Part shown: piece by piece, positions 1 to 64,000 of the stretch
Layout: each line of letters opens with the position of its first letter
Position numbering within the stretch: position 1 is the stretch's first letter
Source: Massariosphaeria phaeospora
Lineage: Eukaryota; Ascomycota; Dothideomycetes; Pleosporales
Reading direction: 5' to 3'
Assembly (NCBI GenBank): GCA_011032825.1
Contig: JAADJZ010000007.1
Coordinates: 620,001 to 684,000 of the forward strand
DNA length: 64,000 nucleotides
Made by a program: the position numbers and the translations under genes
The notes under the pieces: generated by a model
What the model was told of the DNA's origin: nothing
The model's database searches: none
The model's input: the letters and a program-made list of their open reading frames with translations, nothing else

Positions 1-1
1 T

Positions 2-2260
2 CCGCGACAGCAGCGGCCAGCCGAGCACACGCCAATCCACCAGCGTCGCAGTCATCCTTCAGACACGCCCCAGCGTCGACCTTTGCCGGATGCATCCAAT
101 GGTACTCCCGTCTCGAGCTCACATATTCCGCAACCTTCACAGCCTCCGCAACCTTCGCAACCTTCGCAGACGCCGCGGATATCAGACCGTGGCGCATACA
201 GCGCATCGCCCAATCCTCGTTCGTCGGCCAATGATCTCACGCAATACAACGAGCTAGGCTTTGACATGTCTTACACCGCACCGAAGCCGTACGAGATGCA
301 GCCGGCCGATGCTTTACCGGAGCACGTCAGAGACTTTGGTAACCGGACCACATCCCAAGACGATACCAGGTCCTCTCGTGGACATCCTCATAATTTCCCA
401 ACGGAAATGGCTCACTCCTACTCGGCGCCCGTCATTCCCTCTCATCAGCCCTACGAGCTCGAACCGCCACGACAGGACCCATATGCTCGCCAATCCGCGG
501 GTTATTCTCAAATCCAGTATCGTGACCCCCCGTATCAAATCGAGCCACTGCGCATGAGCCGCAGCTACGATCGTAGTAGTGAGCAACACGATCCGTATCA
601 ACTAGCTGACGGCTCTGTGGATCCTCAGGGTGCTTATGATCAATTTGCCCCTCAAGCGCGATCGCCCCTTGCGATGCAACCTACAGTCGAAGACGAAGAT
701 GATATACCGCCACCTCCCCCGGTTCATCGGAGTAGCGTAAGCACAGTCGGTCAGCATCAATCACAGGCGCCTCCAGCTTACCACGGTGACGCGCCGGCGC
801 CCCTCAATGTCATACGCTATCGGGAGGACCCATTCAATACTGGATCTGAGTCGCCGCCTCATTCTTACGGCGGGGATGACTATACCAATGGTCACCCTAC
901 AGAACGTCGGTATACTCATCCCAGAGCTTCGCCACAGCCAGCAAGCCGCCCGGTGTCTCGCGATACCATGGCCCCATCCCCTCTACGGAATGAAACTTCG
1001 GCCCTCCCTGCGAGTCTCGTTCCTGGAATTGACCCGTCTCGTCAAGAAAGTTACGCGCTTGTCAGAACTGACAAGAGGACCTCAGTCTCTTATGAGACCC
1101 CCCCATCGTACGAGACGCCGACCCGCCTGCAACAACATTCTGAAGCAGAGTATCGAGAACCGCCGCAATACGAGACTCCAACCCGAAGTCAGGCATTGGT
1201 TCATCATCAATCGTTCCCTGTAGCGGAGTCCCCTGACTATTATCCCCACCCACCGCCGCAAGAGCCGCGTCACACTTCACCAACACGTGATCCTACCCCA
1301 ATTGTTAAACCACGTGCGATGAGTCCCGGCATGAGCCCATCATATTCACAGCAACCCGCTGAAGACCGTTCTTCCAGGCCACCAGCACGAAATATGCTGA
1401 CGCGCAAGTCTGTCTCCCCCCGGCCGCCTCCTACCTCGGAGGACCCAGGGGAGCGTAGACTGTCTGGAGTGCCCTTTGATCCCGACAGTTTCGATGTATA
1501 CAATCCCACAGCATCCCGTACGTCGAGATCCGGGACTAATGGAGCTGCCGACGAAGAGCGTCCTGGGAGCAGGCTCGAGATGAACGATAAGGGACAGATT
1601 GTCACCTTCAGCGGACGGGTAATTGATGCCTCGGATCATTTGCCTGTCGATAGTTGGGCACCGGAACCTGAGCGCAAAGGTGGCGATAAGGAGCGGTCGG
1701 CTCGATCCAGGCCTGCACCCGGTGGTGCACGAGATCTTGATTCTGCGAAACAAAGAGAAGAAAAGTATCGTCGAGACCGATCGGAGAGGGACAGAATTCG
1801 AGATGCGACAGCAGTTACCTTTGGGCAAGGTAGTCCAAGCAACGCTCTAGTCACTACAAGACACCAATTCAGCCATAACAATTCTCCTAGCCACTCGGGA
1901 GCAATGGTGCTGGCTGATGATGACCGGACGCCTGGCTCTGGTGGCCGTAATAGGCTCCAGAAACGTGACCAGAGGCCAGTATCAACTTATGATGTGTCGC
2001 CGTCGAACATTCCATCCCCTAATCCTCGCGTTCTGCGCGAACGCGAGAATCAGGGTGGGTACGGTGGTAGCCCAGGATACAGTACAGGTGGCAGGCATTC
2101 AATTGCTGCTCCACCGATTCCGGCGAAGATACCTCTAGAGCCTGGTAGCCAGCTGCCCTCGGAAGACATGTCGGCTTTGAGCTTGGAGTTGCAGACCATT
2201 GATATTGGGCCTGGGCGGCGGAATCGCGGACCTCCGACTGCCAGGCGATATGGTTTCTAG
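2..2260 (+). CDS. Proline-rich disordered protein, 3' part (possible Inn1/Fic1-like C2 protein tail)
   Basis: The frame is open from the left window edge to a TAG at 2258-2260, so the N-terminus lies outside the window and no internal start is needed. The visible ~750 residues are low complexity: a Q/P/S microrepeat near the start, many PxxP and PPPPP motifs that could bind SH3 domains, repeated PPSYETPT/PPQYETPT blocks, a charged Lys/Arg/Glu stretch about 180 residues from the end, and a conserved-looking C-terminus (PPIPAKIP, then LELQTIDIGPG, ending RRYGF). From memory this tail resembles fungal C2-domain proteins related to the cytokinesis factor Inn1/Fic1, whose proline-rich tail binds SH3 partners at the division site. 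The C2 domain itself would be upstream and is not visible, so the family assignment is tentative. That the frame is coding is secure. Confidence 0.6.
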   Translation, partial: PRQQRPAEHTPIHQRRSHPSDTPQRRPLPDASNGTPVSSSHIPQPSQPPQPSQPSQTPRISDRGAYSASPNPRSSANDLTQYNELGFDMSYTAPKPYEMQPADALPEHVRDFGNRTTSQDDTRSSRGHPHNFPTEMAHSYSAPVIPSHQPYELEPPRQDPYARQSAGYSQIQYRDPPYQIEPLRMSRSYDRSSEQHDPYQLADGSVDPQGAYDQFAPQARSPLAMQPTVEDEDDIPPPPPVHRSSVSTVGQHQSQAPPAYHGDAPAPLNVIRYREDPFNTGSESPPHSYGGDDYTNGHPTERRYTHPRASPQPASRPVSRDTMAPSPLRNETSALPASLVPGIDPSRQESYALVRTDKRTSVSYETPPSYETPTRLQQHSEAEYREPPQYETPTRSQALVHHQSFPVAESPDYYPHPPPQEPRHTSPTRDPTPIVKPRAMSPGMSPSYSQQPAEDRSSRPPARNMLTRKSVSPRPPPTSEDPGERRLSGVPFDPDSFDVYNPTASRTSRSGTNGAADEERPGSRLEMNDKGQIVTFSGRVIDASDHLPVDSWAPEPERKGGDKERSARSRPAPGGARDLDSAKQREEKYRRDRSERDRIRDATAVTFGQGSPSNALVTTRHQFSHNNSPSHSGAMVLADDDRTPGSGGRNRLQKRDQRPVSTYDVSPSNIPSPNPRVLRERENQGGYGGSPGYSTGGRHSIAAPPIPAKIPLEPGSQLPSEDMSALSLELQTIDIGPGRRNRGPPTARRYGF

Positions 2261-3302
2261 TGAGTACCCGTACGGGTTTCGCGATTGTAAGCAAGTAAGT
2301 AAGTACGCTCTAATCTCTAATATGGGCTTGGGTGTAGCTGTGTACATTATGGATAGACGGTGGATCTGGGGTCGGTCTGGGTGGTTTGGTTGGTTCCGCT
2401 CGATGTTGGTCTACCCGAAATTGGGCAACCAGCATGTCTGAGTATTTTGCATTGGCAGTGTAGATTTTGTAATGCGTTCGAGAAAGAAATATGCATATGA
2501 TACCATGGTATAGTCGTTTTTTTACTCTTCGCTGAGAAAGCTCGGTCTTTGGTCACTCTCGTGATAGCACCTTAGCACCTCACTGTCCACACCGCATATC
2601 ATAAGGTATCCAGCATCTTAAGCGCCCACTTCTCAGCTGATCTTCCGAAGGTATTGGAGGTAGATGGAAAACCCGGCGCTATACTAGAGGCTGCCTTGAA
2701 CTTGCTAAATGCTTCCTAGTAGGTGTTGGTGCCTTTAGTGTAGTAGAAGAGGCTTGTGTTAAAGGATGCAAAGGTATTGTAAGCAATGTTAGAGTAATCT
2801 AGGATGGTCTAGCGAATAGGGTCTTGAAACTTTCGGTAGTCCAGAGCGCTCCTCTTGAGGCTGGCAGGAGTGAGCGGGCGAGAGGATTTAGCAAGCTGCA
2901 AGTATGCGAATATGAAAACCTATCGCTTTCCAGACCCTAAGAATAGTTTTCAGACGCTTGATTGAAGAGCACGAGGAAAGCATTTCTGTCTTTTCAAGTG
3001 CTTTCTCGCTAGTACGAGATACGTGTGGGGAGGAATGAAGTCGTCGTCGTGACGTCAACCACCAAGTGGTTAGATCCCCACACTGCTCTGCACTCCACTG
3101 CACTGACTTCATGGTCCCGCACTTTCTATCACATCACATTACCGTCACAGTAAGACTATCTAGACTGCCTCTACTAGGTTCTTCAATTCCACACATACCT
3201 ACCTTAAACTTTCTTCGCACCTAAATCCCCAGCACTTTGTCACAGATATATCTTTTACGAAACTAGACAAACGAAAAAAAGAAAGCAGGACACAAAACCA
3301 TA
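2261..3302. other. Intergenic gap with a coding relic
   Basis: The stretch carries the 3' flank of the proline-rich gene, with a short AAGTAAGTAAGT run near 2290, a decayed coding relic on the minus strand (about 2599-2925, listed separately), and the 5' flank of the next gene, which becomes pyrimidine- and A-rich just before its ATG at 3303. I see no intact gene or RNA gene. Confidence 0.5.
2599..2925 (-). pseudogene. Decayed coding relic with in-frame TAG codons
   Basis: Read on the minus strand, one frame runs about 300 bp with coding-like composition (aromatic- and Ser/Lys-rich), broken by TAG codons at 2809-2811 and 2716-2718 and probably a third near 2920. It ends at a TGA at 2599-2601. 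Each TAG can be explained by a single C-to-T change of a CAG codon, the pattern left by repeat-induced point mutation or long decay. No start codon or splice structure is recognisable and I do not recognise the family. It may derive from a transposon or from a lost gene, and chance is not excluded. Confidence 0.35.
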
Positions 3303-3933
3303 ATGTCCGCCAACCACTCCACCGACCCCCTCACCGTCGCCAAGCAGGCAGAGCGCGATCTCAACTCGCACGAAGCGAAGACAGGGCATGCGGGCTCGCA
3401 GTCGAGTATGGTCTTGCCTTTCTCGTTTCTCCTTCCCCCATACTCAATCCCTCCGCCATACCATCTAGATACCAACGTCCAAAAGCTAACCTCCCCTCCC
3501 CCCAGCAACCGACTCCGGCATCGACACCTCCGCAACCACAAACTTCCCCTCCGCAACCGCAACGTACGGCTCCGCAGCATCCGGCGCCGGCGACAACCGC
3601 GAGATACCGGAGAGCGAGGGCGGGGGCCTGAATGCGCGCGGACAGTACGTGTGGTTTCTAGTTTTGTTTTCCTTTTCTCCCTGTGCTATCCTATCAAGCA
3701 ATCCGTCCAGCTTTCATCGCACTCACTTCGTGTGCCCTTTGGGGTGGGTGTAGGAACAGGAGTATCAGTATGAGCAGAGTAGATTTGAATTGCGGTGACT
3801 GACAGTGACCGAACAAAACAGACCGACCAAAGCGCGCGACTTCGAAGGCGCCGGCGGGCCGGACGACAAAGCGCGGATTCGAGCGGCAGATAAGGGCGGC
3901 GAGGACGATGTGGCGGCGAACGTGAAGAGGTAG
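3303..3933 (+). CDS. Conserved small hydrophilic fungal protein, 117 aa
   Basis: Three exons (3303-3405, 3506-3644, 3822-3933) join in frame to 117 residues. Introns begin GTATGG and GTACGT and end CCAG and ACAG. The protein is hydrophilic, with no signal peptide or membrane segment. Features are an N-terminal AKQAERDLNSHEAKTG segment, a Gly/Ser/Ala-rich middle (YGSAASGAGDNREIPE), and a C-terminal KARDFEGAGGPDDKARIRA block ending in VKR. From memory, similar small proteins of unknown function occur widely in Pezizomycotina, and the composition resembles stress-related disordered proteins. The function is unknown. The gene model is supported by clean splicing and by all three exons sharing the same compositional style. 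Confidence 0.7.
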
Positions 3934-4230
3934 ACCGCAGATAGATGGGTAGGGAGGCAGGATATTCGGAGCTATACTGCTGACTGACTGACAGTTAACA
4001 TGGTGGCAAGTAGGAAATAGTCTCATGTCCTTTTCGAGGGGGGCACGAAGAAAAATTGGCGTAGTGTTTTATACTATATCAATAAGTCGCCATCACATAC
4101 GCACTCACTGTACTATCTTTGGATGATTAAACAAAAGCCAAAGCAAATAGAAAGGTCGAGCTGAACGACGATTGACGTCCGGTTAGATTGGAGTGTATGA
4201 TGACATTAGCTAGACTGCGTACCTTCCGAT

Positions 4231-4278
4231 ACTTCACTGAGGAACTACTTCACTGAGGAACTACTTTACTGAAGAACT
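4231..4278. repeat. Three-copy 16-bp tandem repeat
   Basis: The unit ACTTCACTGAGGAACT occurs twice exactly (4231-4246 and 4247-4262) and a third time with two changes, one C-to-T and one G-to-A (4263-4278). It lies in the 3934-4595 gap between two convergent genes. The rest of that gap is AT-rich and holds no recognised gene. Confidence 0.85.
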
Positions 4279-4595
4279 AGAAATGTAGCCTACATAGCCT
4301 GTCAGACATCGTCATCAACAGCAGCGAACATGTATACTGCGTAATGCAAATCTTCTATCAATCATTAAAATATTTATTATCGTAGTGCTACAAACGTGAA
4401 CAAAGGAATTCAGTTACCAGGATATCATGCCCGCTCGCTCGTAGTACGCCAAACATATCCTCGATGCACCCTTCGATACAGAATTCAGATCGCCGAATTA
4501 TTAGTCAGTTTTTTTGGCCACACAGAAATGGTATCAAACTCCAGATTGCCTCTTCATACTAACCAGCCCATTAATTCAAGATCAGCATATCAGAA

Positions 4596-7485
4596 CTAAT
4601 ACATAACCTCCTCCTGGTACACAGGAGCTTCTCGTGCTTTACCATCATCGACACCCTTCCAGTACACCTTGTTCTTCTCGTTGAAGGTGGCCTGCTCGTC
4701 CGTGATGATGAGGCCCGGAACCGCCTTGGTCGTGTCACGAACCTCGCGCGCCGAGATACCCATATCGTCATGCACGATCCAGATAACTGGAGTTGGAGAC
4801 GTGATGGCGGGGTTAAAGTAGGCGCGCTTGGCGATGTCGGTGGGCAGGCGCTCTTGCGGCTTGTGGTAGAAGGCAGCGAGGGATGCAGATAGGTTGGAGA
4901 CGGAGGTCTTGGTAGGGTTGATAATGCGCTGCATGAAAACGGGAATGCGAGATGGCTTAGGTACTGTGGCACCGACGCTGCCATTTGTCGCCGTCGCTTT
5001 CTCGGCTGATGGGCCAGCCTCGATATCGTGATGCGAAGATGGCATGTGGTCGGCATAGGCTATGCGTGCCTCGTGGTGGACAAGCGCCTTGCCGAGAATA
5101 AAATGGAAAAGAATAGTGCAGAGTAGAAGAAGACATTCGATGGCCAAAGGTCCAACAGCGGCGAGATTATTAGCGGTGGCGATTGCGAAGAGGCCAATCA
5201 AGCAGCCTTCCGCAATGTAGACACCGGTAGTGAGTTGTGACAGAGCGCGCTGGTAAGCTGCACCCTTGGTATCCATATGAGTTTCGTATGTGTAGAGAAA
5301 GTTGTATCGGAAAGCGAGGTAGATAAGGAATAGTCCGACAGTGCTGAAGCCCAGTACCAGAGGAGCAATGCAAGAGTAGCTGAGGGCGATGACACCCAAG
5401 TTAGTCCACTTGGGATACTCAGAGCCCCATTTCGGTCCTGACAAAGTGGCGAGTTTCTGGAAGATCTTCCGCGGGGTTTTGCCTGGTAGGATTCGACCGA
5501 GCAAAACGACGCCTACGAAACCGCCGATGTTGAGCAGAGTCCCAGCAGCTGATGATAGACCAAAGAGAATGAAGTAGTTGATGTAGAAGTTGGATGCCTT
5601 TGGCAGGTTTTCCGACAGAAGAGTCAAGATTGAGCCAGGGTTCTTGATGACCTTGTCGATGACGGCGGTGACTGCACCAGCGACTGTAGTGATTAGGAAG
5701 ACCTGGATAACCTGGAAAGCAAAGTACCAAGATTGGGTCTGGAGCTCAATTTGAGATAGAGTGACCCATCCGGCCAGTTTAGCCATCACTGCGTTCGTTA
5801 GCGAAGATCCGTGTGCGAGGGAGTGGAACATTTACATCGACAGACGACCGGCACCAATGACATTAGGACAGCAAGCATTATCACGGGAAGTAGGCCAGTG
5901 ATTACGCCGAGAATAACGCTTGGGATCTGGTTAATCCACTCGAGCCAAGTGAAGCGCTCTGTCAAATAGTTGATCTGCGAAACGGTACCGACAAAGGCGA
6001 CTGAGGCTTGTTAGAGTGATTTCTTGCGACGGATGTGGTACCTACCTGGGATGGCGAAGAAAACGATCATGACGGTAATGAACGAGGCTGCAAGCAGCCA
6101 GCGCACCCAATGCTCTGCTGTACCAATTCTCAAGTTGTTCCACACGACCTCGGCCGGTTGCACACCGAGCTGACGCGCTTGCATTTTCGAGTTAGGCTTC
6201 GTCTTGCGCGTCTGCATCATCTGCCATGCGTCCTGGGCGTGTGTTTGGGTGTCGAATTCCAAGAACACGGCGCCAACAAGATCCCCCTTGCCTTTCCAGT
6301 GCGTGTCCTGCTCTGCCTGAATTTTGGGGATAAGCTCGGCCAGGTGCTGTCGTCCATACTCAATGGTGTCCACCTTTTTTCCGATCAGAAATTTGAGCTT
6401 ATGCGTAGGTCGATCTTTCGGATTGAGCCATTGAGAACCCTCGCCAGCATCTTCGCCTTTGTAGGCCTTCTTTCCCTTCTCGGCCTTGATGCGGTTCTGG
6501 TTTGCGTCACGGGACAATTGAATTTCGGCAGCCTCCATCTTCAAGGCGGTGTCGTCCCTGTCGTCAACTAGCTCCTGGAGTTTCTTACAATTGGACGCGA
6601 CCCACGCATGGGCGACACCCGGGAACATTTCGAACAGTGCTGCTTGGGTGATGGCCTTGGGCACGCTGGTGAACAGGATGGTCCTCGAGGACAGACGGCT
6701 GGCGCCCCAAGGAGAGCAACGGTAGGCCTGCCGGAGATTGACTGCGTAGAAGGACTCGCGAGCGATGACGACCATGACCAATCCTGCGTGGTTCAATAAG
6801 TTCAAGGGGTCATATACACATTATTCGAAGTGGCATACCTAGGAATAAGAACGAGACCAAGGCATGAGCATAATAGCGCTTGAAGTCTACCACGTTGCTC
6901 ATAGAAAGCTTATCTAGCTGTTGGTTGATGCCACCGCCCTAGTCTCGTCAGCTGGGCCCAAGGCTGGCAGTATAGACAGGTCTTACCGTGATGTTGATGG
7001 GGAACAGGACAGGCCATGTGATGAGGCAGCCCATCAAGCTAATGCCCACCAGGACCTTGAAGAAGCGCACGAACAGATAGCCATCGATGGACTGGTGGTC
7101 CAGAATGTACTTGTCGTCGATGCGGCGATAGTCGTTGATCCAGCCAAAGAGACTGTTGCTCTGCGCGGGCGTCTTGCGGCTGGCATGTGTTAGCCCGTTG
7201 CTCGATGGAGACGGCGCAGTGCACGTACTGCTCGCCCAAGCTGTCAATGTAGGTCCTCGGGGCGTAGAGACGGCGGAAGTAGCGCCGGAAGATCATGAAG
7301 AGCGTAACGAAGATCACGGCGGAGAGGAGCGTCGGAACGAGCGTCGATACGAGGCCAGAGAGCGAACTCGAGCCCTGCTCTCTGTTGGAGCCCGCTTGCC
7401 CATCGGCCTGCGACAGCTGTCAGTACCCACTCGCGACGGAACAGCCCACGGTACTCACGCGCGCGGACAGCTGGAAGGAGGCCAT
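4596..7485 (-). CDS. CSC1/Phm7-type (OSCA/TMEM63, DUF221) membrane channel, 864 aa
   Basis: Seven exons (complement of 4596-5788, 5836-6000, 6046-6783, 6839-6938, 6987-7179, 7229-7407, 7459-7485) join in frame to 864 residues, the usual family length. The ATG at 7485 has a good context (CCACCATGG). The order fits the family: an N-terminal transmembrane block (VSTLVPTLLSAVIFVTLFM then RRYFRRLYAPRTY), two further membrane segments, a large cytosolic domain opening with RTILFTSVP (about residues 190-400), then a many-pass core (LMAKLAGWVTLSQIE, TVAGAVTAVI, IAPLVLGFSTVGLF). A hydrophilic tail ends in a Phm7-type C-terminal domain (AKRAYFNPAITSPTPVIWI). Known members are hyperosmolality- and stretch-gated cation channels of the plasma membrane or endomembranes. 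Substrate and localisation here are inferred from the family. Confidence 0.88.
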
Positions 7486-8778
7486 GGTGGGCAATTGCAA
7501 CAGTGCAGCAGTGCAGCAGGGTGCCCGTAACAATGGGAGGAGGGTGGGGAGAGGAAGAGCGAGGGCGCAGAGGAGGTGCGTTGGCGTGGCAGATATCCAG
7601 CAAAACAGGCACCCCGGCCGCCCTTGGCCTTGGCCTTGGCCGTTACTTGATCGCGTCCGCGCCTTGCTGCTGCTGGCGCGACGCTCGGCCCCACGTCATT
7701 AGTCGCTTGGGCGTGTGAATCGGGATTGGCGCATGGATACTGGGCCTAGTGCGGTCCAGCCACAGCGGCAGCGTCGCGCTAGCCCGTGGCGCCTGCCCCC
7801 AATTGGCTGCCATCGCCTTTCAGCCCGACGTCGTCGCTTGTCCCGCGTCCAGACCCTCGACGGACCCTCTCCAGAGTCCAGACGAGCTTTGTGGCCCTCC
7901 TTGACGCCATCTGCGCGTCAAACAGTGACTGCTCGCGGCCGTCACTTTGCCTGCGCTGCCCGCCTCGTCGCCGCCTCTTCGCTGTTTGCGATAATGCGAA
8001 ACAAGCCTTTGCTGACAGGAGCCGGTCCAGGCCACCTCTACGGACGCACGAGGTTTCCCGCCGCACAGACACGCACACACAACGAGATTGCCTCCTGATT
8101 CGCGTTGCGCCTTCAGGGGTTGCTGGTCCCATTGGCATCGCACTCCATCCCTGTGTGAATCAGGCGATATTGGCCTCCTGCCGCGCCGATCTGCGCATCT
8201 ATCGACCATCGACCATCGCCGTGGAAAGGAGGATTGCGATCTGCACTATCTACCGACCACACACGACCTTGGTTCTCCGTCTGCATTACCGGGTAGATAC
8301 GTTGAAGACCATTTGAGAGTGCTTGCTGTCCTTGTTGTGCTCATCGGGAGCGGCTGGGAACTGTGGAAAATCAGGGCAGCAGCTGAGCACGTGTGCGTCC
8401 CGCTCGGTGACATCAACACCACTGTTGGATGACGAGCCATCCGAATCGCTGGCTGAGGAACCACAAGTGTTGCCTGCAGAGTTTGCTTGCATCGAATTTT
8501 CCTTCTTCTCGCCTCCGTTCTCGGCCTTCCTCTTACATTTACTTGCACTCTCAGCCCAACCGTTGCTGGCTGGCAACGCCCCGCTCAGTCCCAATCCAGT
8601 CCCGTCTTCCCCGTCTTTGTGCATCAGTAGCCTAGCAGTTCAGCCACCCGTTGTCACTTTGGGCTGAACAATCCCAATCCGGAGCACACGATTCATATCA
8701 CACTTTGTGGTTTCTCGGTAGTCTAGAGCACCTCCATGGCAGAATTCCTTGCCGATATTAAAAAAGACTTCGCGATCC

Positions 8779-8867
8779 TTTTGACTGCCTACGATTTTAG
8801 CAATAGGTAAAAGTCTACTTCTATCTTTACAAAGCCCTATTGTATATAGCATACTAGATATTGTATG
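8779..8867 (+). repeat. Dispersed ~90-bp repeat, copy A
   Basis: Shared landmarks across copies are a TTGAC-GCCTA start, TTTTAG-AATAGG, CTTTACAAAGCCCT and a terminal AGCATACTAGATATTG. It aligns by eye with stretches at about 8990-9094 and 9131-9220 in the same orientation and with a reverse-strand copy at 21081-21186. No coding frame is evident. Confidence 0.65.
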
Positions 8868-8989
8868 TGTATAGGTTGTAGAGGTAAGAGGATTGGTTTA
8901 CCTACCTAGGTGCGCATCAGAAACGAATTATGACATGGCGGTGAGGGGCACTCCCTAGGCACACCACTGTCAATTCAAGATAGCTTTTA

Positions 8990-9094
8990 GGCAATCCTCT
9001 TGGCGGTATCTATCACACGATTCTGGTAGTAGGTCCACTTGTTCCTTTCATCTCTACAAAGTCTTGCTATATTCAGCACACTAGGTAATGTATG
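8990..9094 (+). repeat. Dispersed ~90-bp repeat, copy B (most diverged)
   Basis: Carries the same ordered landmarks in weaker form: TAGTAGGTCCACTT, CTCTACAAAGTCTTGCT, then CAGCACACTAGGTAATGTATG. Orientation is as in copies A and C. Confidence 0.5.
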
Positions 9095-9130
9095 GGGCTG
9101 CTGACATAATAGAAGCCTTCCGGCGAACAT

Positions 9131-9220
9131 GTTGACAACCTAGGAGCTTTTAGTAATAGGCAGATAGTCAACTCCTGTCTTCACGAAGCCCTACTGTATC
9201 TAGCATACTAGGCATCGAGC
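9131..9220 (+). repeat. Dispersed ~90-bp repeat, copy C
   Basis: Begins GTTGACAACCTA, continues TTTTAGTAATAGGCAGATAGTC, CTTCACGAAGCCCTACTG and ends TAGCATACTAGGCATCG. It matches copy A along its whole length with scattered, mostly transition differences. Confidence 0.6.
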
Positions 9221-9486
9221 TGTCTCTGTAGCCTCTAAGGGTATGGTCTCGGATCTCTATGACATTCGGTGAATTGAACTTGCGGTATCATGTTCTTAGC
9301 TGTATTCCGGCGAAACACTGATACAAACGCATGAGAGTACGGAGTACAGAATGCGTTTGAAGATAACCACAACGTCCTGGAGCGGTGCCTGTTCATCCGC
9401 TACCCATCACTCAATTCTCACTGAGCTCTTTCTCCGAATACGCCATCACCGCCGTAACCGATTGCTCTCATCGACCTCGAGTGTCT

Positions 9487-10069
9487 TCAATCCTCGGCCA
9501 ATTCCGACTTCAACAGCGGGTGTTTGTCCACTCCCAAGCGTGACATGACATATTTTAACGCCACCTCTCCCATGTTTTCCTTGCTGTCAAGATATACGGC
9601 GCCCATGACCGCAATTACCGTCCTAGCCACCATCTCATCCGGAGCTTGCTGACCCACCGGGATGTCCACATTAAATGGATCCCACTTGGAGATAAAATCA
9701 TCGAATCCTAGTCGTCTGCCTAGCGCTGCCAAGTCACCCAGCTGCGTGGCGCAAACCATGCCAAATTGCGCTAGATTCATTATGTATTCGTTAGCTGTAC
9801 TCGCCAGTAGACCTGACAAAGGCCATACGTTTGACGCGACCCCCTTTGTCCCACCAATACTGACATAGAACAGCTTCCATGCGCGAACGGCCTAGGACAG
9901 CCAATGCCTCGTTATGCGCGACGAAGTAGACGCCGTGTAGGTATGTGGTGGATCTCTTCTTGTTGTTGAGCGCCTCGAAGCAGAGGTCTTTGTTGCCGAA
10001 TTCGTAGCCGATGATGCCCTCGCACTTCTCAATTACCGGCGCGATAACGAGGACGATCGGTTGAGCCAT
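9487..10069 (-). CDS. RNase III-fold domain protein, probably catalytically inactive, 174 aa
   Basis: Two exons (complement of 9487-9770 and 9829-10069) join in frame. The 58-bp intron has a GTATGG donor, a CTAAC branch site and a CTAG acceptor. Start is the ATG at 10069 (MAQPIVLVIAPVI). The N-terminal IIGYEF-NKDLCFEAL and the NEALAVLGR segment (residues 53-61) match the first RNase III helices, and AVMGAVYLDS near the C-terminus matches the second conserved region. In active enzymes the signature is ERLEFLGD. Here the second Glu is Ala57 and the metal-binding Asp is Arg61, so cleavage of double-stranded RNA is unlikely. There is no dsRNA-binding domain or targeting signal. Alternative readings are a frameshifted gene or a different short intron. 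Confidence 0.65.
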
Positions 10070-12290
10070 TGTGACTTGTTGTGGCAAGGATATTGACGAG
10101 GCAGGATGTACGGCCGGTTTGGGATTGTTGTAGAGCACGCCGGTTGTTTGTCTGTGAGGGGAGGGTAGATGGATACTCAGGCCTTCTGGAAGCAGATACA
10201 CGAATCTGGAGCATCGCCTCCTTCCCTTCGAAGCCAACAACAAACAGTATATACACCAGTGGCCACTTCCACATTCTGCAAGAGCCTACTGCAGCCTACT
10301 CCGACCGGTAAGTGCGGGCATTGAGTATAGGCAGCAATCACTGGGCAAAACGTGTAGCATTCCGACCAAGAGGAAGCAATTCGACCAACAGGAAGCAGGT
10401 CTCTTTGATATATATGCCGATTTGACTACAATCAACATGAAAATCTACCCCGACATGAGGGAATCATACGTACGCACAGGACGCTGATATCCCCCGGACG
10501 AGCGTTAGCTGTCCAAGACAATCATCAATACGCGCCCCCGAACTCACGTACCTCAGCTAGAGCATTACAAAACCCAATACATTCTAGGGTATAAGCTACA
10601 CGTTGTGCCCACGCATCGCCAACCAGCGCATCAAACATCGATGCAGACCACAATTCGAATCAGCGCCCCATAAGCGCGGGATTTGAAACCAGGCCTGTAT
10701 TCTGACTTCTTGTTGAAAACTGCTCTGCGTCAGCAATTTTCCCGTCATCTGAGTTAGGTTGGAGGGCATGCATACCATGCCACGCCGGAATCTAGCCAGG
10801 AATAGGAACGAGATACATAGGAACGAAAAAGATTCCTATCGCTCCAGTCTCTCCACCACGCGCCTCGAATACCGGCCAACACTTTCTGCACGCAGTTGCC
10901 CAGAACCGCGAGCTCGGTGTTCTGCCGACACGTGTGCCGCGCTCCCTCCAAGCACAACATGGAGAACCCAAGTCATTCCCTGTCGAGGACAGAACACAGG
11001 CACATGTACAAGCCTTGATTCCAGCCCTCCAGGGCGAAACTCGCGCACCCACTCAGTCAGTCATTGTAAACCCCGCATCCTATGGCCCAAGCCCGCCCTT
11101 CAACTCCATTCAACTCAATACAACACAACACTCCCAGCCCTCCTCTTGGCAAACTCATCTGAAACGCAGACAGACAGACCCGACGACCACACTCCAAGCC
11201 TTCTCAGTCCTACCAACCAACCAACCCGGAACTGCGCGTCAATCCCACCCCATCCCACGCCTCTTTTCCGAGTAAAAGCGCACGTCACACTCAAGTCCAG
11301 CCCCGCGCGTCTCCAAAGCCAATCTTAAAAAGCCAATCAACCAGTCTGTCCATGCATGCATACTACACCATGAATTATCTCCATAAGGTCAAAAAAAAAA
11401 GAAGAATCAATGCCCATCAGTCTCCGAGTACTCAAAACAACTTACTTACTCTGCCGCGTGAAGCAAACGTCTACTCCGAAATCTTCGACTCTATTCAAAT
11501 CTCACTGCACCTTTCTCTCTCTCCCTTTAGAAAAAAACCAATCCTGAACAGAACATTCCTGTTCACCATACCCAACCTGCCGTATGAAACCTCATTTGTT
11601 ATCAACAACAATGTGTGTGCATCAAGCTGCACCTGAAGCAAGTACTGCAAACCTAAGTTATTCACTATCTACCATCCACCCTCCACCCTCCAATCAAACC
11701 ATAACAATCACAAATACTCACCACCACCCACCCCCTCCCCAACCCCCAACACCAAAAACCCCACCCAACAACACCGCCCTCGCCAATCCCTCCACGCCCT
11801 CATCTCGCACCAAAATTCCCTTCTATTTCCCTTCTCCAAACAAACACGACACGCCATCGATAGCGAGGGGCAAACAAAAGAGGGCCAGAAAGATGCAATT
11901 AAACTAACTTGCCCAAGTCCACTCCTCTCCACCCCACGCCATCCCATCCCATCCCATCTCTCTCATAGATGATAATAAAAATGCACCCTCCAAAAAAGGC
12001 ACAAACAAGGCCAAGGCCCCGTAGGGCTAAGTCGACAATGATCAATCCAACATTTTCATTCATTCATTAACGCTCATCTGCGTCCACATCCGTATGTGAT
12101 TCGTCCCCCCTTAGCCGTAGCTTTCCCCAACTTCCACGAAATTTCATCCAACTTTCTGCCAAAAGTGCAGCTTAGCTTAGCCAGGGCCTCCGGCACCGGA
12201 ACATACTTTCAATACGGGTGCATGAAAAGAAACTTTGTCTGGGTCGTGTGTTTTGCACAGCTAGAGATATACCAAAAACAAGTTACAAAT
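10070..12290. other. 2.2-kb gap, no supported gene
   Basis: The part from about 11080 to 11960 is strongly strand-asymmetric, with C/A/T-rich runs on the plus strand (poly-C/CA tracts near 11680-11780, CATCC repeats at 11940-11960). It probably contains the 3' untranslated region of the MAP kinase gene toward 12290. Short open frames here have low-complexity translations and no family resemblance. No tRNA-like cloverleaf was noticed. Confidence 0.4.
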
Positions 12291-13943
12291 TTACCTCAAC
12301 CCGCCACGGGCATCCAGGCCCTGAAGGTCTCTCTCCAGATCGCTACCCTGCCAGCCCCCGCCCCCACCCTGGTTCATCGCCTCCTGTGGTCTGGGGTCCT
12401 CGAAGCCGGCGCGGTCGTAGTTGTTGGGTATGGGCACAGCCTGGCCGGGCTGTTGCCCCTGGGCCATTGGGTTGCCGCCGGGCTGCACGCGCACGGATTG
12501 GCGGAAGCGGTTGACCTCGTCGAGGATCATTACCTTCATCTCGGGGATTTCCTCGACGACCTCGAACTGGAAGTCGAAGGTCGTGGGGCACGTGGGCTCG
12601 TCCGAGGCGTCGTGCCAGATGTGCAGGTACCGGTGTTCCAACGCTTCTTCGACCGAGATGCGACTCGACGGGTCGAAAGCAAGCATGAGGTCCAGGAGGT
12701 CGAGGGCGTCTGGGTTGGCCTGGCGGAACAGAGAGCCGAACGGGATCTTTTGCATATAGGGTAGGTTGCGGACGTAATCCTGAGCGCGGGGTGACCCAAT
12801 GCGAGACAACGTCTCTTCGTTGGGCGTACCAAGGTAGTGCAAGATTTGGTTCAGCTGGTCAACATAGTCTCGACCTTTGAAAAAAGGCTTGCCACTTAGA
12901 AGTTCGGCGAGGATGCAGCCTACAGACCAGACGTCGACTACAACAGGTTAGCCAGGTACGGTGATGCGGGGTTACTAAGGCGGCTTATTTATAGGTCAGG
13001 AAAACAGTCAAGCCCCAGACCGCTAACATGGCCGCGATAAGCAGGAAGAACGGAAAAAGGAGCACCCACTGGCTTTGGTATAACTCTGGAAACTCAACAT
13101 GATCTCGGGAGCCCTGTACCACCGGGTAGCGACATACTCAGTCATATACCCAGCGTTCTCGTCCGGATCCATGGAAAAGCCTCGGGCCAAGCCGAAATCG
13201 GCAATCTTGAGTTCGCAGTCGGCATTGACAAGGAGGTTGCCCGGCTTTAAATCTCGGTGGAGCACGTTGGCGGAATGGATGTACTTCAACCCACACAGGA
13301 TCTGGTAGATGAAGGATTGAAAATGCGCATCTGTGAGGGGCTGGCCAGATCTGATGATAGCCGCGAGATCGCATTCCATGAGCTCTGCAGCCTGGTCAGC
13401 CATGTTCGGGTATGTGCTGCGGTACGCAGCAGGAGCAAGCCGTACCCTCGTAGAGATATGCCTCGTTGAAGTTGTCCGGGCGAGGAATGTCCATGTCGTA
13501 GAGACAGGTGATCTGCACAAAGCCTCAGCATCTAGCACGAGTGGGAAGAGAGGACATGGCATGGGGTAGGTGGTCGTACATTGCGGTGTCCTACAGTGCG
13601 CAACCACGTCAGTGTGCGCCCAATGGTGGTGGGATGGCGCAAACTTACCCCTGAAGTGCTGGAGCAGCTTGATCTCACGAAGAGCGCGCTTGGCGAGGAT
13701 CTTCTTGCTGAAGACATTGGTGATCTTCTTGATGGCCACGCCTTCGCCCGTCTGGTTGTTGGTGGCCGCGCTGAGAGGCACCGAGTCAGTGAGAGTGCGG
13801 GGGCATGGCGGGGGCAGTCGAGTCCCCTACCAGACAATGCCGTAGGCGCCCTGGCCGAGCTCCTTGGTCACATTGTAGCGCTCGTCGACGATGAACTCCT
13901 GGTTGAAGACCTTGAAGACCTTGCGGTTGGCGAGGTCGGACAT
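12291..13943 (-). CDS. SLT2: Slt2/Mpk1-type cell-wall-integrity MAP kinase, 424 aa
   Basis: Six exons (complement of 12291-12937, 13070-13384, 13446-13512, 13580-13590, 13649-13770, 13831-13943) join in frame to 424 residues, the family length. The ATG at 13943 sits in GCCGCCATGTCC. Motifs: glycine loop GQGAYGIV (30-37), ATP-binding Lys around 52, HRD 147-149, DFG 167-169, and the TEY dual-phosphorylation site 186-188, followed by the Slt2-type C-terminal extension rich in Gln, Pro and Gly. This is the terminal kinase of the Pkc1-Bck1-Mkk1 pathway, acting in cytoplasm and nucleus on cell-wall repair, development and, in pathogens, infection. Exon 3 (counting from the start) is only 11 nt, encoding the GHRN turn. 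The Slt2 subgroup is favoured over Fus3 or Hog1 by the [20 protein letters not shown]-terminus and TEY. Confidence 0.95.
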
Positions 13944-14950
13944 GGCGGCAGGCTGCTCCGGCGTCGCGGGGTCGGTGCGTGGGTGGCAGTAGTGGGCAGC
14001 AGTCGAAGCGCAACGGCCACGGGTCGGAAGCGGGTGGTGGAGCGACGGGAGCAGACAGGACACGGCGGTCGCGGGGGCAGCCCACAGGCAGGCGACGGCT
14101 GGACGGTTATAGGGCTCGCTCTAGGCGCGCGGCGAAGAATGTGACTGACGACTGTAGACGGCGGCCGTTGGACTGCGAGCCTCGCACCAACACAGCGGAG
14201 AAGGCGGGGCGGCTGTCGAAACTGTCGGAACAGACGGGCGGGCCTGTGATCGTCGGTCAGACAACGGCGCGCCAGGGGAAGACGACGACAGGCAGGATGG
14301 GCAGCGCAGAGGGGACCAGCAATCGGCAGTGTGGGCGGGCGCGCAGTATCTATGTGGGAGTCGAGCGGGCGGTGGTGAGTCTGCCTTACTGCTCGCAAGC
14401 TGAGGCCGTGGTGGGGTTGCTGGCCACTCGCCACGCCCGCAGCGCGACCGATCGTGGCCGCTATGCCGCATGCGCGCGTCTTACGCACTCCCTCAGCTTG
14501 CTCGCAGACCGCCTGCTCCCACCACCGTGAGCGTAGGTAGCAGTACCTGGCCGGATGGTGCTCGCTGATCTCCGTCGCGGCCCGTTTGTCATCCTGCACT
14601 TGTAGGAGTACACAATTGGACCGTGTTTGGTAATACTCCATCAGCAGTAGCCCCCCCCCTCCCCTGGCCGCTGGAGGCCTTGCTACCTATGCTACTTATG
14701 CTCCCCAGCCCAGACCAAGCCAAGAGAATCACCCACGGGGGACATGTGTCCCCTAATGCTGTATGTCGCCCCTAAAAACCCGTGATCCCGCCCGCCATAT
14801 GCAAAAACGAGGAGGTATCATTCCCTTGCGAACGCCGCCCAAATATGCCAACACGCTGCCAGATCGCCAAAAGATCGAAGCATTACCAAGACCCACCCAC
14901 CCCGCTCATGCGCCAGCCGTAATGTCAGTCCCAAAGCTTTTGTCTTTGAA
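13944..14950. other. GC-rich upstream region of the MAP kinase gene
   Basis: The first ~600 bp are GC-rich and likely hold the MAP kinase promoter and leader. About 14640-14950 is the gap to the convergent side of the protease-like gene and includes a C-run at 14650-14665. Long frames on both strands are Arg/Pro/Ala-rich and overlap each other, so none is called. Confidence 0.4.
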
Positions 14951-17124
14951 TCATTCCTCGTAAGAAAAACGCCGTCTTGATGTGTCTGCTGATCGTTCCA
15001 AAGGTGAGATAGGAGAAAAGAGTGTGTCCTCGGCTTCCAGGAACCTGCCGTCTCGCGGGTAGCGAGGCGGCGGCGCAGGCTGGAAAAAAGTGTCGCTCGC
15101 CTCTAGGAATGCACCATCTCGAGGCGCACGAGGCGTGATAGGGGACACGTTCGGGAGTGTTCGATTCACCATCGTGACTTCTGATGGGGATATGAGCACT
15201 CGCCGTGGCGGCGCTTCAAGCAGCGGGGATACCAATGGCGGGCCAGTAGGGCCCAATCCATTGATTCTCCTTTCTCGGGCGATCATGGACTCCTTCTCGG
15301 AGAGCTGGCGGCCGTCGACTTCTTGTAATGCAGGTACGTCCCCAGGCATTTCGAATATCTGCCGCTCCGTATTCTCCACTTCCACTACCGGACTCGGTAT
15401 GCCAAACGTGCCCGAATCTCCGTCTTTGGTCGTTGGACTTAGTTCAACTGCAGCTGTATGCTCTGTTGGTAGTTCGGCTTTGGGAAATACGTTAGACCCT
15501 TCTTCGGGATCTGCAATCGGCGATGTAGGAGGTTCGTCAGGCTTTTCTGTGGAGGGAGCTTTCGAAGTCGTAGCGGTCTTCGCTTTATTCTCGGCTTTGG
15601 CCTTTGCCAAGTTGCGGGAGTGTCGTCTGCGCCTAAGCCACCAAACAATGCCACACGCCGCAAGTGCGAATATGAACCCACCGCCAACCGCAATGCCAAT
15701 GATGGCGCCTTTGGGAAGACTCCCAGAGTTCGCTGAATCATCGCTGGTTAGAGATGGGGAGATGATCGGTATAATGTTCTTGGGCGGGGCGTACGTCCAA
15801 TTGACCTGTGAAACGGAAAAATTGTGGCGCTCCCAGTCCACAGTCAAGTACGCCTCTTGGAGGAATGTCCGACCGAGCACAAACTGGGTCTCGTTGTCAC
15901 CACGCCGGATAGGAAAGTATCGTGTCGTGTTCTCCAGTCCCCTATATGGCGGTTTGGCCTCAAGGTCCAACGCAGCGTAAGGCAGGGTAATGTCGATGAT
16001 GGTGTCCGATGCCCACTTCTGACCGATACTGAACGTGATAGATGCGTTTTGCGCTAGTAACGTTTCGTGGAGGAGATTATCGACGAGATACAGTTCCGTG
16101 TCGTTGTCATATTTCAACCCAAAGGCCTCTTCGAAGGCGTGGCAGACTTGGACCGGGAGCCAGAGTTCGGCGATGCTCGAGTCAATATACATGGTGAAGT
16201 CATCGTGCTTCTTGAGGTCGACATTCGTCGTGGTCGTGGTGTTGGCGTGGATGCCTACAACGCCAACGACGATGTCCCGCTCGTTGTCCGGTGCGAAGCC
16301 AAATGTCAAGTCGTTCGGGATGAGACGGGCCGCATCGTAGCCACCGAGGGTCAGGCTGCCCAGGACGGTTCCGAGACCTGTGCAGTGTTAGTGGTGGCCA
16401 GTGCAGGTGCAGGTGCAGGTGCAGGTGCAAACAGTGACATACGATAGCGCGCGCCGGCCGTGTAGCCAAAGGACAAGCTGGGGATGTCCTTCTGCTCAAA
16501 CAGCTTGGTCATGTAGCTGGGCGCGGGGTCCTTGAAGGCGGAGAAGTTGGTGAGCTTCGGGTTGACGCCAAAGTGCCCCAGCCAGAAGTTCTCCGTGATC
16601 AGCGTGCCGACGACGACGTTCTTGACGGTCGGGCCTTCCTCGCCCGGCAGGCCCAGGCCGACCGTGTCGTAGCCAAAGTTGCCGTTGCCGACCAGGTCCA
16701 GCGTCTTCTCCAGCCACAGCTGGAAGAAGCCGTTGTCGGTCCACGTCGTCGACGCAGACGTGTTGAAGGTGCGGCCGCGGCTGTCGTTGCACGCATCGTC
16801 GAACTTGGCGACCTTCTTGCCCGTCGCCTCGTCGGTCTCGTTGTGGGCGCACGCGAAGCTGTTGACGACCCACGTCTGCTGGCTGGCCGTCGACACGCCG
16901 ACGCGGGCCCACTGGAAGGGCTCGCCGACGCGCAGGCTGAAGGTGTTCCATGCGCCGTCGATGCCGTCCCAGTCCTGGTTGGGCGCAACAGACACGGGCG
17001 CCGCAATCGCGGTGCGGTCACTGTCACGGCCTTCGACGGCTTCGGCGCGGCCTGGCCAGAGCAGCGTTGTCGAGACGGCCAGCAGCGCGAGCAGGACGCG
17101 CTGCGCTCCTCGGGGGGGAACCAT
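14951..17124 (-). CDS. Membrane-anchored aspartic-protease-like (peptidase A1 fold) protein, 702 aa
   Basis: Two exons (complement of 14951-16377 and 16443-17124) join in frame to 702 residues. A signal peptide (about 1-28, LLALLAVSTTLLWPGRAEA) precedes a pepsin-like fold with several NxS/T sites. A transmembrane helix follows (about 448-471, AIIGIAVGGGFIFALAACGI), then a basic stop-transfer RRRRHSR and a long disordered cytosolic tail. The first catalytic motif, normally DTGS, reads VSTASQQTW (77-85), so its Asp is missing. The second reads YIDSSIAELW with Asp293 kept. The family is known in filamentous fungi as a type I surface protein. With one of two catalytic Asp residues gone, proteolysis is doubtful and a sensor or binding role at the cell surface is possible. 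The 65-bp intron contains a GCACCT hexamer repeat. Confidence 0.85.
16394..16430. repeat. GCAGGT hexamer repeat inside an intron
   Basis: Four to five GTGCAG/GCAGGT units in tandem fill most of the single intron of the aspartic-protease-like gene, between its donor at 16442 and acceptor at 16378. Confidence 0.8.
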
Positions 17125-19417
17125 GTTCGTTGACTAAGCGGCCACAAGATGCTGATGGCGACCAGGAGAGGCACTCAGCCACAGGGAGCAGCGCGCGAGT
17201 TGCACCACCAGTGGACATGTCGAGGTCCCGCGAGCGACCGGACGGTGAGGGACAACGAGCAGAGCGACGGCCAGGTGTGCGCGCCTTGAACTGGTGGTGA
17301 GAGCCAGATTGCGGACGGACCCCAGCTCCCGGCCGAGCCTCCTACCGACGGCCAAGGCCTATATTGCACGTCTGCCTGCTAACGGCCTTGGGCGCTGCCA
17401 GCAGCGGGTTGATAGCAGCACCGCCGTCTTGAGGGTCAGCGATTCGCTCTGGTGCGCGACGGCACCGCTCACGGGACCTGCGGGAGAAGTCTGCGCTGCG
17501 TCGAGTGCCGTTCTGCCTCGAAGCTCGCCTTCGACCAGCAACCCCACACCCCGGCTGCGGCCAGGGGATGGAGTCGGATGGACACCACAGCTCCCGCATT
17601 GCGCTGCCTGGCCACGGTGTCTGCCCATCCGCCCCTTTCAGCCGGGACTTTTTACCGCCCGTTATATGAGCGGAGGCGGGCGGCGACTGTCATGCTGCCG
17701 TCCTGCCTGTTTCACCCAGAAGGCATCGTTCGATACCCTCCCCCACTGACCCTCCAGAGCGCGTGGAGGGGGAAGTTTCTCGGCGCCGCCGTTGCGCCCT
17801 TGAACACCGGGCATGGCAGGCACATCCAGTTCACACGTCTTGCTTTACCGTGTAGATACCTCGTACCGTTGCTGGACAGTCGAATCCATCAACAACTTCT
17901 GAGGCCCTGACGTACGCAATGCCAGCCGCCACTCGAGACGCCAGCACCCCTCACTGTCGGCTCGTCAGTATTGTCTACATTGGGCGTGGTGGGCTGCAGA
18001 ACACCCTCAAGACCCAGGTGATCGGCAAGCCCGACACGGGCCAGCCGTCGAAGGCTTGATGGGAGGCCAGACGACGTGCCATCCATATCATCGGAGTCGC
18101 AGAGTGCAGACGTCTGCAGCCCACCTGCGTCGCGTCGCTCACAACGTGGCGTGTTGGTCAGCACTTGCACCCGCCTTGCGGAGCCTCGGAGGTGCTGGCT
18201 TCGTTAATGAAACTCACCGTCGATGCATCAGGTTCGAGCTCGACCCTTGCAGCGACAGTGATCGAGTGCAAGCAGCACCGTGCGCGGCATGGAGGGGTGT
18301 GTGGCACAAAGACAAGCAATCTATCGAAGCCTGAGTCCAGTGTGGCTAATATCGACCCCAGAACAGGCGTATGCAACTACACCCTTTTTGCATGCCGTCG
18401 CACCCGGTATCGTACGCTCGGCGTTCACAGGCGAGTCTTGGAAACATACACTTCGCGTAGCCGAGAACCACGTCTTACACGATTACGTGCAGGATCAATA
18501 CGGCCCTATTCCGTATATACCTCTCCCCAGATAGGCATCCGTCCCGCCGACAGCGACAACGCCAAACTGGTGCCCGTCTGGCGGAGCGACTACACATCAA
18601 CCCGGTCTCTATATTGCACCTCTCTGCGCTCTCGGGCATCTCCTCTCATCGGAGTCGCCGTTCCTGTAGTCGTGTGGACGTGCAAAGTGCCTGTGCAGAG
18701 GCTGCGCGTAGCAAAGGGGGCACATTTGGGTTGAGGTACGGAGTATCTTTCTTGATATCAGTCAGCCTCAGTGGCAGCGTCCCATGCCCGCGGTAACGAC
18801 ATCGGGAGCCGATCTGCCAGCCTCTCCCGCTTTTCGTATTCCCAAACTAATCACGCCATCAAGCCTCGTATGCAAACACCACATCCATAATAGCGCCAGC
18901 ATCCTCTGTTGCTACTACTACTACTACTGTCTACTCGCAGTCATCTGCGAGCTTCACGTCGCGACTTTGTGCGTGTTTCGTTGGTACCCTGACGAGAGTC
19001 TCTGCCAAATTCGCACAAGAATGGGTGACTCATGTCGCACTTGTTCACAACACCGACACCTTCAACGTGGCTAGCGTAACAATCCATGTAGAGAACATTG
19101 ATGATCTATCATGCAACTGCGGAATGGGACTCCACTACTGTGTGCGGGTGACGAGGTCAAACCACAGGCTCCTCAAGGCTCAAGCTACCACTCAAGAGTC
19201 TCCTGGGCCTGTGCATCCATAATGCTTCTAGTAATCCTACAGAAGCGCTCAATGAGGAAGCGGACATATCATCTCCCTGACAAATACTGCAACCTAGGCT
19301 AGAGGCACGACGTTTCTCATAGGCGGGTAGATTTAGGGATGCTTGGGATATCCGGTATCGATTTCAGAACATAGCACGTAGGGAAATGGGGGAAAGTGCC
19401 CCAACAGCCTGTATCCC
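17125..19417. other. 2.3-kb gap, no supported gene
   Basis: The first ~700 bp, GC-rich, flank the start of the protease-like gene and probably include its promoter. The remainder has a short CTA trinucleotide run at 18905-18930 and no frame with recognisable family features, convincing splicing or long coding-like composition. Confidence 0.4.
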
Positions 19418-20593
19418 CTACTTCTTCTCGACAGAGTCCGCGATGTCTTGCTCGAGCACCTCCAGCAACCCTGGTGCACTTCCCTTATAACCCCACAGTT
19501 TCTGCGCCCTCTCGGGGCGGGTCCTCGAGTTCAGCGCAAACATATACCGAGAAATCTTCGGATAAGGCACAGCTTGGAGCATTGAGTCGAGTGTCGAGAG
19601 AGAGATTTGCTGGGGCTCCCCGTTCTGGATTACGCCGTGCTTTTTGAGGACTGGGCCGGCGACTTTGGCGATGTCGAGTTGAGAGACTTCTTGGGTGCCG
19701 GCGAAGTAGTAGCCCTGGATTGTGTCAGTGTGGACCGTATGGAAGGAGGAACAGCGCTGGCTGGTCTTACGTCTTTTCCCCAGTCGAGGCCGCCGCCTCC
19801 TGATGCCGCTGCCTCGACGACTTTGAGGTACCAGTGCATGAGGTCTTCAATGTGCACCCAGCTTTTGAAATTGGAGCCGTCTCCGTAGTAGAAAGCGGCG
19901 CCTAACTTCTTCGCCTCGTCAATGAACATCGGCACGTATGCGCTCCATGTCTTGGCAAGGCCTTTGCCTCTACCGTAGATATCCGGCGGGCACATGATGG
20001 CGATGTTGATCTTGTCACCATGCTTGGCCACTGTCTCATTCAGGATTTTCTCCGTGTTGCGGTGCGGTGCGGTGTCTGGCAGCGCCCAGATATCTGCTAG
20101 GTTCGACGTGTCGGACCAGATTTTGGGCTCAGCTTTACCGAGATACTTTTCAGCGTGCAAGTCTACCACGACGGCCGTGCCGGAAAGGTGCATGAGGAAG
20201 CCGGGGGTGGAGCGCCGGAGGAGGCCGGCGATGATGGCGTTCAGCGAGGGCTCATGGTCAGAGTTGCCGTTGTCTGGAGCGGAATTTAGTAGAGTGGTAG
20301 GGTGGGGTGCGTGTTGGGCGACTTACGGACGACTAGGTTGGCTTTGGATGCAGCATCTGCGAGGACGTCGAAGCTGTCGTAGTCGCCTTTGATGATTTTG
20401 ACGTTCGGGTAGGTGGAAGAGAAGGCGTCGGGGATATTTCGGAGGAGGACGGAGACTTCGTAGTCTGGGTGGCTTGTCACGATGGTGTGGAGGACTGAGC
20501 CGCCGATGTAGCCTGTGCCTCCGGTGCTAGTGCTGTTTAGCTTTTGTAATAAGACTGAAGATGTTGCGCTTACACGAAGATCTTGGGAGCCAT
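19418..20593 (-). CDS. NAD(P)-binding extended-SDR / epimerase-like protein, 339 aa
   Basis: Four exons (complement of 19418-19714, 19771-20273, 20327-20526, 20574-20593) join in frame to 339 residues. The first exon is only 20 nt (MAPKIFV). The dinucleotide-binding motif TGGTGYIGG (residues 8-16) lies right after the first splice, then VLLRN, IKGDYDSFDVL, an SGTAVVVDL strand and the PPDIYGRGKG block typical of extended short-chain dehydrogenases/epimerases and NmrA-like proteins. A C-terminal substrate domain ends in SVEKK. A classical catalytic YxxxK is not obvious. The likely role is a cytosolic redox enzyme or a redox-sensing regulator. The substrate cannot be told. Alternative: NmrA-family regulator without catalysis. 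Confidence 0.82.
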
Positions 20594-21429
20594 TGTTTTC
20601 TAAACTATATCTCGAGAGAATAGCAAAGAGTAGTTGCTGGTATTGTTTGCAACGGGGGTGAGAGCTGTGGGTCAAGGGTAGCAGATGTAAAACGTCTGGG
20701 TCTAGCTACCCTTCTTATATAAGGTTTATGTTGTGCAATCTTCAAGCCAGTGATGCTCCGCTGCGGATGATCGGATTACTAATTACAACTTGGCATTCGG
20801 GGTATTTGAAGTAGCTCTGGGCTGACAAACGCACGACGGACAAGTTCGGGGACTAAGATCATAGTTAGTTATGTAGTACGAATAACGGGCAGTCTTCTAG
20901 GTTGGAGAAGAATGGGATGAATATCGAATTGGGTTGATATTAGTCGCTTTCACCCCCCTCCGATTCCGAATTCTGCTGCTATTGACATGATGAGATTAGG
21001 TCATGGCAGTGGGTACCAAAGACGAAATACTAAAATTGAAGTAGACTGTCTACCCTCCTACGTTCATATGCAAGCCCTGTTTAGACATTACCTAGTATTA
21101 CTAGAGAAAGCAGGACTTCGTAAAGATAGAAGGGGTCTCTCTACCTATTTGCTCAAAACTCTTAGGCTGTCAAGAGGACTCCCTTGAGTCTACTCCGTCG
21201 GCCAAGGACTAGACAGACTACCTGTAGTTGCGTGGTTCAGTGATGCTTCCAGATATCTTCAGGTGGGGCGCGACGTTGGTGCAACGCTAACCGTCTCGAG
21301 ACTAGCGTCATCGGCGAACACCTCCATATTTTACCGACTCCAAACTTTTTCTTAGCCCCGAGTCTGCGAACTTCACGCCTCCACTCCACCCGCACTCCCC
21401 GCCACGCCCGGCTGCCCAGTATACCCACG
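20594..21429. other. Divergent intergenic region with one repeat copy
   Basis: This region separates the divergently transcribed epimerase-like and HAS1 genes and must contain both promoters. It includes a reverse-oriented copy of the dispersed ~90-bp repeat at 21081-21186. I could not assign promoter elements with confidence. Confidence 0.4.
21081..21186 (-). repeat. Dispersed ~90-bp repeat, copy D (inverted)
   Basis: On the minus strand it reads CTTGACAGCCTAAGAG, TTTTGAGCAAATAGGTAGAGAG, CTTCTATCTTTACGAAGTCC, ACTAGGTAATGTC, in the same order as the copies at 8.8-9.2 kb. It lies about 250 bp upstream of the HAS1 coding region. Confidence 0.6.
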
Positions 21430-23681
21430 ATGGCTGTCAAAGAACTCGAATCGAACAATAGAAAGAGAAAGCACAAGAGCAAGAAGAGTGAGAAGACCGA
21501 GGAAGCGACTGCCGCAGCTGTTCCAAGCAATAGCGCAGCGGAAGTGAAGCCCCGCAAAAAAGCGAAAAAGGAATCTGTCCAGAGGTTCGACGATGAGGTA
21601 GCTGTGGATGTCTCTAGTGGCGAAGATGAGGACAAAGACGAGAAATACGATGAGGAGGAAAAAGACGTGGACGCGCTCAACGCACAGCTGAAAGAAATGG
21701 TCGCGAAAGACCAAGTCGAGCAGCCGCAAGAGCAAGAAGCCGAGACGGACGACATCCAACCTCCCACAGGCCTCCCTTCGACCTCGCTTCCCATAATTGA
21801 AGACCCAAAGAAGTTCACCGACCTGAACTTGAGCTCCCGCACTATGGAAGCCATCAAGGAAATGGGGTTCGAAGACATGACTGAGATACAAGGAAAGGCG
21901 ATTCCGCCGTTACTGGCTGGGAAGGATGTCTTAGGTGCCGCAAAGACTGGCTCAGGAAAGACGTTGGCATTCTTAATCCCCGCGATCGAGATGCTGTCTT
22001 CGATGAGATTCAAACCTCGCAACGGTGTCGGTGTCGTCGTGGTGACCCCAACAAGGGAGCTAGCGCTACAGTAAGAGCCTACAACGAGAGTAGGCGCCTT
22101 GGCTAACCTTTTTGCTCTAGAATATTTGGTGTGGCACGGGAGGTACGTTATATTATCTCCGTTATCTGGGCTAAAAACTGACTTTGCAATAGCTCATGGA
22201 GAAACACTCTCAGACTTACGGGATCATCATGGGCGGTGCGAACCGCCGCGCAGAGGCGGAGAAACTACAAAAGGGTGTCAACGTAAGTATATCACGCTAG
22301 TACTTGACCCCGTTGGAGCTTAACTAACTCGTCCATCGCAGTTAATCATTGCTACGTGAGCCACCCGCCCCTACATATGGACTTCATTCTGACTAACTAA
22401 TTAGGCCTGGTCGTTTCCTTGATCATCTACACAACACTCAGGGATTTGTGTATAAAAACTTGAAGAGTCTCATTATCGACGAAGCCGATAGGTAGGCTCC
22501 AGATGGTATCACTTATCACTACAAACAACACTAACAGAAGCGTTAAAGGATATTGGAGGTTGGTTTCGAGGACGAGATGCGAAGTATCATAAAGATACTG
22601 CCAAAAGATCGTCAGACGATGCTCTTCAGCGCCACACAAACGACCAAGGTGGAAGATCTTGCAAGAATCTCACTGAAACCTGGCCCACTGTATGTGGTCC
22701 CGGCTTATGTTCTCCATCATAGACTGCCAGCTAACATCACACCAGTTACATCAACGTAGACTACCGCAAAGAACATTCCACCGTGGAAGGTCTCGAACAA
22801 GGCTACGTGCTATGCGACTCGGACGTCCGATTTCGGTTGTTGTTCTCTTTCCTCAAGAAACACCAGAAGAAGAAAGTGATTGTATTCTTCTCGTCTTGCA
22901 ACTCTGTGAAGTTTTATGCCGAGTGTAAGTTCCCCGATATGGCTGATTGAACGACGTGCTGACTTCAGTAGTACTTAATTTTATCGACTTGCCTGTTCTC
23001 GATCTGCACGGCAAACTGAAGCAACAAGCAAGAACACAAAAGTTCTTTGAGTTCAGTAACGCAAAACACGGGACACTGATTTGTACGGATGTTGCTGCTC
23101 GAGGGCTCGATTTTCCCGACGTTGATTGGTTAGTTTTATCTTATCCTTGGCCTAAATAGGAGAAGGTGGCTAACTTTAAACTCAGGGTCATACAGTTTGA
23201 TCCCCCGGATGATCCAAGAGATTATATTCATCGGGTTGGACGAACGGCCAGAGGCTCCGCGGGCAAGGGACGGTCGCTTCTGTTCCTTTTGCCCTCCGAG
23301 GTTGGTTTCCTGAAACTGCTAAAAGAAGCACGGGTACCACTGGTCGAATTTGAGTTGCCGGCCAGCAAGATCATCAACATCCAAAGCCAACTGGAAGCGT
23401 TGATCGGGAAGAACTACTATCTGAACAAATCGGCCAAGGACGGGTACCGATCATACCTAATGGCCTATTCGTCACACAGCTTGCGGTCGGTGTTCGACGT
23501 GAACCGTCTGGATCTTGTGAAAGTCGCCAGGTCGTACGGTTTCTCAGCACCCCCGCGGATTGATATTTCACTTGGGGCAAGCTTGAGTAGTAGAGACAAG
23601 AAAATCGAGGGCCGAAGGCCGTACGGTAGTCAGCCAGAACAAGGGAGACGACCAAACAGGCCGAAACGGGTGGAGTATTGA
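21430..23681 (+). CDS. HAS1: ATP-dependent RNA helicase HAS1 (DEAD-box, ribosome biogenesis), 608 aa
   Basis: Nine exons (21430-22070, 22121-22142, 22193-22282, 22342-22355, 22405-22491, 22549-22689, 22746-22924, 22972-23128, 23186-23681) join in frame to 608 residues. The Lys/Glu-rich N-terminus carries RKRKHKSKK and KPRKKAKK, likely nuclear/nucleolar signals. Helicase motifs in order: Q motif ending MTEIQ, Walker [10 protein letters not shown] (about 170-177), [12 protein letters not shown] (about 281), [24 protein letters not shown] (about 459-467). The C-terminal [18 protein letters not shown] region is diagnostic for HAS1. In yeast HAS1 unwinds snoRNA/pre-rRNA duplexes for both ribosomal subunits. 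Exons of 22 and 14 nt are unusually short but required to keep the frame and motifs. Confidence 0.95.
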
Positions 23682-25497
23682 GAAGGTTGAGAGGTATTCT
23701 GGCTCGGAAGCAAGGCGTTTGGGTGCATGTCGAGAACAGTGGTCTTCAATATTTCGCCGTCTATAAAAGTCTGTACAGAGAGAGGTTGGCAGTCTAGGTA
23801 CTGACTGATAGCGACCACAATGTTATGTGCTTACCCAATAACACTCAGGTTTCGCTCTGAGGTTTCGCTCTAAGCTCACGAAAACTTTCTGTCCTTACCC
23901 GATACTTGCCTTCTACGAGTGTCCTGAATTGACACTTGGCATGCTCAGCCGACCTCGAAGTGTTGTCGTTGCCGGTTCACCGCCAGCTGTACAGGCAATA
24001 TATGAAGAAAAGGCAGTCCGACGATATTATTCGAGAAGCGGTGGCTGCATGTCACTCTTTGGCTGTGCCGACAATACCTAAGGCTGCAGCGGACACACCA
24101 CAGTGGGCATATGCGCTGGCAAGACTGAAAATCCCGCAGCCAATGGGAGCGCTGCCCCTCGGATGTCCGAGCGGGTTGCCGCAGCGATGGCGAGCCTACA
24201 CTAAACATCACAGGTGTCGGACGCAGGCGATGACGCACGTTCCGAGACAGCGGTGAGGTTAATCACTCAAGATGCGCAGGCTCGCACTTAAGGCACCGCT
24301 AGACATAGATATGGAGGTAAAAATGAAGCTGGAGAGAGTCGGAAAGCGGGAGATAGACATGCTGGGGCCCCCTCGTGTAGCCAATCGAAGGCAGCAGGAC
24401 CTTTCGGCGAGGCGCAGCTTTCAAGTCTCGTCCCCAGCCACCGTGGACGACGGACGACGCAGGATTGGACGTCGGCAGGCTGGAGGCTGACATGCAAGCG
24501 CACGAGGGAGCACTGCGGGTCAACACCTGCGCGGCAGCGGACTGAGCATGTGGAATAGATGCAGGCGGGTGCATAAGTCGCGAGAACTAGGCCGGGCTGC
24601 TCGAGTTACGCAGTTGGATAGGCAGTTGCACCGTCTGTATCAGAGGGGGGTCGGAGTCCTAGCTGGGAGCAAAACTGGGAGCAAAGGGGTGGCTGGGCTG
24701 CGCCAGAATCGCACCGTATGCGCCGCCGTGCTGGAGCAGATTCGCTGCGACTCGTTGTTTTCGCGCCCGAGATGTGATTCGGCGTCTGGGGAGGATCTCC
24801 AGTGCGCCGTAGGTACTCGGCCGTGTAGGCAAATCGAGATGAGAGCGTTCATATTTAGGTAGAGAAGTCGAGTTGGCGCGGGCGAATAAGCGACGGCGCT
24901 AGTCGGGGCAACACCTTGACCTTGACCTTGACCTGCCCTGCCCGTCGAGCCCGCCCTCAACCACGGCCATCCGTCCACCACCACCTTTCGCACACGCTCG
25001 CTCGCGAGCCCATTGTTACCTGCGCCTGCACTGCCAGGTCCGCCGCCTCGAGGCTCTCCCTGACGCCGGTACGTTGTGTCTGCTCGTCCCGCCGCCGCAA
25101 TCGCAAGTTGGCATGCCGTGGTGGGAGGCGGAGGTTCCCAGCTTGCTAACTCTGCCTCAGCTGGCCATCCCGCCGGACGCTCAGAGCGCATCCCGTCGCT
25201 GAGGACCGCATGTCGCTGCGCCGCCTGAACATCTTCGACCATACTTTGCAAACCTCCATGTCGTAGCTTACTTGACATCACTACGCTCGCTGCCTAGTTC
25301 TGCGCGTGCGCTCGTTGGCTGGCGTCGCTGCATAGAGCAAGACTGCTTGGTTGCGCAAACGAGAAACAGCCACGCAACGGTCCGACTCTCACTCCTCACC
25401 CCGCCGTCCGCCATCTCTCGTGTGCCCCGGAACAACAACGGCCCCCATGTCGCCCGCCAACTTTGCTACTCCCTTCTAGATTCGCTCCAGAGTCACA
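23682..25497. other. 1.8-kb gap upstream of the large disordered protein
   Basis: Contains the HAS1 3' flank and a GC-rich region toward 25497 with pyrimidine-rich stretches, presumably the promoter and leader of the next gene. A short CTTGAC tandem run lies at 24913-24935. Open frames on the minus strand (about 24640-25281) are Gly/Arg/Pro-rich shadows of this composition and are not called. Confidence 0.4.
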
Positions 25498-28400
25498 ATG
25501 GGAATAGACACTCGACGGCCTCCCCTCCCTGCGCCCACTGAACCCTCGACTACCGACTCCGGCGACAACGAAACTACTCTAAGAGACGATCTCGCCACCG
25601 ACCTCTCTACGCGCACCGACAAAACCTCGTACTCCATCCCGGAAGACGGCACGCCCGTTACCATCAACACCACCAAAGGCGTGCACAAGAAGTACCCATC
25701 GCAGACGTCGCTGCTGATAGAGTACTTCAACGGCAGCAAGGACGAAGGCGAAGTCCGTTCGCGCCCCAGTGTGCGCGTACGTGTCACCCCATCGTCTCGT
25801 AAGAGGGCGACAAACGATCACCTCCAAATTACACAGACCAGCCGACACGCTCACAAACCCTCGTACACCCGTCGCATCTCCCTAGGTAGTAAGCCTCGCG
25901 AAGAGGTGAATCAGACCGAGGCTTCCTACTCGGAAGAATCCAACGTCTCCTCGCTACCGCCTGTCGAGATTGAGGTCCTACAGAACGCTAGCGACGTATC
26001 TAGCAACGGCGGCCGGTTCATGCCGCTAACCTCCGAGGTATCTTCTATGCCCCCGGACAGCATGCTTGAAGGGAACCCTGTTATAAAACCTCCGCGACGT
26101 AGGCGCAGCCGCAGCTTAGAGAGGGAAGAAGTTGTTGAGACTGTCACACAGGACTTCCAAGACACATTGAAGGCGCCCACACGCCAACGAAGCAGAAGTC
26201 TGAGCAAGGAACGCATCACTCAGCGTGTCATGGAGAAACTTCAGCAAAAGCCTGTTGAGACTAGTGCTCCCAAACCGAGGGGAACATCCAAAAGCAGTAG
26301 GGAGGACCTTGCGTCGAGCGGAAAGTCGCGCCGAAGAACAAGCAAGGGCTCTCGCGACGAAGAACTGAGCGCCGTGAGCGGAACAGAGTCTAGTCTCTTA
26401 TCCTCGAATCTGAACCGCCGCTCGGGTGATGCGCACTCCGTCCGATCAGGGGTTTCGGGCACGTCGTCAATCAACAATCCCAAACTCCTTGCGACGGTTG
26501 AAGATGCCATCAAGCGGCTCATCCTGCCTGAACTGAACGCCATGAAAGAGGAGCAGCGTACCTTGCAAAGTCGAACCAAGTACGATCGCTTGTCCCGTGA
26601 TAGTACTCTTGAAACTGTCGAATCCGCAAGCTCGCGCGAGCACTCACGGCGACGGGTCTCGAAGTCGTCCAGTGCCCCTCATATGCAGGAAAACAAACCC
26701 AAAGTCGTCTTGAACCAAGCTGGCGATGACCCTGGGACTGTCTTATCGGGAAATTCTATCCGGAAGGAGCGTCGGTCGAGCCGTGATTCAACCTCTGATC
26801 GAAGTTACGTCGAGTCAATAACTCGGGACGAGGAAAAGATTCGGCGTAAGAAGAGCAAAGATAAGAGCGGATCTTCAGTGCGATCTGCCGCACTGACTGG
26901 CCTTGCTGGCGCTGGCCTCACTACGGCGGCACTGAAGCATCATGATTCCAGAGAATCTAAGGAAGACCGGAAGGAGCGGAAGCGACGCAATTCAAGGAGC
27001 AGTCGCAGCCGAACTGCGAGCGTTTCAGAGAGCGTGAAAGAAGAGCAAATTTACGAGCGCAAAGAGTACGTGCCGCCTCTTCCAATTCTCCAAAGTGAGT
27101 TGCAAGGGTCGGAATTGACAAGAGACTCCATCCTCTCTGTTGAGACCGAGACACGTGAGCGGCCAGAGTCACGATCGTCTCGAGGCACGATGGCCGAAAC
27201 TCCGCTTCTTGAGGTTTCTCGTGGATTTGCTTCTCCATCTCGCACTCCGACGCGTACACCCGTTGCTCTGCAGCGGGGTCTAGGGACAGCTCACGGCAAC
27301 CGATCTCAAGGTGATCTTATACCATCACCTAGAAGCGACCGAAGCTACTCTTCGCGGTCTCGAGAAGTTCCGAGTGCCTCATTACAGGCTGTTGCTGCTG
27401 CTGCTGCTAAATCTCGTGCACTTGAGAGTACTGAACCTCAAGTATCGCAATATGAGATTGCGGAGCAGACTCCTCCTCGAGACGTCAGTCCCATTCAGAG
27501 CGAAGCCAGCTACAGGGAAGAAGTCTTGGCGAGCGGCTCGCCGCGGCATCTGCGCTCTACTCACAGCGTTGCGTCAGTGTCATCCGCTGAACGGAAAGCT
27601 GAACGTCCAGTTTCAAGTCACTCAATGAGGTCAATCGAGTCTTCACCCAGCAGCAAGGCTCGCACACGAAGGCGACCGCAAGGTATGAGTCTTGAAAGGG
27701 GAAGCCAGATCCTCGCCGAGCTGGACACACCAAAAGACGTTGACGACTTCTTTGAGACGAACCACAAGCAGAATGATATATATCGTAGAGAGAGCTTGTT
27801 GGAGCGTAGGCAGCAGGGATCACCTACCATTGACTACCGACCCATGAGCAACTACACCGATGACAGTGCTGAGATACCCATGTTCGATAGTGAGGACAAG
27901 ATTACTCTCAGCCAGGACATACGCAAGGTCGGCTCCAACCCCGAGTACGTTCACACTCCTATTGCTGTCGAGTCGGCTGTTGCATCATTGCACGAACAAT
28001 CCAACATAAGTGTTCGATCATCGATATCGAGCCCCCTCAAGAAAAGCCGGCTTTCACAAGTCAGTCCTGCCTATGAACAGGACTATACTTCACAAGAGCT
28101 GGAGCCACAGGAGCGGGTTAGCCAGGAGCGTTGGGGTGCAATCCGTGACCAAGCTCAAATACTTGCGGGTCAGTCGCCAGCAGCTAACTCACCGCGCCAA
28201 ACCATCTCTCGATCTACCAACAAGTCAGTCGAGATGCACGCGTCTGCCTTTCCGACTGGCGATATCCCCGAGATTGGATATGGCGTAGATGATGAATCTG
28301 ACGTAACCACCAACCCCTCGTATATTCAGGGACCTCTTGGTGGTGACGATTATCAAGACCATACCGATGAACTACTCACTCGACAAGAAGAGCGTGAACG

Positions 28401-30901
28401 CACGCCTACTCATTCCTATGGCAAGGCTGCTGCCATCGGCGCTGGAATTGGAGGTGCTGCTATTGCGGCCGCCGCTGCCTCTCGCGTGCGAGAAGAGAGT
28501 CGGTCCACATACGAAGGACAATATCTCGATACGGTAGAGGATGAGTACGAGCAAGACTACGAAGGTGAGCACCAGTACGAACAACCCGATTATCAGGAGG
28601 GTGATCGTACGCCGACAAGAACTCCTGCCTTGTGGAGGGGTGATGAGGGTTACCAGTCTGCTAACCAACCTGGAGGCATCACGCCTGACGCCCGCAACCA
28701 CTCTAAACTGTTTGGCGATGATGGCCTGGGCGAGTACGAAGATAGTGAGCTTGACGGAGCCGACCTATTTGCAGCCAACAGCAATCACACCCGCCACCTC
28801 AGCGGCAACTCGCATGGCATGTCCTCGCCGCTCTATGATTCAGCGACTGGGAAGGGGCTTGATCGCATTCAATCCAAGGATATTGTGGCCCTGATGGACC
28901 ATTTAACTGTTCGCGATGCTCAACGAAATGCTCGTGACACGGAGATTCTTGTTACATTAGTACGAAGCGCAGCGGAGATGCGTAATCAGTTGGAAGAAAT
29001 GAAGCAGTTCATTCGAACCCAGGATGCAATGATCATGACGACCACCGACAAGAGGGTTGATCTTGCCGAACAGCGTATCCTGGGTGGACCCCGTCCGCAA
29101 CCACTTGGATCACCACGGATCCCGAGATCGTCCTCAGAGGATATGGACGTCGAGACTAAACGAAAAAATGTGTTCAAGCGTGCCCTTAAGGGTTTGAGCA
29201 TCAAAGGAGACAGCGATATCAAGAAGATCGAAACGATGTTGATGCAATTACTAGGCGAGGTGGAAGGCCTAAAACATGCACATCAGTTAACTCTGGACCA
29301 ACAGAATCGCTCCAACAGCCTCACTTCATACGAGAATCTGAGGGCCAGTGGTGACCCTGGTTATGAACCAGAAGGTCGTGCTAACACTGCTTCATCTCCA
29401 AACCAGTCTGGGTACCTCTCAAATCCATCGTCGCGGCGCATCCAAGATATGCATTCCGGCTTTGATGTGGTCCAGGTCAATCGCATTAGCACGGTTGAAG
29501 AGGATGAGGAAGAGTATGCCGCACATGAGCAGCAGTACGAGAATACAGAACGTATGACGACGCCAACGCAAGAAGCTCGTCGAAACAACAGTATCCCACA
29601 GCAGACTCCACCACAAGCCTCAAGGCCGTTCCGCGAATCACAGAGCCAAGAGAACACTCCAAAGCGGAAGCACAAATCCAACACTTCGTCCATTTTCGGC
29701 AATATCAAGATCTCTAGATGGTCCAAGACCACTGCATCTACCAATCCAGAGAGCCTCCCTCGGAACAGTGGCTCGGGTGAGAGGCGACCCTATTCTTCCG
29801 GCTCGAGGTCCAACTCACAGGTGAATGTTGCGTATTACGGCGACGAGCCTTACGAAGTTCGTGACGATGATAGGATCCGGTCCAGTACATCCCTCGCAAG
29901 AGAGCAGGCACCCATCAGGTCTCCGTCCCCTCTCATCCCAGAGGAAGGGGACCAGTACATCCCTGACGATCCCAAGTATCAAGCACACCGCAACTCGCTG
30001 AATCTACAGCATCCTCAACCACGACCAGGTCCGACTAGTCAGCACCAGAATCGTTTGGAATCCGAAGCTCAAATATACAACCCAATGAGCTCCCCCGACT
30101 ATGACCAGTGGGGCAGCAACCCCTCACTAGCACGCAACCGCCTTTCCGGTGGTGGAGCTAGCCAGGGCGCTGGTAACCTCTCCCCCATCTCCTCGGATGG
30201 AGGCTATAGCGATCACTCAGCTTCAGAGCAGCAGGCTCCACCTCGACCACCAAAGATTCGAGATGACGGGCCGTTGATCCCTCCGCAACCGCTTGCGGGA
30301 CATGGAGAAACTAGGCAAATGTACAGTGCTCCGAACGAGTTCGGTAGTCAAGGTGCATTGACGCCGTTGGCCCCTATTCAAGAGGTGCGATATTCTTTGG
30401 AGACCGATACAGGACGTTATGTAAGTTTTTGTAACTCAAAGTCGACTCATAAAGACTAACGAATCCAGTACTCCCCCGCCCCGTCCTCTCGCCCAAACAG
30501 TCAAAACTTAAATCCTATGTCAAGCCCGCAGCGCAAGATCACCGGACCTCGTCCGATGGGGAGCCGGAGTCCTAGTGGACAAGCAGGTCTAAGTGGTCAA
30601 GCGCAACTTGATCACTCACATACTGTCATTAGGAGGAAGCCAGTTGCCGGTATGTAGTATCTATACCTTTCGCATTTTATGTTCGAGATGCGTTGTTTGG
30701 TTTCATCCCTCGCGGCTGTTTCAGTTGGCGTACTTATTCGCGATCGCCCTTGTGAAATTTATTCTTTCTTTGGTGCCATGTTGGGTTTCATTGAATACAG
30801 TGTTATTTATGTAAGCATGGGTGCTAACCTACGCCACAGACAAATCCGACACGGAAAGCTTGGAGAGTTACCGGAGCAGTCTTGACTCGGAGATCTTCTA
30901 A
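25498..30901 (+). CDS. Large disordered Ser/Arg/Glu-rich fungal protein, 1,721 aa, function unknown
   Basis: One very long exon (25498-30420) is followed by two short ones (30469-30649, 30840-30901), joined through GTAAGT...CCAG and GTATGT...ACAG introns to a TAA. The ATG at 25498 lies in TCACAATGGGA. The N-terminal ~120 residues look conserved (TDSGDNETTLRDD, SIPEDGTPVTI, SQTSLLIEYF, RPSVRVRVTPSSRKR). Most of the rest is Ser/Arg/Glu-rich and probably phosphorylated. Two Ala/Gly-rich hydrophobic patches occur (LTGLAGAGLTTAALK; AAAIGAGIGGAAIAAAAAS). Near residues 1120-1260 a predicted helical or coiled-coil segment begins DIVALMDHLTVRDAQ and ends with KRKNVFKRALKGLSIK and a heptad-like IETMLMQLLGEVEGL. 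I believe it is a conserved Pezizomycotina protein, perhaps a cortical or septal scaffold. That role is a guess from composition. Confidence 0.85.
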
Positions 30902-31154
30902 ACAAAGTCCTGATTTTCCTATCCAAGCAACGGTCAAGAGGATGCAGCATCAATGCCACATTTTTCACGTCTTGCCCTCACCATCTAACGTCGAGCGAAA
31001 GGTGTCAGGAGAACGGGTAGAGGGGACACCCCCGGAAATCTATGGAGTTTCTCAGGGAACATGCATTATAAAAAAGAGATTTTTACTTCTCCATAATTTC
31101 TGGCGTATATGTTTTTTTTCTTACTTTCTTCCCTCGATACTTGTATGGACATGC

Positions 31155-31700
31155 GCATGTCGCTAGCGTGTGTATGTGTGTGCGTGTGCGTGTCGGGCAT
31201 TTGATATGTTCGCACGCACGTTCGCGCTCATTCATTTCTGGCTTTGCTGCTTGCTGCTCTTTTTTACCTGTTCAATCTTACCTTTACATAGGTGCTTAAT
31301 TTTCTTTCTCGTCCACGTAATGCGTGGATGGATGAGGGGGCCTGGAGCGGTTTCATGAGGTTCATGAGGTTTATGCGCGATGAGGGGAGGGAGGGAGGGC
31401 TTTGTGTGTGCGGCGGGGCGTGAAGGAGGGGAAGGAGAGAGTGTGAGAGGCTATGGGCGAGGTGTTCTGTGAAGTTCAATGTATGGTTTTGTGAGAGTGT
31501 GTGTGAGTGTGTTTATGAATTGAAAAAAATACATTTTGGTATTGGTGAAAATCGAGTGTTGAGTAGAGGCGAGATGAGATGTTGTGTGAGTGAGAGGTGC
31601 AGTCCGGTAGCGCCTGAGATGTATGGGGGGTTCTTGTCTGGTTTGTGATTGGGAGTGGTCGAGGCGACTGGAGACTGCGGTGATGAGTGTTAAGGTGAGC
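31155..31700. repeat. Low-complexity GT/GA-rich tract
   Basis: Runs of GTGTGT/GCGTGT (31170-31200), GGGAGGGAGGGAGGG (31383-31400) and GTGTGTGTGAGTGTG (31495-31515) make the plus strand strongly purine/GT-rich. It lies just downstream of the large disordered-protein gene and may include its 3' UTR. Confidence 0.6.
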
Positions 31701-32571
31701 TGATGGATGCGCTCCAACAGCAAACAACAATCGACTCGCTAACCTTTCGCAGGTGAATAGTAGAGCGTGTACAAGCAATATTCTTCTCAGGGGAAGTTAG
31801 GCTGTTTTCATAGTCACTCTGAGCACCTTTACCCGCTAACGTTTCTCCAATTTTCACTTTCATCTACGATTATCGAACCGGAAACTGTACTGGAAAGAGA
31901 CTTGAGAGCAAACGAATAGAGAGAAAATCCGGGCATGGAGCATGGACGTTGATGGTGGGGAGAGGGGCAGCAGCATGGGAGACTTGCAAACTCGGACTGG
32001 GACTCTATACCCGCTCGTCACTTTCCACGGCACATTCCCCTTAATCAAGAGCGTAAATAGCGCCTCTTGCGTCAACAAGTTTCGTGGTGTTGTCTGCAGC
32101 ACGGTGTTTAACATAGAAGCGAACTGTTGATAGAGTGAGCAGCTGGCCGGTCACCCGGAATGCTCACGGCGAAGATGGGGGAGGGAGGTTGAACCTAGGC
32201 TGTATTATTTTTGTAATCTTTGTTTTTGCCTCGTCTTCGCTCTTCTTTTGCTTGTTGTTGTTGCTATTACTAAGACTAAAGTTCAAGAGTTCAAGAGTAA
32301 GTCACTCTTCCTCTAATCCTTTCAACGCGCTATTGTTAGAGAGGAAGACTTGCTAACATAATTAGGCTCTCTATAGTTATATATATCCAGTCTGAAAATA
32401 GAGGGGTACGCTAGGTTGAACTACACGTTGCTCGCATAGTTGAACTAGTATATGTAAGGAGTATCGTCCTATATACATAGTATAGTTTTCTTTTCTGAAA
32501 CGCCTAGTCTATTACACCATCTACATTGTTTTGACTACTCTGATAACTCAACCCTACCTTTGTTGAAGGGG

Positions 32572-32829
32572 GAGAAGAACCTTATCGAATTCTTCATGAA
32601 GGGGGTAGCCCTCAACTTATACACTGAGGGAGACGATCACATGCCTTTCAACAATCTTGTCTATATTGTTTCGAGGATTATCTAGTTCAAGTTCGCATTT
32701 TCTAAACTAGACAAACTAATATTCCAAGCAGACAATCGAACTTTTCTAGCTTTCATAAACATTACTTATATTCGATCCGCCTTAATACGCACATACGGCA
32801 CCCCACTGTATTCGTCGCGAAATGCTTAG
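32572..32829 (+). pseudogene. AT-rich coding relic with one internal TAG
   Basis: From GAGAAGAACCTT at 32572 a single frame stays open for about 250 bp to a TAG at 32827-32829, interrupted only by a TAG at 32683-32685 that could be a former CAG. The composition (alternating hydrophobic and charged residues, for example FMKGVALNLYTEGDD) is coding-like within otherwise AT-rich DNA. There is no start, no flanking exon and no recognised family. It may be a fragment of a mobile element or lost gene; a chance frame cannot be excluded. Confidence 0.3.
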
Positions 32830-35126
32830 GGACCTCGTCGTTTCAAGTTATCGTGGGTAATGGACCTTCAGCAGATTTCAGCGCAAACTACTCGCAGTGG
32901 CACACATTTCCCAAAAGATAAGAGAATCGGCGACATCGAGCTCCGGGCTCCCGTTCGGCGAGTTTCCGGAATCGGAGAGATTAGGAGCTGGTGAATTGCT
33001 TGCACGTGCTTGGCGCACCCCCTTTTAACATGCTCGTTAAAGAACCACAGCAGCAAAACTATTCGTCCCAAAAGTCCCTTGCTAGAGCATATGCTCTTCG
33101 TACGTAGAGGTAAAATAAAAAGTAAGTCCGAATTCACCGAACTCACCGATCGGAGCTAAAACTAAAGTACACAATCTACATATGCACATGATATTTACGC
33201 GAGCAACCTCATAGGTAGGTGATCGACATTACATCGTTTCAGCCTTTCTTCTCCTTCGTCCTCCCCTCCGGAAACTACCTAATACCACGAGTCTGTCTCG
33301 CCCCTACTCGAAAAAGGACACCCAGGTCCTCGGTGTCTATCTGTCTGTCTGACAGATCTGACCGCATTATTGCGGCACGCATCTGATCTGCCATCCCAGT
33401 TCCAAGGAACCTGGCCGAGGACCGTAGATCCTCACCCATGATCATCGTGGTAGATACGTAAGGATGCAGTCATGGCACATACAATAGAGCCTGACCGGTT
33501 GGCTGGCTGGGTAGTTCAAGGGCAGAGCGGGATATGTATGACCTGCCCGAACACAGACCCCTTATTCGCCAGGACGCCAGCGGAGACACGCGCCTATAGA
33601 CCGACCGCTTCTCACTGGGCTCTCTGCTCTTCCCGCTCTTGCGTAATGCGGTGTGCAGCTGATCGATCGATCTCATCTCCCCGGCCCATAAACCCCCCCG
33701 TCTATTGATCGACACCGACAAGGTCCGGCATTTCATGTAGAGTGATCTGTATGTACATGTATGTAGCAGCGGCACGGCAGAACTACAGTGACGGGACGTT
33801 CTCGAGCCATGGCCGTGGGAAGGAGGGGAGTCATGGAACTGGGACTGGGACTGCGTGACAGAGTCGATCACTGCTGTGCCGTTGTGCGAGGGGGGGTGTG
33901 GTACCTGGGTTTGGGGATTCCGAGAGGGGGGTGGAAGACGAGGCTGAGATTGCTTGGTCGGGTGGGCGTGCAGCGTCTGAACCTTGTGTTTTGTGTTGTG
34001 CTGTGAGACTGAGGCGCGTTCCAGACATGCACCACATATATTTGTGTGTGTTGACACCGGGCGCGTCCCTGAGTCAGTGAACAATGACGGATGGCGAGCT
34101 TCCACACCTTTGGATATGACGTACGCATATATATCAGCCAAAAGCAACGCCATCATCACAGACACACGCCACACGCCACACGCTCCGGAAACCCTCCGTC
34201 CTCAGTCCACTCTCCCGAGAATGCCATCACTATGACTGTGGCATAAGGCGCTCGCCCAGAAGTGTCCCGATCGGCGACCAGCACGGAAAGGACACCTCCC
34301 ATCTCCAGATTTTCCACTCCGCCACGCAATCTCCTTCCCAGCCAATACATTGCCCTCCCGCCGCCACCCACGGCCTCATCCCCGCACCTCCGCCCGGTGG
34401 AGCACAAACCGTTGCACTGCAGAATCCGGATTCCCTACCCGTCCACTATCAAGCCCGATACCATAGCCTGCCTCGCCTTTGGTACCGACCCCGTCTCATT
34501 TCTAGCCTCCTTGTACGTGGCTCATGTTCCTCTTCCATGCACACGCTTCGTGCCGTTGCGCAGAGTGCCACTGCGCGTACGTCCTCGACCACAAACCTGC
34601 AGGCAGGCGATAAGTGCGGTCAGCCTCTGCCATTATCCGTAGGCTTATGCCCGCACGTGGACACATGTACACGGGTTGACTAAAGCAGTAAGTGATCGGC
34701 CACGGCGAGGGTCGAGATTGGGTTCTGTTTGAGGGGTAAATGGCCTTCAACTTCCATGATACGAGACTGCAGCAGAGAACTCGAACTGGAACTCCGAAGG
34801 ATCTGACCTCCGCGGAATCTGTCACAGCGGTGCTGGTTATAATAGTTCCGATGGGAGCTCAATTTCGCTCGCTCGCACAGATCACTTCAAGAAACAAAAT
34901 GCTCAGTTCAGCTGTGCATCGTACCGACTAATATGTACAGTGTACTCGCGGCGACAACGCTAGGAGTGATAAATACACGCTCGCCGATTTGGTATATTTG
35001 GAAGGAAACACGATAGGGATTTCGATGCTGACAGCAAAGGAGAGACCGCGCGAAGTGAACAGAATAGCCGGTTGCCAGTTACGCAAATATACAATGATCT
35101 GGGCTGCAAAGACGATTACCAATTCC

Positions 35127-38100
35127 TCATTGCAGAATCTGCATGATATCGTCACTCTGATCCACCTCCTCATGCCTCGAAGTATCTTCGTACAATGACT
35201 TGAACCAGCTGCCTTCTCTCTCAAGCAGCTTATAGGGCTCGCCGTACTCCACGAGCTGGCCGTGGCTCATGACGGCGACTTTATCGAAGTCGAGAACGGT
35301 CTCGAGCTTATGGGCAACGGCGATAATGGTGTGCGAGGCAAACTTCGACCTTAGGAGCTTCTGCACGTGAGTATCCGTGTTGTGGTCGAGGCTGTGATAC
35401 ATTAGCTTCTGACCGACCGATTGAAGGATGACAGTTCAGTCACTTACTAGCTGGTAGCCTCGTCAAGCACGATAACACTGCCCTTCTCTCGTCGTAACAT
35501 GGCACGGGCAAGGCAGAATAGCTGTCGCTGCCCGTGCGAAAAATGTAGATCCTCGACTTCCACATCCAGTGGATGCGCATATCTGCTCTCGTCGCCCTTG
35601 CTCACTAAGATGTCCCACAGCTGTACGTCCTTCAGTGCCTGCATGATTGCCTTGTCATTGCTTTGTTTTGTCGGATCAGCGTTGAGGCGGACAGAGCCTG
35701 GGAGGAGGTATGCGTCTTGAGGGAGGCCGATGAGCCGAGAGCGAATCGTCTGGCGTGGTATACGGTGGAGGGGAAGTGAGTCGATAGCGATGTTGCCTGT
35801 TGATAGGTCTAACATGCGAAACAGTGTAAGAACGAGGGATGATTTTCCACTACGCGACTGTCAGATTGTGCATCGTAGCTTTGGAGGAGAATGCTACATA
35901 CCTTCCGGTTCGGCCCACTATAGCAACTTTCTCGCCAGGCTCGATCGTGAGTGAGAACTTCTCGATGACAGGTTCATAAGGTCTAGGAAGTCAGCACCTA
36001 TCTTCAAACGGTGTGATCGCCAGTACATACCGATAACACGCCGTGATGTCCTTGAATTCGATCTTGCCTTCGGCAGGCCAGCTGGGGGGTGGGACCTGGT
36101 CTTCACCTATGAGATCCTCACTAATGGCATCAGTAGTGAAGGTCTTGATCCTCGCCACACTTCCGATGTGTGTTTCCAGTTGCGTCCAGAACGAAATAAG
36201 CAGCTTGATGCTCTGCGAAAACAAGATAACGTTCAGCAGCGCCGCACCCACGTAACCGGGACTGATCTTCTCCCGCAAGGCGACGACGAGGATAATGAGC
36301 ACAGTCGCGATAGCTGCGACCATCAAGTCCAAGATTAAGGTAAGCCAACGCTGAACGGCGAAAAGCAGATAGAAGGGCCTCTGACTTCGGTCAACGAGCG
36401 CCATCGCTTTGTCCTGAAGGAAACTTTGCCATCCATGGGCGCGGATGGTGACCAATCCTTCCAACATCTCATTGAAGTGGGTATAAAGAGGCGATTTAGC
36501 CTCTAGGTCGAGGAAACGCAGCTGTCGTGATGTGCGGAGGTAGAACTTTTGGAGAATGAAGACCGTGCCACCAACGATCGGATACGAGATTGCGGCGAAA
36601 GGAGCTGCGACAGCGATCAAGACCATTTGCGCAATACAGGACACGAAAGCTTGATATAATTAGCATTATAGCAGGCATTAAGGGCCTCAAAACGTACTTG
36701 CGAAGGTATTGAGAGCCGAAACAGGGAGCTCCATGTCGATTAATTGGAGATCTTGGCTGAAGCGATTGAGCGTGACACCAGTATCTGTTGTTGCGAAGAA
36801 AGTCATTGGCGCACTAGCACAAGTTAGCATGGGTATCGAAAATCTGGCACTTTAGGGGACATACCCAAGCACAGTAGTGAGCAACTTCCAGTGGAAGTTG
36901 ATACCAGACCGTGGGACCATCGTGATAATCAATTGCCTGCATCAATTAGCGATAAGTGGGTAGCGGCCTAGAGAAGTAACAAACCAGCAGCTTAGTATCA
37001 AGAACAGAAGCGCGGACCCCCCGATCAAAGCATAAATACCCAGGTAGTATCCGAGTCGCGTATTTGGGAACTCCTCGTTATGCTCTGCCCACCACTTGAC
37101 CCATATCGCTAGAGACTAATGAGCAAAGTATCAAGGGGGTGGATGCATCCGCACTTACTCGGGAATGATTGACCGAAAATGAATATACTGATGCAGACAA
37201 TAAAGATGATGGTGGGTACCCATCCTACAGAGCGGACATAGTAAAGGTATATGGCTGCATCGCCAGTGCGCCTATTCGTCTCGGCTTGAATATCGTCCTC
37301 AGTCACCTTGCTGGAGTTTGCCCGCTCGGTGTACCTCGGGGGCGCCTCGTAGACGTGCTTCTCGGGAGAGAAGTCCCAATCAGGTGGGGGGAGGTCAAAG
37401 CTGGATACATAGCCGCCGGTGCTATTGAGTACATCGAAAGCGCCTTGTTCTACGATGTTGCCGCCCTCGTCAAGCGCAACAACGTGATCGCAGTAAGGCA
37501 GGCGCTTAGCTATATGGTAGCAAAAGTTAGTCGTCAATGCGCTGCAATGGACAGAGGGGGCGGCGCGCATGCATACCAGAGGACGAGGTAATGAGCACAG
37601 TCGATCTGCATCGTCGAAGAAGGCCCTCACGCCCGAATAGACTGTGCCAGACTCGAGTCTCGGTCTGAGTGTCGAGCCCACTGAGACAGTCGTCAAGGAT
37701 GACGATATCCTTCTGTGCGTAGATCGCTCTTGCTAATGCCTGTAGCAGAAAGCATTAGTAACAGGCAGGGGGTGGGGGTGGGGTGGATCCCTGGGATTAT
37801 CTCACAATACGCTGGCTTTGTCCTCCACTCAACGCGATGCCTTTGCTACCGATTTGGGTCTGGTCTCCTTGCGGTAATTGGCGTAGATCCTCGTCCAATG
37901 CGCAGCTACGAACCACCGATGCGTACCACCGTTGATCAAAGTCTGAGACGCCAACAATAGTCTGTTGCACCGTGCCGTTCATGTGCCACGGCGTTTGATC
38001 ACAGAATGCGACACGCAGGGACGACATCTGGAGAGTACCCCCCATGACCGGAAGCTCGCCTAATACAGCCTTAAGAAGAGTCGACTTGCCACACCCCACG

Positions 38101-40354
38101 GGACCCACGACCATGGTAATCTTGGCCCGCGGAACCGTCATGTTAATTGACTGCAGCCAGCCCATCGGTTGCTTTTCCTTGTCCCACCCAAAGTACCCCT
38201 TCTCGATGATGACAGCCTGCGGTCCCATCGAGCCATTTTCTCTTACTTCCAAAGAGAAGCGACTCTTCTGCGACGCATTCGAGTCTTTGTCCGACTGGGA
38301 GTCCAGGTCGGACGCCGACTCAATGCTGTGGCCCATGAACGGGAACCTACGTCTCTCGAGACGAGACTCTGAGGTGAGGAATGTCTGGATTCTCTGGAAG
38401 GATCCAACGCCACCCATGAAGGCAGCTAGCGCATTGATGAGAGATCCTAGTGGCTCTGATAACAGAGTGAAGAGTGATAGTGACGTAAAAACTGTAGCGG
38501 TGTCTAATGTTGTTCTACCATTGCTCTTTTGGGCAATGACGGAGAAGACAGCGAAAGTAAGAATGGGTGATACCACTTGTGAGATGTACGCTACATATGG
38601 TCAGCTTCATTCATATGACTGTGTATGTCACTTACAGAACCCCATGGTCCAGATAAGAAGCTTTCTGAACTTCTTGGAGATGTTAAGCTCATCGATACGT
38701 AGCTGTTGCAAATCGTTGCGCAACACTTCGGTCATACCACCCATCTTCACACCTTTCATTGAGCTTAACATTGCAGTCGTGGCACCGATACGGCGTTCAA
38801 TGGCCTCTAGCCACAATGCTTGACGTTGCATGACTAGGCTCGTTGTGCATAGAGAGCCGAGAAGAGACACTAACACATATTAGAGACTTGAAGGGTACGC
38901 GCACGTACGGACTCTACGTACCAACAGCGACGCCGATGGGGATCGTACACGCGACGCCTAGCTGCCGTTCCAGTAGAAAAATCGCCAAGGCCACCTCTAA
39001 TGCATTCGACCATAGCTCATGCGCGGTCTGCATTCCTGTAACAATGCGCTCAATATCGGCGCTCATTAACGTTATTGATGACGCAGTGTCAACATTAGTC
39101 AAGGCGATATCGGCTGCTTTGTGGTATAACATTGAGATTAGACCACCGCGCATCATGGTGATGAATCGGTAAGTGAGGTGCATATATTGCCCGGTCGAGA
39201 TCTTGTAGAACGTTAGCGAGTGTGATCATGTATGTTGAGTTCTCCTTCGTACCGAAATACCTACGTAGACCAGTACGTAGGCGCCGATCAAACCATAGCC
39301 AATGTTTGAGGTTTGGCTGGTATTTGGTTCGGAGCTATAGGCGATGGCTCTGTTGATTAGGAACGGTTGACAGAAATTGAAAGCGATTAAACATGCACGT
39401 GGCGGGACAACCGCAAGAATAGGCCATATGAGCCTCTTGATCGTGACAGTAAAGAGAGAGTTGGGCCCTCTCTTGGTCGCTACCACACGGGAAAATATTA
39501 GCAAACGAATGGAGACATGAGCTAGATAGACTCACCTTTGTCCCAGGCGGACTGTATCAAATGATGTAGATACTCTGATCGCAAATGCTTGTCCAAATGG
39601 AAGAGATCATCCACCGTAAAAGTGTTCGAGAACCCTTTCCTAAACAGTTCATTCTGCCACCAAAATAATGCGCCACTGTATACACCGCTAACAGCCTCCG
39701 GTGGACAACTGGCGAACTCGGGAAGTAGTATACTTCTTTTCCCCCTAGCTTCGAAGATGGCTAGGAACAATTTGACTCCGACCCGCGTCGTGAAAAGCAC
39801 CGATATTGTCTCAAGGTTGCTGACTAGCGAATAGCTTCGGGATCGAGTAGCGTCAAAGAGGATGGTGACCAAAAGATAAATATTAAGTAGGAATGATGTG
39901 CGAATCGTCCGGAGATGCTCGAAAAAGGACAGAAGACAAAGCACCAATGCCCCAATGAAGTTGAGGATCGCAGAGGGTACTGAAGCACGGTTCTTCGGAA
40001 GTGACTGCTTCACCCAGAGGATGAGAAGCGCGAGATCGAATGCAGCTAGGAAGCTCCATGCTATCTATATGAAATAGTCAGTCGCGCTGTGGTCGGCCAT
40101 AGATTCATCGTATGCGAGGAGTTCCATACCAGTTTAGAGGGCAGAAGCAGGGACCGAGAGACTTTCGTTTGCTTTCTCCACAGATAGAAGATGCGGAAAG
40201 GAGCAATGCATAGAAGTAAGGCAAGCGGAGCTATGGAGAGGATCGATTCCTCGAAAAGCAGCGTAAAATCGAACCCTCCGCGACAACGCTCGCCAGCATA
40301 AGGGCCAAAGCTGTTGTCGACAGAGGCACAAAATTGAGATGAGTCCGACGCCAT
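35127..40354 (-). CDS. ABCC (MRP-type) multidrug/peptide exporter, 1,490 aa
   Basis: Fifteen exons (complement of 35127-35391, 35448-35849, 35902-35982, 36031-36649, 36698-36813, 36865-36936, 36985-37108, 37159-37509, 37577-37739, 37806-38590, 38636-38869, 38922-39201, 39253-39479, 39536-40064, 40130-40354) join in frame to 1,490 residues. The layout is ABCC-like: extra N-terminal membrane helices ([38 protein letters not shown]), TMD1, NBD1, TMD2, NBD2. NBD1 has Walker [10 protein letters not shown] (about 661-669), signature LSGGQSQR (about 750) and Walker B DIVILDD. NBD2 has Walker A GRTGSGKSS (about 1265), signature FSHGQRQLF (about 1371) and Walker [10 protein letters not shown]. It should pump anionic, conjugated or peptide compounds across the plasma or vacuolar membrane. 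Divergence from the NRPS suggests product export or self-protection; that link is inference. Confidence 0.92.
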
Positions 40355-43300
40355 TGGGAAGATGGAGAAAGTCAATTGTCTAACTAGAGGATGTAATTCA
40401 GGGCATTAGATAGAGCAATTATGGGCACTAAGGGTCCAAAGCCTGGAGACTGGGCATGCTACTAAGGCCATGTCATACCTGGTGCTGACATGATCAGCCG
40501 GCCATATGAGATGAACGTCGCTCCACATACCTCATAGGCGGTGGCGGGCGTCTGTGAAGGCCTGACAAGAGCCAATGCACTACCGGCCCACGAGGGAGGT
40601 GCACCGAAGCGGGCATCCAGGGTCCAAGAGCAGTAGGATTGTGTGGACCCGAGGCTTGCAGATGCTGTGCAATGCCCGGTCTGGACACTATTGGAGGGAT
40701 CGTGGAGCTGTCGACATGGTGACGACGATCCATTGGGCCGCCTGACTGTTTGCATCCGGGGTTGAAGAAAAAATTGTGCAGACACGGTGTTAACGGAACG
40801 TTACGAGACCCGCCGCATTTTCCGTAGCTAGTTCAGAACAAATTAGAAGCACCCATGCTTTGGTTGGCCAACGCAAATAGGTGCATATCGCTTCGTATAT
40901 CTGGTTTTGCCGCTTTGGGAGCAAAGATCGGCGCTGCGCTCCTCGCATGCCTGTTCGTCGATTGGCGGGGAGCCGCTCAGGCACAAGCTCTTCCAACCTT
41001 AATTGCGCGACGTCGCTGCCTTGTTTGCAACGCCGTTTCGTCTGATCTTCGGTGATCAGCATCAGCCCTTGATCGTCAAACCCGAAACACACTGACAACC
41101 TTGCTATGATCAGTGAGCCGAGCCTATTGCGGCGGCAATACTGAGCACTTATAATCCTTCTCTGGATATCGCGAAACCACACTGGAAATCACCTCACCTC
41201 CCTGGATCAGATGCTCACCACATACCGAGATCGGCTTTATATGCCAGTATAATGCAGATTGATGTTGCATTTGTGGCAGCAAAGCTGCTTAACACCGTCG
41301 ATCGTCCATATTCTCCCCTTTTCGACGTCGGTGTTGGGTGACTTGCCACGTCCCAGTGGAGATACTGGCCCGGGAAAGATCGTCGCCTAGGGACTGGACG
41401 CTGCCGGCGGTCAAGCTCAACAAAGATAATGCTCCAGGATGTGCTCCAGAGTAAATGACACGTCGTATCCAGAAATTGTACGTTGCAGTAGTTGCAAACG
41501 CCATGGTGCTCTCTTCGGTGCTCAGCTCATTCAGAGATGCCAGGAGCAAGCCTCGTAGGTCATCAAATGGAGGGTGAGGGAAGCTTTCTAGGAAGGCGGG
41601 AGCTTCAATGGGGAGGATCGGGTCCATTACCAATCCGCCACTGCCGGCGTGGACTCAGGGAGACTGTGATCCTTCAGCAATATGCTGGCGGCAGCTTGCA
41701 GACACTACTGCGGCTAAGACGAGAGGTAGAGTAAAACCGGACGGAGATTCCCCTGGAAAGCTCTTTACAGGTCTGCGGGGAATGCAGCGGTTCAAAGGAA
41801 CAAGGTGCCACGCGCTAGAGCTCGAAGAGCACGGAAAATCCAAGAATAGGCGGCCGCACATACTCAGAGGCGACGGGGGAGGGAACGGCCATGTCCGCAA
41901 CCAGGAAATTCGGGGAACGTATCCTAGCATTTCAGCTGCAAGGTAACGGTTCACGCCATATCGCGTTAGCACAAGGTAACAGCAACTCGCATTGAAGCCA
42001 GCAGCTCAGGACCACGATCACCTGCGGCTACACTGCTTTCCGTGCGATATTGAGGTCCAGAGTCCCCCACGTGGCGAGTGGCACGGCTCATGGTCGTAGG
42101 TGACGCTGCTTTCAGTGTCGTCTATGCTATCGAGGCTTCTGACTATATCGTTTGTGGCTACTGAAGCCCAGGTACAGAAGTCTCTGCGCATACTTCGGTG
42201 GTACAATGCAATGCAGATCTTGCCGAATCCGCACTGGACCGGCGTTGACAGAAAATTTGACATGTTGAAGTCGGAAGGCAAGTACCGTCGACTGACGCAA
42301 CGGTGCGCTCTTTTTGGTTCCACGACAGCAAGACGACACCAAGGTCATGCACGAGGAGACTGCAGAGTGGGCGTGGCTCATATGGATAATACAGGCTAAT
42401 AAATCAGGACCCTCTTACCTGGATCACAACGCTTCCGAACTTTGGAACCCGAACAAGCTAAAGCACCCCACAATGTGGTGCCGGTTTGGGAAGGCTGACG
42501 CTGCCGATCCGAGGCCGTCAAGCACAACCGGTAGGACCCGTACGGGGCGAAGTCGATATATTCGTTCAGGCTGAAAGACGGGGAACGAAGACGGCAATAC
42601 GAGGGCCGACAACGCAGAGGCTGACTGGGTCGAGGTTTTTGGTTTCACGGCCTGCTGCCATGATCTCATCCGCATGGCGATGGCGTGAGCAGTTCCACCA
42701 ACAACATGGTAAATCAGTGCATTACCTCGAGCCTGCGTTGTGCAAATGAGGCAACTGAATTGAATCGAGGACCAGAGCGGCGGGAGACACGAGAAGTGGA
42801 AGCGGTATGCGAAGTGCACGGGCACACGGCAGGCGGCAGGCGGCACTATTGTGAATCGTGGTGTGCGGGTTACGGTACAGTACTGGACAGTCGAAAGTGG
42901 AGTGGAGTGAGGTGTCGTCCAAGCTCGGGTCGGGTCGAGGTGGGAGGAAGTGGAAAGAAGTGGGAAGAAGTGGGAAGACGGCTTGCATCAGTGGGTCCGG
43001 TTCGCTTCGCCGCGCGGTGAGAAAGTGACAGCTGGGGAGGGTGTTGTACAACAGCTGGAGCGCGTCCGGTGCGGAGGAGCCAGCGCTTCTGGTTCGAGCG
43101 GAGACAGCCATACGACCCCGGCGGAGTAGCACTGCAGATGCCAGACTTAGAAGACAGGAAACAGATGGCATGCAAAGCGAGAGGTCAGAACAACCGGAGC
43201 CGCCGCGGAGGCCGAAGCTCGCGGGCAGCCTGGGTGGGAGGCGGACGGCAGCGGCGGGCGGGCGCCAGCAGCGTGCAGAGGCGACGTGGAGCGCTCAGTG

Positions 43301-44597
43301 CTGGAAGATGGTAACGGAGAGGTTGATTCCGGGCTCGTATGCAGCCGCTGGCGGCTAGCATCGTGTGGCTTGGCCGGCCATCTCTTGGGACGACGACGAC
43401 AACAATGACGACCCCGCCCGGGCGGTCGGCGGCGCACGTGATGGCCCAACCGCGAGCCAGTTAGGGCCTAGCTGGCCAGCTGGGGCCTAGCGGGGCAAGG
43501 CCACCGGCCCGGGCGGCGGACAAGCGTGCCGCCGCCACTTGGCCTCTATTCTCACCACACGCCTCCCATCTCGTCTCACCTCTCACCGGGCCACCACACC
43601 CTTTTGCGCCAGCCCGCCACCCTGCTCCCCCGACCTCGTGTTGGCAAGCGGCTGCCGCACGCATGCACGCCTCTCAATAGAGGATACGCTCTCGACTCCC
43701 TGCCCGGTGCGCCGCAACCACTACGGGCGCGGGCCCAAGCCGCCAGCCAGCCCGCCTCGACGCCGCCTCCCGCCACAGCGTTGGTCCTGTTGTGGGTGGC
43801 GCCCTTCGCCGGCACTGCACGATGGGCGATCCCCGCTGTCGCTGGTAGGCCAGCATCTCTGCGGCGATCATGGCCGGCGGGACCCCTGGGCACGATCCTG
43901 ACCGAAATCACGACCCTGGTCCACTATGTTTACCCGCAAACAGTCGGGCATGGGCTGGCAATGCAACTCGGGCGTCGTGACTTCCCGGCAGAGAACGAAT
44001 CTGACTATGACTTCATCAAGAGCTTTGGGACGGCGGCTGCGTCTATTGTCCGTCTCTGTTTAGGGGCAAAATCAAGAATGCAGACTTTGTGCAAGACCAT
44101 AGATTGCTTACAAGACTTGAGTCCCCACTTCGTATGCCTGAACTGCACCAAGAGTTTTTTCCCATCATATGCTCCCTCCATGCACCTAGCAGTGCACATC
44201 ATTCCCCTACTCAGTTCAGCAAGCTCGAATTAGGCCCAGGGTGTTGCAGGTACGCTCCAACCCCCTGTAGCCAGCTCCAGAGCTTCCGCAGTGCTTCAAT
44301 TGCTGATGCACTCTTTCTAGACATCATTCTCCAGTGATCACCCCGGTATCTGGCTGCTGAGGGAGTGCTTTGTACCAGTATTGATGTGATTGTACCTCTC
44401 GTCAGCTCTTCTCTACTCCATAAACTACCACCTTGATACCGCCGCGCAACTAAGCTGCAAGAAGCTATCTACAACAATTGAAGCATCGTGGTTTGTCCGA
44501 GATTACTCTTGAACCTGACGCGTTGCAGTCACGCATATTCCCATTGTGAGTAAACATTAAACTCCTCCTTTCTGACCATATAGTACATCCGAGAGCA
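40355..44597. other. 4.2-kb divergent region between ABC transporter and NRPS
   Basis: This gap must hold both promoters. About 42800-43900 is GC-rich; the rest is mixed. A minus-strand frame at 41289-41627 (112 residues from its ATG, MDPILPIEAPAF...) is the most protein-like item but has no recognised family, no upstream exon and no intron signals I trust, so it is not called. I saw no zinc-cluster (CX2CX6C) regulator and no tailoring enzyme. The last ~100 bp before the NRPS ATG (GAGCAATGTCC) are T/A- and pyrimidine-rich, as in fungal leaders. Confidence 0.4.
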
Positions 44598-45345
44598 ATG
44601 TCCGCGCAAGTTCACTCTTGCCACTTCCCAGCCACCGGTCGCCAAACCAGCAATACCAAACGCCCCTTGTCTGTAAGAGTTGAGTTGAAGCACCTTGACT
44701 TGATTTATCAGCTGCTCGCCGGAGATGAGAGCAGTGGGTCGTTGTCTGATGTCGTTCGGGCAGCTTGGGCGTTATCGTTGCGATGTTACACCGGTTTGAA
44801 CACTGTCTGTTTTGGCTTCAATGAGACTGGAGGCCATCTCAACGGTAGCGAGCCCCAGCGGAATGAGAATTGGGGCTTCACCGACCGTGTCACTGTGATT
44901 CAAATCGACGAAGACATGTCCATCGCGCAGCTCATGAAGCATGTCCAGAGCCCCGAGACAATGTCCGATTCACATGCAGGCAATCTACAATTCAATACCT
45001 CAGTATTGATGCGATATGGGGCTCAGACTGTAGCACCGGGCAAACAACAGCCTAGTACAGCATTGATGATGCACGATAAGGTGAAAATAGTCTAAACTTG
45101 TTCTGGTCAATCCTTTTCTAACTTGCGAAACAGTGTAACATTCGGGTCCTTGTCAAGGTTCTCAAATCTGGAGTCAGCGTCTTTCTCGAGTATAGGAATT
45201 CCTTCATTCCTACGGAGCAAGCGAAGAACATCGGAGGTACACTTGATACAATACTGTCAGGACTGTTGACTTCGCCGGGCGTATCAGCGACTCAAATAAA
45301 CCTTCTCGGGGAGCGCAACCGGCTTCAAATCGAAAGATGGAATTC
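44598..45345 (+). other. NRPS N-terminal truncated condensation domain (C*)
   Basis: The first ~230 residues match only the C-terminal half of a condensation domain: SDVVRAAWALSLRCYTGL and VCFGFNE correspond to the region after the active site, and ERWN leads into A1. The HHxxxDG half is absent and there is no room for it between the ATG at 44598 and these motifs. Such remnants head several fungal NRPSs and are thought not to catalyse condensation. It is split by a 53-bp intron (45081-45133). Confidence 0.85.
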
Positions 45346-48300
45346 TAAGCCTCTGGAACACGTCCAAAAAACCATCCACGATACAATAGCGGAGACAGCG
45401 CGGAATTCACCTGATGAGGAAGCAGTGTGTGCTTGGGATGGAAGTTTTACTTACAAGGAACTCGAGAAGCTTGCCTCTACGCTTGCTTCACGCCTGATTG
45501 AGCTCGGAGTAGGACCTGAGATCATTGTTCCTTTATGTTTTGATAAATCCAAGTGGAACGTGGTTGCTATACTTGCTGTGCTGAATGCTGGCGGTGCATG
45601 TAAGTTGAACACCAATCATGTTGTATTTACATTCGATCTACTCTCGGACGCTGTGCTTGCCATGTTTTTGCTTGCATATCGCACTCCTTCTTTGTTTACA
45701 CTGTTGTAGATGCTGACGTATGCCAGTTTTACCACTCGATCCTGCGGCACCGAAAGAGCGCGTTCAGCATTTGATCTCTGCCGCCAATGCAGGAATCACA
45801 CTTTGTTCGCTAGCCCACGTCGATTCGCTGAGAGACTTTGTCGAGCATGTAGTACCTGTCGATCTCGAATCTATGGAGTCCATGGTGCCAACAGCGCGAC
45901 CAGAATCCAGGGCAGCAAGTCATAACGCTGCCTATGTCATCCCAACGTCTGGAACCACGGGCCAACCAAAGCTCACTTTGTTAGAGCACGGCAACTTTTG
46001 CACCGGCGTGAAAGGACACGCCCCTGGACTTCTCCTGAGCGATACCAAACCATTACGGGCCCTACAGTTTGCCGCACACTCGTTCGATGCATCGATAATT
46101 GAACTTCTGACGCCGTTAATGATCGGAGGCACTGTGTGCATTCCCGACGAACACACAAGATTGAATGACATAGCAAAGGCGATAAATAAGATGGGTGTTA
46201 CCTGGGCTGAGTTGACTCCTACCTTTGTGCGCTTCCTCGAACCATCCATGGTGCCGACATTGACTAGTCTTTGCCTTGTCGGAGAGGCTATGTCCCAATC
46301 GAATCTGGATACCTGGACAAAGATCAATTTAGTCAATGGGTATGTTACCTCGCGGGCGATACGAACCACTTCTCTTACTGATATTTGATATGCAGTTACG
46401 GTCCCAGTGAGTGCGCTGTCGCTTCTGTGGTCAACCCTCGGATGACTTCAGATTCCGATCCCAAGAACATCGGTTTCCCTATCAGCAGCCGCGCTTGGGT
46501 TGTGAACCCTGATAATCAGCATGAGCGAGTACCTATCGGCTGTGCTGGAGAGCTGCTTATTGAGGGTTACATAGCTGCTCGCGGGTATCTGAATGATGAT
46601 GAAAAGACAGCACAGGCGTTCATCCATGATGTTACATGGGCCCCTGAACGAAAGTTTCGAGGTTATCTTACAGGAGATCTCGTTACTCAAAACCCGGACG
46701 GCAGCTTCAACATTGTTGGGCGCAAAGATAGTCAAGTGGTGAGCATAATCGTTCCACAGTGTAGATTCCGCTCGCTAACAATTTTCCCTAGAAATACCAC
46801 GGCCAGCGAATTGAATTACTCGAGATTGAACATCACATCAATCGAGACCCTTCAATTAAGCATAACCTGGTAGTACTACCTAAATCCGGTCTCTGCAAGG
46901 AACGCCTTGTTGCCATCGTGTCTCTCGCCCATCATTCTGAAGATGACACCCCTCTCGGTCTCTTTGATGGGTCCGAAAAGCTCTCTGCTAATCGCGAGAT
47001 TGAAGCCATCCGCTCTCGCATCGCTGAACGACTACCTCTCTATATGGTACCGACAGTCTGGATTGCCGTTGCTGCGCTACCCCAGCTTACGTCTGGAAAG
47101 CTCGACAGAAAGCGCACAATGCAGTGGCTTACTAACATGCCCGCTGATGTCTATCAGCGCGCAATACCAGCTGCTAAGGATACAGAATCAGCAGGCGAAC
47201 CAACCACGAAGGTTGAGGCGACACTGAGGTCGGTCTGGGCTCACGTTCTAAACCTACCTGAACAACAAGTACCTCTTGATCGGCCATTCCTCTCGTTAGG
47301 CGGTGACTCTATATCTGCAATGCAAGTCATGGGTTATTGCAGAAAGGAGGGTCTCGGGCTTGGGGTGCAGGAGATTCTTCGAAGCAGGTCAATCCCCCAA
47401 CTTGCAACATCAATCAAAGACATCCAATCTGCTTCTGCCGACATCAGCGAGGAATTCGAGAAGCCATTTGGTTTGACACCTATCCAGTCGCTCTGGTATC
47501 AACTTCCAAACCAAGGTCATGGCCACTTCAACCAATCTTTCTATCTTCGTGTCAAGCGCAGGACGACAGAGTTTGAGTTCCGCTCGGCGGTGCAAAAACT
47601 CGTTTCCCGACACTCCATGCTGCGAGCTCGGTTCTCATTCTCTGACGAGCATGGGTGGCAACAACGAGTCACTGAAGACGTCAACAACTCATACCGCTTT
47701 CGGTATAGAACAGCGCTCAATAAAGCAGAAATTGATGTTGCAATAGAGGATTCTCAGAAATGCTTGAATCCCACTACTGGCCCGTTGTTTGCTGCGGATC
47801 TGTTCGAGGTCGGTGGTGAACAACATGCCTTTTTAGTCGGTCATCATCTGGTCATCGACCTCGTCACATGGCGACTCCTGCTTGAGGAGCTGGAAGAGAT
47901 CCTCAAGGACGGCGTTTTACTTCCGCCTTCGCTACCATTTCAGAAGTGGGCACAACTGCAACAAGCACATGCTAGCACTCTACAACCTGACAAAGTCGTG
48001 CCTCCAGTAGACATCCCACCATTGGATTTTGCGTATTGGGGAATACAACATCAGGACAACACATATGGCAATGCCGGCCACGAGAGCTTCGAGCTGGATG
48101 CCGCTGCCACCGCAGTTTTCATGAACGACTGCCATTACGCTTTGAACACAGAACCCGTAGAAGTACTACTCGCTTCCTTGATTCAATCATGGTCGAATGT
48201 CTTCGATGACCGGGCTCTCCCGGCCTTCTTCAATGAAGGCCATGGGCGGGAGCCTTGGAACACGGACATCGATGTGTCACGTACCGTGGGCTGGTTCACG

Positions 48301-51300
48301 ACCGGTAAGTCCTGAATGTGTCCGCACTACCAAACATTGCTGATTGTATTTGGTAGTGTACCCAATCTTCGTCAACCCCTCCGAAGACCCAATTGACACT
48401 GTTCGGCGAGTCAAGGACTTCCGCAGACAGATACCGGCAAATGGTCGACCGTACTTCGCAAGCAGATGTCTCACTAAGAATGGCCAAGAGTATTTCGAGA
48501 CTCACTGGCCGATGGAGATATCTTTCAACTACCTAGGTCAATATCAGGTATTCTTAACGCACAACCCTTCTGTTTATGACACTAATTCATTCTAGCAACT
48601 TGAGCGCTCAGATGCGTTGCTCCAGCCACTCGAAAGCATGGCTGGAGAAACGAGAGAGGCAGGTGGCACGGCTGACGTCGGCTTCGATGCCCCCCGGTTT
48701 GGCCTGTTTGAGGTTTCTGCCATCGTGTTCAAAGGACGACTGAAATTTGCATTCACATTCAATCGCCACATGCATCATCAGGAGCGCATCAAGAACTGGG
48801 TATCTGAATGCCAGCACACATTTGTGCAGATGATCGAGAGATTGGCTGTATCACCTCCAACACCGACCTTGAGCGATTATCCATTGCTGTGCCTGACCGA
48901 AGAGCGTTTTCAATCCATGCTTCAGCGTCTTGCAAAGATTGGCATTCCAGCAACAGCAATTGAGGATGCATATCCCTGCTCCAACATGCAGGAAGGACTG
49001 CTTCTCTCGCAGACGAAAGACACTGGCTTCTATGCTGCGGTCACATTTTACGAGCTGAAGCTATCTAACGGTTTACCGGATTGGCAAAGAGTTGCAGAGG
49101 CCTGGAAGCAGGTGACTAAACGCCATCCAGCCCTGCGAACTATCTTCCTCGAGAACATTGGTGGAAACGATGGCCTATATGATCAGGTTGTTCTCCGTCA
49201 AGCAGACACTAACATCGTCCATTTCGAGTGTATCGACGAACAGGATGCACTTCGTATAGTCGAGAGACAACGTACAATCACCTACGAAACCGTGCGAAAC
49301 CCCCCTCATCGGTTTACCATTTGCAGTACGCCCGAGCACAGGGTCTTCTGTTGTTTGGAAATCAGCCACGCCATTATGGACGGTCATTCTATGAGTACCC
49401 TGTCTAGCGATCTCCGGAAGGGCTACTCTGGCCATCTCCGAGGGGATGGCCCACTCTACAGCGACTACATTGCGTACCTCCAAAATCAGCCACAAGAGAC
49501 AAGCCTCAATTATTGGAAGTCATATTTGAGCGGCAGTGAAGTGTGTGCCTTCCCGATCATGAACGACAACTTGGTGGTGAGAAAGGAGTTGCGCTCTATG
49601 CGGTTGGACTTCGGAAACATCAGCATCATGGATCTCCAGACGTTCTGTAATTCGAATGGTGTGACGCTTTCCAACATCTTCCACACTGCCTGGGCTCTTA
49701 CGTTGAGTCTCTACGTCGGAAGCAACGATGTCACCTTTGGCTACCTGACTTCGGCTAGAGATTCTGAAAGTATCCACCGGGTGGAAGAGATGGTAGGGCC
49801 CATCATAAACACTCTCGTATGCCGCGTCAAGTTTTCTGAGTCATCACAATGCCTATTGGATGTTCTCCGAGAAGTTCAGAGAGACTACTTGGAGACTATA
49901 CCTCATCGCCATACCTCTTTGGCTGAGGTACAACATGCTCTAGAGCTTGCGGGAGCAAATCTGTTCAACACCGCTCTATCCTATCGAAAGCTACCCCCAG
50001 TATCTCCGACTGACGATGTTGGTGTAACGCTGGTAGAGATTGCCCCAATTTACGACCCTACAGAGTACCCGGTTTCAGTTAATATTGAAGTATCGGAAGA
50101 AACCGCCATGGTCGACCTGGACTACTGGACTGATCATCTTTCCGAAGGACAAGCCGCCAACGTTGCGAGCACGTTTGTGCGCGCGTTGGAGAACATCATC
50201 TTCAACGCTCAGCATAAATACTCTGCTCTTGATCATTTGAGCGGTAAGCATTGGCAACAAATACAAAGCTGGAACGTCATGCCCGATACCATCAACGAGT
50301 GTGTCCATCACAGGTTTGCATCTTGGGCTGTATCACAACCCGATGCACCTGCGGTGCGTGGGTTTGATGGCGACTATACCTATGCTGAACTGGATGCCGT
50401 CACTGAGCGTCTGGCTCATCACCTTGTCGAACTCGGTGTTGGACCGGAAGTTTTCGTCCCTACTTGTTTCGACAAGAGCTCGTTCACGGTGATAGCTATG
50501 CTTGCTGTACTAAAAGCTGGTGGAGCGGCTGTTCCCCTCGACGCGAATCATCCAAAGCCTGCTTTGGAGTCTCGGGTTGAGGATACGGAGGCTCAAGTGG
50601 TTCTTACATCAGCTGCACGCTCTGAAATCTTCGAAGATGTCGTTCCGGACGTAGTCATAGTCGACTCGGTCTTGCTCGATGATCTGGAGCACGTACAGCT
50701 TGCCTCAGCTTGCACAACAGTTGAACCGCATAACCCAGCATTTGTCATTTTCACAAGTGGCAGTACCGGAAGACCCAAGGGTGTTGTCCTTGAGCATGCA
50801 GCAATGGTCACCAGTGCAAACGCTCACGGCTCTAACCTTGGTATTGGCCCCAGCTCGCGTTTCCTCCAGTTCGCCAGCTATACGTTTGACAATTCCCTTG
50901 AGGAGATGTTTACGACGCTTCAGAGAGGAGGCTGTGTCTGTGTACCGTCCGAAGAGCAGCGCATGAACGACCTTGCCAGTGCTATCGCTGAACTGGATGC
51001 GAACTTCATGGATCTCACGCCAACAGTTGCTGCGCTATTGAACCCGATGGATGTGCCGACCATCAAGGGCATGGCACTGGGTGGTGAAGCCCTTACCAAA
51101 GCTGTTGTTGACCAGTGGAGCACACACGTTCATCTACATGGCCAATATGGTCCCAGTGAAGCTTCCATTAACTCAGCGTGGAAAGACTTCAAGCATGGCG
51201 GGGAACCCACCAATATCGGACGGGCTATCGGCAGTGTCTCCTGGCTTGTTGATCCCGAGAACAGGAACCGCCTCGTACCCATTGGATGTAAAGGGGAACT

Positions 51301-54300
51301 TCTTATCGAAGGTCCGATCCTTAGCCGCGGCTACCTGAAAGATCTGGAAAAGACGAAGCTAGCATTCATCGAAGATCCGGAATGGGCTCAAGCGAGTGGT
51401 GTGACTGGTCGCAGGTTTTATTGTACTGGAGATTTGGTTCAGTACACTTCGGAAGGCGAGATGATGTACCTCGGCAGGAAGGATAGTCAGGTGAAGGTAA
51501 ATATCACGATTCGAAGCCTCCGATTATTAGGTGTTAACGTAAAATCAGTTGAACGGCCAACGCATCGAACTTGGCGAAATCGAACATCACCTGAAACTCA
51601 ACCTACCAACCGACGCTCAATCAGCAGTTGAGCTTGTCAAGTTCTCCGGTGCAAAGGCTATGAAGGCCTTAGTCGGATTCCTCTGTTTGTCGGACCAGCC
51701 TGTGGGCGCGGTGAATGATACCCCTTCTTCAATCGCGGAGATGACTGACTCTGTACGTTCCGTGGCTAAAGAGATGGAAGTTGCGCTGTCCAACACGCTT
51801 CCTGTTTACTACGTCCCCACTATGTTTGTACCTATGACCAGCATGCCCATGACGACTTCAGGGAAGCTAGACCGTAAAGCTCTGCGCCAGCTAGCCCAAG
51901 CCGTACCGGAAGATCAACTGCAGACATTCAGGCTGGTAGGAAAGAGTGGCCGAGCGCCAACTGGGCCAGCTGAGATCACTCTCGCCGGTCTATGGAGTTC
52001 TGTTCTCAACCTGGAACCTGATTCGGTCGGCGTGGAAGACTCATTTTTTCGCCTCGGTGGCGACTCAATCGGTGCTATGCGACTAGTCACGGCCAGCCGC
52101 AAGGAGGGTGTCATCCTGACCGTAGCGAATATCTTCGCACAACCCAAGCTCGTCGATATGGTCGCGACAGCCACCGTGCTTGGTTCCGATGATTTGTCGG
52201 CAGAGCCAGAGCCAGATACAGTTCCATTTGAGTTATTGCCTGAAGATTCCAGACGCCGCGTTGTTGACTTCGCAGCGTCTGAGTGTGGTGTCTTCCCTGA
52301 CTCTATCGAAGATATCTATCCATGCAGTCGCCTTCAGGAGGGTCTCATTGCACTCTCTACTAAGGAACCGGGTGCATACGTGGCCGAAACCATATATCGT
52401 CTGCCACCAAACATTGATCTCGAGAAATTTCAACAAGCCTGGAACAGGGTCGCTGCCTCAGAATCTATACTCAGAACTCGAATCATCTACACTGAAGATT
52501 GTGGCTTTCTCCAGGTTGTCATTCGAGACGAAATCGTGTGGCACGCTGTTGCCGAATTGCAAGACCTTAACGAAACGCATCGACATCTACCAGCGAAGCA
52601 TGGTGGTCCGCTCACTGGCTACACTATTGTCGGGGTAGATTCTTCGTCGCCTTTCTTCGTCTGGACTGCGCATCATGCTGTATACGATGGCTGGAGCCTG
52701 CCAAGCCTACTCTCCAAGGTTGAAGCTTGCTACGGAGAGCCCACACAAGAGCCACTAGTATCCGTGCCGTATTCACGATTCATCAAGTACCTTTATACTA
52801 TCGATGAAAAGGTATCGGACGATTTCTGGCTTTCTACTCTGGGAGATCTCACTGCTCCGCAATACCCCCAGCTGCCAAGCCCAGATTACAAAGTTCAAGC
52901 TTCGAGTCAATTACTCCATCGGGTTTCAATTACGCGAAAGCTTGGGATGGAGATAACTATGCCCTCCATGATCCGAGCTGCGTGGGCGTTGTTGCTGGCG
53001 ACCTATTCTGGCTCTGACGACGTTCTTTGGGGCGAGACGAACAGCGGTCGAGAAGTTCCAGTGCCTGGCATTGAAGACATTATCGGTGCGACGATCGCAA
53101 CCTCACCTACTCGCGTGAAGCTCAATCGCCAATTGACAATCAAAGAGTATCTGCAACATGTCCAACAGCAAAGCTCAGCCGCCTTACCATTCCAGTTCGC
53201 TGGGTTACAGCATATTCGCAAACTAAGCTCCGATACAGCGGCCGCGTGCGAATTCCAAAGCCTTCTCGCCATAGGTGCGGGCGATAACATGAAAGATCCC
53301 GAGGGTGGTTTGTGGGATTTACAGAGCACCGGTACAATGGGTACCAACTTCTTCAACTATGCTCTCATTTTTAACTGCATGGTTGAGAAGAACAGTGTGC
53401 AGATTGAAGTGCATTATGACAACCAAATTATCCAGACGTGGCTTGTGCAGCGCCTTCTAAAGCAATTCGACTTCATCTTAACTCGCTTCAATGCCCCAGA
53501 ATTCGCCGACCAGGCCCTGGGAGAGTTCGTTCTGCTCAACGAGGAAGATCAGGAAGTCATTTCCGCTTGGAACGACCGGCCCGTCAACGTCATCAACAAA
53601 TGTGTCCATAATGTCATTTTCCAAGATCAGGTCATTCTCCGACCTTCTGCAATCGCGCTTGAAGCGTGGGATACGGATACCATGACTTATCGGGAACTGG
53701 ACGAGCGTGCGACACGATTAGCCTTTCAACTGGTCTCCCTAGGAGTGAAGCCACAAACCTTCGTGCCGCTTTGCTTTGACAAATCTGGCTGGACAATTGT
53801 GTCGATGTTAGCGGTACTCAAGGCGGGAGCTGCGTTCGTTCCCCTGGATTTCGAAGCGCCTATCCTGCGACTACGTGAAATTGTAAGCGACGTTGACGCG
53901 AAGTTGATACTTTGCGCGCCACAGTATGAAGAACTTTGCCAATCGATACCGTGCAAAACGTTAGCAATCGACAGAGATACCACCGAACGTCAACCAGGCC
54001 GTCTGTTTACCTTACCACACGTACCGAGTGATACGCCGGCATATGTGATCTTCACCTCTGGTTCGACTGGAAAGCCAAAAGGTGCGGTCATCAATCACAC
54101 TTCATGGGTGTCCAGCTCGAGCGCGTTTGCCCCAGTCATGGGAATTTCCGAGGCATCTAGGGTTCTCCAGTTCGCCTCATATACCTTTGACGCTTGTCTC
54201 ATAGAAATTCTCAGCACCTTGATGCTCGGTGGCACCATTTGTGTTCCCGACCAGGCATCTCGAACCAACGATCTACCCGGAGTAATCAACAGGCTCAACA

Positions 54301-57300
54301 TCAATTGGGCTACTCTCACTCCCTCGGTGGTTCGAACAATGCAACCTTCGCAGGTACCTCAGCTCAAAGCCCTTGTCCTGGTCGGAGAGGCCATGTCACA
54401 ACAAGATCTTTCTACATGGGCCGATCGTGTCATGCTCGGCAATGGTTATGGGCCAACTGAGTGTAGTGCTATAGCTACTGTCAACATTATGACACCTACG
54501 ACCAGGCCCAACAACCTTGGCAAAGCGGTGACCGCAAGAGGCTGGATAGTGTCAAAGGATAACCATAGCGTTCTAGCACCACTTGGCGCAGTTGGTGAGC
54601 TCCTACTGGAAGGTGGCGGTGTCGGGGCCGGGTATCTAAACAACGCGGAGAAGACCGTTCAAGCTTTCGTCAATGAGGTTAGTTGGACTCTAGGTACGGG
54701 TGGCCAAATTGCATCCAACGCAAGACGATTCTACAAGACTGGCGACCTTGTCAAGTACAATGAGGATGGAACAATGTTGGTAAGAAAAGACAGACTTACT
54801 CTAAGTAACCGTGCTAATGTCATTCAAGTATCTTGGGCGCAAAGATTCCCAGACCAAGGTTCGCGGGCAGCGACTCGAGCTGTCGGAGGTCGAACATCAT
54901 CTTATGGATGACTCTTCAGTTCAAAATGCGCTTGCAGCCGTGCCGACATCTGGGCCTTGCGCAAAGCGTCTTGTGGGTGTCGTCTCGCTACAGAATGTTG
55001 CTATAGACCGCGCTTCAGGTATGTATTGTGTTCTCACTTATTGCATAGTTTACTAACGAAGGTACGCGACAGGCCAGGAATTGCAACTCTTGCCTACCGA
55101 AACTGCCTCGTTCAATATTAGCGCTATTCGAGATCGTGTCTGCGAGCGCCTACCTTCCTACATGATCCCTTCGCTTTGGATTGCAGTCTCCGGCTTTCCC
55201 CTAATGCCATCTGGCAAGATGGACCGGAGACGAGTTGTGCAATGGCTTGATCGAATGGACACCGAGACTTATCGTGCGATCTCTACCCTTGGCCTGGAAA
55301 CTGCCAGAGACGAAAGCACTGATGTTGAGAGCAAGTTGCAGGCCATTTTTGCGAACGTCCTCAACCTTGCCGCCGAAGACGTCCGTTTAAGCCAATCTTT
55401 CTTGCACCTAGGTGGAGATTCTATTGCTGCCATGCAAGTCTCTTCGCAGTGCCGCGCCCAAGGTCTCGCGATCACTGTCCAAGACATCATCAGGTCCAAG
55501 TCCATCGCGGTGCTTGCTTCAACAGTGTCTATCACCAAGGACGACGACGCACACGCATCGAAGCCTAAAGAGTATGATTTGCCCTTTGACCTAGCGCCTA
55601 TTCAAAAGGTGTTCTTTGAAACCGTTGGCGAAAGTTACAACCACTTCAATCAAAGTGTTGTACTCCGTCTCGCACGATCATTCGACCTTGAAGAAATCCA
55701 AGCAGCATTGGCATCGTTGGTCTCAATTCACCCCATGTTGAGAGGACGCTACGCCAAAGACGAGTCCAAGGCTTGGCGACAGCGAGTTGAGAAGGACACC
55801 AAAGCATCGTTCAGACTGCGACATCACCGCATTAGCACGGGCAACGACGAAACAATGCGACCTATCATTGACGAAAGCCAGGCTACTTTGGACATACATC
55901 ATGGGCCGACGTTTTCTATTGATCTGTTCGACATTGATGATGCATTCTCCCAGGCTATTGCTCTTGTAGCCCACCATTTGGTAGTCGACGTGGTGTCCTG
56001 GGGTATCGTTTTGGAAGATCTCCAGAATATCCTCAATGGTATCACCCCACCATCCCAGAGCCTACCGTTCCATGCCTGGCAACAACAACAGACCGAGCAA
56101 GCTAAGCAAGATACCGCTCACAAAGTCTTGCCCGTAGCTGGAATCGCGCCAGCCGACCTGGACTACTGGGGGATGAGTACCAAATGCAACATCAATGCCG
56201 ATGTCATTACGGAAGATATAGAGCTCAGTGCTAAGGAGTCCATGCTACTGTTGGGGGCCCACGATGCGCTGGCGACAGAACCGTTGGATGTCTTCATTGC
56301 AGCGCTTCTAGAATCCTTCCGCAAGGTATTCTCGGACCGATCTACCGTCACGATCCATAACGAGGGCCACGGCCGGGAGCCGTTCAACACTAAGCAGGAC
56401 TTATCTCGCACTATCGGATGGTTTACCACTCTGACACCCATCCACCTACCTGTGTCTCCGGAGGACCCAACAGACATCATAAGTACCATCAGATGGGTCA
56501 AAGATCTCCGGGAGCGAATCCCAGACAAGGGTCGACCTTATTTCGCATACCGCCTACTCACAGAAGAAGGCCAAGAACGGTTTGCTGGCCATTGGCCTGC
56601 CGAGGTAACATTCAATTACCTTGGTAGAATGCAGAATCTGGAACGCAAAGATGCCTTACTTCAGAAGTTGGATGGCATCATGACGAACGATGTTGGGCCC
56701 GATGTGCCCCGCTTTTCTCTCTTCGAGGTCACTGCCTTGGTAGCAAAAGGCACGATCAAACTTTCGTTTAGTTTCAACCGTCACATGAAGCGTCAGCCTG
56801 AGATCAAACAATGGATCTCCGAATGTCGCCAGACACTAGTCGATGCCGTGGAGCAGCTCCTGCAAGTACGACCAGAGCCTAGTCTAAGTGACTTCAAACT
56901 TTTACCATTGTCCTACAATGGTATGTCAAGGCTGTCGGCTTCATTGCCCTCTGGGACGACACTGGATGCGATCGAAGATATATATCCTGCATCCCCAATG
57001 CAACAGGGACTCCTCTTGTCGCAGTTGAAACATCCCGAGTTCTACGCTTACCATTGCATTTTCGAAGTTCGCCCGACGGACATGGCGACGCCCGTCAATC
57101 CAAGGAAGCTCGCCGAGGCATGGCAGGTTGTCGTACACCGACACCAGGCGCTACGGACTGTTTTCATTGAGAGCTTATCGAAGACTGGTCTCATGGATCA
57201 GGTAGTGTTCAAAGACAGAGCAGGCAGGATAGCATGGATGCTCGACTGTGGGGATGAGGATGTCGCCCAGCTTCTAAGGTCTCAGCCGGCTGTCGACTAT

Positions 57301-60300
57301 CGCGACTTTCACCCTCCACATCGCCTCACTATCTGTAAGACAAAGACCGACAAGGTGTGGGTGAAGCTGGAAATGAGCCATGCAATCTGCGACGGGAGCT
57401 CGATTCCGAACATTCTTAAAGACCTTGCACGAGCATACGAAGGAAAATTATCTCGATCGGAGCCGGGTCCACTATACAGCGACTTCATCGCTCATATTCT
57501 CTCTAGCTCCCGAGATGCGGATGTCAACTACTGGAAAGCTTATTTGTCCGGGGTGGAGCCATGTTTCTTTCCCAATCTCAATGACGGCAAGCCTGGGCCA
57601 CACGAGCTTGGTTCCTATGAGGTCCACCTAGCCGACCCTCACGCGATACAGACTTTCTGCAAGAAGAACGGAGTTACTCTATCAAACGTCCTTCAACTTG
57701 CATGGGCTCTTGTGCTGCACTGCTACGTAGGAACATCGGATGTTTCTTTCGGTGTAGTAGCTTCTGGACGTGATATCCCTGTCCGGAACATCGAGGAAGC
57801 AGCTGGCTGCTTTGTGAATATGCTCATCTGCCGACTCAACTTCTCGGATGACACCCGGGTTCATCAGCTTCTTGAGGCGTTGCAAACTGATTCCGTGAAT
57901 GCCATGGCTCACCAAAGCTGCTCGTTAGCAGATGTTCAACACGAGCTTCAGCTACCGTCTCTTTTCAACACTGTCTTCACTTACCAGAGACGCCAGCTGT
58001 CGCGTGACCCGCACAAGACTGCTCTCATGTACGAGAATGTCGAGGCCGCAGATCCGGGCGAGTACCACATCACTGTCAACGCCGATGTCTCTGAAGAAGG
58101 AACGACGGTGGACTTCGGCTTCTGGAAAGACAAAATATGTCCTGCACAAGCAGAGAACATGATTGAAACCTTCGAAAAGATTATGTCTGGTATGGTTGCT
58201 AGTCAAGATCAAGACCTTACCATTGGTGATCTCGATCTCCTTACTTCAGGTAGTCTTGATCAGATCTTGGAGTGGAATCGGGACCTTCCACTCCCTGTTC
58301 GTCGATGTGTACATGACCTTGTGCAAGAGCAAGCCCTATTGAGACCTCGTACGGCAAAAGCTATCGACGGCTGGGACGGTATCTTCACGTACCAAGAATT
58401 CGACGAAGTGACCAACCGACTGGCCGTTCATCTTCAGGCTATAGGCGTCTCTACCGAAACATTTGTGCCAATTCTGTTCGAGAAGTCGTCATGGGCTATT
58501 GTTGCTATGATCGCCATCATGAAGGCTGGCGGTGCTTATGTTCCGCTCGACCCGAAACATCCACCTGGCCGCCTGCGTCAGCTCATCGGAGATGTAGACG
58601 CCAAGGTCGTGCTTTGTTCAAGAAACTATCATCCAAAGGCGAGCGAAGTTGCAAATACTGCAGCTATTATTGATCGACAAGCAGTTAACAAGCTGCCCTT
58701 AGCTAAAGGGATGAAGCCAGTCTCAAATGTCACGCCCGATAACGCAGCCTACTGTTTGTTCACGTCAGGTACGACAGGCACTCCCAAAGGAACTATCATT
58801 CCACATCAATCCTTCTGCACAAGTGCAAATGCTTTCACCCAGCTAATGCACATGGACGCCACATCCCGCACTTTCCAATTTGCCAGCTACACGTTTGACG
58901 CCAGCTGTGCAGAGATTCTGGCAGCTCTCACCGTCGGTGCCACGATCTGTGTTCCTACCGAGGATGAAAGAATCAACGACCCAGCAGGTGCTATCCGAAG
59001 ACTCAAGGCCACGTGGACTTTCCTGACGCCCTCCGTCCTTGGCACCATTAAACCTGAAAGGGTTTCTTGTCTGAAGACGCTCGTGGCAGGAGGAGAAGCC
59101 GTGCCCGGACCTGTGATCACAAAATGGGGTGCAAGCACCTGCCTCATGAACGGTATATCCAAATCTAAATGTAATCCTACAATCATTTACTAACTCTACA
59201 CAGGTTATGGGCCTACCGAAACGACAGTTTTTGCTGTTACATGCCACAAGTCTACACTTGACAGACAACTCATTGACACAGATCCGGGCACCATTGGTAG
59301 TCCCTCGGGATGCCGGTTGTGGGTAGTACACCCACGAAATCACGATAAGCTGGTCCCGGTTGGTGGTGTCGGCGAGCTGATTATCGAAGGATATACCGCC
59401 GCTCGTGGCTACCTCGGAGATGACGCCAAAACCGCCAAGGTCTTCATCAGCAACCCAACATGGGCAGCGACATTAGCCTCAACAGACGAAACCTTCTTCA
59501 CTACACGCATGTACAAATCCGGAGATCTTGTACGCTACAACTCCGACGGTACCATCAGCTACATTGGCCGCAAAGACACCCAAATCAAACTCAACGGCCA
59601 GCGAATCGAGCTTGGTGAAATCGAGTTCCATGTCAAGAGCAAGTTCCCCGAAGGTGTTCAGTCTGCCGTTGAGTTAGTGGCGCCTGCAAGCCGCAGCTCC
59701 GCTAAAGCTTTGGCCGTTTTCTTCTCCCTTGATGATGAATATCAACAAGGGTCTCCAGAACTTGTCCAGCCCGCATCATCCGAGCTCCCTGCCGCCGACG
59801 AACTCCTTCTCCCTATGAGCGATGAGCTAAGAGACATGTGTAAAGCTATGGAGAATGCTCTCGCCGGGGTGTTGCCAACGTACATGATTCCGTCCATCTT
59901 CTTGCCGATTGCCAAAATGCCGTGGACTACGGCGAGCAAACTCGACCGCAATCGACTGAAGAATCTCGTGCAGAACCTTACCAAAGAGTCCATGGCACCA
60001 TATAGACTTACGAGTGCCATGAATAAACGTCAACCTGTTACAGCTGCCGAGAAGAAATTACAGAAGCTCGTGTGTTCAGTTTTGAATCTTCCAGCCTCTG
60101 CAGTGGGGGCCGACGATAGCTTCATCGTAAGTACCCATGATAAAAACTACGTGTTCTCCTGGCTAACCAAGAATAGCGACTCGGTGGAGACTCGGTAGCA
60201 GCTATGCGACTCGTCTCTGCGGCACAGGCAGAGCATATTGAGCTCTCGGTGATGGACGTCTTCAAGCAACCCAAGCTGTCTGATTTGGCGGCCAAATGCA

Positions 60301-63300
60301 ACATAGTTGAAAGGGATGCAAACAGTGAACAGGGTATCGAGCCCTTCCAACTCCTGCGCAAACCACTTTCAAGGTCTCAGATACTGGACGAACTTTCCGA
60401 GCAATGCCGCATTTCCAGAGAGAAGGTCCAAGACGCTTATCCAGCTAGTCCACTCCAAGAAGCGTTCATCACGCTTTCAAGTAAGCAACCTGGTGCTTAT
60501 GTCGCTCAGCACATTCTGGCGCTCTCCCCATCTGTCGATCTCAAGAAATTCAAGGCGGCGTGGGAGAAAGCGGTACAAGAAATCGATCTCATGCGCACTC
60601 GCATTGGTCAGATCCAGTCGGGTACCTTCATCCAAGCTGTTTTGGTTGAAGATCCAATCAGCTGGCATGAAGTGGACACGATCGAGGAAGCTGAAGGAGA
60701 AGCGACTCAGATCCCAGCACATCTTGGAGGCCAATTGGCAGCGTACACCATTGTGCGCACTACATCCAATGAGCGCTACTTTGTTTGGACCCTGCACCAT
60801 GCTCTTTATGATGGGTGGAGTATTCCAATCATGCTACAGCGGGTTGAGCAACTGTACAATGTAGGCCTGTCGGAGATGGCTACAACCCCTTACACCAAGT
60901 TTATCAGATATCTGATAGAATCGGACTCGGCGGCATCAGCACAATTTTGGAAAGACCACCTAGCCTCCACAGCGGCTTATCAGTTCCCACAGCGATTGCA
61001 CTCAGTCTCCGACCAAGCTCCAAACGGCCAAGTCTTGCAACATACGGCCAAATTCGCTCGCCATCGACACAGTGACATAACACCCTCCACAGTCATCAGA
61101 GCTGCATGGGCCTTGGTTCTTGCCGCATATACTGGCAGTAATGATGTGGTGTTTGGTGAAACGCTTACTGGGAGGGACATTGCTGTTTCTGGTATAACTG
61201 AGATATGCGGCCCAACCTTGACCACGGTGCCGACCAGAGTAAATGTCGACCACAGTGCTACAGTACTCCAGCTTTTGCAGAGCATTGCGAGAAATGCTAC
61301 CGATCGCATTCCTCATCAACATACTGGGCTATCGGAAATCAAACGAATCGATCAGGACACAGCAGCCGCCTGCGACTTTCAGAATCTGCTAGCCATCCAA
61401 ACCGGCGGAGAGGAGCCATCGGAGTCCATGTGGTCTTTCCATAACACTGGAATACAGACAAACTACTTCACGTACCCCTTGGTCATTGAATGCAAGACGG
61501 CCCAGACAAGTGTCGATATTTCGGCGTACTACGACGAGAATGTCCTCTCGACCTGGCAGACACAGCGTATCCTGTACCAATTGGAATCAGTCCTAGCGCA
61601 ACTCAACTCTGTTGGCAATATCCGCGACATATGCATCTTCAGCAATCAGGATATGCAGCTCGTCCGTGAATGGAATGCTCGAGAGCCTGTCGTTGTTGAT
61701 GATACGATCCACTCCCTATTTTCCAAACAGGCGTTGTCCCGACCTTCTGCGGCCGCCGTATCCGCATTCGACGGCGAGTTCAGCTATGCCGAGTTGCATA
61801 ACTTATCCTCGCGTCTCGCCGAAGACTTGATAATATTAGGAGTTGGGCCAGAGAATCTGGTACCTCTTTGTGTTGACAAGTCGCGCTGGGCCATTGTCGC
61901 TATTATGGGCATTATTATGGCCGGCGCAGGATATGTACCCTTGTCTCCCGAACATCCTATCTCGCGACACCGCCAGATTATTCAAGATTGCAACGCTACC
62001 GTTCTCCTGTGTTCTCCTGCCTACGAAACCCGTTTCACCGATTTAGTCAGCAAGGTGTTCGCAGTAAACGAAGCTTCTATTCGGCAGCTTCCCGTTCGGC
62101 AGCGTCACGTGCCAGTGCGAGCAAAGAGCAATAACATCTGTTATGTGCTGTACACTTCTGGCAGCACTGGTGTCCCCAAAGGCGTTGTCATCGAGCATCA
62201 AGCTATTGCATCAAGCTCCGAGGCTATCTGCAAGGCGCTACATATGAAACCTACCTCGCGAGTCTTCCAGTTTGGATCGTTCGTCTTCGATGCTTCAGTC
62301 ATGGAGATTTTGGCCACTCTAACCTGCGGTGCAACAGTTTGCATTCCTTCAGATGAGGAACGCACTACGGACATCACCTCGGCCATTAACAAGTTGAAAG
62401 TGACTTGGACTTGTCTCACCCCCTCTGTCGCCAATGTAATTGAATCGCCAGAATCGGTTCCCACTCTGCAAACTTTCGCATCCGGCGCCGAGGCGCTTAC
62501 TCCTGAAACGATCAAGAAATGGAGTTCTGGAGTACAGCTTCTGAACGCGTATGGTCCAACTGAGGGCGCTGTTGTTGCTGTTGCGAATGACCAAGTATCT
62601 AATCAACAAGATCCTTCCAATATCGGACATATGCTACAGAGTGGAAGGGCTTGGATCGTCAACCCAGATGACCCTGATCTACTCGCACCAATCGGAGCTG
62701 TTGGTGAGCTTTGTATTGAGGGCCCCCTCCTTGCTCGAGGCTACCTCAACAATAGTGCGAAGACTGCGGAGGCGTTCGTGGACTCTCCAGCGTTCATCAA
62801 CGACTTTTCTAAGGCGGCAAGCACCAAGATCTATCGCACTGGTGATTTGGTTCGATATGGCCCAACCGGCTCCATCCACTACGTTGGACGCAAGGACAAC
62901 CAGGTCAAACTTGCGGGTCAGCGGATGGAGCTGGGCGAAATAGAACACCATCTGCATGCAAACGGTAGCATCCGCCAAGCAGTTGTATTGATGCCAAAGT
63001 CAGGTTCGGGTAAGAGAAAGTTAACTGCCGTCATCACGATGCACCGCAAGCCTGCAGATAAGTCTACCCACGCGCAGGCCTGGAACAGTATTCTCGGTCA
63101 TGCCGATATTCTACGCCAAATCAACGAGGCAAAGAGCAGACTATCGGACTTGGTACCAACTTATATGGTGCCAACCGTGTGGGTCGCCGTCAATGATATT
63201 CCGACTCTGGCCTCATCCAAACTTGACAGAAAGCAAGTCGCGGCCTGGTTCGAGAACATGGATGAGGAGGCCTACCGACATATACTGGATTTGGAGAGCA

Positions 63301-64000
63301 GCATCGATCCTGGCGTCCCTGCTACGGAGACAGCCAAGATACTTCAGGGCATCTGGGCGCAGGTGCTCAACCTCCCTGTTGGAAATGTCAAACTGAACAA
63401 GCCATGGCTCTGTAAGTACTCTCATGTATCCGATTCATTTGGAGTGCATAACCTGATTACTTCTAGCACTTGGTGGGGATTCCATCACCGCCATGCAGCT
63501 TCTGGCCCGCTGTAGGAAAGAGGGTATCAACCTGACCCTTAATCAAGTCCTTCGAAGCAAATCAATTTCACATCTCGCCGAGTCCATCGGTACTGGTTCT
63601 GGATTTGATCACGGTATGGAGCAGACGGACAAACCATTCGATTTGTCGCCCATCCAGCAATTATACTTCAGATCTATCGGTGACGACAAGGTCTCTCATT
63701 TTAACCAGTCCTTCACGCTTCGAGCGTCACGTCAAATCGATCAGACTGTTCTCAAGGGTGTTATGGACGCCATTGTAAGATGCCACTCGATGCTTCGCGC
63801 ACGTTTTTTCGAGGACGAAAACGGAACCTGGAGACAGACTATACCAAGTGACTCGAAGAGTGCTTATAGTTTCTCGGTGATCAACCCTCCTGTCATCTCC
63901 GGTATAGTCGAAATTATTGCAGACACGCAGAAGAGTTTGAACATTGTCGACGGCCCTGTTTTCGCTGTCAATCTGTTCAATATTGGCTCCAGCGACCAAG
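44598..64000 (+). CDS. Giant nonribosomal peptide synthetase, at least 5 modules, 3' end outside window
   Basis: Thirteen exons so far (44598-45080, 45134-45599, 45727-46339, 46396-46738, 46792-48304, 48357-48547, 48596-51496, 51549-54779, 54829-55018, 55073-59152, 59204-60126, 60177-63411, 63467-64000+) keep one frame for 6,234 residues. Domain order: truncated C, A1-T1-E1, C2-A2-T2, C3-A3-T3-E2, C4-A4-T4, C5-A5-T5-E3 (cut by the window edge). Every T domain has LGGDS with the phosphopantetheine Ser. A domains carry TSGT/STG loops, YGP(S/T)E and (S/G/T)GDLV motifs. E domains carry HHLVxD and NEGHGREP. A domains activate amino acids as adenylates, T domains carry them as thioesters, E domains convert L to D, C domains form peptide bonds. 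It is cytosolic and needs a phosphopantetheinyl transferase. The alternating E pattern predicts a D-L-D-L-D start. Release domain and final length are unknown. Confidence 0.96.
45346..48850 (+). other. NRPS module 1: A1-T1-E1 (initiation, D-residue)
   Basis: A1 (about 45346-47150) has a TSGTTGQPKL loop, where the last residue is Leu instead of the usual Gly, YGPSE split by an intron after the preceding Gly, YLTGDLV and SGKLDRKR. By alignment to GrsA-PheA its pocket residues read D-A-I-E-C-V-G-V-A plus Lys. T1 Ser codon is at 47308-47310 (LSLGGDSISAM). E1 (about 47461-48850) has GHHLVIDLVTW (47841 on), FNEGHGREPWN and FNYLGQ, all E-domain hallmarks. With no functional upstream C domain this is the loading module, giving a D-configured first residue. 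Confidence 0.85.
48860..52190 (+). other. NRPS module 2: C2-A2-T2 (L-residue)
   Basis: C2 (about 48860-50270) follows E1. Its active site reads EISHAIMDGHS (near 49361-49390), keeping the second His and the Asp-Gly but with Ser for the first His, as in fungal condensation domains that take a D-donor. A2 (about 50280-51875, intron 51497-51548) has TSGSTGRPKG, YGPSE, CTGDLV and SGKLDRKA. Its pocket reads D-N-E-D-A-G-Q-I-N; acidic residues at positions equivalent to 239 and 278 are seen in bacterial basic-residue codes, so a positively charged substrate is possible. T2 Ser codon is at 52065-52067. No E domain follows. Confidence 0.85.
52225..56875 (+). other. NRPS module 3: C3-A3-T3-E2 (D-residue)
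   Basis: C3 (about 52225-53575) has the full HHAVYDGWSL motif (His codons at 52671-52676), as expected when the donor is an L-residue. A3 (about 53580-55240, introns 54780-54828 and 55019-55072) has TSGSTGKPKG, YGPTE, KTGDLV and SGKMDRRR; pocket D-A-I-T-V-V-G-A-I. T3 Ser codon is at 55420-55422 (LHLGGDSIAAM). E2 (about 55580-56875) has AHHLVVDVVSW, NEGHGREPFNT and FNYLGRMQ. Confidence 0.85.
56880..60310 (+). other. NRPS module 4: C4-A4-T4 (L-residue)
   Basis: C4 (about 56880-58285) again follows an E domain and again has the Ser-His form, EMSHAICDGSS (near 57372-57396). A4 (about 58290-59960, intron 59153-59203 just before YGPTE) has TSGTTGTPKG, KSGDLV and ASKLDRNR, with Ser instead of Gly before the catalytic Lys; pocket D-A-A-F-V-G-G-V-F, suggesting a hydrophobic substrate. 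T4 is split by an intron (60127-60176) immediately before RLGGDS; Ser codon 60192-60194. No E domain follows. Confidence 0.85.
60340..64000 (+). other. NRPS module 5: C5-A5-T5-E3 (D-residue, cut at window end)
   Basis: C5 (about 60340-61675) has LHHALYDGWSI (60795 on). A5 (about 61690-63240) has TSGSTGVPKG, AYGPTE, RTGDLV and SSKLDRKQ; pocket D-A-M-C-A-G-A-V-V, hydrophobic in character. T5 is split by an intron (63412-63466) just before LGGDS; Ser codon 63481-63483. The final stretch (about 63620-64000) begins FDLSPIQQLYF and HFNQSF, matching the starts of E1 and E2, so a third E domain is under way at the window edge. Confidence 0.85.

What the first reader, a model, noticed from the sequence alone, without database searches (positions are those of the whole stretch)
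44598..64000. NRPS with strictly alternating epimerization: predicted D-L-D-L-D peptide
E domains occur in modules 1, 3 and 5 and not in 2 and 4. Seen directly: HHLVxD, NEGHGREP and FNYLG motifs after T1 and T3, and an E-like start (FDLSPIQQLYF, HFNQSF) after T5. Known: such domains epimerize the carrier-bound residue. Inference: the product begins with alternating D and L residues. Strict D/L alternation favours unusual beta-helical or flat-ring peptides with membrane or self-assembly activity and is uncommon in described fungal NRPS products.
Basis: partly seen in the sequence, partly recalled or inferred. Interest (0 to 1): 0.88.

Follow-up and report, generated by a model that had tools for sequence, protein, structure and literature searches.

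The report
Fungal alternating-D/L peptide synthetase, NRPS4 family
This is one intact giant fungal enzyme gene of a known, widespread family (relatives of Fusarium NRPS4, maker of fusahexin), so its alternating D- and L-amino-acid pattern is real but is the usual design of that family rather than a new one.

Summary
Observation confirmed: E domains follow modules 1, 3 and 5 only, and they are true epimerization domains by motif, profile and tree. The gene runs on past the window: my spliced model (44598-69331, 15 exons, 7,978 aa, no stop) reads partial C-A1-T1-E1-C2-A2-T2-C3-A3-T3-E3-C4-A4-T4-C5-A5-T5-E5-C6-T6-C7-T7, with no sixth A domain.

Apart from the N-terminal C remnant and the last T, this is the domain order of a Fusarium graminearum NRPS4-type protein, and in trees each C, E and A domain groups with the same-numbered one there. 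Published work names NRPS4 as maker of fusahexin, an alternating D/L cyclic hexapeptide, with module 5 used twice. The likeliest product here is a cyclic D-L-D-L-D-L hexapeptide whose residues 5 and 6 are the same amino acid; side chains should differ from fusahexin's because all five pocket codes differ. Likely role, from relatives: surface hydrophobicity.

So strict alternation is a shared feature of a known family, not a rarity. Of 187 listed homologs 172 share the core; 29 of those stop at C6 and may make five residues. Side finding: the last carrier lacks its attachment serine in all 75 sequences that have it.

The parts
44598..64000 (+). NRPS4/NPS4-family nonribosomal peptide synthetase gene, first 78% of it; the coding region ends at 69331 in window numbering, outside the window
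   Evidence: Spliced model of 15 exons and 14 GT-AG introns, 7,978 aa, no stop; contig continues; share computed
44607..45271 (+). N-terminal remnant of a condensation domain (46 bits, no HHxxxD site found by my pattern)
45374..47142 (+). A1 adenylation domain, pocket code DAIECVGVAK
   Evidence: last K assumed, not read
47182..47400 (+). T1 carrier domain (LGGDS)
47461..48859 (+). E1 epimerization domain
48956..50215 (+). C2 condensation domain; groups with C4 and C6, which also follow E domains
50303..51908 (+). A2, code DNEDAGQINK
51942..52157 (+). T2 carrier domain
52302..53501 (+). C3 condensation domain; groups with C5 (both follow modules without E)
53604..55257 (+). A3, code DAITVVGAIK
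55297..55509 (+). T3 carrier domain
55579..56874 (+). E3 epimerization domain
56968..58212 (+). C4 condensation domain
58309..59979 (+). A4, code DAAFVGGVFK; holds intron 59153-59203
60019..60284 (+). T4 carrier domain (split by intron 60127-60176)
60423..61616 (+). C5 condensation domain
61707..63260 (+). A5, code DAMCAGAVVK
63306..63573 (+). T5 carrier domain (split by intron 63412-63466)
63631..64000 (+). E5 epimerization domain, cut by the window's end (to 64947). Beyond it, in window numbering: C6 65053-66306, T6 66802-67065, C7 67568-68788 (cyclizing type inferred), T7 68915-69133 (no serine)
35450..40064 (-). ABC transporter gene in pieces (two ATPase pieces, one membrane piece, a TMD0 trace below its cut-off), divergent from the synthetase; possible cluster partner
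   Evidence: gene model not built, link to the synthetase inferred

Best explanation
An intact NRPS4/NPS4-family synthetase of a dothideomycete, probably a pleosporalean fungus (inferred from its nearest homologs). Shown by sequence: five A domains, six serine-bearing carriers, E domains after T1, T3 and T5 only, a C6-T6 half-module without an A domain, a terminal C7 nearest to TqaA, and a last carrier-like domain without its serine. Inferred: A1-A5 load residues 1-5; E1, E3 and E5 turn residues 1, 3 and 5 to D; C2, C4 and C6 accept a D donor; A5 also loads T6, so residue 6 is the L form of residue 5; C7 closes the chain head to tail. Product: a cyclo(D-L-D-L-D-L) hexapeptide, stereochemically like fusahexin but with other side chains, exported perhaps by the neighbouring ABC transporter and serving the fungal surface (hydrophobicity, spore wall).
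For: Complete model without a stop. Nearest homologs, BLASTP of the whole model: Lojkania enalia P0001 73% over 7,996 columns, Zopfia P0004 77% and Alternaria P0013 64% from about T1 on, F. graminearum P0160 43% over 7,065 columns, residues 56-7008 (listings). Lojkania is in Pleosporales, Zopfia in Dothideomycetes incertae sedis. Domain order of P0160 and of F. poae FpNRPS4 (P0166) is contained whole in the window's. C/E tree: for each of the nine positions the window's domain lies in one group with the same-numbered domains of Lojkania, Alternaria, Trichophyton, Clonostachys and P0160, group support 84-100. Tree of 62 A domains from 13 proteins: five groups, one per position, support 94-100, least possible number of changes. 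C2/C4/C6 form one group, C3/C5 another. C7's best solved relatives are TqaA chains, recalled as a macrocyclizing terminal C domain. Fusahexin's alternating structure and its NRPS4 origin with module 5 used twice: PMC12340964, PMC10967133 (passages). Relatives: NPS4 loss reduces colony hydrophobicity in Bipolaris maydis as cited in PMC12675215 (passages); ChNPS4 and hydrophobicity (PMC2823734, section 28).
Against: No product is known for this species. The paper that assigned fusahexin (Westphal 2021) was not held and not read. P0160 is called 'unnamed protein product [Fusarium graminearum]' by its source; I take it for NRPS4 because it is 65% identical, over the part searched, to P0082, named 'Nonribosomal peptide synthetase 4 [Fusarium piperis]', beside P0163 and P0166, also named NRPS4, not from a locus tag. 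The BLASTP match to P0160 stops before T6-C7; C7 is tied to it by the tree only. Pocket codes differ from P0160's at all five positions, and the window's A4 code looks like P0160's A5 code, so which residue goes where is open. T6 could be loaded by another A domain. 29 of 187 homologs end at C6, so the C6-T6-C7 tail is not universal. The Fusarium cluster is described with four genes in one paper and as a two-gene cluster in another; here only an ABC transporter was found nearby. The homologs were chosen by likeness to this query or to P0082.
Confidence: 0.85

Rival explanations
1. A pentapeptide D-L-D-L-D: C6-T6 adds nothing, residue 5 is the last, and C6 or C7 releases it.
For: No A domain called between C6 and C7; only five A domains; 29 of 187 homologs end at C6 altogether and would be expected to stop at five residues.
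Against: In the window T6 keeps its serine, as it does in all 148 proteins that have T6-C7, and it is the best conserved carrier between window and Lojkania (94% against 66-79%). The Fusarium protein has the same A-less C6-T6 and its published product has six residues.
Confidence: 0.08
2. One or more E domains are silent, so the product is not strictly alternating (E5 carries NETHGRES instead of NEGHGREP).
For: G-to-T change in E5, where P0160 has NEGHGREP; that fungal E domains can be inactive is recalled.
Against: The histidine and glutamate recalled as catalytic are present in all three. At the third E domain NE[S/T]HGR[E/D] is common in the family: at least 66 of 174 homologs with exactly three E domains (33 NESHGRD, 22 NESHGRE, 9 NETHGRE, 2 NETHGRD; the eight commonest forms were printed). 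C6 is of the same group as the other C domains that follow E.
Confidence: 0.08
3. A broken gene (pseudogene) because of the in-frame stop at 59191-59193.
For: One stop in frame within A4.
Against: It lies in a canonical 51-base intron between NG and YGPTE; the whole model is open and 73% identical to Lojkania from end to end.
Confidence: 0.02

Closest known systems
Fusarium graminearum NRPS4 (fusahexin synthetase), taken to be P0160
   Same: Domain order A-T-E-C-A-T-C-A-T-E-C-A-T-C-A-T-E-C-T-C; position-by-position grouping of C, E and A domains; A-less C6-T6; terminal C7
   Different: 43% identity over residues 56-7008; all five pocket codes differ; the window protein has an extra C-terminal serine-less T7 and an N-terminal C remnant, while P0160 ends 20 residues after C7
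NPS4 of Cochliobolus and its Alternaria homologs (AbNPS2)
   Same: Alternaria protein P0013 has the same order from T1 on, 64% identity, and a serine-less T7
   Different: P0013 starts at T1-E1 without A1; ChNPS4 is described as tetramodular (PMC2823734, section 28); the window keeps A1. That P0013 is the NPS4/AbNPS2 gene is inferred, not tested
TqaA terminal condensation domain (role recalled)
   Same: Best solved relative of C7 (132.7 to 128.5 bits over four distinct chains, next 70.2)
   Different: TqaA closes a far smaller product (recalled); C7 here is followed by a serine-less T7

Membership tests
NRPS4/NPS4 orthologue family of Ascomycota (filed here) | Core order T-E-C-A-T-C-A-T-E-C-A-T-C-A-T-E-C with A1 before it | tested here: met
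   same in P0160 and P0166
NRPS4/NPS4 orthologue family of Ascomycota (filed here) | Each C, E and A domain groups with the same-numbered domain of the F. graminearum protein | tested here: met
   61 rows; 62 rows; quick trees, SH-aLRT support only, lowest group support 84 (E1)
NRPS4/NPS4 orthologue family of Ascomycota (filed here) | Role in surface hydrophobicity | not testable with these tools
   needs a mutant
Fusahexin synthetase in the strict sense (not filed as this) | The pocket codes of the Fusarium enzyme (Ala, Leu, aThr, Pro, Leu in print) | tested here: not met
   none of the window's five codes equals P0160's
Fusahexin synthetase in the strict sense (not filed as this) | Alternating D/L cyclic hexapeptide product | not testable with these tools
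   needs chemistry
Fusahexin synthetase in the strict sense (not filed as this) | Partner genes beside the synthetase (ABC transporter; in one account also glycoside hydrolase and MFS) | tested here: inconclusive
   ABC pieces at 35.4-40.1 kb, orthology not tested; no glycoside hydrolase or MFS among the stop-to-stop pieces scanned, which are only part of those present
Epimerization domains | HHxxxD and NExHGRE sites; grouping with known E domains and not with C domains | tested here: met
   for all three; for E3 and E5

The most novel reading that the evidence does not exclude
The terminal T7 is a pseudo-carrier kept by selection for a job without phosphopantetheine: it docks on the acceptor side of the cyclizing C7, where a loaded carrier would sit in a chain-lengthening module, keeps water and stray amines out, and so favours ring closure over hydrolysis or further elongation. 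All 75 T7 sequences have a hydrophobic residue (I 53, L 13, V 7, M 1, F 1) at the serine site while T1-T6 of the 148 proteins compared have serine throughout. The 73 members that end at C7, the Fusarium ones among them, would be those that do without it.
Probability: 0.15. Interest if true: 0.55.

Novelty: new member of a known kind. Interest (0 to 1): 0.3.

Why it matters
It shows that strict D/L alternation is not an oddity of this genome but the plan shared by 172 of 187 listed homologs. By source name these include Alternaria, Parastagonospora, Cadophora, Trichophyton, Talaromyces, Fusarium, Clonostachys, Diaporthe and lichen fungi. Pocket codes vary from member to member while the E/C pattern stays, so selection seems to hold the backbone's handedness more tightly than its side chains (inference). 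That makes a testable point: if surface hydrophobicity depends on stacked flat rings, different side-chain sets with the same D/L pattern should all serve. The serine-less last carrier is a separate small puzzle.

Tried and rejected
Pseudogene by the in-frame stop in A4: rejected, it is intronic in my model.

Swap of whole A4 and A5 domains, suggested by the pocket codes: rejected by the A-domain tree, in which every position is its own group. Swap of an A subdomain: the window's A4 is nearest to Alternaria A4 in every stretch among the seven domains compared; Alternaria A5 is slightly nearer to the window's A4 than to the window's A5 in two overlapping stretches, about residues 213-288 (49 against 46% and 55 against 48%), a weak hint that was left open.

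A first version of the pocket-code script misplaced two positions and was replaced (then 45). Which alignment positions make the code rests on recalled GrsA motifs. Codes of some rows stay incomplete ('?'); those of the window and P0160 are complete but for the last letter K, which was set, not read.

Loss of A1: 14 of the 172 homologs with the common core start at T1. For at least one (Zopfia P0004) the protein starts inside what is the end of A1 in the window, so truncated gene models are possible; not settled.

The third protein search, the structure tools and the scans of public contigs were not used.

Literature: seven searches. One for cyclic hexapeptide + alternating + fung + epimerization domain found no paper. 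That T7 is not described rests only, of which I saw the first 10 of 27 and of 80 listings. Papers: passages of PMC12340964, PMC10967133, PMC10455296, PMC2823734 (and its section 28), PMC7513725, PMC12675215, PMC4283610, PMC3554632 and PMC11677700; no paper was read whole. The NPS4 of Clonostachys in PMC7513725 has eleven modules and is another gene.

Full report
What is there. I read on in the same contig and built a spliced model from GT-AG introns with fungal branch sites, checked against the reading frame and conserved motifs. It runs from 44598 to 69331 in window numbering (the window ends at 64000), has 15 exons and 14 introns of 46-127 bases, and gives 7,978 residues without a stop. The in-frame stop at 59191-59193, inside A4, lies in a 51-base intron at 59153-59203.

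Domains. With profiles built from the window's own domains the order is C(partial)-A-T-E-C-A-T-C-A-T-E-C-A-T-C-A-T-E-C-T-C-T, in agreement with the Pfam scans of the separate ORFs (the T6 piece had no Pfam match in the ORF scanned and was read by eye and by my profile). E domains follow T1, T3 and T5 only. No A domain was called between C6 and T6; about 165 residues of linker stand there (residues 7003-7169).

Are they E domains? Yes, by four tests. Motifs: each has HHLVxD, NExHGRE and FNYLG. TIGR01720 matches the three and none of the six C domains given; only E5 reaches its curated cut-off; NCBIfam models are made for bacteria and archaea. Nearest solved relatives of E3 and E5 are tyrocidine synthase 2 and bacitracin synthase 3; E1 was not tried. 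In a tree of 61 rows (the window, five homologs, three C rows of other synthetases of this genome, three bacterial E, one bacterial C) E and C are split by one branch at 99. Against full comfort: the tree is of the quick kind with SH-aLRT support only, two rows are long, two of the three other C rows of this genome sit nearest to the E side though outside it, and the E and C labels of the homologs come from profiles seeded with the window's own domains.

Which family? The first protein search listed 120 of 885 matches, the second, with a Fusarium NRPS4 as query, 120 of 586; together 187 distinct proteins. Of these 187, 172 have the core T-E-C-A-T-C-A-T-E-C-A-T-C-A-T-E-C and 158 also have A1. 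Of the 172, 143 go on with T6-C7 and 29 end at C6; 129 have A1, core and T6-C7 together. Of the 15 without the core, nine end after T5 with no third E domain, and the rest are shorter, doubled or interrupted calls. Since all were picked for likeness, this shows constancy within the family, not how common it is among fungal synthetases. P0160 from F. graminearum (7,639 aa) and P0166, named FpNRPS4 (F. poae), have the order of the window protein without the last T and without the N-terminal C remnant. For all nine C and E positions the window falls in one group with its same-numbered counterparts (support 84-100), and 62 A domains of 13 proteins fall into five groups by position. I read this as orthology along the whole length, although the BLASTP match to P0160 covers residues 56-7008 only (43%). 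In both trees odd and even positions go together (E1/E3/E5; C2/C4/C6; C3/C5; A1/A3/A5; A2/A4), as expected if a two-module unit A-T-E-C-A-T-C was repeated; this is inference.

Product. For NRPS4 the published product is fusahexin, described as alternating D and L (PMC12340964, passages), made by five modules of which the fifth acts twice (PMC10967133, passages; the NRPS4 assignment also in PMC10455296, passages). The original paper is not in the library and was not read. By the same logic the window's product is a D-L-D-L-D-L ring in which residues 5 and 6 share one amino acid. Ring closure rests on C7, whose nearest solved relatives are four TqaA chains (132.7 to 128.5 bits against 70.2 for the next). 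The pocket codes are DAIECVGVAK, DNEDAGQINK, DAITVVGAIK, DAAFVGGVFK and DAMCAGAVVK against DVTLVGCVVK, DNADAGCVNK, DAMLVGAVVK, DAMLVGAVIK and DIGFVGGVFK in P0160. I do not name the residues from them.

Function. Relatives affect wettability and spore wall: NPS4 loss in Bipolaris maydis gives a wettable colony, and the authors of a 2025 study find the hydrophobins not essential and Nps4 the likelier cause (PMC12675215, passages); ChNPS4 hydrophobicity and an Alternaria homolog's conidial wall role (PMC2823734, section 28). In F. [quoted passage not shown] An ABC transporter lies some 4.5 kb upstream on the other strand; whether it belongs to the pathway is not tested.

Two features of the family that stood out. 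First, T7: in 148 proteins (the window and 147 homologs ending in T6-C7 or T6-C7-T7), the attachment serine is present in every T1-T6 counted (145, 147 and four times 148) and absent in every T7 (75 of 75, always I, L, V, M or F). The 73 that end at C7 include Fusarium, Clonostachys and Diaporthe by source name, and a few lichen MAG proteins. Second, A1: 14 of the 172 begin at T1, among them Alternaria and Parastagonospora, which fits ChNPS4 being called tetramodular, though cut-off gene models may account for some.

Verdict. The claim of rarity does not hold for this gene: it is an ordinary member of a known, widespread family with a known alternating product. Interest is modest and lies in the varied pockets on a fixed backbone and in the serine-less T7.

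Noticed in passing
68915-69133 in window numbering, beyond the window (L011): Terminal T7 has LGGDIMGL: no phosphopantetheine serine; no serine in 75 of 75 T7 sequences compared.
   Followed up: partly
45374-47142 (A1): 14 of 172 homologs with the common core begin directly at T1-E1, so their first residue would need loading from elsewhere; some may be truncated gene models.
   Followed up: partly
P0060 and 28 other homologs: 29 of 187 homologs (about 6,500-7,000 aa, one named Pes1 of Usnea florida) end at C6 without T6-C7: expected to make five residues, D-L-D-L-D.
   Followed up: no
58309-59979 and 61707-63260 (A4, A5): Pocket code of A4 (DAAFVGGVFK) resembles that of Fusarium A5 (DIGFVGGVFK), though the whole domain is A4 by tree.
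   Followed up: partly
66307-66801 in window numbering, beyond the window: Linker of about 165 residues between C6 and T6, where an A domain would stand, with stretches much alike in Lojkania (DWGNLIRSIV..., AADMVAAAGVMATEALKSVPPDFVEKKL).
   Followed up: no
35450-40064, minus strand: ABC transporter pieces with a weak TMD0 trace, divergent from the synthetase.
   Followed up: partly
G000:C24:282930-296767, minus strand: Another large synthetase locus of the same genome with six condensation-domain matches, five of them in one open frame of 4,010 aa.
   Followed up: no
25480-30459, plus strand: Open frame of 1,659 aa without a Pfam match at E<=0.01.
   Followed up: no
P0040 (Trichophyton equinum), third E domain: VHHVCVDMVSW and no NExHGRE match by my pattern: this relative's E5 may be altered.
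   Followed up: no
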